A DNA stretch of 64,000 nucleotides from Selaginella tamariscina (taxonomy: Eukaryota > Streptophyta > Lycopodiopsida > Selaginellales > Selaginellaceae), in contig PUQB01000417.1 in NCBI GenBank assembly GCA_003024785.1, positions 139,950 through 203,949 of the forward strand, given 5' to 3'. The notes beneath the pieces were generated by a model. That model did not search any database. It had not been told where the DNA came from and worked only from the letters and a program-made list of their open reading frames with translations. Made by a program: the position numbers and the translations under genes. This document shows, in pieces, positions 1 through 64,000 of this stretch; positions within the stretch are counted from its first letter, which is position 1, and every line of letters starts with the position of its first letter.

Positions 1-171
1 AACAAATACATGTACATACCATATATAAATCTCTTTTTACAAAGTGATACACAGACATCAAGTTATATTTACAAATAATTTTGAATTTTTAAAATATAAT
101 ACATTTAAGGGAAAATTACGTTACTTAACCCCTGGAAGCTTTAAAATTCCTTCATTCTTCTAGAACGGGAC
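1..171 (+). repeat. Edge of segmental duplication, copy 1
   Basis: This AT-rich stretch matches 20,125-20,285 in the same orientation with only scattered substitutions and small gaps, up to a shared AACGGGACTC. It marks the left visible edge of a duplicated block that also contains the 2OG-oxygenase pseudogenes. The block may begin before the window. No coding content is seen. Confidence 0.85.
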
Positions 172-257
172 TCATATATATATATATATATATATAGATA
201 GAGAGAGATAGAGAGAGAGAGAGAGAGGGGGGAGAGAATAATATATAAAGATTCTAA
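172..257. repeat. (TA)n-(GA)n microsatellite, copy 1
   Basis: A run of TA dinucleotides passes into GA dinucleotides. The same order of repeats stands at 24,880-24,963 directly before the second oxygenase copy, so it is part of the duplicated unit. Confidence 0.8.
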
Positions 258-267
258 GTTAACATTG

Positions 268-276
268 ATTATTTTA
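268..276. repeat. 9-bp target site duplication, left
   Basis: ATTATTTTA directly precedes the GGGGCA terminus of the Mutator-like element and is repeated perfectly at 9,057-9,065. Nine bases is the usual target duplication of Mutator-like elements. The paralogous site at 24,972-24,980 has a single ATTATTTTA. Confidence 0.88.
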
Positions 277-400
277 GGGGCACTGCAAAATTTGAGCGCA
301 CGTCAACGAGCTTGACCAAGATTTGTGAATATTATTGAATATTCTGTTGTTCCGTACGATTTGTCTAGATATTCTTGAATATTCTGTACGGAAATTTTTT
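277..400 (+). repeat. Left terminal inverted repeat of the MULE
   Basis: The first ~40 bases (GGGGCA...TTTGAGCGCACGTCAACGAGC) pair with the inverted right end, and the similarity continues through GAATATTC and TTCCGTA blocks. The match is imperfect, as expected of an old element. Confidence 0.7.
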
Positions 401-443
401 GTACTGCCAAGTGTACAACAATTGGACCTTCCAAAATCTTCGA

Positions 444-461
444 GAATATTCTAGAATATTC
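444..461. promoter_or_regulatory. Heat-shock-element-like inverted GAA array
   Basis: Four alternating units GAA-nn-TTC-nn-GAA-nn-TTC lie without a mismatch just inside the left MULE end. Partial versions lie at 328-345 and 370-390, and at 8,955-9,000 in the right end. The pattern meets the consensus for heat shock factor binding, but it could equally be a subterminal binding site of the transposase or simply a GAATATTC repeat. No function is shown. Confidence 0.4.
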
Positions 462-952
462 TGGTGCGGCCGCATACAAAGTATGGTAGTATATTTCTGT
501 TGTATTTGAAAGAAATATACGTTAAATTACTTAAAAATATGCTAAGCATAAAATTACCATTAAAATTTATATTGAAAATTATAAGGTTGAAATAGCAAGT
601 ATAAAACTGAAGGTGTTTAAAAACAAACCAACACACTAAATAGATGGTGGAGGATGGAGGTTCCTTGGTAGCATCAATAAAGAACTCAGTTCACGAGATG
701 CAAGTGTATAACGTTGCAAATGCTTGACAACTCGAGGATCAGCTCCCAGTACACGCTTGTAAACAAAATACATATGTTTGCAAGGCACCCATTAACGACC
801 ATTGCAGAACTCCAAGCATGAACAAGATGGTGTGCTACAAATGACAACCCAAGCATATGTATGGTCGTTGTCACATACTCTGAAGCGAATGCATGTTGGA
901 GGATCAACCACGTCAACTTCTGCGACATATTGCTCCCAACGTCAGACATGCT

Positions 953-3641
953 TCAAAACTTACTGTTGTTTCTTAGACATCCCTGAAGGTGTTCTTGTTG
1001 CACGACCACTTGCAGGAACAGGAGGTCCACGAAATTGTGTAGGGGTGTTGAAAATCCAGTGACTCCAACAAGAACTGAAGGAACATGAGGTGTTGAAAAA
1101 CCTAGCACTCCTGCATGAGCTGAAGGAAGCCCAGCTAGCATAAAACCTGATCTTGCCAGATCATTGATCTCCACGCTATCAGCTTCGTGCCCACTTGAAC
1201 TTTCCAAACCGAGGTAGAAGCTGGCGGAGAAACAATAGTTGGTCTTCGATGTCTGCTGCAGAGCATGTTTGTTGGACAAAAATACATCATTTGTGAGCGA
1301 AAACATTCTTCACTAGTTTCTTTGTCGTTGTATTTGATCATTTTGAAAAAATAAGGAGCAGCCACTCGATTACCACTAGGACTGATCTTTGTGTCACAAG
1401 CACTCCACTGACCTCCTGAAGAGGGAAAGCCTACCAGACATTTCACAGAACTTCTTTCACCACATCTTCTAATTGCCCATTGTCCATGTGTAACATCTTG
1501 TTCTTCAACAGAACATATTCTTATGTTCTTCTGCAACAGAAAATCCAACCGTCGCTTCCATCTACACTGTGTTGGAATAACCTGTTCGCTATAGAAGATG
1601 TCGGTCGGTGGGATTGTTCAGCCTCTGACCCCATATTTCTTTGCACAGTGCGATGTTCAACATTCGTGGCAACCACAAAAGCAATATCCTGCATGCTTGA
1701 TGGAGCAACATCTTCAACTAAGTCGATGATAACCTTTGTTGTAGGTGTTGTTGAGTTAGTATTTGACATTCTTCTCTCAAACCTTGCTGAGAGCTCCTCT
1801 GAAGTGGCCCAGAACCACTATACCTTCCATCTCTAAAAGCCTTCACAAGAGCACATTGTCGCACTGATTCAGTCAGGTCGTGAATTGTAGCTTGGTACAA
1901 TGAAATGTATTTTGAATCTCTAGCCCTCCTCCATCTTCCGTGAACAGACTCGACTGGTTTGTCATGGGCACAACCCTTGTAGCATTCTTCGGCATGCTTT
2001 TAAGAATAACATTTGAAATATGATTCTTCTGTCTTTCCCACCATGAAAACCACGTCCACATAACTCCAACATCCTGCACATTTTCATTCCAAAAGCGGAA
2101 AAGATTATTTTCAATTTCTTCACGATTAGTTGTTGATGTGGCTGTTGGCCACGATCTCAAAAGTTGAAGATGTTGTTGTTGATGTTCAAGGGACCCACTT
2201 CCTTGTCACACGTTGTATGGCTTGTTCATAGTGAAAGATACAGCTTCGTTCACGTTGGCCATTAAAGAACACACTCCTGATTGCTTGCCAGATCGCTCCT
2301 GCTTCATCGGACATAAACCCAGCGAACTGCACATTGTAGATTCCCTTCTCGGAACAAACATCCAACATAGCACAAAAAAACTTCTCCACAGCTCCAGCCG
2401 TTTGTCTCTTCATGTCACCGTAAGCAATGGTGGATAGTCGACGCACACTATAAAATAATCAAAGAGTTAAGCAAACCACAAAAAGATAACATCTTACTTT
2501 GGGTCGTAAACGTGCAATGCTAAAGTGATCCACTTATCAACAACACGGTGTGTGTGATCAAGTAGAACCCAACTCTTCTGCAAAGGCCAAGAGGAGGTTG
2601 GCACATCCTTACGTAATCGATTCCAGAACTTGGCCCTGAAATCGTCATCTTAAAAACTAATGCCTGGTTGTCTGAACCATGAAAATTCATCCCAGGATAG
2701 TGAATGATGTGGATGAATGGATAGACAACCTTTGTTTCAGCTCCAACAATTCATCAATATTCTCTGGCATTTCAGCACAGTTCTCTTTGCAGACGCTACC
2801 CATTGACGAACTCTGCATCAAAGGTATTATCAAACAATGCTCAGCACAAAGTAAAACTCTAATTGTACCTTCGATTGTTTGATAACGGCTGCAAGTGATC
2901 CATGAGCTTATCCAACTTCCAGGCTCAGAATTATCTAATAGAAAACCAAAGATAGCATCTTTACATGCTGCCATTTCGATGACTCTTGGACTAGCTCTGG
3001 GAGTTCTTTCTGTTGCATTCTGGACTGCCAGATGCATTTCTTCTTTGCTTGATGCAGAAACACCATCACCCACTGGATGTGAATGTTTTCCCTGGTGGAT
3101 AAACAATCTAGTCTTGGTTATGTCGTCTTGGAAAATGCAGAACGCCACAACAGGACAAACTTCACGACACAATGGATTTTCTTTACAGAAAAAACATGTC
3201 AATCCTTTTGCCAGTTTGTCGATTGAAGGTGGGAAAACAATACATCCTTTCCATTTAGTGCAGTTCGGAAATCTTGCCTTAGAAATAGGGCAGTCCGGGT
3301 TGATACAGCAAAGGCTCCCAACACATACACCCTCGCTTGGAAATTCCAGTTGTTGGTTGTTCCTGCTGTCCAGGTATGTTCATCCTCTTTCCGATTCATT
3401 CCTTTGTATTTGTACTCGGAAGGGGAAGCTCAAAAATGACATCCCCATCATACACAACAGGCAATTCATTTGTATGAATGATCATGGAGCCCTCGATAAG
3501 AATTCTTCCCTTTTTGCAGGTATTAGAAGTGAAAAGGTCCTTCAACGTTGAGTATTCAGAGTCAGAAGCAACAACAAGCTTAAACAATGGTCCTCCATCC
3601 GGTAACAAAAACATATTCCGGATTATCCTTTCCCCCAGCAT
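953..3641 (-). pseudogene. MULE-type transposase, interrupted
   Basis: Read from right to left, the gene starts near 3,641 with a leader of about 80 residues. Next comes a Cys/His zinc-binding segment at about 2,950-3,340 (CCINPDC, CFFC, then HQGKHSH) that resembles the FLYWCH/GCM-type domain of MULE transposases. The catalytic core follows: a first acidic residue in VLLDHTHRVVDKW (about 2,500-2,560) and a second in FAGFMSDEAGAIWQAI, followed by CIFHYEQA (about 2,220-2,320), which fit the D, D and C-x2-H signature of the family. An intron with GTAAGA and TTATAG borders separates the two halves (about 2,448-2,495). The C-terminal part (about 1,135-2,160) is only loosely recognisable, and a third catalytic Glu was not placed with confidence. 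Several frame changes and one in-frame stop interrupt it. Confidence 0.75.
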
Positions 3642-4383
3642 CTTGGTCCTCGTTTATTTCGATATCTAAAGCAGATTGCCCATGAAGAAGTTTAAAAAGG
3701 CGAACACTTTGCCAATCAAAAATGCCAAAAAACTTTCTGATTTGATTAGTAGAACGATTCCAACACCATCTATCACAGGAACATCGTGATCCAAATTGCT
3801 GTAAATAATCTGGCCATTGTGCAAATAGTTACCACAAACGTAACAGAAAAACAACAGCATTACCTAATCATCTTTTGATAAATATCGGATATTACCATTC
3901 CAAGAATTCATAATCATGACTCAACGTGGGCAGATATTAATTCGAGGAAACGTATAAATCTTAGATGTTAATATAGGATAGCACTTCACGTAGAAATAGA
4001 GCAATCTTTATTGTCTTTTAAATAAATGTGTGTCTAATCTACATTCATCTGACATATTTATGACTTGTTTATATTCTGTTACTTTATTTACTATAATTAT
4101 ATAATTGAACCAGTATTTTATATAAATGTGTATTATTGTAGACATTATAAATACATATTTTTACACGAATATTTGTTTAATTATATAATAATATATTTTT
4201 TAACATACAAATCTTTACTTAAATATGTGTTTGTATTTGTATCCTTTGTATAGTACGTTATTTATCGCAAGTATTGTATATACTGTTGCATGGTTTGATT
4301 AAACACAGTTTTATGGTTAAGGGTTAAGGGTTAGATTTTAGGGTAAAGGTTTAGGGACGCCCACTCTTCTTTTCCATTCTCCA
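3642..4383. promoter_or_regulatory. Divergent promoter region inside the MULE
   Basis: This AT-rich spacer lies between the left-facing transposase and the right-facing ParB/methyltransferase-like gene. It has no convincing reading frame. At 4,311-4,357 it holds GGTTAAGGGTTAAGGG followed by TTTAGGG motifs, a telomere-like block resembling plant telo-boxes (AAACCCTAA), which are common near plant gene starts. The order of parts suggests a shared divergent promoter; this is inference. Confidence 0.4.
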
Positions 4384-7300
4384 TTGCCGAGAGGGCACTT
4401 TTGTTCTTCTTTTCGCGGCCGCTCTTGTTCTCCATTTGCGGCGACGGAGGCTAGTGTGAGCGTCAGGCACATGGCTGCAGGTAAAATCTTATGTATGTGT
4501 GTGCAAATTCAACAACAATTTCTGTGCATGTATTGTGAATTCAGTAAGATTTCTTCTATTCATGAACACACACAACACCACCCACCTCTCTGACGACATG
4601 AGTTTTGCCGATTTCGACAGGATTCCTGCAAATTTGGAATGTGTGTGTGGTGTGTGTTCGCACACACACACAAATAACATTTTATACACACAAAACATTA
4701 CACATCACACACAAGCAACATCACACATACACACACAAGCAACATCATACACATAACAACAAGCACATTATACACATACACAGACAACAACATTTTAACA
4801 CACGTACCACATTATGATATTATATATACAACATTAGACTTGTATACATGTGTGTGTGTGTGTGTCTATTATATATATATATATACATATTAAAAAGACT
4901 ATATATATATATATATATATTATATATTATAATATATATGTATAAGTATATGAATCTAAGACTTGTATATATGAGATGACTTTTTCGTCTGTATATACAT
5001 GTGAAGAGATATGAATATACCCATATTCTCTCTCTCTCACACAGACACATCACAAAACACAAACAACATTGCACACACACACACACAAGCAACATTACAC
5101 ACATACACAAGGAACATTATATAGTGAGCACACACACAAACAACATTACACATGTATAAATATGTGTGTGTGTGCGTGTGTCTATATATTGATAGGTATA
5201 CATATATAGTAAATGTGTGTCCATAAATTAAAAACTCACACACACACTCTTATCAGTTGTTGTAATTGCAGAATGAGGCAAAGGCAGAGTAAGAGACTGC
5301 GAGATAAATACAAGACTTTGACACTTCAAGAACATATCGTCCAAGAAGCTCTTGCAGATATGGCTCCAAAACCTCGTGGCAAGAAAGGAGGCCGAGGCGC
5401 CAAGCAACAACTGCAACGCGAAGAGATGATGCCGACGAACAATGAACCTGTGGATAGTTCGCAAGTCATTGATGAACATGCTGTGGTGAGTGAATGGATG
5501 CCTAGAAATAGGGAGATCGCAGGAAGCTCTGCAGAACACGGTAATGCAGAGGAAGTACCGGACATTGATCTTGGTAGTAAAATGTTCAATAAGAAGAGGA
5601 AACTGGATGCTCCTGAGGATGTTGCCGAATCATATGCAATTCCGGAACGGCTGACACTTGAGGCTCCATCCAAGCTTCTTCGGGATCTTGTTATTCGGTA
5701 TGACACGGATATTGACACATCGCTACAAGGACGAGACCACTACGTTCCAGTTGAGCTTGGAGCCTCCGCGTATCCCGGTTCACAGGTTGCTCCCACACCA
5801 ACGTTTGAGGAATGTCACTAAGGACGGCGTGAAAGACCTTGTTGGATGGATTAGAGCTGAAGGATTTTACCAGGAGACGTCGTGTTCACCTTATCTTTCG
5901 GACCACAGCTGAGTGCAGACGAACGCCGAAGTTGGAATGAGTCAGAAGCACAGGTCGATAAGAGTTTGAAGCGGATTTGCATAAGCCAGCATTTTCTGCG
6001 TGGTATCGATTTCTGAAAGATGCAAAGTTTCTGGTGTGGGATGGGAATCATCGTCGGGTTGCTTTGAACACTTTGCTTGCTGAAGAGCCAGGTTTGAAAT
6101 GGACTTTGCGTGTACGTGCAACACTCCATCCACACAGGGAGAAGAGACTAATCGCTGCTTGCAATCGGTTGAATGAGTAAGTGACTTGTTTGTTTCATTA
6201 TTTAAATACTAAATAAATGTTGTTTTGTTTTGCAGAGCAACTGCTCGTGTGGTTCCTACAACAATCATTCACACCTTGCAGTTCTTACGGAATTGTTGTG
6301 TGAAGTCTGCAGATCTTTCTACCGATCATGTTCTTGCGGGATGCCGGAGGAAGATAGAAAAGCTGTGGAAGTGTGGAGATCGAACAGAAAAGAAGACGTT
6401 TGGTACGAGTATCCAAAGACGACATTGGTGAAGATTTTTTGGGAGGTAATCTTTTCTTCTTCTTTTGATTTTTTTTGATTTTCGGTTTCTTTTGCAGAAT
6501 CAACTGAAGCGACAAATCGCTACAAAACTTGCGAAAAGAAACCAAACCAGACAGAATCTCAGATCCTCTCCAGCGTTTACAAGACATTCACAGTTCGGAT
6601 GAACAAATTCCTCACCATTGCTGATCCGGCGGTCGAAATTGGTTCAAGGCGATCACAGATATCACTATCAAACCATCAACGAAGCAAATAACTCTGGAGA
6701 AGCTTCAAATGCTCGAAGTCCCAGCTTCCTTCCAACGTCAAGGTTGATATCCTTGGAAGCTTGTGCACATTCAAGAACGTGGCGTTCTTGAGAAGCTGGT
6801 GAACATGACGGAGAAAGACAAGAAGGAAGGTGTCACCGGCTGGCCTGACAAGGACTTCATCAAGTTTTTGCACATCTTTACTTACTGGTTCCAGGTAATT
6901 TAGTATTTATATTTTTCATTTTTATCGTTTTATCGTGCCAGGTCGGGGAGCAGCTAAAGAGCTTTGGTCGAGCATGCAAGCAGTTACGTTGATGAGTTTA
7001 TGGCCTGGTATACGAAGATGCACAATGAAATCAAGTTGATATGTACCAGAGCATGCTCGAGAACAAGGAGTTCGGTGCGACAATTCCACCTTCTTGACTT
7101 TTAGATTTTTATCTATTTTTGCAGGTTTTTAAAATGGAAAATGATGCACTCCCTGAAATTTCAAGAGTGGATGGATGTTGCTAAGGATTCTAGCATGTGG
7201 AGCCGGTTGTTACGTGATATCAGTGATTACGAAGTGGAACACTGTCCTTTCTGGCTAGATTTCCTTCCTGGTGACTGTCCCAAATGAGAGATGGCCAGCT

Positions 7301-8606
7301 ATAAGATACACAAGGATGATCGGCGAGAGCTATTATGGAAGAACGATAGTGTCGCGAGGAAGCTCCATGTGAAGATGGATATGTATGCTAGATCGGCAGC
7401 AAGGTCAGCAAGGGACAGCTTCTTCTTCAGCCCCATCCTTCATCTCGGCTGGATTGGAAGAAGATGATATGTTGAGGATGGTGATGCCTGAGAAGGGAAA
7501 GAAGCTGGAAATCATTCATGCAGATTCAGAGAACCTTGCAGTCTAGTACTTCAAAGCCGGAAGGCCTTTTCCGCCGAGACTGAAGGAGCTTGAGGATTGG
7601 ATCGTGAGTCACAAGTCAAGTTGGACTATTCATGTGTTTGGTGCGAAGCCTCCACCGAAATGCATCCAGGGAGCTGTTGATCTCGTTGTCATCGACCTGC
7701 CTATCGGATGCATTGCTGAGGCAGGCGGGATGGTGGATCAATACACGAAGTTCTCGGATGCTTTGCTAAAGAACTTGGTGAACCTTGCTTTCGGGATACT
7801 AGACAAAGCTGGCCACGTGGTGGTGTTTGTGTTACCGGATGATGTTCCAGCTTTGAAGAACACTACAGAAACTTGCAAGCTAAAGTTTTGCAGATGAGTT
7901 ATGTACACACGACAAGTCCTGGGTACCGTTTCTCTAGAAAGGTAATTCTTCTTTTTGAGAATGTCATTTCTAATGTTCGTTTTTCAGGAAAGCATCATTG
8001 CCATGTGTATTTTTGGTTCCCCTACTCTAAAGTTGCGAAGAACAAGGAGATCCTGGACACTCGCTACACTCTTCTTTTGATGAGCCAGAAGATTTCCAAC
8101 TCCCATGGTACAATGTTGTTTGTTATTTCTCATTTTTTACATTGCAACTTTCAGGATTTCAATTGGCCCGAAATCTCCCAAGTTGTTTGCGATGCTAGTG
8201 GAGAAGCTCACAAAGCCTAGTGGAACTGTCGTGGATCTAACAATGGGAACCGATGCTAGTATTCTTGTAGCTTTTCACACAGGAGACATGGTTATGGAAT
8301 TGACATCAACAAGGATCTAGTTTTAGCAGCCAAAGATGTCTTCAGGAAGGTCATTCCAGGTGTTACATCAACTGAAGGTGGTGGGGATGATCAAGTCGTT
8401 TCCATGATTACTCCTTTTGATGAGTGGAAGAGGGCCATGGAAACAGAAGCACAGGATTTGCCTTTGGCTAGCGACAACGATGGAGACCAGGATCCCCTTC
8501 TCGAAACGACGAGGATGTTGTTATAGAGAAGTCCGTGGAGCACAACGACGAGTCATCAGATGAGTCAGCAAAAGAGAGATCAGACGAGTCATCAGATGAT
8601 GAGTGA
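4384..8606 (+). pseudogene. ParB-like / beta-class DNA methyltransferase-like gene carried by the MULE
   Basis: The clear coding part begins at 5,273 after a TTGCAG acceptor. A short upstream exon within 4,384-4,640 is likely but not placed; CA/TG repeats fill the gap. The parts in order are: a basic N-terminus (KPRGKKGGRG); a ParB/sulfiredoxin-like segment with WDGNHRRVAL at 6,035-6,065; a Lys-rich middle; a methyltransferase motif IV-like DLVVIDLPIG at 7,679-7,708; a motif I-like VVDLTMGTDAS at 8,228-8,260, followed by HGYGIDIN; and an acidic, Ser-rich tail (8,511-8,606). Motif IV before motif I is the order of beta-class N4/N6 DNA methyltransferases, and ParB-methyltransferase fusions are known in phages and bacterial mobile DNA. 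Canonical DPPY is DLPI here, so activity is doubtful. At least five GT-AG introns of 46-59 bp are visible (6,177-6,235; 6,446-6,497; 6,895-6,941; 7,942-7,987; 8,108-8,154). Several frame changes and stops interrupt it. Confidence 0.7.
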
Positions 8607-8929
8607 GATTTGTTTTGTCATTTCTTTAGTTTTAAACTTTAACATGTTTTCAATATTGTCCTACCAGACTACGCTAATCAGATGGTAGAGAAAATGGTTG
8701 AAGAGTTCGAAGTTTACGACAGACAGATTTTGGTGAAACGTTCACAACACGTAACAATGCATTCATTAACGACAAGGCACTGGCTGGTGGTGAGTCTTCA
8801 CGATTGAGTTATGTTTATATTGTAATTTTATTTAGTTTAATGCGGTATTTATATAAAAATATAATTATAAAAATATAAATATATATGTCAATTAACCCCC
8901 CAAATTTGTGAAACTTGACACCATTACCG
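8607..8929 (+). other. 3' region of the MULE cargo gene
   Basis: After the acidic tail, a GTGAGA donor-like site and a CTACCAG acceptor-like site frame another possible exon at about 8,669-8,806. It can be read as a short segment rich in E, V and K, but its frame does not join cleanly to the previous exon. The rest is AT-rich with no other signal. Confidence 0.3.
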
Positions 8930-9056
8930 TGCTGCCATGATTGCCCACCTGCCGCACTAGATATTCTTTATACGAAAATGAATATTCTATACGGAAGAGA
9001 ATATTTCACTATGACGGAAATCCGTATGCTCGGAAACTGCGCTCGAGAAAATGTCC
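8930..9056 (-). repeat. Right terminal inverted repeat of the MULE
   Basis: Read on the reverse strand from 9,056 this begins GGACATTTTCTCGAGCGCAG and continues with TCCGAGC, TTCCGTA and GAATATTC blocks in the same order as the left end. The match is imperfect. Confidence 0.7.
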
Positions 9057-9065
9057 ATTATTTTA
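9057..9065. repeat. 9-bp target site duplication, right
   Basis: ATTATTTTA is identical to 268-276. It is followed by TATAGTCAG, the same context that follows the single copy at 24,972-24,980. Confidence 0.88.
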
Positions 9066-9148
9066 TAGTCAGTTTTGTATTGTCAATTTTAATTCATAAT
9101 TAGACAAAAATAATGAAAAAGATGAAGTAAAAACTTGTGATAACATGT

Positions 9149-10120
9149 TTACTGGAGCAACAACGCTTTCAGGCGATTCCATTGTTCCAGAAGCAAATCA
9201 AGTTCAACACGGGCAGAGCGATAGTCCAACGCGTTAAGCTTCTTCATCACGGGCTCATCCGCACAATCGTAATCTGGCTTAGTCCCCAAGAAGGCGAGCC
9301 TGCTCTCCACCAGCTGCCTCAAACATGCCTTGCTTGACGCACTCGTAAACTCTTCGTTGCTTAACAAAGTCCCAAGCGAATCTGAAGCCCGCCACTTGAC
9401 AAGCATCTCAGTAAGAGCTCCCACCATTTCTACCTTCTCTGACACCACCATTTTCACAAACTCCATTTCCTCATCCTCCAACTCTTTTTGCTCCCCAGCA
9501 ACTGCAGCCTCTGCTAAACAACTCAATGCCTTGTGATACAGCTTGTTAATATCCCCATCAGGTATTAGTCCATCCCTAAACGGATCAAAGTAACGATGCC
9601 TCCACATGTTTCATTGCAATCAGCCACACTCTGCCTTCTAGCACACAAGAGAAACACCCAAACTTGACCACGCCTTATTTCAGCCACATTAAAGTCAGAC
9701 GGCATCTTATTCACCACCTTGTTGATTACAGCCACTGCACATTCATGGAACTTCATTCGCTGCAACTGAATTGCCAAAGGAACAAAATCAGAAGCAACAT
9801 ATCCCACTTCACCCATTTGCGGCTATCAATTAAATCATCAAAGCCGCAAGCATCAAGCCCATACGTGCCCAATGCCTTGGCAAGTGCTTTGATAAATCGG
9901 CATTTTCCATGCCACGAAGGTCGATTTTCTTAGCCATAGACAACGCCTCCTCTCGTAATCCCAGCTCTACACAAAGGTTAAGCAGCTTGCCAAAGCCACT
10001 TGTCCGCCTTTTATTGAGACTCGCACCTGCAAGCCACATCTTCCAACCCTCATGCTCAACATTCTTGTACTTACGTTTGAGCTCCACCAAGGCTATGGCT
10101 ATTCCCATGGTTGAAGAACC

Positions 10121-10161
<41 letters not shown>

Positions 10162-11374
10162 GGACTTGCTCTTTGGCCAAACCACCAACACCCAACACGG
10201 TACCAGTAATCCGTCAGCCACCCTCATTCCCAGGAATCCGGTATATTTCTCTTCGTCAGGAACATTGCTAAAGAGAATATACTCTCTCTGCCCCATTTAC
10301 TCGCTTGTAATTGCCACTATGTCATGTCGCAATGTGAACCTAGCGTTACTTGGAACCAACTGGCTTATCGTCGAATGCAACCAATTGCCCACTGTATACT
10401 CAAGTTCAATATCATCGCCCCCATATCTCTTCATCATTAACTTGATGGTGCTTAGTGAGGATGCCAAAGATGGAGCTCCAAGTCGCAGCCGCAGTTCTTT
10501 AGAAGCTCAGCCATCACTCGATCGTGCCCCTTCAACCCAGCAAACGAGAGGCTCTTTTGCGAGTACCCATGTGCCAAGGGAATGGCAAGCCTCTTGGGAC
10601 CAACAGCCTTGTCGAAGTTGTCCTCCATGTCCTTAACCCAAGGCAGAAGTTGTGATTGAACGAGCTTGAGTGCATTGAGTAAGTACGGAAGACTTGCATC
10701 TGGAACGGAAACCGGAAGTTTCTCCGTATTGGTCCTCAAAAGATTGAAAGTTAGGCACAACCTAGTTCCCTCTGTCACTTCCAAGAGCTCTGCTCGCAAT
10801 CCGCAAAGAATGCGATCCAGAAGCATTTACTGTTGCTGCCCTCGCCTGAAAAATCGAACGTCTCGGTGATATCAAGATGCTTAACCACGAGAGAACCACC
10901 CTGGTAACCTGTTTGCGTCGGCAACTGGATAATCATGGTCGCAAACATGTCGTCGTCTTTCTCAGTGTCCCTGTGAGACTTGAAATGTCCACCTTGCTCG
11001 TACATGAGAAGCTTGTAGAGCTTGACTTGAAGGCCGAGTGCCATACCCATTGTAGACAGTGCTTGGGAAGCGATCGAGTGTGCTACCTCGGTGAGGAAAT
11101 TGTGGGGGCAAGAAACCCTTGCTGCATCGATCTGCCAAGCTTGGCGGACGCTCCTGTCCACCAGCGTCTCTGATCCCAGGCCATAGGGCGCCTGCGTCGC
11201 TTCTGCTCTAATCCTGGATGTGTCATCTTGGCGACAAGGCAGCGGGATGCTGCCCAATCCATCGATGCTCAAACTCTTGGGAAGATCAAGTGCAGAAATC
11301 TCATCCCCCTCCGCAAACTGCATAGAATATGAGAATCCGTAGAGCGCCTCAAGCAACTTTCCAAACTTCACCAT
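9149..11374 (-). pseudogene. 2-oxoglutarate/Fe(II) dioxygenase-like gene, copy 1 (broken)
   Basis: The N-terminal 199 residues read cleanly from an ATG at 11,374. They include LYKLLMYEQGGHFKSHRDTE (about 10,960-11,020), the first iron-binding His-x-Asp of the prolyl-4-hydroxylase-like fold, followed by FATMIIQLPT and GGSLVVKH. The second iron ligand should lie in a DCEH segment. Compared with copy 2, a 7-base loss falls exactly there (near 10,817) and throws the rest out of frame. The downstream parts persist in other frames: TRLCLTFNLL, a middle region broken by a TA microsatellite, and a C-terminal helical stretch (9,149-9,607). The ancestral protein would be roughly 700-750 residues. The substrate is unknown. 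The family is recognised from the fold motifs only. Confidence 0.75.
10125..10160. repeat. (TA)n microsatellite inside the oxygenase pseudogene
   Basis: A pure TA run interrupts a conserved stretch. Copy 2 has only ATGACTTCAA at the corresponding place (about 26,025-26,038), so the expansion arose after the duplication. Confidence 0.85.
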
Positions 11375-11634
11375 GTCAAAACCTTTTCCGGAGTTTTCTT
11401 TTCTTCCTCTAGGTGGTTCACTTAACTGGTACGGTAAAGTTCAAAAATAAAAAAATTCGTTTACTCAGGTAAATATGGTTGTATTGGCTCACGATCTTAT
11501 ATGCGTTAATAGAACCTGATCATTAACATATAAAATTAAATCAAATGAAACAACCACTAAGTGCCAATGTCAACATTTTTATTAACGAGTAACCAAGGGC
11601 TGAGAATAAATTTTATATTAAAAAGATAATGTGT
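11375..11634. other. Upstream flank of oxygenase copy 1
   Basis: Non-coding flank shared with 27,142-27,212 plus 31,631-31,780 of copy 2, for example the GGGCTGAGAATAAATTTTATATT block. It shows that the gypsy and copia elements entered nearly the same place in the two copies. No promoter motif stands out. Confidence 0.6.
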
Positions 11635-11794
11635 TGTGAGGGCTCGGAATATAAAAATGTGTATTCATTAGTTTAGAAACCCTAACTTATATATAACAGC
11701 GAGTGGTCCAAATTGAATTCAATCCGAAGTTTATTAAAATTCACCTAAGCTAATAATAGTATATGCATATGCAACCGTACACGTGGATTTATAT
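11635..11794 (-). repeat. 3' LTR of the gypsy element
   Basis: Matches 16,286-16,444 across its length with scattered differences. It is bordered inside by a GA-rich polypurine tract (reverse strand). Confidence 0.88.
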
Positions 11795-14700
11795 CATCCC
11801 CTCCTCTCGGAAGGTGTAAGTTGGTTAGGATTCTCTTGTAAACGGGCCCGAATCTGGAGGAACATTAGGAAGAGGCACTGGTGGATCTGTAAGCGGCATA
11901 ACTTATTCCCGTTGTACAAAATGCTTCAACCGTTGTACATGTACAATCTCCGGAGGATCGGGTTGAATGTCGTGCCGAACCTCATAAACCTGTACCCTAC
12001 TTGCCGTAGCACTCAATACGGTCCTTTCCACTGAGGAAGGAGACTTTAGCTAAACCACGTACCGTAAGCTTGGGAAAACGAACCAACACCAGTTCATCAA
12101 CCTTGTACTCCGCAGGAGGACGATGATGCGAGTTGTAGCGTTGTTGTTGTCCTACTTGTACGCGGCCCAAGTGTTCTGCTGACTCCGCACGAACCAATGG
12201 AAGAATGCTCGTCAGATACCGATCCCACGACCTAGCATCAGCAGCTCGGTAACCGAGAAGGCAAACCCAACTCCGTTGGCAACACCGGGTCATGACCATA
12301 CAAAGCTTATATGGGGAAGTACCAATGGAACTTTGAACTCCAGTGACATAAGCATATCGGAGAGACGGCAGATAACCATCCCAATCGAATGTTGAAAGTT
12401 CACATACTTGCGATCATCCCCTTGAAGGTTCTGACGAGCCGTTCCACTAAACCATCTGTCTGAGGATGATAAGCACTTGTGAAAGTGTGGCGTATCCCTA
12501 ATCGAGATGTAAAACATGAAATGCCTCAGCCATAAATGCGGGACCATTATCCGAGAGAATTCGCTCCGGACAAGAATGCTGAAACACGACCCGATTCAGG
12601 AGAAACTGACCAACAGCAGAAGCAGTCGCACTAGCAAGAGCACCAACTTCTACCCAACGAGTTAGGTAATCAGAAGCAATAATAACGTACTCGTTACCAG
12701 CAGTTGACCGCGGAAAAGGTCCCATCAAATCAAATGCCACCAATTCAAACGGACGAGAAACTGCAATTGACTCCAACCGTCCTTCCGAAGCACATGGGGG
12801 AGTATTGCGAGCTTGGCACCACACACAGCTACGCACATACCGAATCACATCTCCTCGCAACTCCGGCCAATAGAAAGATCTGCGCAGCTTCTCCATCACC
12901 CGACGATGTCCCATGTGCCCGCCAAGAATAGGAGAGTCATGGTAAGCATGGAGGAAGCGTGGAATGAAGATTGAAGGCACCACCAACCGCAAAGGATCAT
13001 CTGGATCAGTCCCCACAAAATAAAGAAGGTCATCCTGAAGGCGATACTGTGAATGTAAATGCCTGAAAGGCAAGTCATCAGCAAGTGATGCAGGATTCTC
13101 AAACCCATCACGAAGCCTTCGAATCCACGGCTCAACCTTTTGAGCTTCCCGAACCTCATCCAAAGACGGCAAATCTAACTCTGCATTCTGCGGACACTGA
13201 ACGTCAAGCACAGCAACTGCTGATGGTACGGAATCTTCATCCAAAAAGTCCACTGAAGCTGGAACAACTGGTTCCTCTGGGGCAACAGAAGAGAGAGAAG
13301 GTGGAAGAGGAGCCCGAGAAAGAGCATCAGCATCAGCCATGGAACTCCTGGACGATGAACAACTTCAAAGTCGTAAATTTGAAGTTTCAAGGCCCACCGA
13401 GCAGTACGCCCAATCAAATTCTTCGCTTCAACAACGAAGTGACTGCTGCATGATCACCTTCCAACAACGTCCGCGAACCATGCAAGTAGGCATGGAGCTT
13501 CTCAAAACCCCAAACTGCTGCTAGACACTCCTTTTTGTCGTGGAGTAATTCACCTCTGCTGGCTGCAATGTACGGCTGATGTACGCAATGGGATGTCGTT
13601 GGCCAGGAACACTCGTACTCTCCTGCATCAATACCCCGAGGCCGATGTCAGAAGCATCTACACGCAAGATGAAAGGACGGGTGTAATCCGGGTACGCCAA
13701 AACTGGAGGAGTCGTCAACAACTCTTTGAGATCTGCAAATGCCTGCTTGCAATCCTTAGACCAAACAAAAGAAGTCATTGACGATTTCAACAACGCGCAA
13801 CGGTGCAGTACGATCTGAAAGATGATCCACAAAACGACCCAGATATTGTACCTTGCCAAGAAAGCGTTGCACATCATTCACACACTTTGGCGTAGGGAAC
13901 TTCAAAACTGCAACTAGTTTGTCAGGATCGACTTGCAAACCTTCACGTGAAATGCGATAACCCAGATAAGTGGTGTCCTTTGATCCAAACACACACTTAG
14001 ATGGCTTCAACTTCAAACCAACTTCCCGCAGTCGATCCAAAACCTTACGTACATCACCGACATGCTCCTCCCACGTTCCATCCGAATGGATCAAAACATC
14101 ATCGATGAAATCAGCAGTCACCTCCGGCATGTCGCAAAGAACCTCGTCCATCATACGCTGGAAAGTTGCTGGAGCATTGCTCAAACCGAAAGGCATCAAG
14201 AACTCGTACAGGCCAAATGGTGTCGAAAAGCAGTCTTGGGAATGTCCATGTCAGCCATCGGAACTTGCCAATATCCAGATGCGAGATCTAACTTGGTGAA
14301 CCAACGGCTCCCCAGTCGATCCAAAAGGTCTGCAGTATGAGGAAGTGGGTACACATCTGAGACGGTTACCTCATTTAACGGGCGATAGTCAATGCAGAAT
14401 CGAACGCTCCCATCAGGCTTCGTCACAAGGTGAGGTTCGCACGCCCAAGGACTTCGAGATTTCCGGATAACACCCTTCTCCAACATCTCTTTGACATTCG
14501 CTCGTAAGATCTTGAGCTCCTTTGGTGACCGACGCCGAACAGGTACCTTGATTGGCCTAGCATCTCCAGTTGGAATAGGGTGGCGTGTCGCAATCTTGGC
14601 CCCAGATGACAAGTCGAAGTTGAAAAGATCAGCATACTCCTTCTTGAGTTGATCAACAACTACAGCACGACGATCATCTGATGGATCCAGAAGAAAAAGG

Positions 14701-16285
14701 AAGAGCATGAAGGGAAAATGGTTGGAAATAGGGTGAGACAAAAGTGATAGCAGAGGTGGAAAGATGGACGAAGTGGAATAGAAGTAAGAGGAATGGAAGA
14801 AAGACGAGGGAGAGTCAAACAAGGGGGAGACTTTTCAAAGTCACACTTGGCATGATTGCGAGTTAACCAATCCATACCAAGAATAAGGTGAAAAGCTTGA
14901 CTCGGCACCACCGCAAAGATTGAAGCTCGAGCTCAATCATCCACACGAACAACAATGTCCACTTCATCCCGCGAACAAGCATGAGTATGTCCGTTGCCGT
15001 ACAGAATGAAGACTGGTTCTACCGCACGACGCAAATGAAGGCTGCAACGTGTAGCAACAGATTGAGAAAAAGAGGACAAACTGAACCTGTATCCACCAAC
15101 ACTGAAAGGAAAACAGGACGTGGCGTGTGATTAAACGAGCTTGAAAAGTGAAAACCGGATGATTTGGTGCCGAGTGAACCCCTTGATGATACTCCCGAAA
15201 GAAAGATGGAGGGGTCACTAATTTATTCGCACGAGGACCCTCCTCTACTCGTGCGATTCGTCGTTTCCCGGAAGATCCACCGCATCACAACCTTCCACTG
15301 CAGCAGCACCAACCGGACGTTGTTGACGCCATGGCCTCCATCCTGGAAATGGGGGACGCCAATCGGGAAACCGTTGACAGCGCCGATACGTGTGTCCAAC
15401 CTCATCACACGCCCAACAAAACTGCACGTCCACGTCCTCGTCCACGGGCCCCACCTTGTGCTGGTACACGAGCGGCAACAGCCTCAACCTCCATCGGAGC
15501 AGGTCCATCCCCAACATGAAGTGGAAGAGAGCACGTGAAGGCGCAAGTGGGAGAGGTGACGACTCATATCGTTGTGCCAGCCTCAAAGCATCGTCAAGAG
15601 TCACTGGAGCTAGTGCATGCACAAGCCCCACAAGGTCTTGACGAAGTGCTGGCCACTGACATGTTAGGTTCTGCACGCAGCAAAAGGCTTCGAAAGCGAA
15701 CACCAAACTGCACCGACTCAGATGGCTCCTGACGAATACGATGCAACTGCTGAAAAGCATCATCACAGTCGTCCGCATGCCCAAATGCACGTTTGAAGAT
15801 CTCTGGAAGAATATTCCAATCTCCACGAGTTGCAACGTCCAACCATTGTACCACTGCAACGCCGTCCCTTGAAGACAAGTAGGAAACTCGCAAACACTGA
15901 GCACCGTCCCACGAATGATATGTGGCAACCACAGTGAAGTGGTCAAACCAATGGTACACATCATCTCCAGGATTTCCGCGAAAGAAATCCGGCGGACACG
16001 GGGGTTTGCAACATGAGTAGAGGAGTACCCTGGACTGTGAATGCTGCCATCAACTGAGAATGATTGTTCAGTTGCACACGCATGGCATCCAACAACTGCA
16101 TGAGTAACTGCTCCACAGACAAGGGATTTGCCTGTTGTGGATTCATGGATGAAAAAAGACAAAATCACAAGAAAGGAATAGATCTAGACAATGGAAAGCT
16201 AGACCTAAGAAGACAAAGAAAATTAATAAAAAGACACAAATCCGAGCACTGTAGGGACAATTAGAGGTGCCCCTGCCTCCACCAA

Positions 16286-16444
16286 TGTGAGAGCTCGGAA
16301 TATAGAAATGTGTATATCCATTAGTTCAGAAACCCTAACTTATATACAAGAGCGAGTGGTCCAGATTGAATCAATCCGACGGCTATAAAATCCACTACGC
16401 TAATAATAGTATGTGCACATGCAGCCGTACACGTGGATCTTACA
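16286..16444 (-). repeat. 5' LTR of the gypsy element
   Basis: Starts TGTGAGAGCTCGG and ends CTTACA on the + strand. It is paired with 11,635-11,794. Confidence 0.88.
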
Positions 16445-18590
16445 GTGTCAAAATAATATATAAATAAATAACTTTGATAGTGTCACATTCCTCAAGGTAG
16501 ACAATTCTTTAAGTAAATATGTAAAAAGAATTTAACCTAGATATTTTTGGTATCAATTGAGTTTTCATTGCCACTGGTTAGAATCAGGCAATGTTTTTGG
16601 TACTGTGACACTGAGGTGATATTTATTAACAATGTATAATAATACTTAGCACATAAAACATATGGATCATTATGATAAAAAATGACTTTATTTATATGAA
16701 AAATACTTTATAAGCTATACAATTGTTTTATACATCTTTTGGAGGTACATAACCACCTTTTGAGTCCAATTTATGATTTGTTACCAATAGTATATCTAGA
16801 ATAACTTTAACACAAGTTTAGCAATATTTTTTATCTTCAATTGGTGCTTAGAAAAGAGTATTTTATGGGTATTACTAAATTTTTCCCTTAGAATGTCAAA
16901 TTTTGTGAAAATTGAGTTTTGAACAATCACTTTGACATATTAAAAACTAAAAAAAATTGAATATTTGTATGAAACCCTTTATATCGAAAAAGGTCAATGA
17001 TGAAGTTCATTAAGATTAACTTTTAAGGACTACCTGGAATTGGTAATGGTTAAAGCAACCGTACGGACAATGGCAAAGGGCATTGGACTAACAATAAACA
17101 TCACAAATGTGTATAAATCTATTATATACTTACGAAGTTGGGGCTACCAATAATCCCAAGTAACCAACTTGATTGCCAAAATGTCTAGTAATATGATTAT
17201 CATGACAATCTTATAATACTCGAAGATGACATGGGTCATATGAAATGTAAGTAAGATTGTTGTAGAGTCATTTTGGAGTTTGAATTGATTGTGGTCACCA
17301 CTATTATACTAAGAATATTTGGTCTAGAGAAATCTAGATATTCTAGATATGTTGATAATGTCGCACGAACCATGTCAAGAACATTAGAATCCACTGGAGC
17401 TTGTAACACCTTAGTAACCATCAATTTGATCCCAAAAGAAAATGTCTTGTTGGTCAAATGCCGAGTCAATGAGATGAGGAGTCATGTAAGACCGTCAAGA
17501 TAGAGCATCTACTATACCTTGTTGTGAACATGATCAATACATGATGACAAAGTTGAATCGTGGGTTTAACAAAACTATTGATGACTCAAAACTTGTGCTG
17601 ATTAAAAGTACATAAGTTTTTTGTGGTCATTATAAACTACTGCCTAATGTGATTAACTCTAAACAAGTGCCTCAATTCTTCAAATGAATCCACAATAGTT
17701 AAAATCTTATTGTTATGTGCCTTGTATAATCTTTAGTGCTAGAAACTTACTAGAGTGAAATGCTACCCAGTGGAGTTGGCCATCTTCATCAACCTGAGAC
17801 AAAATATTACTTAATGCAAAGTCTGATGTATCATCCTTGATGATAAAAGGTCTATTAAGATTCATGTAAGCCAATATCAAATGAAGGTGAAGGTTTGGTT
17901 GACAGTGGTCAAACCACCAGCCAACACGAACAAGCGACGGGATAGAGCGGTTGAGTAGTGAGGGTACAACATGTACGGACTGACAACGACATCTGTCAGG
18001 TGGCGCTTAACCCAAGTGTAGGTCCAATCATCCGGATCAACTACCAAGGTACTTGGGACATCACACGTGAGGGAGGTGCATAAATGCTACAGATAGGATG
18101 CTAGCACAAGGCAGCATACCAATGGGAGCATGCCACATGTACCTAGGGTCTAGCACTAGCCGACCCACTATATAAGGAAGAGGGCTTATAATGGGTCGGG
18201 GTTTTTCTAGTCCATCTTCTTCTTTGTATTTTGCTCCACCTTCTTTGGGGCAGCTTTGTACTCGGATAGGCAATATATGCATATTTACTCCTTTTGTCCA
18301 CCACCTTCTCCAGGTATTCTCTCTTACCCCGTTTCTAGTTCGACGACATACAGTCAGAGTGGGAAAACACCCTGCCTAGGAGAGCTCCTCCTCACCTGTA
18401 CATGGACCCTTGCAAGTAAAGGCCATCTCAGACCTTCTAATGTTCCGAGGTAAGTCCAACTCACCCAGGTGGACCCCCGGGACTAGACACTACCACAGCA
18501 TCATGGTGACCACTGAGGCTTCATAGAACCATCACACTTGGCCTGCGGAGTCCTCGATGATCAAGGTTCACTTCAAGGTGTTGAAGGTAA
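16445..18590 (+). repeat. Repeat A, copy 1 (LTR-like, retroelement remnant)
   Basis: About 2.1 kb that aligns in the same orientation with 33,111-35,045 over its length, at moderate identity. The right part has features of a plant LTR: a CCACTATATAAG box (about 18,163-18,175), a pyrimidine-rich leader, and a terminal CACACTTGGCC that resembles an LTR/primer-site junction. No coding region is seen. It could be a solo LTR or a piece of a large non-autonomous element. It is old, judging by its divergence from copy 2. Confidence 0.5.
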
Positions 18591-19450
18591 GAATTGACAA
18601 TTTTGACTTAGACTATGGTTTAAATCATTAAATATGTTAGAGTTTTAACTCATAAGGTTATCATGTGGCAACACGTGGGGCCATTCGACATTAATTCCCT
18701 GTGTGAGCAATGCCATGTCTTCCAAAACAACCCCTAGAGCCTAACTCTGATGCATAAATAGGCACAAGACTTAAAGTCCCACCCTAAGTCCTCAAAAATG
18801 ACTATCTCTTGTACCTTAAAGGATAATTCGAATAGACTTTAGAATCCTACCCCAAAAGACTTAAACACTCATGCCCACTTGCACATACCCCCGTGATAGA
18901 ACCAAGGCATCGTGATGTACCCCTTAAGGAATCACCTTCATTGGGGAGTACAACCCCTTTAGGGTGATAAGGGATGCCTTAAATCATGACTAACCCCTAA
19001 GAATTTAAGTGGTTAAGTTATACATTAGTCCTAGGACTAGCAAACACAAGGGCTAGGTTTGGATAACCCTAAGTACACAACCTCACAAGTGCTTTCATGA
19101 AAGGGTTCTTACTAATGAGTTTAAGTTGTTTAACTCCTAAATCCCAAGGAGAACATCCCCTAGCCAAGTGTGCCAATGGCACACCTAATTACAAGATCTA
19201 ACCTTCTTTAAGCTAATACCCAAGGTTTAGCACCTTAATATGAGCACAAGTACACCTGCTTATTAGTCCAACCCTCAATGTTGACCCCCAAAAGGTGTGT
19301 CTTAGGCATTGTATTATGTGCCATATAGCCTAGTGTTACATCTTTATGTGATATTATTTCCTAGATATGGGCTATTATGCTATACCCTTTAGATTTAAGA
19401 GTTGCACCAAGTGCCACAAATGTGACTCTTAAATGCCAACTTTAGAACCC
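18591..19450 (+). repeat. Repeat X, copy 1
   Basis: Matches 32,290-33,110 as an inverted copy, from AGAGTTTTAAC near 18,637 to the AAATGCCAAC block near 19,440. It contains many short CCTTA/CCCCTTAAGG-type motifs but no reading frame of note. Its nature is unknown. It touches the inner edge of repeat A here, while the inverted copy touches the outer edge of A in copy 2. Confidence 0.7.
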
Positions 19451-20124
19451 TCTATGATCCTTTAAGACTCGATAAGAAAAGCTCAACGTGGAGGAGAGGT
19501 TGGAGACAAGCCTCAACCTCTGACCCTTGAAATGTGCAGTCCACAAAACCTCTTAAGCATGGATTCACCAACGTTAAGGGTAAGCTACCCCAAAGGTGAG
19601 ACATACCCTTATTATCTGAAAGTTGAGGCTGCACAACAAGGGTTGTGCCTTAATGACACAAGCTAGAGCTTGCATCGGTAAAAGAATAACGAGCTCTGTC
19701 AAGAACCCAGGAACTCTCCTACATACTTCTCCCTTCTTTTTCTATATGTGTAAGTGGGCTAACACAAAATGTCAACCCTTTGTTAAACAAGATGAGTTTT
19801 GATTAAGTTTATAGCTTTAAAACAAGCAAGTTCTACATAAGTAAATAGTGTCTAATAATTATACATAACATGTATAACATGTACATACACGATCTCATTT
19901 ATAGCTTTGCCCTGGTACATTATGAACTAACGTCATGCAATAGTAACTGACGATTAATTTGTTAAAAGTTCTTGTTATGTTAGTCACTTTCTTCAGTTTG
20001 ATAATATTGGTGTGTTCGTATCTTTTGCTTATTATATATAATACTGTTAATATATTATGTTAATATCTAAAATCTTAACAATTAAACAATATTGATTAGC
20101 TTTACATACATAACATTTAATTTT
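19451..20124. other. Intergenic DNA between the two duplicated blocks
   Basis: AT-rich sequence with no recognised gene or repeat. Confidence 0.6.
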
Positions 20125-20285
20125 AACAAATACATGTACATACCATATATAAATCTCTTTCTACAAAGTGATACACAAACATCAAGTTATATTTACAAAT
20201 AATTTTGAATTTTTAAATATATAATACATTTAAGGGAAAATTACGTTTATACCCAACTTAATTCCCGGAATTCTAAAACGGGACT
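20125..20285 (+). repeat. Edge of segmental duplication, copy 2
   Basis: Direct copy of 1-171. After the shared AACGGGACTC the two blocks differ: here about 4.6 kb of other sequence, including the thaumatin-like gene, precedes the TA/GA microsatellite. Confidence 0.85.
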
Positions 20286-22222
20286 CGACACGACCACCCT
20301 GTGAACGAACTACTGCAACTGAAATCTTTTGCTTCGTATCCTTGTTCCGTACTTGTGCTTCGCATCAAAAGTGGCTATACAATGGATGCCGTGAATAAAA
20401 GCTACAGCAACCTTCTATAATACCTATTAGTTTGTCACTTATAGAATATTCCAATCATCAACGTCAAGTTCTTGTTTTGGTTTGGAAAAACTTCTAGAAC
20501 TCATTGTATAAGCATATTAGAATGTTGATTTTGAGAAAGGAGATTTTGTTGTCACAAGATTGGTGGCAGAGGAGGGCAAATTTGTAAATAAAAGAAACTA
20601 TTGGAAAACATAACATATTAAATTATTATTTATGTAAAGGTTACGCTAAATGAAGCACAAGTCTGAGTTTAACTTAGACATCAACGGTTCAAGATGATCT
20701 TGAGTTCATTTTTTGACTAAGTTGGAAGTGAAGAAAAAAATATATATACAGAGAGACAGACAGATTATAAATAAATGCTTAGATATGCGTATCTCTTTCT
20801 CTACCTATACACATTTGACGTATTTATATAGTTATTGATTCTTAGTTGAATTATAAACCATATAGTTTAAATGTTTTTCCAATATGCTATATATACTACA
20901 AGCTTAAACATATTTTTTATATAATATACGGACACATATTCTACAGAAACACATCTGAAACTTAAGACGATCCACTTTACAAGGTTTATATTATATATAT
21001 ATATATTTCATAAATACTATTCCTAATTGGTAAGTTTACCGGTAATCAAGTAATTAGTATTCGTTCATTTGATGGTTTACATTTTCTATTGCGTAAGATA
21101 GAACATTAGTGGTATAAGTATCAATGGTGGAAATACTTATGCTTGATGTAAAAATTATGTGCATGCAAGGTGAGCTGAAGGATTCCGGCTTGCAGCATTG
21201 TAGGTTCATCAGGCTCCAGCAAATTCAAACACTCCTACAGGACATCCGTTGCAGTTGGCTACAGACGACTTAGCAAAAAATGTGTTCTCACACATTCATC
21301 CTGACGTTGCAAGTTCCTCTTCCTCCAGTTCCCGTTCAGACTACAAGCTGTTTCACCATACAGGAGTGTGTGAAGACTTGGAATCTGCATACAGTCAGGA
21401 ACTTTAGTGATGTGCAAACAGCCCATGTTCCAAGCCATGCGCGAGACTAGTTTGTATGTTCGTATATTCATATGTTCATATTTTATCCCATGCAACTTAA
21501 TCCCACCCTTTGACTCCTTAAGGACATTGAGTAAGAGGACAACACCACATTGCCTTTAGTAATTTAAACGTTGCTTGGAATTGCCAATCTAGCCTTGGGA
21601 GTTCTTGTTCATAACACATAGCAATTTCTCGGACACGAGCGTACCAGTACTACACAACTGCCAAGAAGTACTCGTTATACCTTGACCTTAGATTAGAGCT
21701 ATGAAGGCTAGGAGGATGCTCAAAGAGGATATAGATCTTGTCGTGCTTTGTAGCTTAGCTAACTCTATACTTATGCAGCTTGATTAACTCTTGTAATCTT
21801 TCTCTACAATCCAGGAGTGTGTGACTTATGCAATTTGTGATCAAAAGGCTTATATCTCGTTTCATTTTGAGTTGCAGCGATCAACATGGGCAGAAACAAT
21901 GGGTAGGAACATGTTAGAACATAGAGGTCGTTCAAGTTAATGAGAATTGAGAATTTTGAGTGGGCAGAAGCATGTTATGAACATAAAGGTCGTTCGAGTT
22001 AATGAGAATTGTCATGCAAGAATTTTGAGTGACATTATGTTCCATGAAATATTGACTCAACCACCCTTGCGTAATGCTTGATGCAGTGATCGTAATAATG
22101 TTGAAGAAGAAAAAACACATGTAACCAAGTGCATGCCAAGTTAATATGTATTCTGATAATAAATTAATGTATAAAATTTATGCAAATGTTTTTATTAAAA
22201 AATATATGCACTATGCAAGTTG

Positions 22223-22277
<55 letters not shown>

Positions 22278-22737
22278 GTGTGTGTGTGTGTGTGTGTGAG
22301 TGAGAGAGAGAGAGCCATTGTATGTATGTATGTATGGTTCGGTGCAAAACATACCATCTCCAAATTAAACTCCACATGTATAACATATTGAAAAATATTT
22401 CTTGTTAGCATTTGCCTAACAGAAAATATTCTATTAAAATCTTAGAATATTCTAAGCACCTCCTTTTGGCCGGGAAACAATGTGCAGGCCTCATTTTCTA
22501 TTACTAAGTTATCATAAACCATCAGAAATACTTTAATCCATTCCTTGAAGATTCGAGAGAAGTTATACATAAGCGACCAAGGTACACTCTCGTACTATCA
22601 TGAGTTTGTTATTGATGCTTTCCTAAAATGCTGTTTCAAGAAATGGCGATACACACTATATTGGTGTGAAGATGACAAGAAAAAGAAACATGTACCTATT
22701 TAAAATCGTTACACACAAAGAATGAGGTGAATAAGCG
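20286..22737. other. Intergenic region before the thaumatin-like gene
   Basis: Mostly AT-rich. A short imperfect tandem repeat of about 70 bp lies at 21,891-22,030 (unit around GGTCGTTCRAGTTAATGAGAATTG). A TA-TG-GA microsatellite lies at 22,226-22,313. A 78-codon reverse frame at 21,259-21,495 has no recognised motif. No gene is called. Confidence 0.6.
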
Positions 22738-23491
22738 ATGGCTCTTTGGCTACTATGCCTCTGCCTAAGAATCCAAGGTGAACATAAATCGCTTATAATA
22801 ATATCTAATCTGATTAGTACAATTATACAGGAATTCTGGCAATCAACTTTAGGCTGTACACTCGTGTCCATTCACAATCTGGCCTGCGTGGCTGAGCAAT
22901 GCAGATGCGCCTGCACTATCAATGGAGGTACTGTGTTGCATTCATATAGCCATATTGATCTGCAGGCACCATCTACCGAATGGGGCGGTAGATTCTGGGG
23001 CCGTAGGAACTGCAAATTTCAGCAAGGAGAAGGCTGCAGTATTGGAGATTGCAATAAGCAATTCTCATGTAACGGCATAGGCGGCGCGCCTCCTTTTACA
23101 ATTGCAGAGTTTAAACCATGGTTATGCCGATAAGGACTACTACGATGTATCTTTAGTCGATGGCTACGACTTACCAATGCGAATTACTCCGAGTAATGCA
23201 CAGTGCCACTACACAGGATGTCTGTCTGATATTAACCAGCAATGTCCTTCTGAGCTTCAAGTGAAAGATAACAGTGGCGTAGTTGGGTGTAAGAGTGCCT
23301 GTCTTGCATTCGGATCTCCTGAGTATTGTTGTACTGGCCAGTATTCAAGCGCGAATACTTGTGGACCTACAGAGTATTCGAGGATCTTCAAGAATATATG
23401 TCCTCTTGCTTATAGTTATCCTTTTGATGATTCTTCTAGCACTTTCACTTGTCCTTCAGGTGGTGATTATACCATCACTTTCTGCCCCTGA
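22738..23491 (+). pseudogene. Thaumatin-like protein (PR-5 family), one frame break
   Basis: Thaumatin-like proteins are secreted, disulfide-rich defence proteins. A hydrophobic signal-like start (MALWLLCLCL) is followed by a possible intron from GTGAAC (about 22,783) to a TTTAG acceptor (about 22,853). The mature part shows RFWGRRNC, GCSIGDC and PPFTIAEF, then KDYYDVSLVDGYDLPM, GCKSACLAFGSPEYCC, CGPTEYSRIFKNICP, AYSYPFDDSSSTFTC and a terminal ITFCP. These are the family signature and the usual cysteine order. The first part (to about 23,112) and the second part (from about 23,112 to 23,491) are in different frames; a few bases after TIAEF are missing. Everything else looks selected, so this is either a recent loss or an assembly error. 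The N-terminal beta strands are unusually diverged. Confidence 0.8.
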
Positions 23492-23896
23492 TCAACTCGT
23501 ACATGATGTATTCTCGTATTGAGACGAATTTAAGCAGGGAAATTAACTACCACTGTTCTTGGGGCTTTCGCTGATGTTCTGATAGTCTACATACATACAT
23601 GTGTGTGTGTGTGTATGTTGTGTGTAAGTATATAGTTTCTTAAATCAGTGTTTACATAACATGTCCTTAGCATCTCAACAATCTCATCCTGCATTATACA
23701 CTTAGCAGCAGCCCTGCCTTTTCCCAGAAATCTCTGTTGAACAGTTAAGCCTCTGCAAAACACCTTTTGCACAAAACTTCAGCTACACACACACACACAC
23801 ACATATATATAAAGAACAGTTTATACAGATACATATACATATACATACATGTATTGCCCATAGTTAGATATCTTTTCGTTATACTAAGTTCATATG

Positions 23897-23927
<31 letters not shown>

Positions 23928-24289
23928 ACACACACACACACTACATACATACATACAACACACACACACACACATACATACATACATACACAACACACCA
24001 CACAACATATTGAAGGCTTTGTATACGGAGTAACTCTAGTCTTGATTATATAGTCCTGATATATTAATACTTACACAAACACACACATATAGAGAGATGA
24101 GCTACACATAAACATGTATATATAATATGTGTGTGTGTGTGTGTGTGTTTATATGTATCTATGTATTCAACTTATTTAATGATTGATAATGATTAGATTA
24201 TCTAAAAAATAGCTAATGATAAATATAAGTATATCTTTTATTATTATTAATTGCACAAATATATTATATTATATATTTATACGACACTT
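23492..24289. other. Microsatellite-rich intergenic DNA
   Basis: CA/TG, TACA and TA runs (about 23,600-23,625, 23,785-23,805, 23,895-24,005 and 24,125-24,150) separated by AT-rich sequence. Reading frames here translate only to repeats of H, T, Y and I. Confidence 0.8.
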
Positions 24290-24475
24290 TTTATTATACA
24301 GTTCTAATATTTAGTGTGGTGCGGTGTGTGAGTGCAGGCTTATATATATGTATATATAATGTGTACCTGCATTGTCTCCTCGTAGTGATACATATATCCT
24401 TGGACCACGCCTGAGATCCCGGCTATCTATCAGCCTAGCTAGATGTCGCTACTCTAACACTCCCCTTGAGCAAGA
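24290..24475 (-). mobile_element. Copia-type LTR remnant
   Basis: On the reverse strand a purine tract (CAAGGGGAG, about 24,457-24,465) is directly followed by TGTTAGAGTAGCGACATC, the usual form of a copia 3' LTR start. The LTR runs toward about 24,290; its far end is not certain. Only this end of an element remains, so it is a solo or truncated fossil. Confidence 0.5.
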
Positions 24476-24876
24476 CTTGCTCACCTCCTAAACCTACTAA
24501 GTGAAACTTGATCACTAAATAAATCAAGGAGATACATACACTGAATGTTTGTCAAGTATTCAGTCTTCAATCCCATATAAAAGAGTAGTCATTCATATAT
24601 CCAAATTAGTTACGATGATTCGAGGTGTCATTGTACAATGGAGTATGGAGTATTTGGTCTAGCATGCCGTGTAGAGCCGTTTCTACTAGGTAATATGCCA
24701 CACATACATATATTGTGTCTATGGTGTAGTACTATATATTGTTTACAAACACACACACACCACCACATACACACACTGTGTGTGTGAGAGAGAAAGAGAG
24801 TACTACACCCATGAATACTTAAAATAGGATGCATACATGGAAACAAGCTACTAGCACGAGAGCAACAACATATGTT

Positions 24877-24879
<3 letters not shown>

Positions 24880-24954
<75 letters not shown>

Positions 24955-24963
24955 GAGAGAGAG
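24880..24963. repeat. (TA)n-(GA)n microsatellite, copy 2
   Basis: A long TA run followed by about 50 bases of GA. It stands in the same place relative to the oxygenase copy as 172-257 does in block 1. Confidence 0.85.
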
Positions 24964-24971
24964 TAACATTG

Positions 24972-24980
24972 ATTATTTTA
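24972..24980. other. Empty target site of the MULE
   Basis: TAACATTG, then one ATTATTTTA, then TATAGTCAG. Both sides match the outer flanks of the MULE in block 1, so this is the pre-insertion state. Confidence 0.85.
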
Positions 24981-24987
24981 TAGTCAG

Positions 24988-27141
24988 TTAATTAGACAAA
25001 AATAATGAAAAAGACGGAGTAAAAACTTGTGATAACATGTTTACTGGAGCAACAACGCTTTCAGGCGATTCCATTGTTCCAGACGCAAAATCAAATTCAG
25101 CATGGGCAGAGCGATAGTCCAACGCCTTAAGCTTCTTCTTCACGGGCCCATCCGCACAATCGTGATCTAGCAAAGTCCCCAAGAAGGCGAGCCTGCTCTC
25201 CACCAGCTGCCTCAAACATGCCTTGCTTGACGCACCAAGTGCACTCGTAAACTCTTCGTTGCTTAAACACAAAGTCCCAAGTGAATCCGAAGCCTGCCAC
25301 TTGACAAGCATCTCAGTAAGAGCTCCCACCATTTCTACCTTCTCTGACACCACCATTTTAACAAACTCCATTTCCTCATCCTCCAACTCTTTCTGCTCCC
25401 CAGCAACTGAAACCTCTGCTAAACAACTCAATGCCTTGTGATACAGCTTGTTAATATCCCATCAGGTATTAGTCCAGCCCTGAACGGATCAAAGTAACGA
25501 TGCCTCTGCTTGTTTCATTGCAATCATCCACGCTCTGCCTTCTAGCACACAAGAGAAACACCCAACTTGACTACACCTTATTTCAGCCACATTAAAGTCA
25601 GCTGGCATCTTATTCACCACCTTGTTGGCTGTAGCCACTGCACATTCATGGAACTTCATTTGCTGCAACTGAATTGCCAAAGGAAAAAATCAGAAGCAAC
25701 TCTATCCCACTTTAGCCATTGGCCGTCCCATTTGCAGCTATCAATTAAATCATCAAAGGCGCAAGCATCAAGCCCATGCCTTGGCAAGTGACATCGCCAT
25801 TTTTCATGCCATAGAGGTCGATTTTCTTAGCCATAGACAACGCCTCCTCTCGTAATCCCAGCTCTACACAAAGATTAAGCAGCTTGCCAAAGCCGTGTTC
25901 TGCCTTTTATTGAGACTCGCACTCGCACCAGCAAGCCAGCGTACATCTTCCAACCCCTCATGCTCAACATTCTCGTACTTACGTTTGAGCTCCACCAAGG
26001 CTATGGCTATTCCCATGGTTGAAGAAATGACTTCAACGGACTTGCTCTTTGCCAAATCACCAAACCCCAACACGGTACCAGTACTCCGTCCAGCCACCCT
26101 CATTCCCCCGATTCCCGTATATTTCTCTTCGTCAGGAACATTGCTAAAGAGAACATACTCCCTCTGCCCATTTGCTCCCAATCTGAACCTAGCGTTACTT
26201 GGAAAGCCAGCTGGCTTATCGTCGAGTGTAACCCAATTGCCCACTGTATAAAGTTTACGATCACCGCCCCAGACTCTGGCATCATTAACTTACGGTGCTT
26301 AGTGAGGATGCCAAGATGGAGCTCCAACAGCCGCAGTTCTTTAGAAGCTCAACCACCACTCGATCGTGCCCCTTCAAACCAAAGGCTTTTTGCGAGTACC
26401 CATGTGCCAAGGGAATGGCAAGCCTCTTGGGACCAGCAGCCTTGTCGAAGTTGTCCTCCATGTCCTTAACCCAAGGTGATTGAACGAGCTTGAGTGCATT
26501 GAGTAAGTACGGTGGACTTGCATGTGGAACGGAAATCGGGAATTTCCCCGTGTTTGTTTTCAAAAGATTGAAAGCTAGGCACAACCTAGTTCCCCCTGTC
26601 ACTTCCAAGAGCTCAATGACATGCTCGCAATCAGCAAAATGTGATAGAGAAGCATTTACTTTTGCTGCCCTCGCCTGAAAAATCACGATAGAACCACCCT
26701 GGCGACCAATTTTGCGTCCGCACCTGGATAATCATGGTCGCAAACATTTCTCCCTGTGCGACTTTGAAATGACACCTTGCTAGTACATCAGAAGTTTGTA
26801 GAGCTTGAGTTGAAGGCTGAGTGCAGCGCGTCCATACCCATTGTAGACAGTGCTTGGGAAGCGATCGAGTGTGCTACCTCGGTGAGGAAATTGTCGGGGC
26901 AAGAACCCTTGCTGCATCGATCTGCCAAGCTTGGCGCACGCTCCTGTCCACCAGCGTCTCTGATCCCAGGCCATAGGGCGCCCGTGTCGCTTCTGCTCTA
27001 ATCCTGGATGCGTATTTGGAGACAAGGGAGCGGGATGCTGCCCAATCCATCGATGCTCAAACTCTTGGGAAGATCAGGTGCAGCAAACTGCACATCTGGG
27101 AATCCGTAGAGAGCCTCAAGCAACTTTCCAAACTTCACCAT
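24988..27141 (-). pseudogene. 2-oxoglutarate/Fe(II) dioxygenase-like gene, copy 2 (broken)
   Basis: Paralogue of 9,149-11,374 with the ATG at 27,141 (MVKFGKLLEALYGF). The second half of the active site is kept: HFADCEHVIELLEVTGGTRL gives the distal iron-binding His and the 2OG-contacting Arg region (about 26,580-26,640). The first half is damaged: after LYKLLMY there is a stop, and the expected His-Arg-Asp is reduced to SHREK by a deletion (about 26,745-26,790). The C-terminal helical stretch is well kept at 25,040-25,431. The substrate is unknown. Copy 1 shows the opposite pattern, so the ancestor was probably intact when the block duplicated. Confidence 0.75.
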
Positions 27142-27212
27142 GTTCCGGCTCACACTACTTATTTAGAGGGTTGGTTCACATTACCTGTAAATACGGTTAA
27201 TTGGCTCATGAG

Positions 27213-27397
27213 TGTTGAGATATCCAGCGTGGAATCCAAGCTGGAAGACAGCTATATATGGCTTAGGCCATATATACTTATGGAGATGAAGAAAACTGTA
27301 TAAATAATAACCAAAAAATACAAAAACATAGGTTAGTTGATATTCGCTCGGCTCATGCTTTAATAGCTTTTCACAATTTTAATAACTTTTTACAACA
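27213..27397 (+). repeat. 5' LTR of the copia element
   Basis: Paired with 31,433-31,630. It begins TGTTGAGATATCCAGC and ends TTACAACA. It starts only 71 bp upstream of the oxygenase copy 2 ATG. Confidence 0.9.
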
Positions 27398-30300
27398 TGT
27401 ATCAAGGTGAGAATAACATCAATTCAAGGGTCATAAGTGCAGTTTGTGGAACGTTATATCCTCAAGAACGGTTAGTCAACGATAGACGACTTGAGAACAT
27501 GACGACAAGCCACAAAATCAATCCCAATTCCGGTCTTTGATGGGCACACGACTTTGAGAACTGGTAGCGGGAAATCTTATTTGTTATGATGTGTGACAAT
27601 TTGTCTACGAATTGCAGATGGCAGTGAGGTGAAGCCTTAAACGAACCCAGAAGATTGGCAAGTTCAACATGACAAAGCGTTGTCACTAATAGGGATTGGG
27701 CTTGGTAGGCATCACCACCATCACCTGGATCTAAGCAAGTCAGCTTCTGAGAATTGGACAGAGTTGAAGGCGATTTTTGGCAAGCAGGCACAGAAGGAGA
27801 GATTTGTGGTATCGTTGAAAGGAAAGTTTTTTAAGCTCGAGTTTGGTCCCATAGAACTAACATCGTGTTCCTTAGAAGAATGAAGTTCCATTCTTTGCTC
27901 AGCTCATTGCTTTTGGACAAACCATTTCAGATATAAACAAAACCATGGTGCTTCTTGGGGCCTTGACCAGGCCAGACCACATGACTCTCAAGATGACACT
28001 GGAGAATACATCAGGGATGTCTTATCAGGAGATTTAGGCTGCAGTCATCAACCATGATCCAAATCCTCAAGTAGACATAACCAGCGGTATGGTGGGACAT
28101 TCTCAAGTCCTCTTCACTCCGAGCCAATTCAAGAAGAAAACCAACTTCAATCCGCAGTTAGTGAGGAGTGGGAGCAGTGCTTCACATTATAAAGGTAACA
28201 ATAGTACAAATAGGTAGGACATTCCACCGTCAAAGCTTGGACCATGCAACTATTGCAAGAAGATGGGGGCATTTTGCCAAGAACTATCTGGACAAGGCAG
28301 CAGGAAAACCACAAGCAAGCAAATTGAAGAATAAGGGCAATCAACAGATGGCCCTCATGGTACCACTAACCTCAGTCCTTTCGAGGAAGAAAATATCCTC
28401 TAGTTGGACATTTGTGCCAATATTCACTGTACTCTAGTATTTATCGCTTTTAAGGCATATCAGGCAATCCAATGGGAGAAGGAGTCTACATGGGAGATCA
28501 TCGACCATTGAGCATTGTTGGGAGTCAGGACAGTAGAGATTCAACTCCAGAGCAGTGAGTTGTCGACCTTCGACAAGTTCACGGTCAGGAAGATAGCAGA
28601 TGCCGATTGGAAAGGTCAGATCGATAAGGACGAGATCACTTACACTGACAAGCAAGGAACCATAGTAGCACATGGCAGAGACATGCTGGGAATTATAGGC
28701 TAGATGCCACATTGGTGATACCTAAAGAAGAAAATCTTCTCCACAACTCTTCAACAATGGCATCAATGATTGGGAATGCAAACGAGGTAGCAATTCAAGT
28801 TGTAGCTCGGACCAGGACCAGCTTTTAGACTTTCAAGTACTTGGAGACAACCTTGAGTTCTATGAGGCATGCTATTTAGAAGACAACATAGGCAGCCGTT
28901 CCCCAGTAAGGGCATCTACTGTAAGACCACTCAACCTTTAGTGGACCAATGCATGTTCGGTCATTGACAGAAGGAGGTATTTTGTGATGTTTATAGATGA
29001 TTATACTCGTTACACAGTGGTAAATTCTTGATTAACAATGTTTCGACTATATAAGATTGCTGTAGAAAACGTGTGGCAGAATTTGAGGAATCCGCATACT
29101 TAGAAGTGATAAAGGTGGGGAGTATCAAGCAAGTGTGCTCAAGAAGTTGTGTGAAGAATCTGGGAGCAGCAGTTTACAGCCCCATACTCAGCTCAGCAAA
29201 ATGGAGTGGCGGAGAGAATGAATCGGACTCTAGTGGAGACGACAAGATGCATGCTTATGCATGCAGGAACACCGCTCAATTATTGGGCAGAGGCCTTAAG
29301 CACACCAGCTACATCCGGAATCGACTTCCTGCAAGTAGCATTGGTGGAGAAGTTCCATTCACCGGTGGACTGGGAAGCGAGTCAGTTTGAAACACCTCGT
29401 GTGTTTGGGTGCCTGGCATATGCACACGTTCCGGACGAACTCCGTCGTAAGTTGGAGCAGAAGAGTAACATGTATATCATGGTGGGATATTGCCATGAGA
29501 GCAAGGCATATAGGCTTTACGATCCCACTCACCAGAAAATTGTTGTGAGCCGAGACGTTAAGTTTAATGAGGATATGCTTTACAAGGATAGGTTTACAGT
29601 TCAAGTTAATCCGACAGGCCTATATTCTTGAGGAAGAGCAGCCACAGGATCCACACCCTGATCCAGGGCAGATTGGGGAAGATCTAGGATCTGAGTGAGG
29701 AGGAGCACGAAAGCGAGGAGGAGATTCCTCCACTTCAGCAAGCACCTCCGCAGGTACCTAATCCAGACCGACCCATCAACACAATCACGAGAAGTGGGAG
29801 AATTAGCTACAAGTCACGAAAGGCAAGAGAAGCTGATGAGTCTTCAACCTCCTTCTTCACCTCCAGGTATCCTCGGGAGCCCCGGACAGTGCATGAGGCG
29901 ATGCAATCAAGGAGGCAGCAGAATGCTGCCATGGAGGAGGAATATGCTTCTCTCCTCAAGAACCAGGTTTGGGAGCTTGTTACTCTTCCCCAAGTCGCAC
30001 TGTAAGTACCAAGTGGCTATTCAAGAAGAAGCTGGATGCACATGGCAAGTACTCCGATACAAGGCTGGTTTGTTGCACGAGGATTCTCACAAATCGCTGG
30101 AGTTGACTTCTATGAGACGTATTCACCAGTGGTGAAGATGGCTTCCATTCGTCTCATTCTTCGGATAGCAACTAGCTTGAATCTGGAGGTTCACCAGCTT
30201 GATGTAAAGACTGCTTTCCTGTATGGAGAGCTGAAGGAGGAAGTCTACACTACACAGCCTGAGGGATTCGTGGTGCAAGGACAAGAACACAACGTTTGTC

Positions 30301-31432
30301 GTCTTCGAAAGGCCCTGTATGGCTTGAAGCAGTCACCACGAGCCTGGTATGATCATGTAGACAGGTTTCTCACCTCCATCGGTTTCCAAAGTCCACTGCA
30401 GATGGAAATATATGTCTTTCAAGGAGTGGACTTTGCATACCTGGCATTATACGTTGATGACAACATCATGGCCGCAAGCCAGTTTCGGCTTGTTCAATTC
30501 TTTGAACACCATTTCGATCTCAGTTTGAGATCTCGCAGCCGGCGACCTATGCTATTGTTTGGGCATTCAGGTGTTCCGGGATAGAGCTGCAGGGGTGATT
30601 CAGCTATCTCAAGCACACTATGTGCAAGAGATACTTCAGAAGTACATGGCCGACAGCAACCCGTCAGCACCCCCATGGACGTACACACACAACTTTCAAA
30701 AGATCAACAGCCGACGTCTGAGGAGGAGAGATGGAGTCATAGGCATAGTTGGTTGTTTGTTATATCTAGCCATTTCCACTCGACCAGACTTGGCTTTTGC
30801 AGTCGGAGTGGTTTCCAGGTTTGTAGAGAATCCAGGAGAGGCTCATTGGACAGCAGTCAAACGTATCTTACGATACTTGCGAGGCACAGTCGGGTTTTGT
30901 CTCACATATTCAGCTAGTGGGAGCTCTACAGGAGATCACATGGTAATGGATCTAGTGGGTTTCACAGATTCAGATTGGGCAGGAAACAGGGAGACTAGGA
31001 AGTCCACTTCAGGATATGTGTTTCTTCTGGATGATGGGCTTATCAGTTGGATGAGCAGACTGCAGCGAGTGATTGCACTCTCCTCGATGGAGGCCGAGTA
31101 CATTTCAGCAACAGAGGCGGCCAAGGAAGCAACATGGTTAATGAAGTTGCTGAAGGACATGGGAATTTCATTTCCAAGGCCGATCACAATTTACTGTGAC
31201 AGCACTAGTGCCATAGCTACTTCAGAGAACCCCAGACATCATGACAAAGTCAAGCATGTCGATGTGAAGTACCACTTCATCCGACAAGAGGTTCGAGCCG
31301 GGAACATCAAACTCAAGCATGTGTCTAGTATCGAGATGGTTGCAGATATTATGACCAAGGCCTTGAGCAGGGATAGTTTCCAACGACACCGGTCTCGAAT
31401 GACCATCTTGAACTCTCACGGCTGAGTGGGAG

Positions 31433-31630
31433 TGTTGAGATATCCAGCGTGGAGTCCAAGCTGGAAGAACAATTATATATGGCTTATAGGCCACATATAC
31501 TTATGGAGAACTATAGTTATGAAGAAAACTATATAAATAATATCCAAAAATACAAAAATATAGGTTAGTTGATATTCAGCTCAGCTCGTGCTTTAACAGC
31601 TTTTCACAACTTTAATAACTTTTCACAACA
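31433..31630 (+). repeat. 3' LTR of the copia element
   Basis: Paired with the 5' LTR and preceded by a GAGTGGGAG purine tract. Confidence 0.9.
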
Positions 31631-32100
31631 AGGAGCATATATGCATTATTAAAACCTAATCATTAACATAAAATAATACCAGCATTTTCACTATGAAATA
31701 ACCAATTTTATTATCAAATAACCAATCCTAAGGGTTGAGAATAAAATTTATATTAATAAGATAATATATCACTTTAATATCTTATTTAATAAGTTTATTG
31801 TGTGTGCTAAGTGTGCATGTGTCTGTCCATGTGTCATTAATAACGATCATTTTAAGTTCCATTGGGTTATCCTAAACTCAATCGAACCAAGTTAAGGTGG
31901 ATTAAGAGTGTAGGAATAAACTCAAGTTAAAAAATAACAATAGAGTTAATGTGGTGTCTTCACCCTCACTTGAGGGCAGGGTGAGGGAATTTAGATAATA
32001 TTTAAAATTTTACCTTCAAGACTTTCACAAATGTAAGAGTAAAATATTACATATAACCTCATGAGGGTACTTGAGGGCGAGGACAGATGTGAACCGCCTC
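31631..32100. other. Flank of oxygenase copy 2 followed by repeat B
   Basis: The first 150 bases continue the upstream flank shared with 11,375-11,634. From about 31,790 the sequence resembles parts of 36,840-37,150 and 38,105-38,290 (AATAAGTTTATTRTGTGTG, then GTTAAG/TAAACTC units), called repeat B here. No gene. Confidence 0.5.
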
Positions 32101-32103
32101 TAA

Positions 32104-32202
32104 GGGCAATGTTACATGTGCCCGGGACTCGAGCGAGGTCCCGGGTGTCCACAAGAACCACTTGGAGGGGGCTGGGTGAAAATGCCACATGTAACATTGC
32201 CC
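32104..32202. mobile_element. PIF/Harbinger-like MITE
   Basis: A 99-bp element with perfect 17-bp terminal inverted repeats (GGGCAATGTTACATGTG) and a TAA on both sides (32,101-32,103 and 32,203-32,205). A 3-bp TAA/TTA target duplication and GGGC-type ends are the signature of PIF/Harbinger (Tourist-like) elements. A second, internal inverted repeat, CCCGGGA...TCCCGGG, lies next to the left arm. It has no coding capacity. The perfect ends suggest it is young. Confidence 0.8.
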
Positions 32203-32289
32203 TAAGCCTAGAAGGTTAATAATCCAGCTTAAGAACTAGATTTAATCCAGCTTAATAAATAAATCTAGTTTCTTAAGAGTTCACCAAGG

Positions 32290-33110
32290 GGTTCTAGAGT
32301 TGGCATTTAAGAGCCACATTTATGGCACTTAGTGCAACTCTTGAATCTAAGGGCTATGGCATGATAATCCACATCATGGAAGGTAGTGTCACATAAAGAT
32401 AAAACACTAGGCTAGATGTCACATAATACAACGTCCAGGCACGCCCTTTGGGGTTAATCATGGGTTTGTTGCCAAGGGGTTGGATACTCTAGCAAATGCA
32501 TGTTTGTGCTCGCACTAGGGTGCTAAGCCTCTTTGGAATCCAAGGGTTGAACAACCTAAGCTTGTTAGCAAAAGCCTTTTCGTGAAGCACTTGCAAGGTC
32601 ATGTACTTAAGGTTATCCAAACCTAGCCTTAGGGAGTTTGCTTAGTAGAACACTCATGTCCTCACTAAGTACTAGCCTAGGTCTAAGATATGACTTGGCC
32701 ACCCAAACCCTTAGGGGTTAGTTGTGGTTCATTGTACCCCTTGTCGCCTTAAAGGGGTTGTACTCCTAAATGAGGGTGATTCCTCAAGGGTAAGTGACGA
32801 TGCTTTAACTCTGTCACGAGGGTATGTGTGAGACACATCTTCTTTGTGGGGTTATGGCATGAGCTTGTCTAAGTCTACTGGGATAGGATCCTAAAGTCTA
32901 CTCGGGATATCCTCTAGGGTTCGGGGGATGGTCATTATAAGGGACTTCTAAAGTCTTCTGTTTAATTAGGTATCTGAGTTAGACTCTTGGGGTGATCTTA
33001 AAATATTTAACGTTACTCAACAGGGAATTGACACCGGAAGGCCACTTGGCGACCACGTGTTGCCACGTGTTAGCCCTCCAGGTTAAAACTCTAACACATA
33101 TTCCTTAAAG
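32290..33110 (-). repeat. Repeat X, copy 2 (inverted)
   Basis: Reverse complement of 18,591-19,450, from GGGGTTCTAGAGTTGGCATT to GTTAAAACTCTAACACAT. It directly precedes the start of repeat A copy 2. Confidence 0.75.
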
Positions 33111-35045
33111 GACGAGGTAGACTATAATTCTTTTACAAAAAATTTAAAGCAAACATGTAAAGAGAATTAACTTAGATATTAATAAAGGAATCCTAGCCTA
33201 GATTTTTTTATTTACTACTAATTGTGCTCTTATTATCATTGGCCATAACTAAGCAATGACATGTGACACATGAGGTGCAATGTTCATTGTTATGAAAAAT
33301 GAATTTATTTGTATGATAAATAATCCATAATAGTTCATAGACCATATGATTGTCTTAATGATCTTTTAGAGGGTAAACAATCACCTTTTAAATTCAATTT
33401 ATAATTTGTCATTCAATTTAAATCATCTTAATATAAATATTATTCAATACTTTCAATCTTCAATTAGTGTTTCAGAGGATAAAAGTATGTCTTGGTATTA
33501 CCAAGGTTTAAACAGAATCATAATTAAATCCAAATATATATCTACTTTATTTTGTTTTTAATTGTTGAAGTGGATGTTTAAAATTCACTATTTCATAAAG
33601 ATAAACCTTTGAAGAATATACAATCTTATCATAATTTAGTAAAGTGACAAATGAAAAGACACTTTTCACTTACATTATACATTATTAGTATAATATGATG
33701 CATTTTAGCCTCACAAATACATGACAAATGATGTGTTTCATAAACATTCTTTATATATCTGCTGTCATATATTTTAATAATATTTTATCTTTTCTAAACA
33801 CAAAGAAACATAATCAATTGTATGATATGTGACTTCAAGAACATGGTTTGTTTATTAAGTTGGAAAGTGTCCGTTTGACCAACTTACTATGAAGTTTTGT
33901 TGGTTATGTTATCTTATTTAAAATGTGTAAATTTATTTGACCAAGGCTTATATTGTCTTGGAGTTGAAATATTCAATACTGTTTATTTAGTTTACTAACT
34001 TTTATCTAATTTCTTAAAGATTGTTTAAATTGATTGTGAATGTTTCTTCACTTGGTCTCATGAATTTAACTTAACTTTTTAGTTTTTAAAGAAGACATTA
34101 AAATTACTCCAATTTTAACTTATCCAAATGTATACACATAGTGGAGTGTCCTTTCACAAGAATAATTTGACAATCTTTTAAATTATTTTTATTTTTTATA
34201 AGAGGGTTGTTGGTAATTGTGAATTCTTTTAAGGCCATCCACCATTGTCCCCATGGGGTCTATTGATTCTTGAAGGGGTTTTCACATGAGACTATTATCT
34301 ATAGTGATTGTGAGATTGGATCATTACATAAGTTTTTAACTATATTGATATGCACAATGAGCATAGTTGGTTGATGGTGGTTTGACCACCGTTAAACATC
34401 CAACTTGAGCAATGAACAGCTGTTCAGAAGGGAGATCAAATGGAGTGGAGGACGTACAACAAGTATAGATCGACATCAATGATTGTTTAGCGGCGTTGAC
34501 AATAGACAAGATCGTTCGAACTAGCTACCAAGATACTAAAGACAGCATGTGTGAGGGAGGTGCATTAAGTTAGTGGCAGTTTAGTGGGACAGTGGCCACC
34601 TGTCTTACATCTTAGTACCACCCAATCCACTATATAAGTAGAAAGGTAAACAGTGTGTAAGGGTTCTTCTAGTTCGTCTTCTTGTATGTATTTTGCTTCG
34701 GTTGTCTATGAAGAAGGGCCACCTTGTATCTTTAAGAGGCAATATATACATAGTTTTTGTCTACATCTGTCATCCCTCCTCCTTCCTCTCTTTCTCTTGC
34801 TCCCATCTTTGCAGGAACCTGCACTCCAACGCAAAGAAAGAACTCCACTTCACTAGTACATGGACCCTCATGGTGTCTAGGTAGAGGCCACTACTACACC
34901 TTCTAGTGCATTTTGAAGTAACAGTCGGACCCCAGCTCAAAACCCTAGGATTGGGCATTGACAACAGCATCATGGTGATCATCGAGACCACCTAAGTCAA
35001 CCCACATTTGGCCTCCAAAGTCCCTGACGAACAATAGTTTGTTTT
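33111..35045 (+). repeat. Repeat A, copy 2 (LTR-like, retroelement remnant)
   Basis: Aligns in direct orientation with 16,445-18,590. It carries the same CCACTATATAAG box (about 34,629-34,640), leader and terminal CACATTTGGCC. No coding capacity. Together with copy 1 it forms the right part of the duplicated unit. Confidence 0.5.
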
Positions 35046-37079
35046 ACATTTATAAGATAAGATTCTCTATTGATCAATAGTAAGGTAAATTGTCTTATCT
35101 ACTGCCTCATTAATTAGAAATTCATTTTAAGAATTATTATGAAAAAACTAGCAATCTTCATTGAAATTGCTAATTTATCATTTGTTTTTTAAAAAGTTAG
35201 TAATCTCCATTGAAAATGCTAGTTTCTTTCAAATTCATGTATTTGAAATGTTCATTACAAGTGTTATATGAATGTATTAGCTCTAGTATATATAGTATAT
35301 ATTACACTCTATAGTCTAACTCTAGTTTCAAATCTTCAATTTATTATAAAAATTATTGGTAAGTAGGATTAAAAATAGCTTTTCTAAACTTTAAGAGAAT
35401 GTAAGCCTAAAATATTAAAAGGTTCATGTATTTAGCATGCATAATTTTTATGTAAAGTTGAATATCATGTCAAGATATGCATATTGCATTTTATATATTC
35501 AAATAGTATATGTTTGCATGCACGTGTTTGACAAAAGGGGCAAGGCTGGAGATTAAAAAAACTGAAATATCATAATCTTTAGTTAAAAAGGACAATGTTT
35601 TCAAAAAACAATTTATTCTATTCTTGATATGTTAATAAATTATTTTAAATATAATGTTATACATATGTTTTATTTTAAAATGTGTTAAATTGATACAAAA
35701 AAAAAGAAATTTATTTTGTGATAAAGAATGTTACAAACATATTCTAAAACATTTTTATTCACAACATCAACCATAATACTATTATATAAATTTAACAATT
35801 TATAAAAGTACAAAATTAAATTAAAAAATATTATCAATTTGTTAATACAAGTAATAATATGTATTGATAGATTATATTCACTCATTAAAGATCTAATTAA
35901 TTAATTATGATATACAATTTCTAATTAGGTGCTCTATTAGTGGTAATTTTATATTTGAACCTAATTAGCTTTGCATATAGGTGAATATATCAACACATTT
36001 TTTCCTTGAAATTACCTTGTTTTTCTTAGTTTTTATGATATGAATCTTTTGTTCTAGGGTTTATGTGTTGGCTGCTCTATATTAAGGTTCTAAATAGGAA
36101 TTAATTATTTAATTACATGATTCAAAATCCATTAATTGATTTCATGAAATTCAATGGTGTATTTCTCTAAATCCACATAGTGGTGAGCATGTGAATTTGG
36201 GAAATCAAACACGCTTGGTGAAACATCACTTGTTAGATGTTGTAGAACTAAACTCCCCTTTGTTCATCCAGCTAAACTATCTCAAGAGGAATTTTCCATG
36301 TAGTAGTTGAATGTCCCACTAATTGTTTATTTGGTAGTGTGACAAGTCCAGGGAGAGAGTGTGAGAGATAGAAAGTTAGTGAATGCTTCTTTTGATTTGG
36401 GTAGTATGATTTAACCCTAAATAATAGTGGGGAGAGGAGAACTAAAAACACACCATATTTGAATACTTGAATTTCTCACTGTATTCAACAATCGAAACAC
36501 ATGTATTTCATTTCAACTCTTATTAAACTATAGATGTGTATAAGTATCACATTTTCTATGTAAGTATGCTTTACATGATTTATTTAACACACAAAGTTAA
36601 AATTGTGGCATTGTAAGCACACATACACAATTTAAAATTGTGATGTACGCACACACACAATCATATTCAATAATTAGTTAAAATATGGCAATAAAGGCAC
36701 GTTGTGTTCCAACTCCTTTTTAGAGATATCACACATCATACAAAATCTTTTGCCATGTTACAATATTATTATTTTTATAATTATTTCCTGATAAAGTTAG
36801 ATTTTATTTAAATTTATATTAATACATTTACTTATCAAATACTAATCTTATGTAATAAATTTATTATGTGTGCGGGCATGTTTGTGTGTATGTATGTCAT
36901 CGACGCCTTGTCAACAATCATCATAAATCCTAAACCCGCATGGCCCCATCATAGCCACTAGATTATGCATGACTATGCATGGATACATCCTAAATCCTAA
37001 ATGTGTGTATCATTAACTTTTATCGGATGGTTATTTTAAATTCCATTTGATGTTTAAATTCCATAGGATGGTTAACTTA

Positions 37080-37600
37080 AATTCATAAGGTTAAGATGGG
37101 TTAAAGGTTCAACTTAAGGATAAACTCACTAAGTTAAGAATAACAATTAAATTAAGGATAAACTTATTAGGATAGTTGAATTTAGTATCTAGCTTAGGGT
37201 TCAAGGGTTCAATTTAATCAATTTAAAATAAACTTACTAAATTAAAAATAATAATTGGGTTAAGAGTATAAACTCATCAAGTTAAAGGCCAACTTAGGGA
37301 TAAACTTACTAAATTAAGAATAATAATGATAAACTCACCATGTTAAATAATCCTTGGGTTAAGTAATTTAGGAATAAACTCATTTGATTAAAAATAATAA
37401 CTATGTTAAAAACTTATGAGTTTAAGGATAAATTCACTAGGTTAAGGATAATATTGTGCTAAGAATACAATTTAGAGATAAATTCATCATGTTAAGAATA
37501 ACAACTTGAGTTAAAAGTCTAATTTAGGGTTATGGATACACTCATTAAACTCATCAGGTTAAAGATAACAAAGTTAGATTAACTCATTAAGTTAAGAATT
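37080..37600 (+). repeat. Degenerate minisatellite
   Basis: Repeated units of roughly 50-60 bases around GGATAAACTCACTAAGTTAA and GAATAACAATT. About eight diverged units follow each other. Related single units occur in the two other repeat B copies. Confidence 0.6.
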
Positions 37601-37941
37601 AAAAAAATTATTAATTAATTAAGCCCACCAATGGTGGACATTTTCACAAATTTTGATATTCTTACAGTTAAAGAAACAAGTGAGTTTATTTGTTTTGGAA
37701 ATGTTTTTGCAATTTGTGAGTGCTTTCCAAGTGAGTGTTAGTTATGTCTCAAATTAATAAGTATATAAGAATATAATGTTATGTCATTATAAGAAACTAT
37801 TTTATATACATAATATTAATTTTTGATTATAAATATTTCTAAATAAATTAGCCATAATAACTATTGTATAAATCAATTAAGTCTTGATCAATTAAATCAA
37901 AAATCACATAATTAAATTTTTAATTTAGTTGTTACAATAGT

Positions 37942-38003
<62 letters not shown>

Positions 38004-39403
38004 CCTCTAAGTTTGAAAGAGAAGAAAATAGAATGTATATATATGTATATGTGTCTCTTAAGTACAAATTTACACACATATATACCATCTGCTATAATTG
38101 TAGAATTCTAGTTTTATATAATAAGTTTATTATGTGTATTTATATATGTCTATCGTGAAACCTTATCAACAATTATTTTAAATCTTAAATTCACATGACA
38201 CTATCAACGCCACTGAATATAAATCATATATATTATTGATGAACTCACTAAATTAAAAATAATAATTAAATTAAAAGTAAGATATGCCATCTTATTCATA
38301 TTTTTAGAATCTTATAAAGACATGAGTATCTGGGAGACAATTATTTTATCTTTTACATAAGATCACAATAATGTTCTGCGTTACAAATATGTCATTAAAT
38401 AAATCAATGAATTTAAAAATAAATTAACTATTAGGGTTAAGGAACTATTAACTTAACATGGGCATGTGTATTAGTAATAATGAATACACAAATTACTTGT
38501 TACATCAAAAGAATTTTAATGATAAATAATCCTCTTTAATAATATAAGAGAAAACCTTATACATATTAATAATTTAAAGGTTAATATTATTATATTTGAT
38601 ATAATCTCTTCTTCTTTTTCTTTAGATATTTCAAATAAAAACTAATTAAGTATTTGTATACATCCATATTGAAAGTTTATGTTCATATGAAATTTATATC
38701 TTTCTTTAAATACAGTGGATTGTTTTATTAGGTCAGTTAGTTAAGAATGAACATTAAATAAAAATATTATTATTATTATTAAATGAACTTATTATTTCAG
38801 AATGAATATTAAATAAAATATTATTATTATTAAACTTGTGCTAAAACTCATTTTGATTTGATGTCATACTTGATTCAATTTTGTTTTCTTAGTTGTACTT
38901 CTTTAACCATTAAAATTAAAACACATAAATCTGATAGTGACCAATTAAGAGTACGTGGCAGAAATGAAACAATAAAATGTGAAAAATTGCCATGATAATA
39001 TTTTGTATAAATATTAAAACAATCAACTCTAATATATATCATTATGTTTATGAAATTAATAGTGCTTAATATTTCCTTTAAAAATAATAATTTCTAAAGA
39101 CACTCAATATCACACACTCATTTAAATAAAATATATATTTGTAATGGATTACATGAAGAATATATATATAATTGTATAATATATATAATAGGGTTTCTAA
39201 TTCTTATATATATTTTTGTCTAATATATTAATAGGGGTTCTAATGTTTAGAACCCATAAAATCACTTAATTAGGTTTTTAATTTAGTTTAACATGTAATC
39301 CATTATAAATATATTTTAGAACCCCTATTATATATTCTTATATATAATAGGGGTTCTAGACATTAACATGTAATCCATTACAAATATATTTTATAATGTA
39401 TAC

Positions 39404-39537
39404 AAGGGAGGGGATTAGAACCTACCCATATATTACTGATGGATTACATGTGTTACTTAAGAATATGTTAATGTTTAATTTAACGTTATCTAAGTGATAA
39501 TGTTAGAATATATGGGTAGGTTATAATCCCCTCCCTT
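39404..39537. mobile_element. Small fold-back element (MITE-like)
   Basis: A 134-bp element whose 31-base ends are inverted copies with one mismatch (left begins AAGGGAGGGGATTAGAACC). No target duplication could be settled. It sits beside a second fold-back cluster built from ATAGGGGTTCTA and AACATGTAATCCATTA modules (39,120-39,400). Confidence 0.6.
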
Positions 39538-39841
39538 AATCACAATTAATTAATTAAGTTAATGATTTTAGATATTTAGAAAATATAAATTAAAACAAAA
39601 ACCTTCAGGTTAATGCATTTCACATATATAAATTTCTTAAATATATGTTTCTTCATTGGTTTTTAATATTTGCCAATTAATTAAGTTTTAATTAATTATT
39701 ACTAATACAATAATCGTTCCGTAAAGTAATTAATTATACTGTTGCTATAAACCAAGTATGTGTCCACGTTTAGGGCAGGGATGGCGTTTATAAAAAAGCA
39801 TATTCAGATGAAATAGGATATTCTCTGGATAACAGAGGAAG

Positions 39842-39873
39842 AACCCTAAATGTAAGGTTTTTCGCTAGGGTTC
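39842..39873 (+). promoter_or_regulatory. Telo-box-like motifs before SYF1
   Basis: AACCCTAAA at 39,842-39,850 and CTAGGGTTC at 39,865-39,873 lie within 46 bases of the start codon. Such telo-boxes are common near starts of plant housekeeping genes, which suits a splicing factor. Confidence 0.45.
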
Positions 39874-39887
39874 ATAGCGCGGAAGCA

Positions 39888-42800
39888 ATGGCGCAGGGAA
39901 GCGCAACAGGTATGGAGATAGATCCAGAGCTTCTTCCTTCGGACGAAGATCTAGTATACGAGGAAGAGATACTGCGGAATTCCTACTCTCTCAAGCTATG
40001 GTGGAGGTATTTACAAGCGCGATTCGATGCGCCGAAGCGTAAACGCATTGTTCTGTATGAGAGAGCGCTCAAGTTCTTGCCAGGAAGCTATAAGCTATGG
40101 CATGCTTATCTGCTGGAGAGAATGGAAGCCGCGAGAGGGAATCCGCCAGGACACCCTAGCTATGAATCCGTGAACAATACATTCGAGAGGGCGCTTGTTA
40201 CAATGCACAAAATGCCCAGGATCTGGCTCATGTATCTACAATCGCTTGTGGAGCAGCGGTTTCTCACTAAAGCGCGCCGGACATTTGATCGTGCTCTTCG
40301 TTCGCTGCCCGTTACACAACATGATCGCATCTGGGAATTGTATCTCAAATTCGTCAGACAGCTCGGTGTTCCGATTGAAACAGCCCTCCGAGTTCACCGC
40401 AGGTACTTCTATTTATGACATTTCATGTTTTTACAGCACTGGGCATTTGCTCCTAATTAATTAGAAGGCATATAGGCATACAATCGAGTTTTTATTCCGT
40501 AGATATATACATCTTATTTGTGGATAATGTGCATGTGTGTAGGTATGGACAAGCATATGCACAGCACGTATATGTTTGATAATATATACACGTTCTTATG
40601 TGCGGACATATGTGTGCATAGATATACTTACACAAACATTCTGCAGATACCTCAAGTTCGAGCCAACCCATGTGGAGGATTTCATCGATTTCTTGATATA
40701 TGCTGAGAAATGGCAAGATGCAGCAGAAAGATTAGCAGATGTGCTTAACGATCCCGGGTTCCAGTCAGTGAAGTCGAAAACTCGTCACCAATTGTGGCTA
40801 GAGCTTTGTGATCTTCTCACAAAACATGCTGCAGATGTTTCTGGTCTCCAAGTTGAAGCTATCATTCGTGGTGGGATTCGAAACTTCACCGATGAAGTTG
40901 GTCGTAAGTACTCAACGTTTCCATATAAAACTTGTATATCCATTATGCATACAAGCACAGTATCATGTATGCACGTAGACAAATACTTGACTATATACAT
41001 ATCTCTGTATTGTATACATAAATCTATTAGTTCACATTGTATATTAGTTATTTCGTTGGCTCAAGTACTAAGCAAATTCTATACAGGATTGTGGACATCT
41101 CTAGCTGATTACTATGCACGGCTTTCGCTTTTTGAGAAGGTAAGAGACATATACGAGGAGGGTATGCAAACAGTCATCACTGTACGCGATTTTGGACTCA
41201 TCTTCGACGCGTATTCAAAGTTTGAGGAGAGTTTTCTAGCCGTCAAGATGAGCCATTTGGCGGAGGACGAAGGTAATCGACTTGCCGATCGATACTCGTG
41301 TGTGTGTCATTTGTCATGTTTTCTTATATAATATACATGATTTCTATATACACATGTTTTCTATATGTGATATAAAATGATATATATATATTCGTATATG
41401 TTTCTATTACAGAGTCAGACTCCGACCTCGATGAATCGGAGATGCTGGAGATTGATGCAACTGGGAAGCTTGTGGAGATATCAAAGAAGGAAATACAGAA
41501 ACGCAAGAAAGAGAAACGGATCTTATCCAAGTGGAAGAAGCACAACCTTAAGGATTTCTGGACTTTCGATGAGAACGATGTGGATTTGCTTCTGGAGAGG
41601 TTTCAGTATTTAATCGAACGGCGTCCTGAGCTCGTTAGCAGTGTTGTTCTTCGCCAAAATCCACACAATGTGCAGGTGTATATATATATGTATGTATATG
41701 CATGTGTTTTATGTGTGTTATGTGGACCTGACTATAATGCCTCATAACATATATATACATTTATATATTCTTATTCATTTGATTAGTCTATATCAATACG
41801 GGTCAATATGTATATATGTGTTTGTGTATAGATATATTATATATCTGCTTATTTACATGTTTTATGCTTCAGGAGTGGCATCAACGGGCAAATTTATTTA
41901 AGAGCGATCCCGTTCGTCAGATCAGGACGTACACGGAGGCTGTCACGACCGTTGATCCGTTTAAAGCCGTGGGAAAATACCACACATTGTGGACGGCATA
42001 TGCGCATCTTTACGAGTCCCATAATGACCTTGTAAATGCTCGTGTCGTATTCGAGAAGGCTGTGCAGGTCAATTACAAGACTGTTGATGATCTTGCGAGG
42101 TATGTGTGCTTTCTATCTGTCTGTCTCTCCTCTCTCTCTCTCTCTCACAACACACACACACTCGTACTGCTAAGTTCTATTTACATTACACTAGATCTTT
42201 ATATTACTTTGTATTATATACAGAGTACTGTATTTATATTTAAATTTTATGATATATCTCGTTACAAAATAATGTATAACACAACTTGTCGAGTATTAAT
42301 ATTTGCATATTTAATAGCGTCTACTGTGCGTGGGTCGAGATGGAAATGAAGCATGGGAGCTTTAAGAAAGCTAGAGAGATCCTTAAGAAGGCAACAGCGG
42401 AGCCCTCGTACGCAGTGAAGAAGATGATGCAGGTATTACATGTGTACATATGTATGTGTATCTTGTGGGTCTCTGGATGTGTGCCCCTATGTGTGCCCCC
42501 TTGGATGTATATTTCTATATAACATATATTAATGTTATTATAATACAGGGGGAACGAGATGTGCCGGTGCAAATGAAGCTGTATAAGTCACTAAAACTGT
42601 GGTCAACGTATGTTGATTTGGAGGAAAGCTTGGGAACGCTCGAATCAACGAGGAAGATTTACGATCAGATATTACTTCACAAGATAGCCACGCCCCAGAT
42701 TATAATAAATTACGCAGCCATGCTCGAAGAACATAAGTACTTCGAAGATGCGTTTGGTGTTTACGAGAAGGGTGTTCAGATATTCAAGTACGTAAACATA

Positions 42801-44761
42801 TACGTCGATATATATGTGTGTGTGTGTGTGTGTCTATACACATACGTTCAATGTTCTTAGTCATTTATCAAATATTTATGTGTAGGTATCCGCACGCGAA
42901 GGAAATTTGGACGACGTATCTTACGAAGTTTGTGAAGAGATACGGTGGGAAGAAGCTGGAGAGGGCCAGAGATTTGTTCGAACAAGCAGGTATGTATTAA
43001 TTATATATAATTATGAATACGTTTCGTTTTTGGCGTCATACACACATTGTACTTTTGACATATATACATATACATATTTATATAAGATGAAAGATGAAAC
43101 ATATATATGATAATCTGCAGTGGAGAAGGTTATACCGGAAGAAGCGAAGGCTGTATTTCTACAGTATGCAAAGCTTGAAGAAGACCATGGGCTTGCACAA
43201 CGTGCAATGAAGATATACGATAAGGCTACAAAGGCGGTTCCTGACAACGAGAAATTGAGTGTTTACGAGATATACATCGCCAGGGCTTCTGAGATTTATG
43301 GGGTTCCTAAAACACGAGAAATATATCAGGTGTGGTGTGTGTGTGTGTGTGTGTATCTTATATAGAATGACGTTTAGATTGAGAATGTATACAGTTCAAT
43401 ATTCCTCTGATTCTTGTATTACAGGAGGCAATACAATCTGGGCTCCCGGACAAGGACGCAAAGCTGATGTGTCTCAAGTTTGCTGAGCTGGAGAGGAGTC
43501 TGGGAGAGATAGACAGAGCACGAGCTATCTACGTGTACGCATCACAGATGGCCGACCCTCGCTCAGACACCGAAGTCTGGACAAAATGGCACGAGTTTGA
43601 GGTCACACACGGTAACCACGACACTTTCAAGGAGATGCTTCGTATCAAACGTAGTGTCCAGGCTAGCTTCAGCCAGGTGTGTGTGTGTGTTGTTATTATC
43701 ACTTTATAATTTTTGAGGTATACGTATCTAGGCATAGGTAAGCAGGGCATATTCTTTTTGTGCGTGTGTCTGTGTTTTGTGTGGTATATTTGTACCGAGA
43801 TCTTGTCTACGTACAGAGACGTGTATATGTATACATACATGTACATCCCTGTATTTTGATGCATATGATGAGACAATAAGTCTAGATAGGGACAGCTGAT
43901 CATTGATGCTGATTAACTAAAAAATGGGAATCTCTTTGATGCATTATTTATAGAAGGAGTATTTCCCGTGGTTGCCTATATGTACAAGCGTGTGCATGGA
44001 TAAGAATAGTGCGCAATCTTGTGTGTGTGTGTGTGTGTGTGCAGGCATAGGTATATGTGACAAGATGATTAAGTTAATCGGTTTTAAAAGATCATACCCT
44101 TCCAGATGCACATGATAATGCCGGAGTACTTGATGCAAAGAGATCAAGGGCGGCTGTCGTTGGACGAAGCAGTGGACACATTGAAAAGGGCAGGAGTCCC
44201 AGAGGACGAAATGGCTGCTTTAGAGAGACAGGTATGTGTGTGTGTGTGTGTAATATAGTGTGTGCGTGCTAAACTCGAAAATTAAAATAATCTATATCTC
44301 TCTCAGCTGCAAACAAAGCTGAGAATATATATATATATATATATTTGCGTACATACACACACAGATGCACACAGGTACTATCATCGGATATGTGTGCGTA
44401 TGTGGTGCACTGTATATGTGTTGTGTTGGTAGTGTACTAACGGGGATGTATATAGATTGCACCCGTAGGACAAACACAAGCACCACAGTCTACGCTAAAC
44501 CCGGCATTAAGACAGCTTGGGTTTGTTAGCGCTGGTGTACAAGGGGGTGTAGAACCGAGCAAGAAGAATCCCGACGAGATTGAATTAAAGGAGGACGAAG
44601 AGCAGGAAGAAGAAGAAGTAGAAGGTGGTGTTAAGGTTGTACAGATGGATGTTCCCGATGCGGTGTTTGGGGGATTGAAGAGGGACGGGGACGGGAAAGA
44701 CGGGAAAGACGGAAATGGGAAGGATAAGATAAGGCTAAGGATGAACCGCTTGGTGCTTTAG
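39888..44761 (+). CDS. SYF1: Pre-mRNA splicing factor SYF1 / XAB2 homologue
   Basis: SYF1/XAB2 is a scaffold of the Prp19 (NineTeen) complex in the spliceosome, acting in the nucleus; the animal protein also works in transcription-coupled repair. Twelve exons join in frame: 39,888-40,402; 40,647-40,903; 41,087-41,272; 41,413-41,675; 41,873-42,099; 42,318-42,432; 42,549-42,787; 42,886-42,989; 43,121-43,329; 43,425-43,676; 44,106-44,231; 44,456-44,761. They encode 932 residues, close to plant homologues. The protein starts MAQGSATGMEIDPELLPSDE and is built of HAT repeats (pairs such as LWWRYLQARFDAPKRKR, IWELYLKFVRQLG, LWTAYAHLYES). A conserved LDEAVDTLKRAGVPEDEMAA and an acidic tail follow. 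The usual C-terminus (DEPLGALERLKRQRK) is present but in another frame after a one-base loss near 44,730, so the annotated end is IRLRMNRLVL. All introns are GT-AG; the longest (43,677-44,105) holds TG repeats. Confidence 0.92.
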
Positions 44762-46062
44762 AGAGGCTTAAGCGACAGAGGAAGACTTAAGCGAGTGTAT
44801 TCTAATGTGCAAGTAAGTATCAAAGTAACAATTCTATATACATTATAAGTAGTGTGTTTTAAACTTTTCTTCTTTCTTGTTCTTAAATGTTTTATAAAAA
44901 TTTGTCCAGTTTGATTACTTCTTAATTTGGGACATTTCCTTCACGTAATACGTACTTTAAGAAAGTAATAATTTTAAATATATAAATATATTTATGTAAT
45001 ATGAGCCATGAAAATAAATATATTAAACATATTTGCAGTTTAATATATAGTAAGTTTTAAATTGTATTAAACACAGATTATAGTTTCTATTGCAAACTCA
45101 ACCCTACTTACACTTTTTTTAGTAATCCTAAATTTTATAAATTTAAAATTATTATTTACTTTTATATATTATAAATACATAAGTCTTTCACTTTTGAAAT
45201 TTGCTCCCATTTAATAATTAATTTAATTAAAGTCAAATATGTTTAATTTTTAAAACCTAATGGTAGACTTAATTATATGAACATTTACATAATTTATATA
45301 TAAAAATAATACGTTATAATTTTGTTACCTTCCATGACCAGATTGGCAATTAACCCTACCATCCTTGTGTTTTAATCTAAATTCCACATTTAAGTCCCCC
45401 TGCTTCACTATCTAAAGCGAGTGCTGCAAACACCACACACACACGTGTATACACACATATACACGTGCATATATAATTAATTACCTGGAAATCTTCAGGA
45501 TGGATATTATCAATCCACTTCAATCCAGGAGTTCATCCGGTGTACAGCCAGTCATGTTTTGATAAGCTGCATTTGTATAACTGTTACTTGCATCTGAACT
45601 GTTGCATATAAAAACCTCTTGGTACACCTTGCCATTCCCGAACAGTGTGCACACAAAACCAGATTAGGAACAATACATGCACGCACACACATGTGTGTTC
45701 AGTAGTTCCCAAATTAGAAACAGCTACATGCGCACACACACACGCACCACACATATGTACACACATATATGAATATATTTTGTCCAAGGAGAAGAAAAAA
45801 TTAAAGTCAAAAATAATAGATGTGGAGAGATGTCACGTTTTTCCATATAATGTGAAGAATCAAATCCGTATAGGTAGTCAAGAAACATGATAGAATATGG
45901 GATTAGAGTAAGTTATTAACAATGTTATGCGCGCATGGTTAACTTTTAATAATCTTTGTTCTGCATTGTAATTTTATTATTATTTAATGATTAATGGTCA
46001 AACTGATTTTAACTTGTTTTGTTTCACATTATAAAGTAATTAAAATATTAATTAATCTAGAT

Positions 46063-46378
46063 TGTAAAGTAACTATGGTAAAACATAGGTTACATTAGTA
46101 ATTAAGGTATATATGGGGTTAATTCTATAATTATAAGATAATTATTATGGGTTTATAAAATAGTCCAGATAGGATGGAAGAAATTTTTCAAAAAGAAAGA
46201 AATTTGAGATAACCTTTGTATTCAGGTTAAAATTTATATATATAAGTAAAAAGTATATATATAATCATATTTGGAACTATCCTATAAACCATAATAAATT
46301 ATTTTATAATTATAAAATTAGCCCTGTATATACTTTAATTATTAAGGTAACTTATGTATTTATCGTAGTTACTTTACA
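46063..46378. mobile_element. Fold-back element (MITE-like)
   Basis: Arms of about 105 bases, starting TGTAAAGTAACTA on each strand and continuing through GTTAC, AATTAAGGTATATA and TATAATTATAA blocks, form an imperfect hairpin around a ~100-base centre. A related shorter hairpin lies directly next to it at 46,382-46,510. No coding capacity. Confidence 0.65.
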
Positions 46379-46381
46379 CTA

Positions 46382-46510
46382 GTGTAAATAGGTTACCTTA
46401 GTAATTAAGGTATATATAGGACTAATCCTATAGTATTAAACTATCCTATATAATAGATTATCCTATAATTATACTAAGGTAACCTATGTATTGACCGTAA
46501 TTACTTTACA
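46382..46510. repeat. Related short fold-back, adjacent
   Basis: Begins AGTGTAAATAGGTTACCTTAG and ends with the inverted modules CTAAGGTAACCTATG and TTACTTTACA. It shares its arms with the neighbouring element and may be an internally deleted relative. Confidence 0.55.
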
Positions 46511-48117
46511 AGATAATTTTCTTATATATTTTTATATACAATTAACATGTTCTCAAATGTGTTAACTTGGTTAATTTAAAAAAGGGAACACACTGTCATT
46601 TTTATAACTTCACGGTAAATATAAGGTTACTTTGTATCATACCAAGGTTTTGATACAGTGCTTTCTTAATTCATATTGAGATGAAACCATGGCATGGTGA
46701 CTGATTTAATATAGTAAATACTTGAATTTTATGCATATATGTTTAAATTTAACTTACAAATGTTTCTTAAAATGTTGTAGTGATGTGTGATGCAAATAGA
46801 AAAGTTATCTCAGCTTTATAAAAGCTCCAGGTGTGTGTCTCAACGTACATACAATTGTAAAATTTATATATAATAATAAATATTAAATATATAGCATTAT
46901 ATACTTATAACAATTGTGGAATCAATAAATATTAGATATATAAATTACATACTAGTACATAACAATATATATACAATACTAAGAGCCATATAAAAATAAC
47001 AATACTATATATAATAACATCTATATATATTATTAATATATAACATTATATATAATATTTAACAACTATCATTATATATTAATAATTATTATATTAATTA
47101 TTACAACTATATATACTGTTAATATATAATACTATATAGTAGTAGAGTTTAATATTTACCTGTTCATGGATATTAGTAATCATAAAACTTAGCAAATATA
47201 TAAGAATTTTTTATTCATGAGTTAAAGGTTTTTCTATACATATAACAGTATGTGCATAGTTTTCTACTTTATTCCTTATATATATTAGCATATATAGTAA
47301 TTCATATATGGCAATCCATAATACGTACTAGAAGTTGGGATTGTAATATTCACGATTCAAAGGTTACATTTGTCTAAGTTCAAAAGTAAATAAATAAAGG
47401 GTTTATTTTAGGTATATATATAAGGACTTGTATACTAGCTGACAAAGATATGCATTAACTACAGAGTTCATGACCTCGTACACCGTAGAAAGTAGAACAC
47501 CTCTTGAGTCTTTTTAATACAAGCCCATTACATGTATATATCACATGTATATCACAAACTACTAAGGGGTAAGGTGCATGTGGAGTATTGTTTCGGATTA
47601 TTGAAGGAAAGATTTCAATTATTAGAAGGATGAAGTTTACATGTTACCAAAGAGTATATAAAAAGTGAATTAACAAATTACTTATGAATTTTAACTCACA
47701 CACAAGTGATTCTTACATGTTTATTAAGGAACTCATTCTTTAAGACGAACCTTTATGCAAACATAGTCTTATCACATCTTATATATTAACAAATTGTAAA
47801 AAGAACATGATTTTAATTATCATCGAATAAGAATGAGATAAAGATCCTCTCATTTTTTCAATAAGAAATGTAGAATAAGTTCCCTAAGGACTTTTAATTT
47901 TTTTTGTGAATTGATTAATTTTTTTTTAAAATTTGAATTTAAATTTTAAAAGTTTAAATATATAATCTAAACCCTAAATTATGTGTGAAATAACATAAGT
48001 TTATTAATATTTAATCAGATTAACTATTTTTACAGTGTAAAACAATTGTTTAAAATTAACTATATCAGTGCGAAATAAATTTAACTATACTTCTATAAAA
48101 CTAACCGTGTTCTAAAT

Positions 48118-48477
48118 TTTTTATATATGAAAATAAAATTTATAAACAAATAAATCTTTTTTATATGTGTGCATAAATATGTATGTATACTGTTTAAATT
48201 ATTTTAAATTTAAATTCTTAGAAATATATATGTATATTAGCATATGGAAATTAGCATTTTAATTTTTTACTGGTATTACTTTCTCTTTATATATAGATTT
48301 TTATATATGAAAAATAAAATTTATAAACAAATAAATCTTTTTTATATGTGTGCATAAATATGTATGTATACGGTTTAAATTATTTTAAATTTAAATTCCT
48401 AGAAATATATAAATTAGCATATGGAAATTAGCATTTTAATTTTTTACTGGTATTACCTTCTCTTTATATATCACTAT
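48118..48477 (+). repeat. Local tandem duplication (2 x ~180 bp)
   Basis: Two direct copies (about 48,118-48,297 and 48,299-48,477) that differ by only a few substitutions and small gaps. Both run from TTTTTATATATGAAAA to CTTTATATAT. Non-coding. Confidence 0.85.
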
Positions 48478-48741
48478 AATTTTTCTTTTCATATGTATAC
48501 TTAAATATGTATGTTTTTTTTTTTTTTTTTTTTTATAGCTAATATATTGATGTTTATAGATTTTCTTAAGTATTTCAATTTTTAAATATGCCTGTTCATC
48601 GCCATTTGATATTAGTTTACCCTTAATATTTTATTTTATTTTTGTTATTCTTTAATATGTATATTTTACATATCCCAAAATATTCTTCGAATATAAATAT
48701 AGTTTTATTTATAACTTGATTATTATACACACTTGCAAAAC

Positions 48742-50590
48742 TTAGTCATATTCAATCTTAAACCCCTTAAACGCCACGGGGCTCTGCTTCCCTAAACCCT
48801 TAGGAACCAAGGTAACCACGATATCCTCCTCGTCCTTAATGCCAAGCTGCTCCAGAGTATCCCAATCCCAACCTCACATCAGTAACCATCTTCATAACTC
48901 GTCCTCCTTCCATAGGAAAGTGTGGAACATTAACAAAACTCCCTACATACTCCACCACGTTATAGTTTGTACTCTCGTCCGCATCCGGACAGTTGATATA
49001 CACATCAAACTTAGTCACCTGTCCACCATCGAACTCCACGCCCTGAATCACCAACACCTCCTCGATATCATCATCATCACCCCCGAAAACCTTCCTCTTC
49101 AGCTTCTCAAGCTTCTTCTTAAACGGCCTCTTAACCTTGCTCTTAAACCTCTGCTCGAGCTTCTTCATCTTACCATCCACAGCCTCCCCAAACTCCTCCA
49201 CGTCGTCGAATATGTCGCACGGGCAGCAGCCGGTGCATCGTTCAGGGATACCAAGCTCCTCATCCTCGCAACTATCGATGGCCTCGAGTTCACCCACGTG
49301 TTCCCATTGTCCACGTACGTGTAACCCAGTTGGTTAGTATCCACTACATCACGAACCTTGATGCTGACCAGGTTGGCATTCTCATCGTAGAACAAGAACT
49401 TCGCATCGAGCCAGTCCGTGTCCGTGAAGTCCCGGCGTCGTCCACCGGGTATCGTCTTCCACACCGTCCATATCCTGTCCACGTTCGCGTGGTGCGCAAA
49501 AAAGATGGGGTCCCTCGCAGCAGAGTAAAACGTACCCATGTCTTCGTGGTATGGGGTGTTACTGGTACCAGTCCAGATATGAACCGTCCGTGAGGAACAT
49601 TTTCAAGACTCCCAGGTCCTGGTGGAGCTGTATCTCCGGCTTTATATGCCTGTCCGTGGAACAAACTGGCAGTCCGGGCGCCACTCACAACTTGCTGGTA
49701 CATGACTGCATTGTTCTCCGCTCTCTGGACTGAGTCTATAGGTGGAATGGTCGGATCCTGCATGAGAATACTTGTTACCGTGTACAGAAACACTACTAAA
49801 TACTTACAGTTCCGTCGTAGTTGAGGTCGACTAATACGTTTGGGAAATGGTTTGTGTCACGCAAGCTGTCGTAGAGGGAGCTGGGATTCCTGAGAAAGAC
49901 CGGGGGGATGTTCCCCAGAGGAGTAGTATCCGACTGGTTATCCAGTTCCAGTACGGGAGAGAAAATGTGTCGTCATTGAGCAGCTTGCAGAGGATACGCT
50001 CATGGAAGTACAGATACATGCGGTGCCACGGAAGAAACAACCAGCTCCCGTGGATCTGCAACGTGTTGTTGCTGCCTGCGACGGTATACGCACCGTTACA
50101 GTATGCACAGTGGATGTTGGCCTGGTTCGTGAAGCTCCGTGGGTCGCTTGCAGGGGGGCCTTCATGAGGTCGTACGCATGCTGGTACTTTGCGATGTACC
50201 CTGGCTTTACCAGGTGAGCCGCCTGTCTGCTCCGGGAGGCAGCTTCGTGTTGTACACAAAGTCGATCACAGAGGATGCACTTGCCGGCGGACAACAGTTG
50301 CTCCTCTCCCCGCTTGGCAGCTCTGCTTGCGAGCATGTTGACAAGTCGTCAAGCTCCACAGGGGCGGCAGCCGCCTGCTCCACACTCCCAAGCAGGCCCC
50401 CGAGCGAAGACGTGAGGACAAACTCCCTCCGGTCCATTGCGAAGCTCGCCTTGTCGTGGTACGCCTCGCATTTGATGCACTGCCTCTTTCCATAGCGAGT
50501 AGACAAGATAGAAAACTTACCCTGCCTGCTGTGAAAACTGCTAGAACCACTGTAGAGAAGACCAGCAGTAGTAGCTGAACTGATCATCAT
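48742..50590 (-). CDS. PPO: Polyphenol oxidase (catechol oxidase), copy 1; six frame breaks
   Basis: Polyphenol oxidases oxidise o-diphenols to quinones with a dicopper centre. The start at 50,590 (MMISS) matches copy 2. GKRQCIKC is followed by a twin-arginine signal ([17 protein letters not shown]) and an AAAAP cleavage-like site, which predicts thylakoid lumen targeting. The CuA site shows HCAYC, IHGSW and PWHR; the CuB site shows PHGR/VHIW and [23 protein letters not shown] domain (PPO1_KFDV type) ends the protein at 48,742. One 50-bp intron (49,758-49,807) splits the gene after LNYDGT, as in copy 2. The conserved protein is spread over several frames through six apparent one-base losses, nearly all in runs of C or G. 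Either the gene is newly dead or the assembly has dropped bases. Confidence 0.85.
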
Positions 50591-51193
50591 CTTCAAGATC
50601 TTAAGACTGATAGTATGTATAACGGTTGTATATGGAGGTATAATACTACAAATGTGCATCAAATTCCGGCCAAAAACTATAACTAATAAGAACGTGGTTA
50701 ATTGCTTCTGCATGTATTGTATCAGGAATATTATATTGATATTAGACTTTCTTAGACGTAAAGCTTAAGAAGAAACTGCTTGCATGATCTTCAGATCTAT
50801 ACATATTTGTATACAAAATGAATATGTTAACCATCAACAGGTACAGCAAATAATATAGACATCTGCAGGGTAAAAAGTCAATATATACACAGTTGCAAGT
50901 TGCACATATATAACAGATAGCTCATGTATACCTACGAGAGAGAGAGAGATGCACCTAAAGTTAAAGCTTAGAACTTAGACTTTTAGATGCGACAGTGTAC
51001 TTAATTGAATAGTTTAAGTTGAACAATTAATATAATAAACTTGATCGCAAAACTGGAGTGATCCCTCCTAATAATTATATCGATTAAGTTCTCTATACAC
51101 ACAACACACACAATGTGTGTGCGTGTGTATGTATGCATATATATTTGATAAGCATACCTTTCTCTCACGTGAATGTTGAAATTTTCAAGTTCG
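50591..51193. other. Spacer between polyphenol oxidase 1 and Maf gene
   Basis: AT-rich. It holds the upstream region of polyphenol oxidase 1 and the 3' side of the Maf gene, plus a GA run at about 50,936-50,950. No other gene is seen. Confidence 0.6.
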
Positions 51194-52568
51194 TTAAGTG
51201 CAAGTTGCTTGTGTATATTCCTCAAGCTTTTCACTCTTGACGAGCTCGTCTAGCTCAACAGCAAACCTAGTAATATGTATATATCGACTCAAACATGGAA
51301 TATAAGTCAAGTTTGTTACACTTACCGATGGATGGGAAAGCCAACGACATTATAAAAACCCCTTAACGGACTTTACAAGCGAAGCTCCAACACCCTGGTG
51401 CAAAATAATACACATCATGTTTCAGACAATATATGTTTAAGATATTGCTTGCAAGTTAATGCAGTTTGCATATAGACACCTATGTTTGTTATACAAGTGG
51501 AAGATACTAGATAAACTACATATAAACAGGATATTTCACGCTATATTATTAAACTAGTTATTAAGCATGAATAACCTGTATGCCATAAGCGCCAGCTTTG
51601 TCCAAAGGCTCTCCTGTTGCAACATATCCTGAGATCGTACATTCGTCTAGTGTACCAAATTCAACCTTTACAAGAAACCATCTCTATGTACACACATAAA
51701 CTGGCAAGCAAATACGGACATAGACACACATCCATATTTTGTACCTGTTTCCTCATAGAACGTTCTTAAGAGTGGTGATTTCCAACCGTAGGATCTGAAG
51801 CTAGAGGCAACAGAATAGCAACTCCTGTGTAGACTTTATGTTGCCGACCTTAGTAAGTATAGAATGTCAAACCGAGAGTGTGCGTGTGCGTGCGTGCGTG
51901 CGTGTGTGAGAGAGAGAGAAAGAGAGAGTACCACTCAAGCTAGACAGCATTCTGAATGCATCCTTTTCATCACAAGGCTTCTCCAGTATCATTCCCTGTT
52001 GCAAATTATGTGATTAAGAACAAAACTTAAGATGAAAACTTACATCAAGCTCAACAACAGTGTCAGCTCCAACTACCAAATCCACATTTTGGCCTTGAAC
52101 CTGCATTAATAATAATATGATATATAAACAACAGTGATGTGCACTAAATTTTGTTCGACTAGTTTGTGTATATATATTTATCAGATGTATATTCATTTAT
52201 ACATGCGTCAAGCGGCGAGAAACTTCAATGACTTTGTGAGTGGCAGTCTCTTTTGCGTAATCTGTGCAAATTATATATATATATATATATATATCTGTGT
52301 GTGTGTGTGTGCACACACACAGACATATATAAACACGCATTATAAAAAAAAATTACCTCCAGGAGTGGCAAACAAGACTTGTCTAATGTTTCATCAAATG
52401 TAGATGGAATCACATCAAATTTGAGGCCCTGAAAGGCAATGAATGGTGAGAGAGAGAGAGAGACAGAGAGAGAATTACCAGTCCTTTGAGAAGTTCTGAT
52501 CGACGAGGAGAAGCAGACGCGAGAACAATGCGCTTGGACAAGAGCAGCGGCATGTGTTGAATCAACAT
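51194..52568 (-). CDS. Maf-like nucleotide pyrophosphatase (septum formation Maf family)
   Basis: Maf/YhdE/YceF proteins hydrolyse non-canonical or excess nucleoside triphosphates (house-cleaning). Nine exons on the reverse strand: 52,479-52,568; 52,357-52,428; 52,203-52,261; 52,044-52,100; 51,932-51,995; 51,745-51,848; 51,576-51,665; 51,326-51,394; 51,194-51,266. Together they encode about 226 residues, the usual length. Family motifs in order: [14 protein letters not shown] (the substrate-binding S-x-R-R), [56 protein letters not shown] and a late NVVGFPIH. All introns are GT-AG. Small frame mismatches occur at the junction before the YAKETATHK exon, inside exon six and inside exon eight. 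They resemble the base losses in the neighbouring genes. The start at 52,568 is followed by a second Met 15 bases on. Confidence 0.85.
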
Positions 52569-53329
52569 GTTCTATAGAGCCCTAAAAACAGAGTTGTAAA
52601 GCCCTAAAGTTTAACTATTACGTTTGTTATTAATCGTTAATTAAGATGTAAAGGAAACAGTCAAAAACAGATACACACGCGCACGCACGCACACACATAT
52701 AGACACACAAATTTGTATATGTGGCACACAAGTACACATCGAACGCGGATGACATGAAACTGCTGTTGTTTACATAATGGCCATTCATTAACACATGTAT
52801 AAGAAATTGAAGAGAAATTAATATTTTTCATAATTTCAAAGGGTTTTCCAAGGGTTTTTGGGTATATTTTTTCAATTAATAATGCATGAAAACTTATTCA
52901 CATACGCATTTAAATAAAAGACGTGTTAATCCAAAGAATGCATTCCCTATAGAAAGTTATATTTTAATTTATAAAGAATTCTTTATTTTTCTTCCAACAA
53001 TAATACATCATAGATCCCTCTTAAATATTTGGAATTAAAGAGCGGCCCATTGTGCAAACTAGCCTGTACATTATATATTCATTTCATGCACATGCACCAT
53101 GCAAACGTACAAAAACGCAACCACACATCTCCCTCTTAAATATTTACTTTTTATTTATGAAACAAAATCATTTCATAAAAATTAGATTAATTAATAAGCT
53201 TAAGAAGATTCAGGCACAGATGTTCCACAAAAGTGTACATGAAGTTTAAAATATATTAACTGCTTCGTTTACTCTAGTTGGCATCCACACATACAATTAT
53301 GTACTACTATTCTTATTTAAATAATTATA
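52569..53329. other. Intergenic region upstream of the Maf gene
   Basis: AT-rich with CA repeats at about 52,670-52,705. A 65-codon frame at 53,052-53,249 lacks recognisable motifs. No gene is called. Confidence 0.6.
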
Positions 53330-53770
53330 ATAATTATAATACATACACAAGATTAAACACAAGAGAGTATATCCATACATAAATGTATATATGAGAGACT
53401 TTTGCTACTTTTAACAGGTATGTACAGGCCTTCATTGTATATTTCTAAAGTGGTTTTGCTTACAATGTGACAAAAATTTAATTCTTATCCACGAGAAGGT
53501 ATGTAAACTTCATCAGCAGAACTACATATTCCATCTGAAATTGAACTTGGAAAAACGATAAAAAATGGAAGCTTGTTAGCCTGCATGTACTGGCCATCTG
53601 CCAGGTATTTAATCCTAGACTATTTACAAATATATACAATACTATTTACCAATTTATGATAAATATAAATTATTAAAGTTTCCTATTGTTGAAGAACTTT
53701 ATGGTTTTTTTTTTTTAATTTAAATTTGTTATATTTGTAATGAGAGACTATGTTTATATGCGTTAAAATA
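53330..53770 (+). repeat. Duplicated intergenic segment, copy 1
   Basis: Direct match to parts of 59,640-60,300: AGATTAAACACAAGAGAGTA and, further on, TATTTACCAATTTATGATAA and TTTGTAATGAGAGACT in the same order. Non-coding. Confidence 0.75.
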
Positions 53771-56700
53771 CAAATCAACAAATGATTAATCTAAGAATTG
53801 CCTTTTTTGGGGTAATGGTGCACCGCATGCTTGTACGTTTGAGGCCTATTTCCTTTTTAGCATTAAGCGTGTTTCAATTGAACATTCCACACCATACAAA
53901 GTTTATTATCTTCATACTTCTTGGAAAGTACCTAGAAGCATGGTGTCTTTTGAACTTTGCACCTAGTAGTTTGGAAAAGCCAACTTCACTTGGGTATGGA
54001 TCTCCTTCACTACGACAACTTTATCTTCCTTCACTTCCAATGTTGGAGTTTTAGAAGTGATGCTTAGACGCCGCTTCTCTATGCCTTTTTGTGCATGCCT
54101 CTTCATGCTCAAATCACTACCTAAAGGGGTACCACTCGATGAACTCACAACACGACATAGACAAGGGCTTCATCTCGAGGAGAAAATGATTGGGGTCTTG
54201 GAACTTGTCTGCACAAAATGAACAATCCCTGTCACAGTGTCGCACTTGCATCCAAAACTAACCCAAGCGTCAAATGTCAAAGAGGCCACGGTCATCAATC
54301 TTCTCCTCAAGGGGCAAGAGTTTTGCAGTGGATCCCAAATCTCCAAAACAGGACTGCAGCAACTTGTCTACCTCTTCAACCGTGCTACTTTCAAGATCCA
54401 TGCTCCAAATCAATGAGCAAAGAACACCTTCCTCCATGGCAGTCAACAAAAATCCTACTCACTAAACCCTATGAACGGGAAGATAGAAAAAAAGAAAAAC
54501 ATTGGGGGCTGATTTTGAACTCAAAACTGTTATGTCTTATGATTTGTAAACCCATAATTAATTGGGTTCATGCACTCAGCAGCTAGTTGCCTGCCATGAA
54601 TGAAAGTTCATTGAAGAAAAGCCCCAATTTTGCTCCAAAAAAAAAAAAACCTAATGTTGCATAATGATCAATTAAGGGAGGACATTGTCAATGGCAAAGT
54701 TGTCATAAATCAATTGGAAGTGGCATCAATTTAGATCTGCTAGAGGAGTAATTATATTTCTTTAACAATTTATATTTGTGAATACAATGATTGTGTGAGT
54801 TCTAATGGAATAGAGGGAAGGTTTTGGAGTAAATTTAGTTTCTACAGGCACTTGCATTCTTTCTACAATGCTAGATTGAAGCAGCAGTTGAGATCCAAGA
54901 GGAGCCTCTAGAATGTCACATTAAGAACCACAATGTAGAAGAATAGAGTAATAATGATGTGGGTTTGATCATGGCCACGATTCAAAATCTTGTAAATACA
55001 AAACTAATGAATGTTCATGACCATGATAATGAAGACGATAATGGATCTGATCTTGTGGATTAGAGTTGTTGAAGAGTATTTTGATCATCATTTATATGCT
55101 AAGGTGTAAAGCCCTCTATAAAAGTAATTATGTTGAGAACATTGTTCCAACTTTGTAACCTTTTTGACAATGGTCATGTTTCAGAGTCTTTAAGATTAAG
55201 ATATTCTAGGCACTTTTTGAAACAACACAACTTAGTCTTGCACAAATTCTTATCCGTCTTGGTGAGGAAGGCTTGGAGATTTAAAAGTTTTTCGGTCATC
55301 CAAGGCCTTGGATCATCTCCTCAAGAAACTAGGTATGCCAAATCCTGAGAGGCATTAGTCACAAAGATGCAGCTGCCTTGAACTTTGTGAATGCGGGTAA
55401 GTTAAGTTAACTTGTCTCACTTGATCTTGTTTTAGAAACCCAAAGCTGTGAAATCTGCTAAGAGGAGTGCACCACATGTGGCAAGAATGTCAAGGAATCA
55501 ATATCTTTCTTCTACATCCCCTCTCGTCACGACTGCATCTTTGAGCAAAGGTAAAAGTAATAAGAAAAAGCTGTTGCATGGATGGTGTTCAAGTTGATGC
55601 TCATGGTTATTACGCAATAGATTGCATGCACTACTTCTCCATTTTTCTGAGGCTAAAGAAGGATGGTTAGAGGAGATCTAGAAATTTGGCTTTGCAGATC
55701 CACTGGGATGGATTCCAAACTACAAGCATTAAGAAATGAAACAGTGATGCTTTGATGCTAAAGTCTTAAACCCAACTTTATATGGAGCCACAACATTGAC
55801 TCTACCCATAATGTTCATCCAAATCAGAGTTCGATTCAAGGTAGATTGTGTCATAGTTCTAACTTGGTAGGTTGACTACTAAGTAAAGATTGTGGATATG
55901 TGAGTATATATGCAAAAAGACTCAAGCGTAAATGGGTCATCATGACCATGGGTCCTCTCATAAACACCAATTGGCCCTTTGCCTAGTTGGCATAAGGGAG
56001 AGGAAATGTTGTGACATTTAGTAACGGAAAAATGTTGTATGCGGGAAAAATGCGGGAAAAATGTTGTATGCGGGAAAAATGTTGTTATGCGGGAAAATGT
56101 TGTATGCGGGAAAAATAGTTGTTACAATGTAAAAGTCATGCAAGAAAAATGTTGTCACAAATGTAAAAGTCAAGCGGGAAAAACAGTTATCGCAAATGTA
56201 AATGTAAAAGTCCCATGACACAAGAGGGTACATAATGAAGGCATAATGAGATTTCGAAGAACTCTATAGAGCCACCAGCTTGCAAATAGTTGCATGAAAT
56301 CTAGACAGCCATTTTAGAGATTGAATTGACTACAAATCCTACACGCAAGAGAAAACTTCAATGTGATTCATGTGTGTATGGTGTAAGTCATTTACATTGT
56401 CTCCATGATATTTATATGTATGTGAAATTTGATCATCTTTGTGACTTTTGTTGTGCCTATTTGCTGACATTATTATATTATTTAATATTGGCTTTCAGAT
56501 TGAATTTGTTAAAAGTTTCAATATTTGACATGATGCACTTATGGGTGCTTAAATGTGTTGAAGCAATCTAATGAATGTTTTTCACAACAATTGAAGAGAA
56601 GGCCAAGGCTCAATAGTGATGGCAAGGATGGAGACTCTGTTGAAGTGTAGGACGAGCTACATGAAGAAAGAAGGTGGTCAAACCATCCACTTACTTGATT

Positions 56701-58879
56701 GGGATTTTGGCATGTGCAAGAACACTAGCACTTTATGCAATGGTATATGAGTTATGTGGTCGACAACTTAATCAACAATACAATAGCCATTTTATATATG
56801 CACGTTACTTATTGAAATAACAAGGATACTATATGATTGGAGCAGGACAAATGACTGGATAGGCAACGTTGAACCTATTTCAAGAATATTGCAATGTATT
56901 GGAAGTGCTTTGGTTTGAGGAGTTTGGAGCCCATCAATTAACACTTTTGCATGCTCTAGGTAGAGACATATGCAATGATATATACCAGTATGGTGTATTC
57001 AACAATACATGTGATACGAATTTGGGGTTTACTTCATGTGACTGACACAAACAATGTACAAATGGAATATGTGAATTTTCTAGAGGTTATACAAGGTTCA
57101 TTTTATTAAAAAAAAATTACAATTGTTTAGGAATAATTAATGGTAAAACGACATGGCCTTCTACCTCCCAATCATCTTAGAGCTTTTTTTAAACTAGCAT
57201 TTTGTGAAGCCACCATTTGCACGCAACTCACTTCTAGTTTTATATAAAAATGGGACTGTGGTGGTTAAGTCAGAGGAGAAGGTAATGGAGTTATGAAGCA
57301 AGTGTTCATATTAGGCAGTAAAGACTAGAAGAACCGCTTGGCAAAAGTGGAAGTGTTGGTTGGCATGCAGAAAGGTCACAAAATAACCACTTTGTAGCTG
57401 GAGGCATTGTTTATTATGAAAGGCTGAGGCTTTGATCAAGGGAAAATTTTTAAATTCGAATGTCACCACCACAAAGTTATTTGCATGCATGGGATAATTT
57501 TTAAGCATGAGACTTCAATGGTATTGATAATCATGGTATTGTTTTTTTGTTTTTCATACTTTATGGGCCTGACGGCTTAGTAATTTTTACTTTTGCAAAT
57601 GAGATATGTTATGTGGAACTCAATAATATTATCTCGCTAGGACTATTATGGCACATTAGAGTTTTTTTTTGCTGCAATCGTTAGGAAGTGAGTATATGAA
57701 AATTAGTGTTTCACATGTATACTCAATTTGAATTTAAATTTCAAGTATCACTGCGATGAAGAACATCTTGACCAATGATTCATCAAGGTGCAGGGATGTA
57801 AATATTAGCTCCAGGCCAAATCACTTTGACTTAACATGCATTCTAGTTGTTTAAGATATCCTCCATGAGATATGCATTGTCCCTCGTACCAATCCAGTGA
57901 TGCTAGGTGAGGTTTCAACATTGCATTAGAGGTTGTGACTTGCAAATTTCCATTTGAGCTTCAAACAGGGGCAAGAAGAAATTCAATTTGGATAATAGCA
58001 GGTGATATTGTACAAATTCAGACAAGAGCATTATTGAAAACAACAGCAGTAATATCTAGCAATTTTGAAAGACAAATGGCAGAGGTTACCTAGTGGAGGA
58101 ATGCAGTATCAATAGAGAGAAGGTGTTAGAGGCAGCAGCTGTTTAACGCAACACAAAGCAGAAGTGAAGTGCTTTATGCTGTGTGGTGAGACAGAAGATG
58201 GTTATATTTCAGTGCAAGTCGATAATGTGGTTAAGTACTAGGACATTAACTAGCAGTCGTTCTATCAATGGTGTCTAGGTGGAAAATATTTGTGGCGAGA
58301 GAACTGGTAACATGTGCTCAAACGTCTGCAACGTATCTTTACTAACCAACTGTTCCATTCAAACTGTTTACAACGTACATGAACTCTCTGTCGTGAAAAG
58401 TATACTTTGATAACACAAACTAAACTTATATCCGAGGGAGAAAGAAGTTAAAAACCTCTTAGTCTAGACTAATATGCTGCCCTCGTTTTTCGTTACGGAA
58501 CCCCTTCCTTTTTTCCTATTTAACAAAGTGCGTTTGGCCAATCTCTTTGCATTTATTTTTATCATATAACCCCTATCGTTTATCAATATGTTGTATATGC
58601 ATATACTGCATGCATAGGACTCCTCTCTATTACATGCATGTGTGGTGTCTAGTGTGTTAGTTGATTTATTACATAATAAGGAATATAAACAAAAGAGTTA
58701 CATAAAGCCGGTGAATCCAACAGCCACTCCATACTTAGCACTATGCTATCCAATGCCATGTCATCTCTCTTCCCTCCCAACGTATATAGAAATCTCTCTC
58801 TCCCAATGTAGATAGAAGAGGTCTCTGAACGCGAAAGTTTGAGGAAGAAAGAAGAGATTCAAAAGATGACACCCTGCAA
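53771..58879. other. Unidentified intergenic region, perhaps decayed mobile DNA
   Basis: Many short broken frames with codon-like texture (for example + strand near 54,880-55,060 and 55,380-55,560, reverse strand 54,270-54,443) but no protein family I recognise. An array of GCGGGAAA motifs lies at 56,041-56,181. The texture suggests an old insertion between the two copies of the duplicated flank; this is a weak inference. Confidence 0.4.
56041..56181 (+). repeat. Short tandem array with E2F-like GCGGGAAA motifs
   Basis: Six exact GCGGGAAA copies (at about 56,041, 56,052, 56,070, 56,089, 56,106 and 56,174), the first five in units of about 11-19 bases such as TATGCGGGAAAAATGTTG. TTTCCCGC on the other strand is a perfect E2F consensus. 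It could be chance within a simple repeat. Confidence 0.7.
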
Positions 58880-59094
58880 CCATCTTCAGAACTTGTCCTT
58901 TGTCAGGGACAACAGTCTACCAGCGCCACACCAAGTTTTCCTTGTCCTCCACACCTCACATCCTTCCGAATAGCCACAAGAGTAGTGTTCTCCTCCGCAC
59001 ACCAATGCTCCGGCTGCAAAAGGAGGTTTTATGTATATAGATACAGATATACAGCGTATACATTATATATGCACTGCATACCATATATATATAA

Positions 59095-59126
<32 letters not shown>

Positions 59127-59260
59127 TACCTCAAGGATGTTAATGGATCGCCAAAATGTTCATACTCTGGATCAACCAGTTCTTGCTCTTGTTCATTTTC
59201 TACATCAATATGCACTAGATAAGCCCTGTTCACAAAGTGTGAAACCAATACATCTATGAA

Positions 59261-59309
<49 letters not shown>

Positions 59310-59437
59310 TGAGAATACTCACCAGGAAAAGAGTTTATTAATGTCTTCTTCTGTGAAGCCACCCACGGAACAAGTTCCAAGAGCAAACTGTACTTCTTAA
59401 ACTTTAAGTACACAGTTTCTACAATAGATATAGACAT
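58880..59437 (-). CDS. Unrecognised multi-exon gene remnant
   Basis: Three likely exons follow each other on the reverse strand. About 59,330-59,437, after a TTACAG acceptor, reads VYLKFKKYSLLLELVPWV and QKKTLINSFPG before a GTGAGT donor. About 59,126-59,255 reads DVLVSHFVNRAYLVHID, an acidic NEQEQELVDPEYEHFGDP and a GTACTC donor. About 58,900-59,015, after TTTTGCAG, reads PEHWCAEENTTLVAIRKD. The exons have good codon texture and plausible splice sites, and TG and GA/TA microsatellites sit in the introns. No family is recognised. The gene could be partial; an upstream exon near 59,490-59,530 is possible. Confidence 0.4.
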
Positions 59438-60565
59438 CTGTAATGTTTTTAGTTAAAAAACTTGATGTATGTTATGTCACCATCCATTGTAGAAAAGCTG
59501 ATGGCATCGGTCCATCATTTGAAAAGGTTAATAATAATAATAATAATAATGTCCGCACATGAACATTCAAAAGTGCATGTTCTAATAACCATATAGTATA
59601 TACATTATGCAAGATATATACATAAAATGCACATCATAATGTTAATAATTATAATAAGGCGGTCTTACCATAAACAAGATTAAACACAAGAGAGTATATC
59701 CCATACATAAATGTATATATGAGCTACATATACACACAACGAGTTTTACTGTATTAGCTTTTCAGAACACTGGTTTTCAGGTTCTATACTGAGAGTGAAG
59801 AGTGTGTTATATAGTGAATTTGCTTTTTCTCGATTTTAGTGGTTTTTGTAAATGGCTTCTTGGTTTTGAATAGCTTTCGAAAGCGATTTTTTAGTTTGAA
59901 GTAGATTTCGAAAGTGATTATTCTTGTTAGGTGGTTTTGTAATGTGACTTTTCATTTTGATGTAGCTTTTGAAAGTGATTTTTGAAAAAATGTGAGCCAA
60001 GTGGCCTTCATTATATATTTCTTACAATGTATATATAAAACTTATAACCTGCACATTCCACCTGGCCATCTGCACCAAACACCCAGCTGTTTAATCCTGG
60101 ACTATTTACAAATATATACAATACTATTTACCAATTTATGATAAATATCTATTTATAAATTAAAATTGTTTTATTAAGTTTTCTATCGTTGAAGAACTTT
60201 AAGTTTTTTTTTAATTTGAATTTGTTATATTTGTAATGAGAGACTGTGTTTAAGATAAAATATGCGTGAATACGTAGAATACAAGTCAGCAAATGATTAA
60301 ATATTAAAATTCTACTTGCTTTATAATAATAATATTATAAAACCTATAAGATTCTCAAGTTCAAAAAGTTGTATTTAACTATAAAACTTAAAACACATAT
60401 ACGTCTGTATACATAAGAGAGAGAGTTATAGATATTAATTTTAAATGAAGAGTTGACACGTTGGTTCATTGAACAACATTAAAATTTAAAATGGGTTCAG
60501 TTTTTATAAGCTGTAAATTATAGCTGGCATATTACCCAGAACAGACAATCAAATAATAAATAATA

Positions 60566-60628
<63 letters not shown>

Positions 60629-60957
60629 ATATATAGTTATAGTTAATAGTGTATAGTCTCCGTACCGTTTTAAAGTCCCTCAGTTCAATTTTATAAGTTA
60701 TAAACTGTAATAAATTTAATTGCTAGAACAGACATTAAAAATAATATATATATACATATACATACGTGTGTGTGTGTATATATATTATAATATATATAAT
60801 AAAGTTAATCGTATATAGTTTCTTAATGAACAATTTGTACAAGTACTTTCCAAGGTATCACAGACACAGTGCCTGAAAGGGTTCAATGCATATGTATCTT
60901 CTAGAACCAGAGTTTCTTATTATTTATATTATAATTTTTAAACACAGCTAGTTTTAA

Positions 60958-60998
<41 letters not shown>

Positions 60999-61787
60999 TG
61001 CGTTAATATGAACTAAAGTATTGCAAGCATTAAACACTGCAAAGAAAATCCAATAATTATAATTTTAAGGCAGTTTTAAATTAAAGATATCAAAATTAAT
61101 TGATTAAATATAATGATAATTGATAAGTATACATAAAACATATATACGGCATTAAAAAAAGGAATAAATAACTAAAACAAACAATTAGCTCATATATGTT
61201 ATTTAAATCATATGAAAATTTAAAAAATTAGTGATAAAATATTTTCATACAAGTGGTGCGAAGTGACTTAAGCCATTTTTTAAACCATATTATTTTGGCC
61301 ATAGTGGCTAGCTATAATCCGTGTGCAGTCATGTTTGACTAATACAAATATACGTGCTTCTGAATCCACGCGAAGGAAAGGTAGATTTAGATATATATAC
61401 CAACACACACGTATATAAGTATATACACACACGTATATAGATATGTATAACACCACGTAGTGAATTGTCTCCATCTTAAACTTCAACTTCAACTTCAACT
61501 TACGCCATGTGCGATACACGACACTGGATAACATTTTTCAAGCCTTGACTTTTTATAATTTTTATTTACTATTTACTAATATTTAATTAATATATTTTAA
61601 TTCTTTGACAAAGATGACATTTTTTTATAGACTTTATTCTATCTCTCTTCTTCAGTATATAATATAAATTAATAAAGGCTGGTCTACAAATTCCGATGAT
61701 ATGCCGACCTCCACCTCGTTCATCTTGACAAATGAACCCCACGTTTGTACACTCCGGCACGTCTTTGAACGCGCGCAGCGTCCGTTG
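59438..61787. other. Intergenic region upstream of polyphenol oxidase 2
   Basis: Contains the second copy of the duplicated flank (59,640-60,300), an (ATA)n run at 59,529-59,550 and long (TA)n tracts at 60,569-60,635 and 60,961-60,996. No gene recognised. Confidence 0.65.
59640..60300 (+). repeat. Duplicated intergenic segment, copy 2
   Basis: Direct copy of 53,330-53,770 with about 250 extra bases in the middle (59,740-60,000), where short GTAGATTTCGAAAGTGATT-like units repeat a few times. Confidence 0.7.
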
Positions 61788-61795
61788 TATATATA
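61788..61795 (+). promoter_or_regulatory. TATA box candidate of polyphenol oxidase 2
   Basis: TATATATA lies 38 bases before the start codon, followed by a pyrimidine-rich leader (TCGTTCCCTCTGTG). This would give a very short 5' leader. Confidence 0.4.
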
Positions 61796-61833
61796 CATCC
61801 TCGTTCCCTCTGTGTTTACTTCACTCTGCCAAG

Positions 61834-63661
61834 ATGATGGCCAGCACAGCCACTACTGGCGGTCTGTCATACAGTCGTTTTAGTAGTTCACAGAGCAAAA
61901 AGAACAAGGTTCCCACTGGCTATGGAAAGAGGCAGTGCATCAAATGCCAGGATACCGAGAAGAAGAGCTTCTCAATGGACCGGAGGGAGTTCGTTCTTAC
62001 CTCTTCCTTTGGCACCTTACTTGGGAGCGCCCAGCAGGCGTCGGCGGCCCCTGTGGAGCTCAACGACTTCAGTTCGTGTGCCCCGGCGGAGGTGCCCACC
62101 GGGGGAACAACCAACTGCTGTCCCCCGGTAACCTCAACTATAACGGACTTTGTTTACAACACAAGATTGCCTCCCCGGACAAGACAGGCGGCTCACCTGG
62201 TAAGCTCCGACTACATTGCAAAGTACCAGCGTGCGTACGATCTCATGAGGGCTCTCCCCGCGACCCGCGGAGCTTCACAAGCCAAGCCAACATCCACTGC
62301 GCCTACTGTAATGGTGCGTATAAAGTCGCAAACAGTAACAACACTCTCCAGATCCACGACAGCTGGCTCTTCTTCCCCTGGCACCGGCTCTACCTCTACT
62401 TCCACGAGCGTATACTCGGTAAGCTACTCAACGATGACACCTTTGCACTGCCATATTGGAACTGGGATAACCAGACGTCGAAGGGAAACATCATGCCCCG
62501 ATCTATCTCAGAAACTCAAGTTCCCTTTACGATGTCAATCGTGACCCAGACCATTTCCCAAACAAATTAGTCGACCTGAATTACGATGGAACGGTAAGTT
62601 TCGTGTGCTTGCATGGTGTGAAGGTCTCTTACTACGTTTTTGATACAGGACCCGTCTACTCCGCCCTCAGCCTCAACCCAGATAGCCGAGAACAACGCAG
62701 TTATGTACCAGCAGATTGTGAGCGGTGCACGTACTGCTAGCCTGTTCCTCGGACCGGCATACAGAGCAGGGGATGCAACTACTCCAGGAGGTGGCACCAT
62801 GGAGAACGTCCCACACGGACCGGTTCACATATGGACCGGTAACAGTGAGAATCCAGCCCGTGAAGACATGGGTACATTCTACTCTGCTGCGAGGGACCCG
62901 ATCTTCTTCGCCCACCACTCTAACATCGACAGGATATGGGGCGTGTGGAAGACAATACCGGGAGGACGGCGGCGGGACTTCACGGACTCGGACTGGCTTA
63001 ATGCAAAGTTCCTTTTCTACGATGAGAATGCCAAGTTGGTGAGGGCCAGGGTCCGTGATGCATTAGAAACTAAGCAACTGGGTTACACTTATGTGGACAA
63101 CGGGAACCCATGGATCAACGCGAGGCCGTCCATAGTCGCCAGTGCGAGGAGCCTCGTCTCTCTGAACGACGCACCGGAAGCTGCCCGCGCGGATATATTC
63201 GACGACATCGAGGAGTTTGGGGAGGCAGTCGAAGGTAAGCTGAGGAAGCTCGATGGTAAGTTTAAGAGCAAGGTTAAGAGGCCGATTGCGAAGAAGCTTG
63301 AGAAGCTGAAGAGGAAGATTTTGGGCCGTGACGATGATCTCGAGGAGGTTTTGGTGATCCAAGGAGTGGAGCTCGACTGTGGAAAGATAACTAAGTTTGA
63401 TGTGTATATTAACTTCCCGGATGCGGATGAGTCCACCAACTATAACGTGGTGGATTTGTGGGGAGTTTTGTTAATGTCCCGCATTTTCCAGTTGAGGCGC
63501 AGAGTATGAAGAAGATTACTGACGTGAGATTGGGAATTGGAGATACTCTGCAGCAGCTTGGGGTTAAGGATGACGACGATATCGTGGTTACCTTGGTCCC
63601 TAAGGGTCTTGGGAAACAGAACCCTGTGGCGTTTAAGGGGTTTAAGATTGAGTACGAGTGA
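61834..63661 (+). CDS. PPO: Polyphenol oxidase (catechol oxidase), copy 2; three frame breaks
   Basis: Paralogue of 48,742-50,590 in the opposite orientation. The start at 61,834 (MMAST) opens a Ser-rich plastid-type leader, GKRQCIKC, then the twin-arginine lumen signal [17 protein letters not shown] and QASAAP. The CuA ligands are in HCAYC, IHDSW and PWHR; the Cys of HCAYC would form the thioether bridge. The CuB ligands are in PHGPVHIW and [23 protein letters not shown] domain and GFKIEYE close the protein at 63,661. The intron is 55 bp (62,594-62,648), after LNYDGT. Three apparent one-base losses (near 62,258, 62,500 and 63,455), each in or beside a C, G or T run, separate the frames. Otherwise the whole protein of about 591 residues is present at the family's usual length. 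Confidence 0.87.
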
Positions 63662-64000
63662 GTTTAACAGATTGACTGGTGTTTTAAATAAGGACATGTT
63701 TCTTTTTTTCTATATGTTTGTCAACTACGCGGCTGTGTACTATTAGGCTTGCATGATTCTCTCCACGTGTCGGATGAGTACGTGTGTGCGGGACATGTGT
63801 GACATATGTTGATAACAAAACAACATACATACGTATAGCATGTTCAGTACCCATTTAGAAAAAGACCGCACGAGCGCGCGTGCGTGTGGCATGTTTGGTG
63901 TGTGGATGTGTGTAGAAAGATGTGTATCACTCCTATAGTTGATGCACGCGTGCGCACACACACGTACAGAGGTCTATGTACACACATTTAGAGAGATGCT
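63662..64000. other. 3' flank of polyphenol oxidase 2
   Basis: Non-coding, with CA/TG-rich stretches. No feature recognised before the window ends. Confidence 0.6.

Follow-up and report, generated by a model that had tools for sequence, protein, structure and literature searches.

A methyltransferase-like accessory gene is a conserved partner of the transposase in Mutator-like elements of the lycophyte Selaginella tamariscina

Mutator-like elements (MULEs) of Selaginella tamariscina carry, besides the transposase gene, an accessory gene that joins a DGNHR segment to a beta-class DNA methyltransferase region. Because this gene is paired divergently with the transposase, shares its intron positions with a homolog in a second family (family B) and shows a dN/dS of 0.27, we conclude that it is a conserved second gene of a MULE clade and no captured fragment. 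The copy found in the window, by which we mean the whole 64-kb stretch of DNA analyzed here, is a dead relic of one family (family A); gene-intact copies are present elsewhere in the same genome.

A decayed Mutator-like element in the window

The element, a decayed family A copy, spans 8.78 kb (277..9056), and its ends agree with those of other genomic copies. It is flanked by the 9-mer ATTATTTTA on the left (268..276) and by the identical 9-mer on the right (9057..9065), a target-site duplication within the 8-11 bp of Mutator-like elements. This AT-rich 9-mer occurs nine times in the window and is modest evidence by itself. Among 12 copies fetched from the genome, the duplication was exactly 9 bp in six and 8, 7, 6 and 6 bp in four; it was absent in one, and the left end of one was not located. 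The right end was common to 12/12 fetched copies and the left end to 11/12. Five terminal bases of the right end (AACCC), present in 12/12, are absent from the window copy. The putative terminal inverted repeats comprise about 25 imperfect bases with TCGAGCGCAG at equal offset in both, and the subterminal DNA is rich in GAATATTC at both ends: in the left terminal region (277..465) an imperfect inverted repeat is accompanied by GAATATTC palindromes at 337, 377, 444 and 454, in the right one (8955..9056) the inverted repeat by GAATATTC at 8980. No long terminal inverted repeat was found in the window element, and no other copy of it, no tRNA genes and no Rfam families were found within the window.

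The transposase gene lies on the minus strand. Its main exon (639..2458) is decayed, contains part of a putative DDE domain and a CxC...CxH SWIM-like finger (near 690-800), and is 95.3% identical to an open 614-aa frame of L017, an intact family A copy. The upstream exons (2497..3828, minus strand) are reading frames with counterparts in the 108-aa and 337-aa frames of L017, and include a Cys/His-rich zinc-finger-like stretch (2690-3379) that had no Pfam match. The MULE profile PF10551 matched the stitched window transposase pieces (E = 5e-4) and the L017 transposase stretch (E = 0.017), both below the cut-off of 27.6 bits, and did not match the 614-aa frame alone or the family B stretch. The SWIM profile reached E = 0.65 on the window pieces.

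The accessory gene of the window copy

An initial annotation had placed the accessory gene inside the MULE and divergent from the transposase, and both its location and its orientation were confirmed. The coding span occupies 5273-8606 on the plus strand (start codon 5273-5275, stop 8604-8606) and consists of seven exons, which are broken. The divergent promoter region (4384..5272, plus strand) is predicted to contain a probable 5' untranslated exon and a long repeat-rich intron, with a putative donor after ATGGCTGCAG near 4481 and a putative acceptor, TTGCAG, directly 5' of the start codon.

Exon 1 (5273..6176) encodes the N terminus and the DGNHR (ParB/DndB-like) segment. It is separated by a 59-nt intron (6177-6235) from exon 2 (6236..6445), with junctions as in L017, and a 52-nt intron (6446-6497) precedes exon 3 (6498..6894), which encodes linker. 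Exon 4 (6942..7098) has an approximate end, its own end and intron donor being deleted in the window copy by comparison with L017. Exon 5 (7125..7941) covers linker and the N-terminal half of the methyltransferase, with motif IV reading DLPI (DPPT in L017). After a 46-nt intron (7942-7987) and exon 6 (7988..8107), exon 7 (8155..8606) supplies motifs X and I (SAM binding), an acidic tail and the stop. All seven exons are on the plus strand.

Compared with an intact relative, the window gene shows 27 deletion gaps and 2 insertions, although at least 2 of these gaps and 1 insertion stem from exon borders placed 1-3 bases off. The borders concerned were those of the start, the exon 3 end, the exon 5 start and the stop, and exon 4 had been given a wrong donor; the same borders underlie the dN/dS count below. 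One-base deletions make up 52/85 deletions across the window element. Since the gene is broken in many places, its exons scored weakly when searched singly: DndB matched the DGNHR exon at E = 3.9e-4 (5962-6180), below the cut-off, and none of the four methyltransferase exon pieces had a Pfam match. Stitched pieces reached E = 2.4e-4 for N6_N4_Mtase and E = 1.8e-3 for DndB, and the stitched piece with exon 7 reached E = 1e-3 for N6_N4_Mtase, all below cut-off. With NCBIfam models, the stitched ParB piece matched DndB far under the cut-off (E = 0.022) and the methyltransferase piece matched nothing. PDB profiles gave weak matches of the methyltransferase part to MboIIA and other beta-class enzymes (best E = 0.026) and nothing significant for the ParB part. 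Phage records yielded one match at E = 10 for the stitched methyltransferase pieces and none for the ParB piece.

Intact copies encode a methyltransferase with a noncanonical motif IV

The accessory gene is open in 7/11 aligned full-length family A copies and encodes a 1042-aa product: DGNHR lies in its N-terminal third, the beta-class methyltransferase at its C-terminal end. Profile searches of the exon translations had been suggested as a check on the two domains, and their outcome differed between them: the window pieces stayed below threshold, the intact copies matched PF01555 and nothing matched ParBc. The family A and family B proteins scored 34.2 and 36.5 bits, respectively, against PF01555 (N6_N4_Mtase, cut-off 26.7), which upholds the claimed beta-class methyltransferase with motif IV before motif I. 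A genome profile search with PF01555 scored 150 matches of 739 candidates, and all 150 were above the cut-off. PHROG 67 was matched at E = 2e-10 by family A (residues 638-966) and at E = 2.6e-11 by family B (residues 919-986). Among phage records, family B had 373 matches at E up to 1, and the 20 of these 373 that were listed all fell in the methyltransferase half (best E among the 20 = 9e-4). Scans of viral contigs for direct relatives confirmed none.

Motif IV lies ahead of motifs X/I, and the SAM-binding motif I is kept. The canonical motif IV is (D/N/S)PP(Y/F/W). DPPT in family A, DLPN in family B and DLPI in the window copy all depart from it, and as judged from this noncanonical motif, catalysis by the accessory protein is doubtful and activity may have been lost.

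The ParB-like segment was upheld at the level of its motif: WDGNHR, which conforms to DGxHR, is present in families A, B and C. The ParBc profile matched neither family A nor family B nor the window pieces, and the DndB match was below cut-off for family A and absent for family B. The ParB label is tied to DGNHR and the sub-threshold DndB match, and this part of the initial annotation holds less firmly than first claimed.

The gene is linked to the transposase and has been under purifying selection

The family B accessory protein (1011 aa) is 28% identical to that of family A over its whole length, and all five introns of its gene are at positions common with the family A gene. The long nuclear residence that had been claimed from the plant-like introns is borne out by these five shared positions in such dissimilar proteins. 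The transposases of the two families are 42% and 38% identical over the two longest exons (about 40%), with 49% identity confined to one 169-aa stretch. The accessory protein has therefore changed more than the transposase, which would fit a changing target. The low end of family B was common to 12/12 loci (at 1739-1747 in copy L028), and no target duplication was matched by eye in L028. A third family (family C) also has the accessory gene; its presence there is taken from the WDGNHR segment and, roughly 1.1 kb past the linker, a match to the methyltransferase profile.

At least 100 genomic places were listed per family. Among the matches listed, the divergent gene adjoins the transposase in 85/104 cases in family A, where about 0.2 pairs are expected by chance, and in 35/46 cases in family B. 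Homologs present solely as single-copy genes of the host, remote from transposon ends, would have pointed to simple capture; among the matches listed, this pattern was not what we observed. For one sequence pair, the window copy and an intact relative, with codons near gaps omitted, we counted 33 synonymous changes in 590 sites and 33 nonsynonymous changes in 2146 (dN/dS = 0.27, Fisher P = 3e-7). Purifying selection has acted on the accessory gene. A simple recent gene capture is ruled out by the linkage, the shared introns and dN/dS taken together.

Candidate recognition sites

Tandem repeats with AGTCGGCA are located upstream of the accessory gene in families B and C. In family B, AGTCGGCA lies within a 22-bp palindrome (1092 genomic sites), and the palindrome array sits between the two divergent genes. 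Family A has no AGTCGGCA-type array. Its imperfect inverted repeats form only a small cluster, and palindromes of at least 10 bp were not in excess overall (16, compared to a shuffle mean of 10.7 and a shuffle maximum of 19). The terminal 2 x 250 bp of L017 contain eight GAATATTC, compared to a Markov mean of 0.026 and a maximum of 2 in 2000. Five left, three right and no internal GAATATTC were counted in 8/11 family A copies, internal ones being absent in 11/11, and GAATATTC was also present near both ends of the one family B copy read. The AGTCGGCA arrays suggest VANC-like self-recognition, but these candidate sites could instead serve the transposase, a host factor or nothing.

Proposed role and alternatives

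We tentatively propose, with a probability of about 0.45, that the accessory protein binds sites in its own element, marks or occupies the DNA and blocks host silencing. It would recognize short repeats of its own element, namely the AGTCGGCA palindromes or repeats in families B and C and a different site in family A; the family B protein is predicted to bind CCCAGTCGGCATGCCGACTGGG and the family A protein is predicted not to. The bound protein would mark the DNA with N6-methyladenine (6mA) or N4-methylcytosine (4mC), or simply occupy the site, host silencing would be kept off the element, and the transposase and accessory genes would stay expressed. By analogy, this role would equal that of VANC in the VANDAL MULEs of Arabidopsis, here through a bacterial-type protein. 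We infer the anti-silencing role, as the initial annotation had done. Plant silencing works through 5mC, and the proposal does not explain by what means a 6mA or 4mC mark would prevent it. The same proposal has been made by others for an Ectocarpus protein (excerpt of PMC12477816). A more far-reaching version seems to us rather doubtful as a whole, namely a land-plant transposon epigenetic identity system in which AGTCGGCA arrays co-diverge with their reader, host-foreign 6mA/4mC is set on the element's own promoter, and escape from silencing is followed by a burst to hundreds of near-identical copies.

A protein that has lost catalysis could act as a DNA-binding reader or transcription factor, binding the array in its own promoter with SAM structural or unused, and either activating both genes or displacing silencing factors. 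The missing aromatic residue of motif IV in families A and B next to a kept motif I, the Leu in place of the first proline in family B and the window copy, and the family B array between the divergent genes would all suit such a protein. However, motif I and the domain order are conserved, the proteins of both families exceed the DNA methylase cut-off, and motif IV varies among methyltransferases; we regard this alternative as conceivable, though a minority view. It is unlikely, in our estimate, that the protein is a transposition cofactor which acts on the element ends, by binding or by methylation, to time or license transposition and has no part in silencing. The limitation of GAATATTC palindromes to the ends in family A and their occurrence near both ends of a family B copy are in line with a cofactor, as is the apparent requirement of MuDR for its second gene, mudrB, in integration (excerpt of PMC6446971). 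Yet it is the promoter region, and not the ends, that holds the densest candidate sites (AGTCGGCA), and GAATATTC is common to families A and B despite accessory proteins with only 28% identity. This sharing fits a reading of GAATATTC by the transposase, which is somewhat better conserved.

A further reading is a Pack-MULE that has captured part of a host gene with no function for the element. Host gene capture is frequent in MULEs (excerpt of PMC13317346), and the window copy is broken. We consider this reading very improbable, given a gene intact in 7/11 copies and under purifying selection, a homolog that shares its introns although the transposase of that family is only about 40% identical, and the pairing in 85/104 and 35/46 of the matches listed. 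Chance resemblance or an assembly artefact might be suspected from the sub-threshold scores of single window exons and from the many one-base deletions (52/85), which could partly be sequencing error. At the family level this reading is refuted by intact relatives above the Pfam cut-off and by the at least 100 places per family, and we give it practically no weight.

If the proposed anti-silencing role is true, ParB-methyltransferase accessory genes serve a great land-plant transposon group too and not algal transposons alone, and such genes have been inherited through deep splits of MULEs together with a visible candidate target. The many near-identical copies would make any self-marking by 6mA/4mC readable in native long reads, which bears on the disputed 6mA/4mC of plants and on the ways in which transposons stay ahead of silencing.

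Comparison with known systems

The claim that this kind of accessory gene was undescribed does not hold in general: Sola1-1_Ec32 of Ectocarpus bears a ParB plus N4/N6-methyltransferase accessory gene, and green and red algal cases are cited too (excerpt of PMC12477816). For the MULE and lycophyte case our literature search found no ParB-methyltransferase accessory gene, although an earlier report may exist. By its description in that excerpt, to which the comparison is limited, Sola1-1_Ec32 resembles our elements in having the domain pair in one protein (ParB here at motif level only), encoded opposite to the transposase strand, and in protein length (1104 aa, compared to 1042 and 1011 aa in families A and B); it differs in being a Sola1 element of a brown alga, whereas ours are MULEs of a lycophyte.

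VANC of the Arabidopsis VANDAL MULEs is likewise the product of an accessory gene in a MULE, and short motifs have been amplified into tandem repeats within the non-coding DNA of those elements. Those motifs are in one orientation, whereas ours are palindromic or inverted, and the excerpt of PMC5735166 that describes VANC makes no mention of a methyltransferase. With phage and bacterial beta-class methyltransferases (PF01555, PHROG 67) the accessory protein shares the order of motif IV, then X/I, but it differs by a long linker, plant-type introns and the noncanonical motif IV. The viral Mariner elements Mariner-2_PGv and Mariner-1_OLpv bear a DNA-methyltransferase-like gene as well (excerpt of PMC3627910); they are elements of giant viruses, with other methyltransferase domains and an endonuclease gene also present. 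Transposon-borne epigenetic enzymes further include TET/JBP dioxygenases in fungal DNA transposons, thought to counter silencing, and SET genes in oomycete Harbinger and MuDR elements (excerpt of PMC12730594), which are other enzymes in other hosts. The mudrB gene of maize MuDR is likewise the second gene of a MULE, with a function called unknown in the excerpt of PMC6446971. Thus, what is probably new here is the MULE and lycophyte setting of a ParB-methyltransferase accessory gene, the algal-transposon cases being already published.

The element and its neighbours in the window

The genome assembly searched comprises 1391 contigs totalling 300.7 Mb, and the window is C746:139950-203949 in it. 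The window copy of the transposon, a member of the Mutator-like element (MULE) family that we call family A, spans 277-9056 and is flanked on both sides by the 9-bp repeat ATTATTTTA. Its transposase exons, on the minus strand, are decayed: stitched pieces matched the Pfam MULE domain under the cut-off (E = 5e-4), and the CxC...CxH finger after the MULE-domain region gave an E-value of 0.65 for SWIM in the profile search. The accessory gene lies on the plus strand (5273-8606) and has seven exons with short introns; such very short introns are in keeping with a Selaginella-like lycophyte. Aligned to an intact relative, it is broken by 27 deletion gaps and two insertions, at least two of the gaps and one of the insertions stemming from the drawn exon borders. 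Profile scores of its exons were weak singly and slightly higher when the pieces were stitched.

Beside the element is a 2OG-Fe(II) oxygenase-like gene on the minus strand (10778-11440, the gene perhaps 9149-11440; PF13640, E = 4.9e-5, just below the cut-off). Remains of a Ty3/Gypsy-type retrotransposon (12501-16183, minus strand) include integrase zinc finger, integrase core and reverse transcriptase (profile search up to 15248). The plus strand carries a Copia-type reverse transcriptase (30006-31422; RVT_2 on 30006-30581, E = 1.2e-42), exons matching the profile of a SYF1/CRNKL1-like pre-mRNA splicing factor (39774-42346), probably a host gene, and a polyphenol oxidase-like exon with tyrosinase and PPO1 domains (62622-63506).

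Three families carry the accessory gene

With one methyltransferase exon as genome query, 150 matches were scored among 200 candidates, and 50 of them shared one common score at 92% identity with no stop. Twelve full-length family A copies were retrieved. The right end of the element is common to all 12 and the left end to 11; the copy missing its left end was omitted and the other 11 were aligned. An exact 9-bp target duplication is present in six of the 12, duplications of 8, 7, 6 and 6 bp in four, and none in one. Apart from one copy (L021), pairwise identity is 99.2-99.99% over aligned bases (45 pairs) and at least 99.5% in 37 of these pairs; L021 is 96.6-97.4% identical to the others. The near-identity of the aligned copies argues that family A moved recently. 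The accessory gene is fully open in seven of the aligned copies, encoding 1042 aa (1041 in one), and broken in four. In the intact copy L017 it is interrupted by six introns (47-59 nt), all GT-AG except one, which is GC-AG. The GC-AG intron (after 6926 of the element) is GT-AG at the equivalent position in a sister family, B.

Of 1496 candidates for a 169-aa transposase query, the 150 scored comprise 104 family A places and 46 family B places, the latter at 49% identity. In their two longest exons, the A and B transposases are 42% and 38% identical. The MULE profile had no match in the B transposase stretch, nor in the 614-aa frame of L017 taken alone; assignment to the superfamily therefore rests on the sub-cut-off A match, the 9-bp duplications and the fingers. 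In the family B copy L028, the strand opposite the transposase encodes a complete accessory homologue of 1011 aa, 28% identical to the family A protein and above the N6_N4_Mtase cut-off at 36.5 bits. Each of its five introns (52-60 nt) matches a family A intron in position and phase. The B methyltransferase exon occurs at at least 150 places, 147 of the 150 listed being identical over 108 aa (1049 candidates). One such exon lies at C746:131033-131356, about 8.6 kb before the window start.

A DNA pattern for DGNHR codons unused by A and B gave 362 genomic sites (reversed control, 0). Ten loci cut from these sites form a third family, C, whose identity to B is 30-79% depending on the stretch compared; it has at least 150 places (1437 candidates). 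A genome-wide Pfam search, its lists compared by eye, gave N6_N4_Mtase matches above cut-off on the same strand beyond the C linker or DGNHR site at at least eight places (C113:193422, C113:326737, C14:22266, C14:499976, C111:33311, C50:53506, C565:331665 and C586:478833); the C methyltransferase is known from profile matches at these places. With 41.6 bits, C1293:521691-521984 is the highest-scoring genome-wide match; it spans a larger share of the profile than the rest and possibly represents another family. Further families are also possible at six sites where the DGNHR codons are spelled unlike the common C form (C450:296406, C280:291374, C493:292271, C504:194341, C158:67131 and C492:359911). 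Unusually long open frames surround accessory-gene pieces at C913:36623 (3141 aa), C550:293410 (941 aa) and C816:74829 (934 aa), possibly owing to masked letters or intron-less copies.

Linkage with the transposase and selection

The initial annotation had placed the accessory gene divergent from a MULE transposase, and this arrangement recurs across the genome. Within 9.5 kb of 85 of the 104 listed family A transposases there is a divergent accessory gene (chance expectation about 0.2), at a distance of 4.9-6.5 kb in 83 of the 85 pairs. Conversely, 85 of 130 merged listed A methyltransferase places are paired with a listed transposase; some of the unpaired ones are fragments, and others, such as the window copy, have a transposase outside the list. 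In family B, at least 35 of the 46 listed transposases have a divergent accessory gene beside them, among the methyltransferase matches listed.

Between the window copy and L017, one sequence pair, the accessory gene has a dS of 0.058 and a dN of 0.0155 (ratio 0.27, 914 codons), with 33 synonymous changes at 590 sites and 33 nonsynonymous changes at 2146 sites (Fisher P = 3e-7). For the main transposase exon of the same pair, dN/dS is 0.52 (P = 0.023), which does not differ significantly from the value for the accessory gene (P = 0.10). The ratio and the Fisher test indicate purifying selection on the accessory gene, in this one pair no weaker than on the transposase by the dN/dS test.

Protein domains

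The C-terminal part of the intact family A protein scores 34.2 bits against Pfam N6_N4_Mtase (cut-off, 26.7), and residues 638-966 match PHROG 67, a phage DNA methyltransferase family (2e-10). Motif IV precedes motif I, the beta-class order, as had been noticed from the window. The protein has an intact motif I (DLTVGTGAS) and a non-canonical motif IV, which reads DPPT in the intact A protein, DLPI in the window copy and DLPN in L028. Of the proposed pairing of ParB with a methyltransferase, the second half thus holds above cut-off, and the first stands at motif level. WDGNHR occupies residues 257-262, where DndB, under its cut-off, is the sole profile match, and the Pfam search gave no ParBc match in the intact A protein or the window pieces. 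The label "ParB-like" thus applies at motif level; in passages of PMC12477816, the Ectocarpus study gives it to its own protein.

Candidate target sites

Between the divergent genes of L028 (5400-5709) lies a tandem array with a period of about 39 bp, in which the palindrome CCCAGTCGGCATGCCGACTGGG occurs eight times in perfect form, extended to 28 bp in three cases; beyond these there are degenerate copies. Palindromes of at least 12 bp are in excess in L028 (15 observed; shuffle mean 2.7, maximum 7). The exact 22-mer has 1092 genomic copies (reversed control, 0); the copies with listed positions fall on nine contigs and, as judged by eye, each precedes a listed B methyltransferase exon by 2.6-3.2 kb, the remainder being counted. 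The upstream repeats of family C (about 137 bp) are quite unlike those of B, yet contain the half-site AGTCGGCA as in B: 12 in L052, 13 in L046 and 5 to 13 across ten loci. Non-coding DNA of L028 outside the main array holds eight AGTCGGC, five adjoining the array, versus 0.06 in shuffles (maximum 2 in 1000). AGTCGGCA is absent from the 64-kb window and from L017 (8984 bp), where AGTCGGC occurs once. In place of such sites, family A shows a few imperfect inverted repeats clustered at 4425-4525 of the L017 element, with no overall excess of palindromes versus shuffles.

The two 250-bp ends of L017 hold eight copies of a different motif, GAATATTC, for which a Markov model gives a mean of 0.026. 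Five left and three right copies are found in eight of the 11 aligned A elements, and none inside in any of the 11. Since it also lies near both ends of L028, and so is common to A and B, it may belong to the transposase.

Proposed role and comparison with known systems

This kind of accessory gene is already known from algae. What we add is that the carrier is a MULE and the host a lycophyte, that introns are shared between families, and that motif arrays accompany the gene. The initial annotation knew of no described MULE accessory gene of this kind; among the papers listed, literature searches for a MULE or Selaginella precedent showed none, nor did one on 6mA and transposon methyltransferases, and the kind itself has an algal counterpart in passages of PMC12477816. 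These searches covered works other than refs 50 and 51 of PMC12477816 (by its DOI probably Iyer and others 2011, and Petroll and others 2025, respectively).

Most likely, the accessory protein would bind the DNA of its own element and, once bound, would counter silencing by methylation or by occupancy. Because motif IV is non-canonical, a serious rival is that the protein acts as a reader, a dead enzyme without catalysis. Binding and counter-silencing, our preferred reading, resembles what the Ectocarpus authors propose in passages of PMC12477816, namely that proteins of this type bind, and place marks on, the transposon encoding them. According to passages of PMC5735166 and PMC10398659, the VANDAL elements of Arabidopsis encode VANC proteins, which bind short motifs tandemly amplified in the elements' own non-coding DNA and bring about a loss of silencing there; the motif and its protein are presumed to change in step. 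As with VANC, the accessory product of the Selaginella MULEs is less conserved than the transposase (28% versus about 40% identity, A versus B, a minor argument), and tandem arrays of a clade-specific motif lie upstream of its gene.
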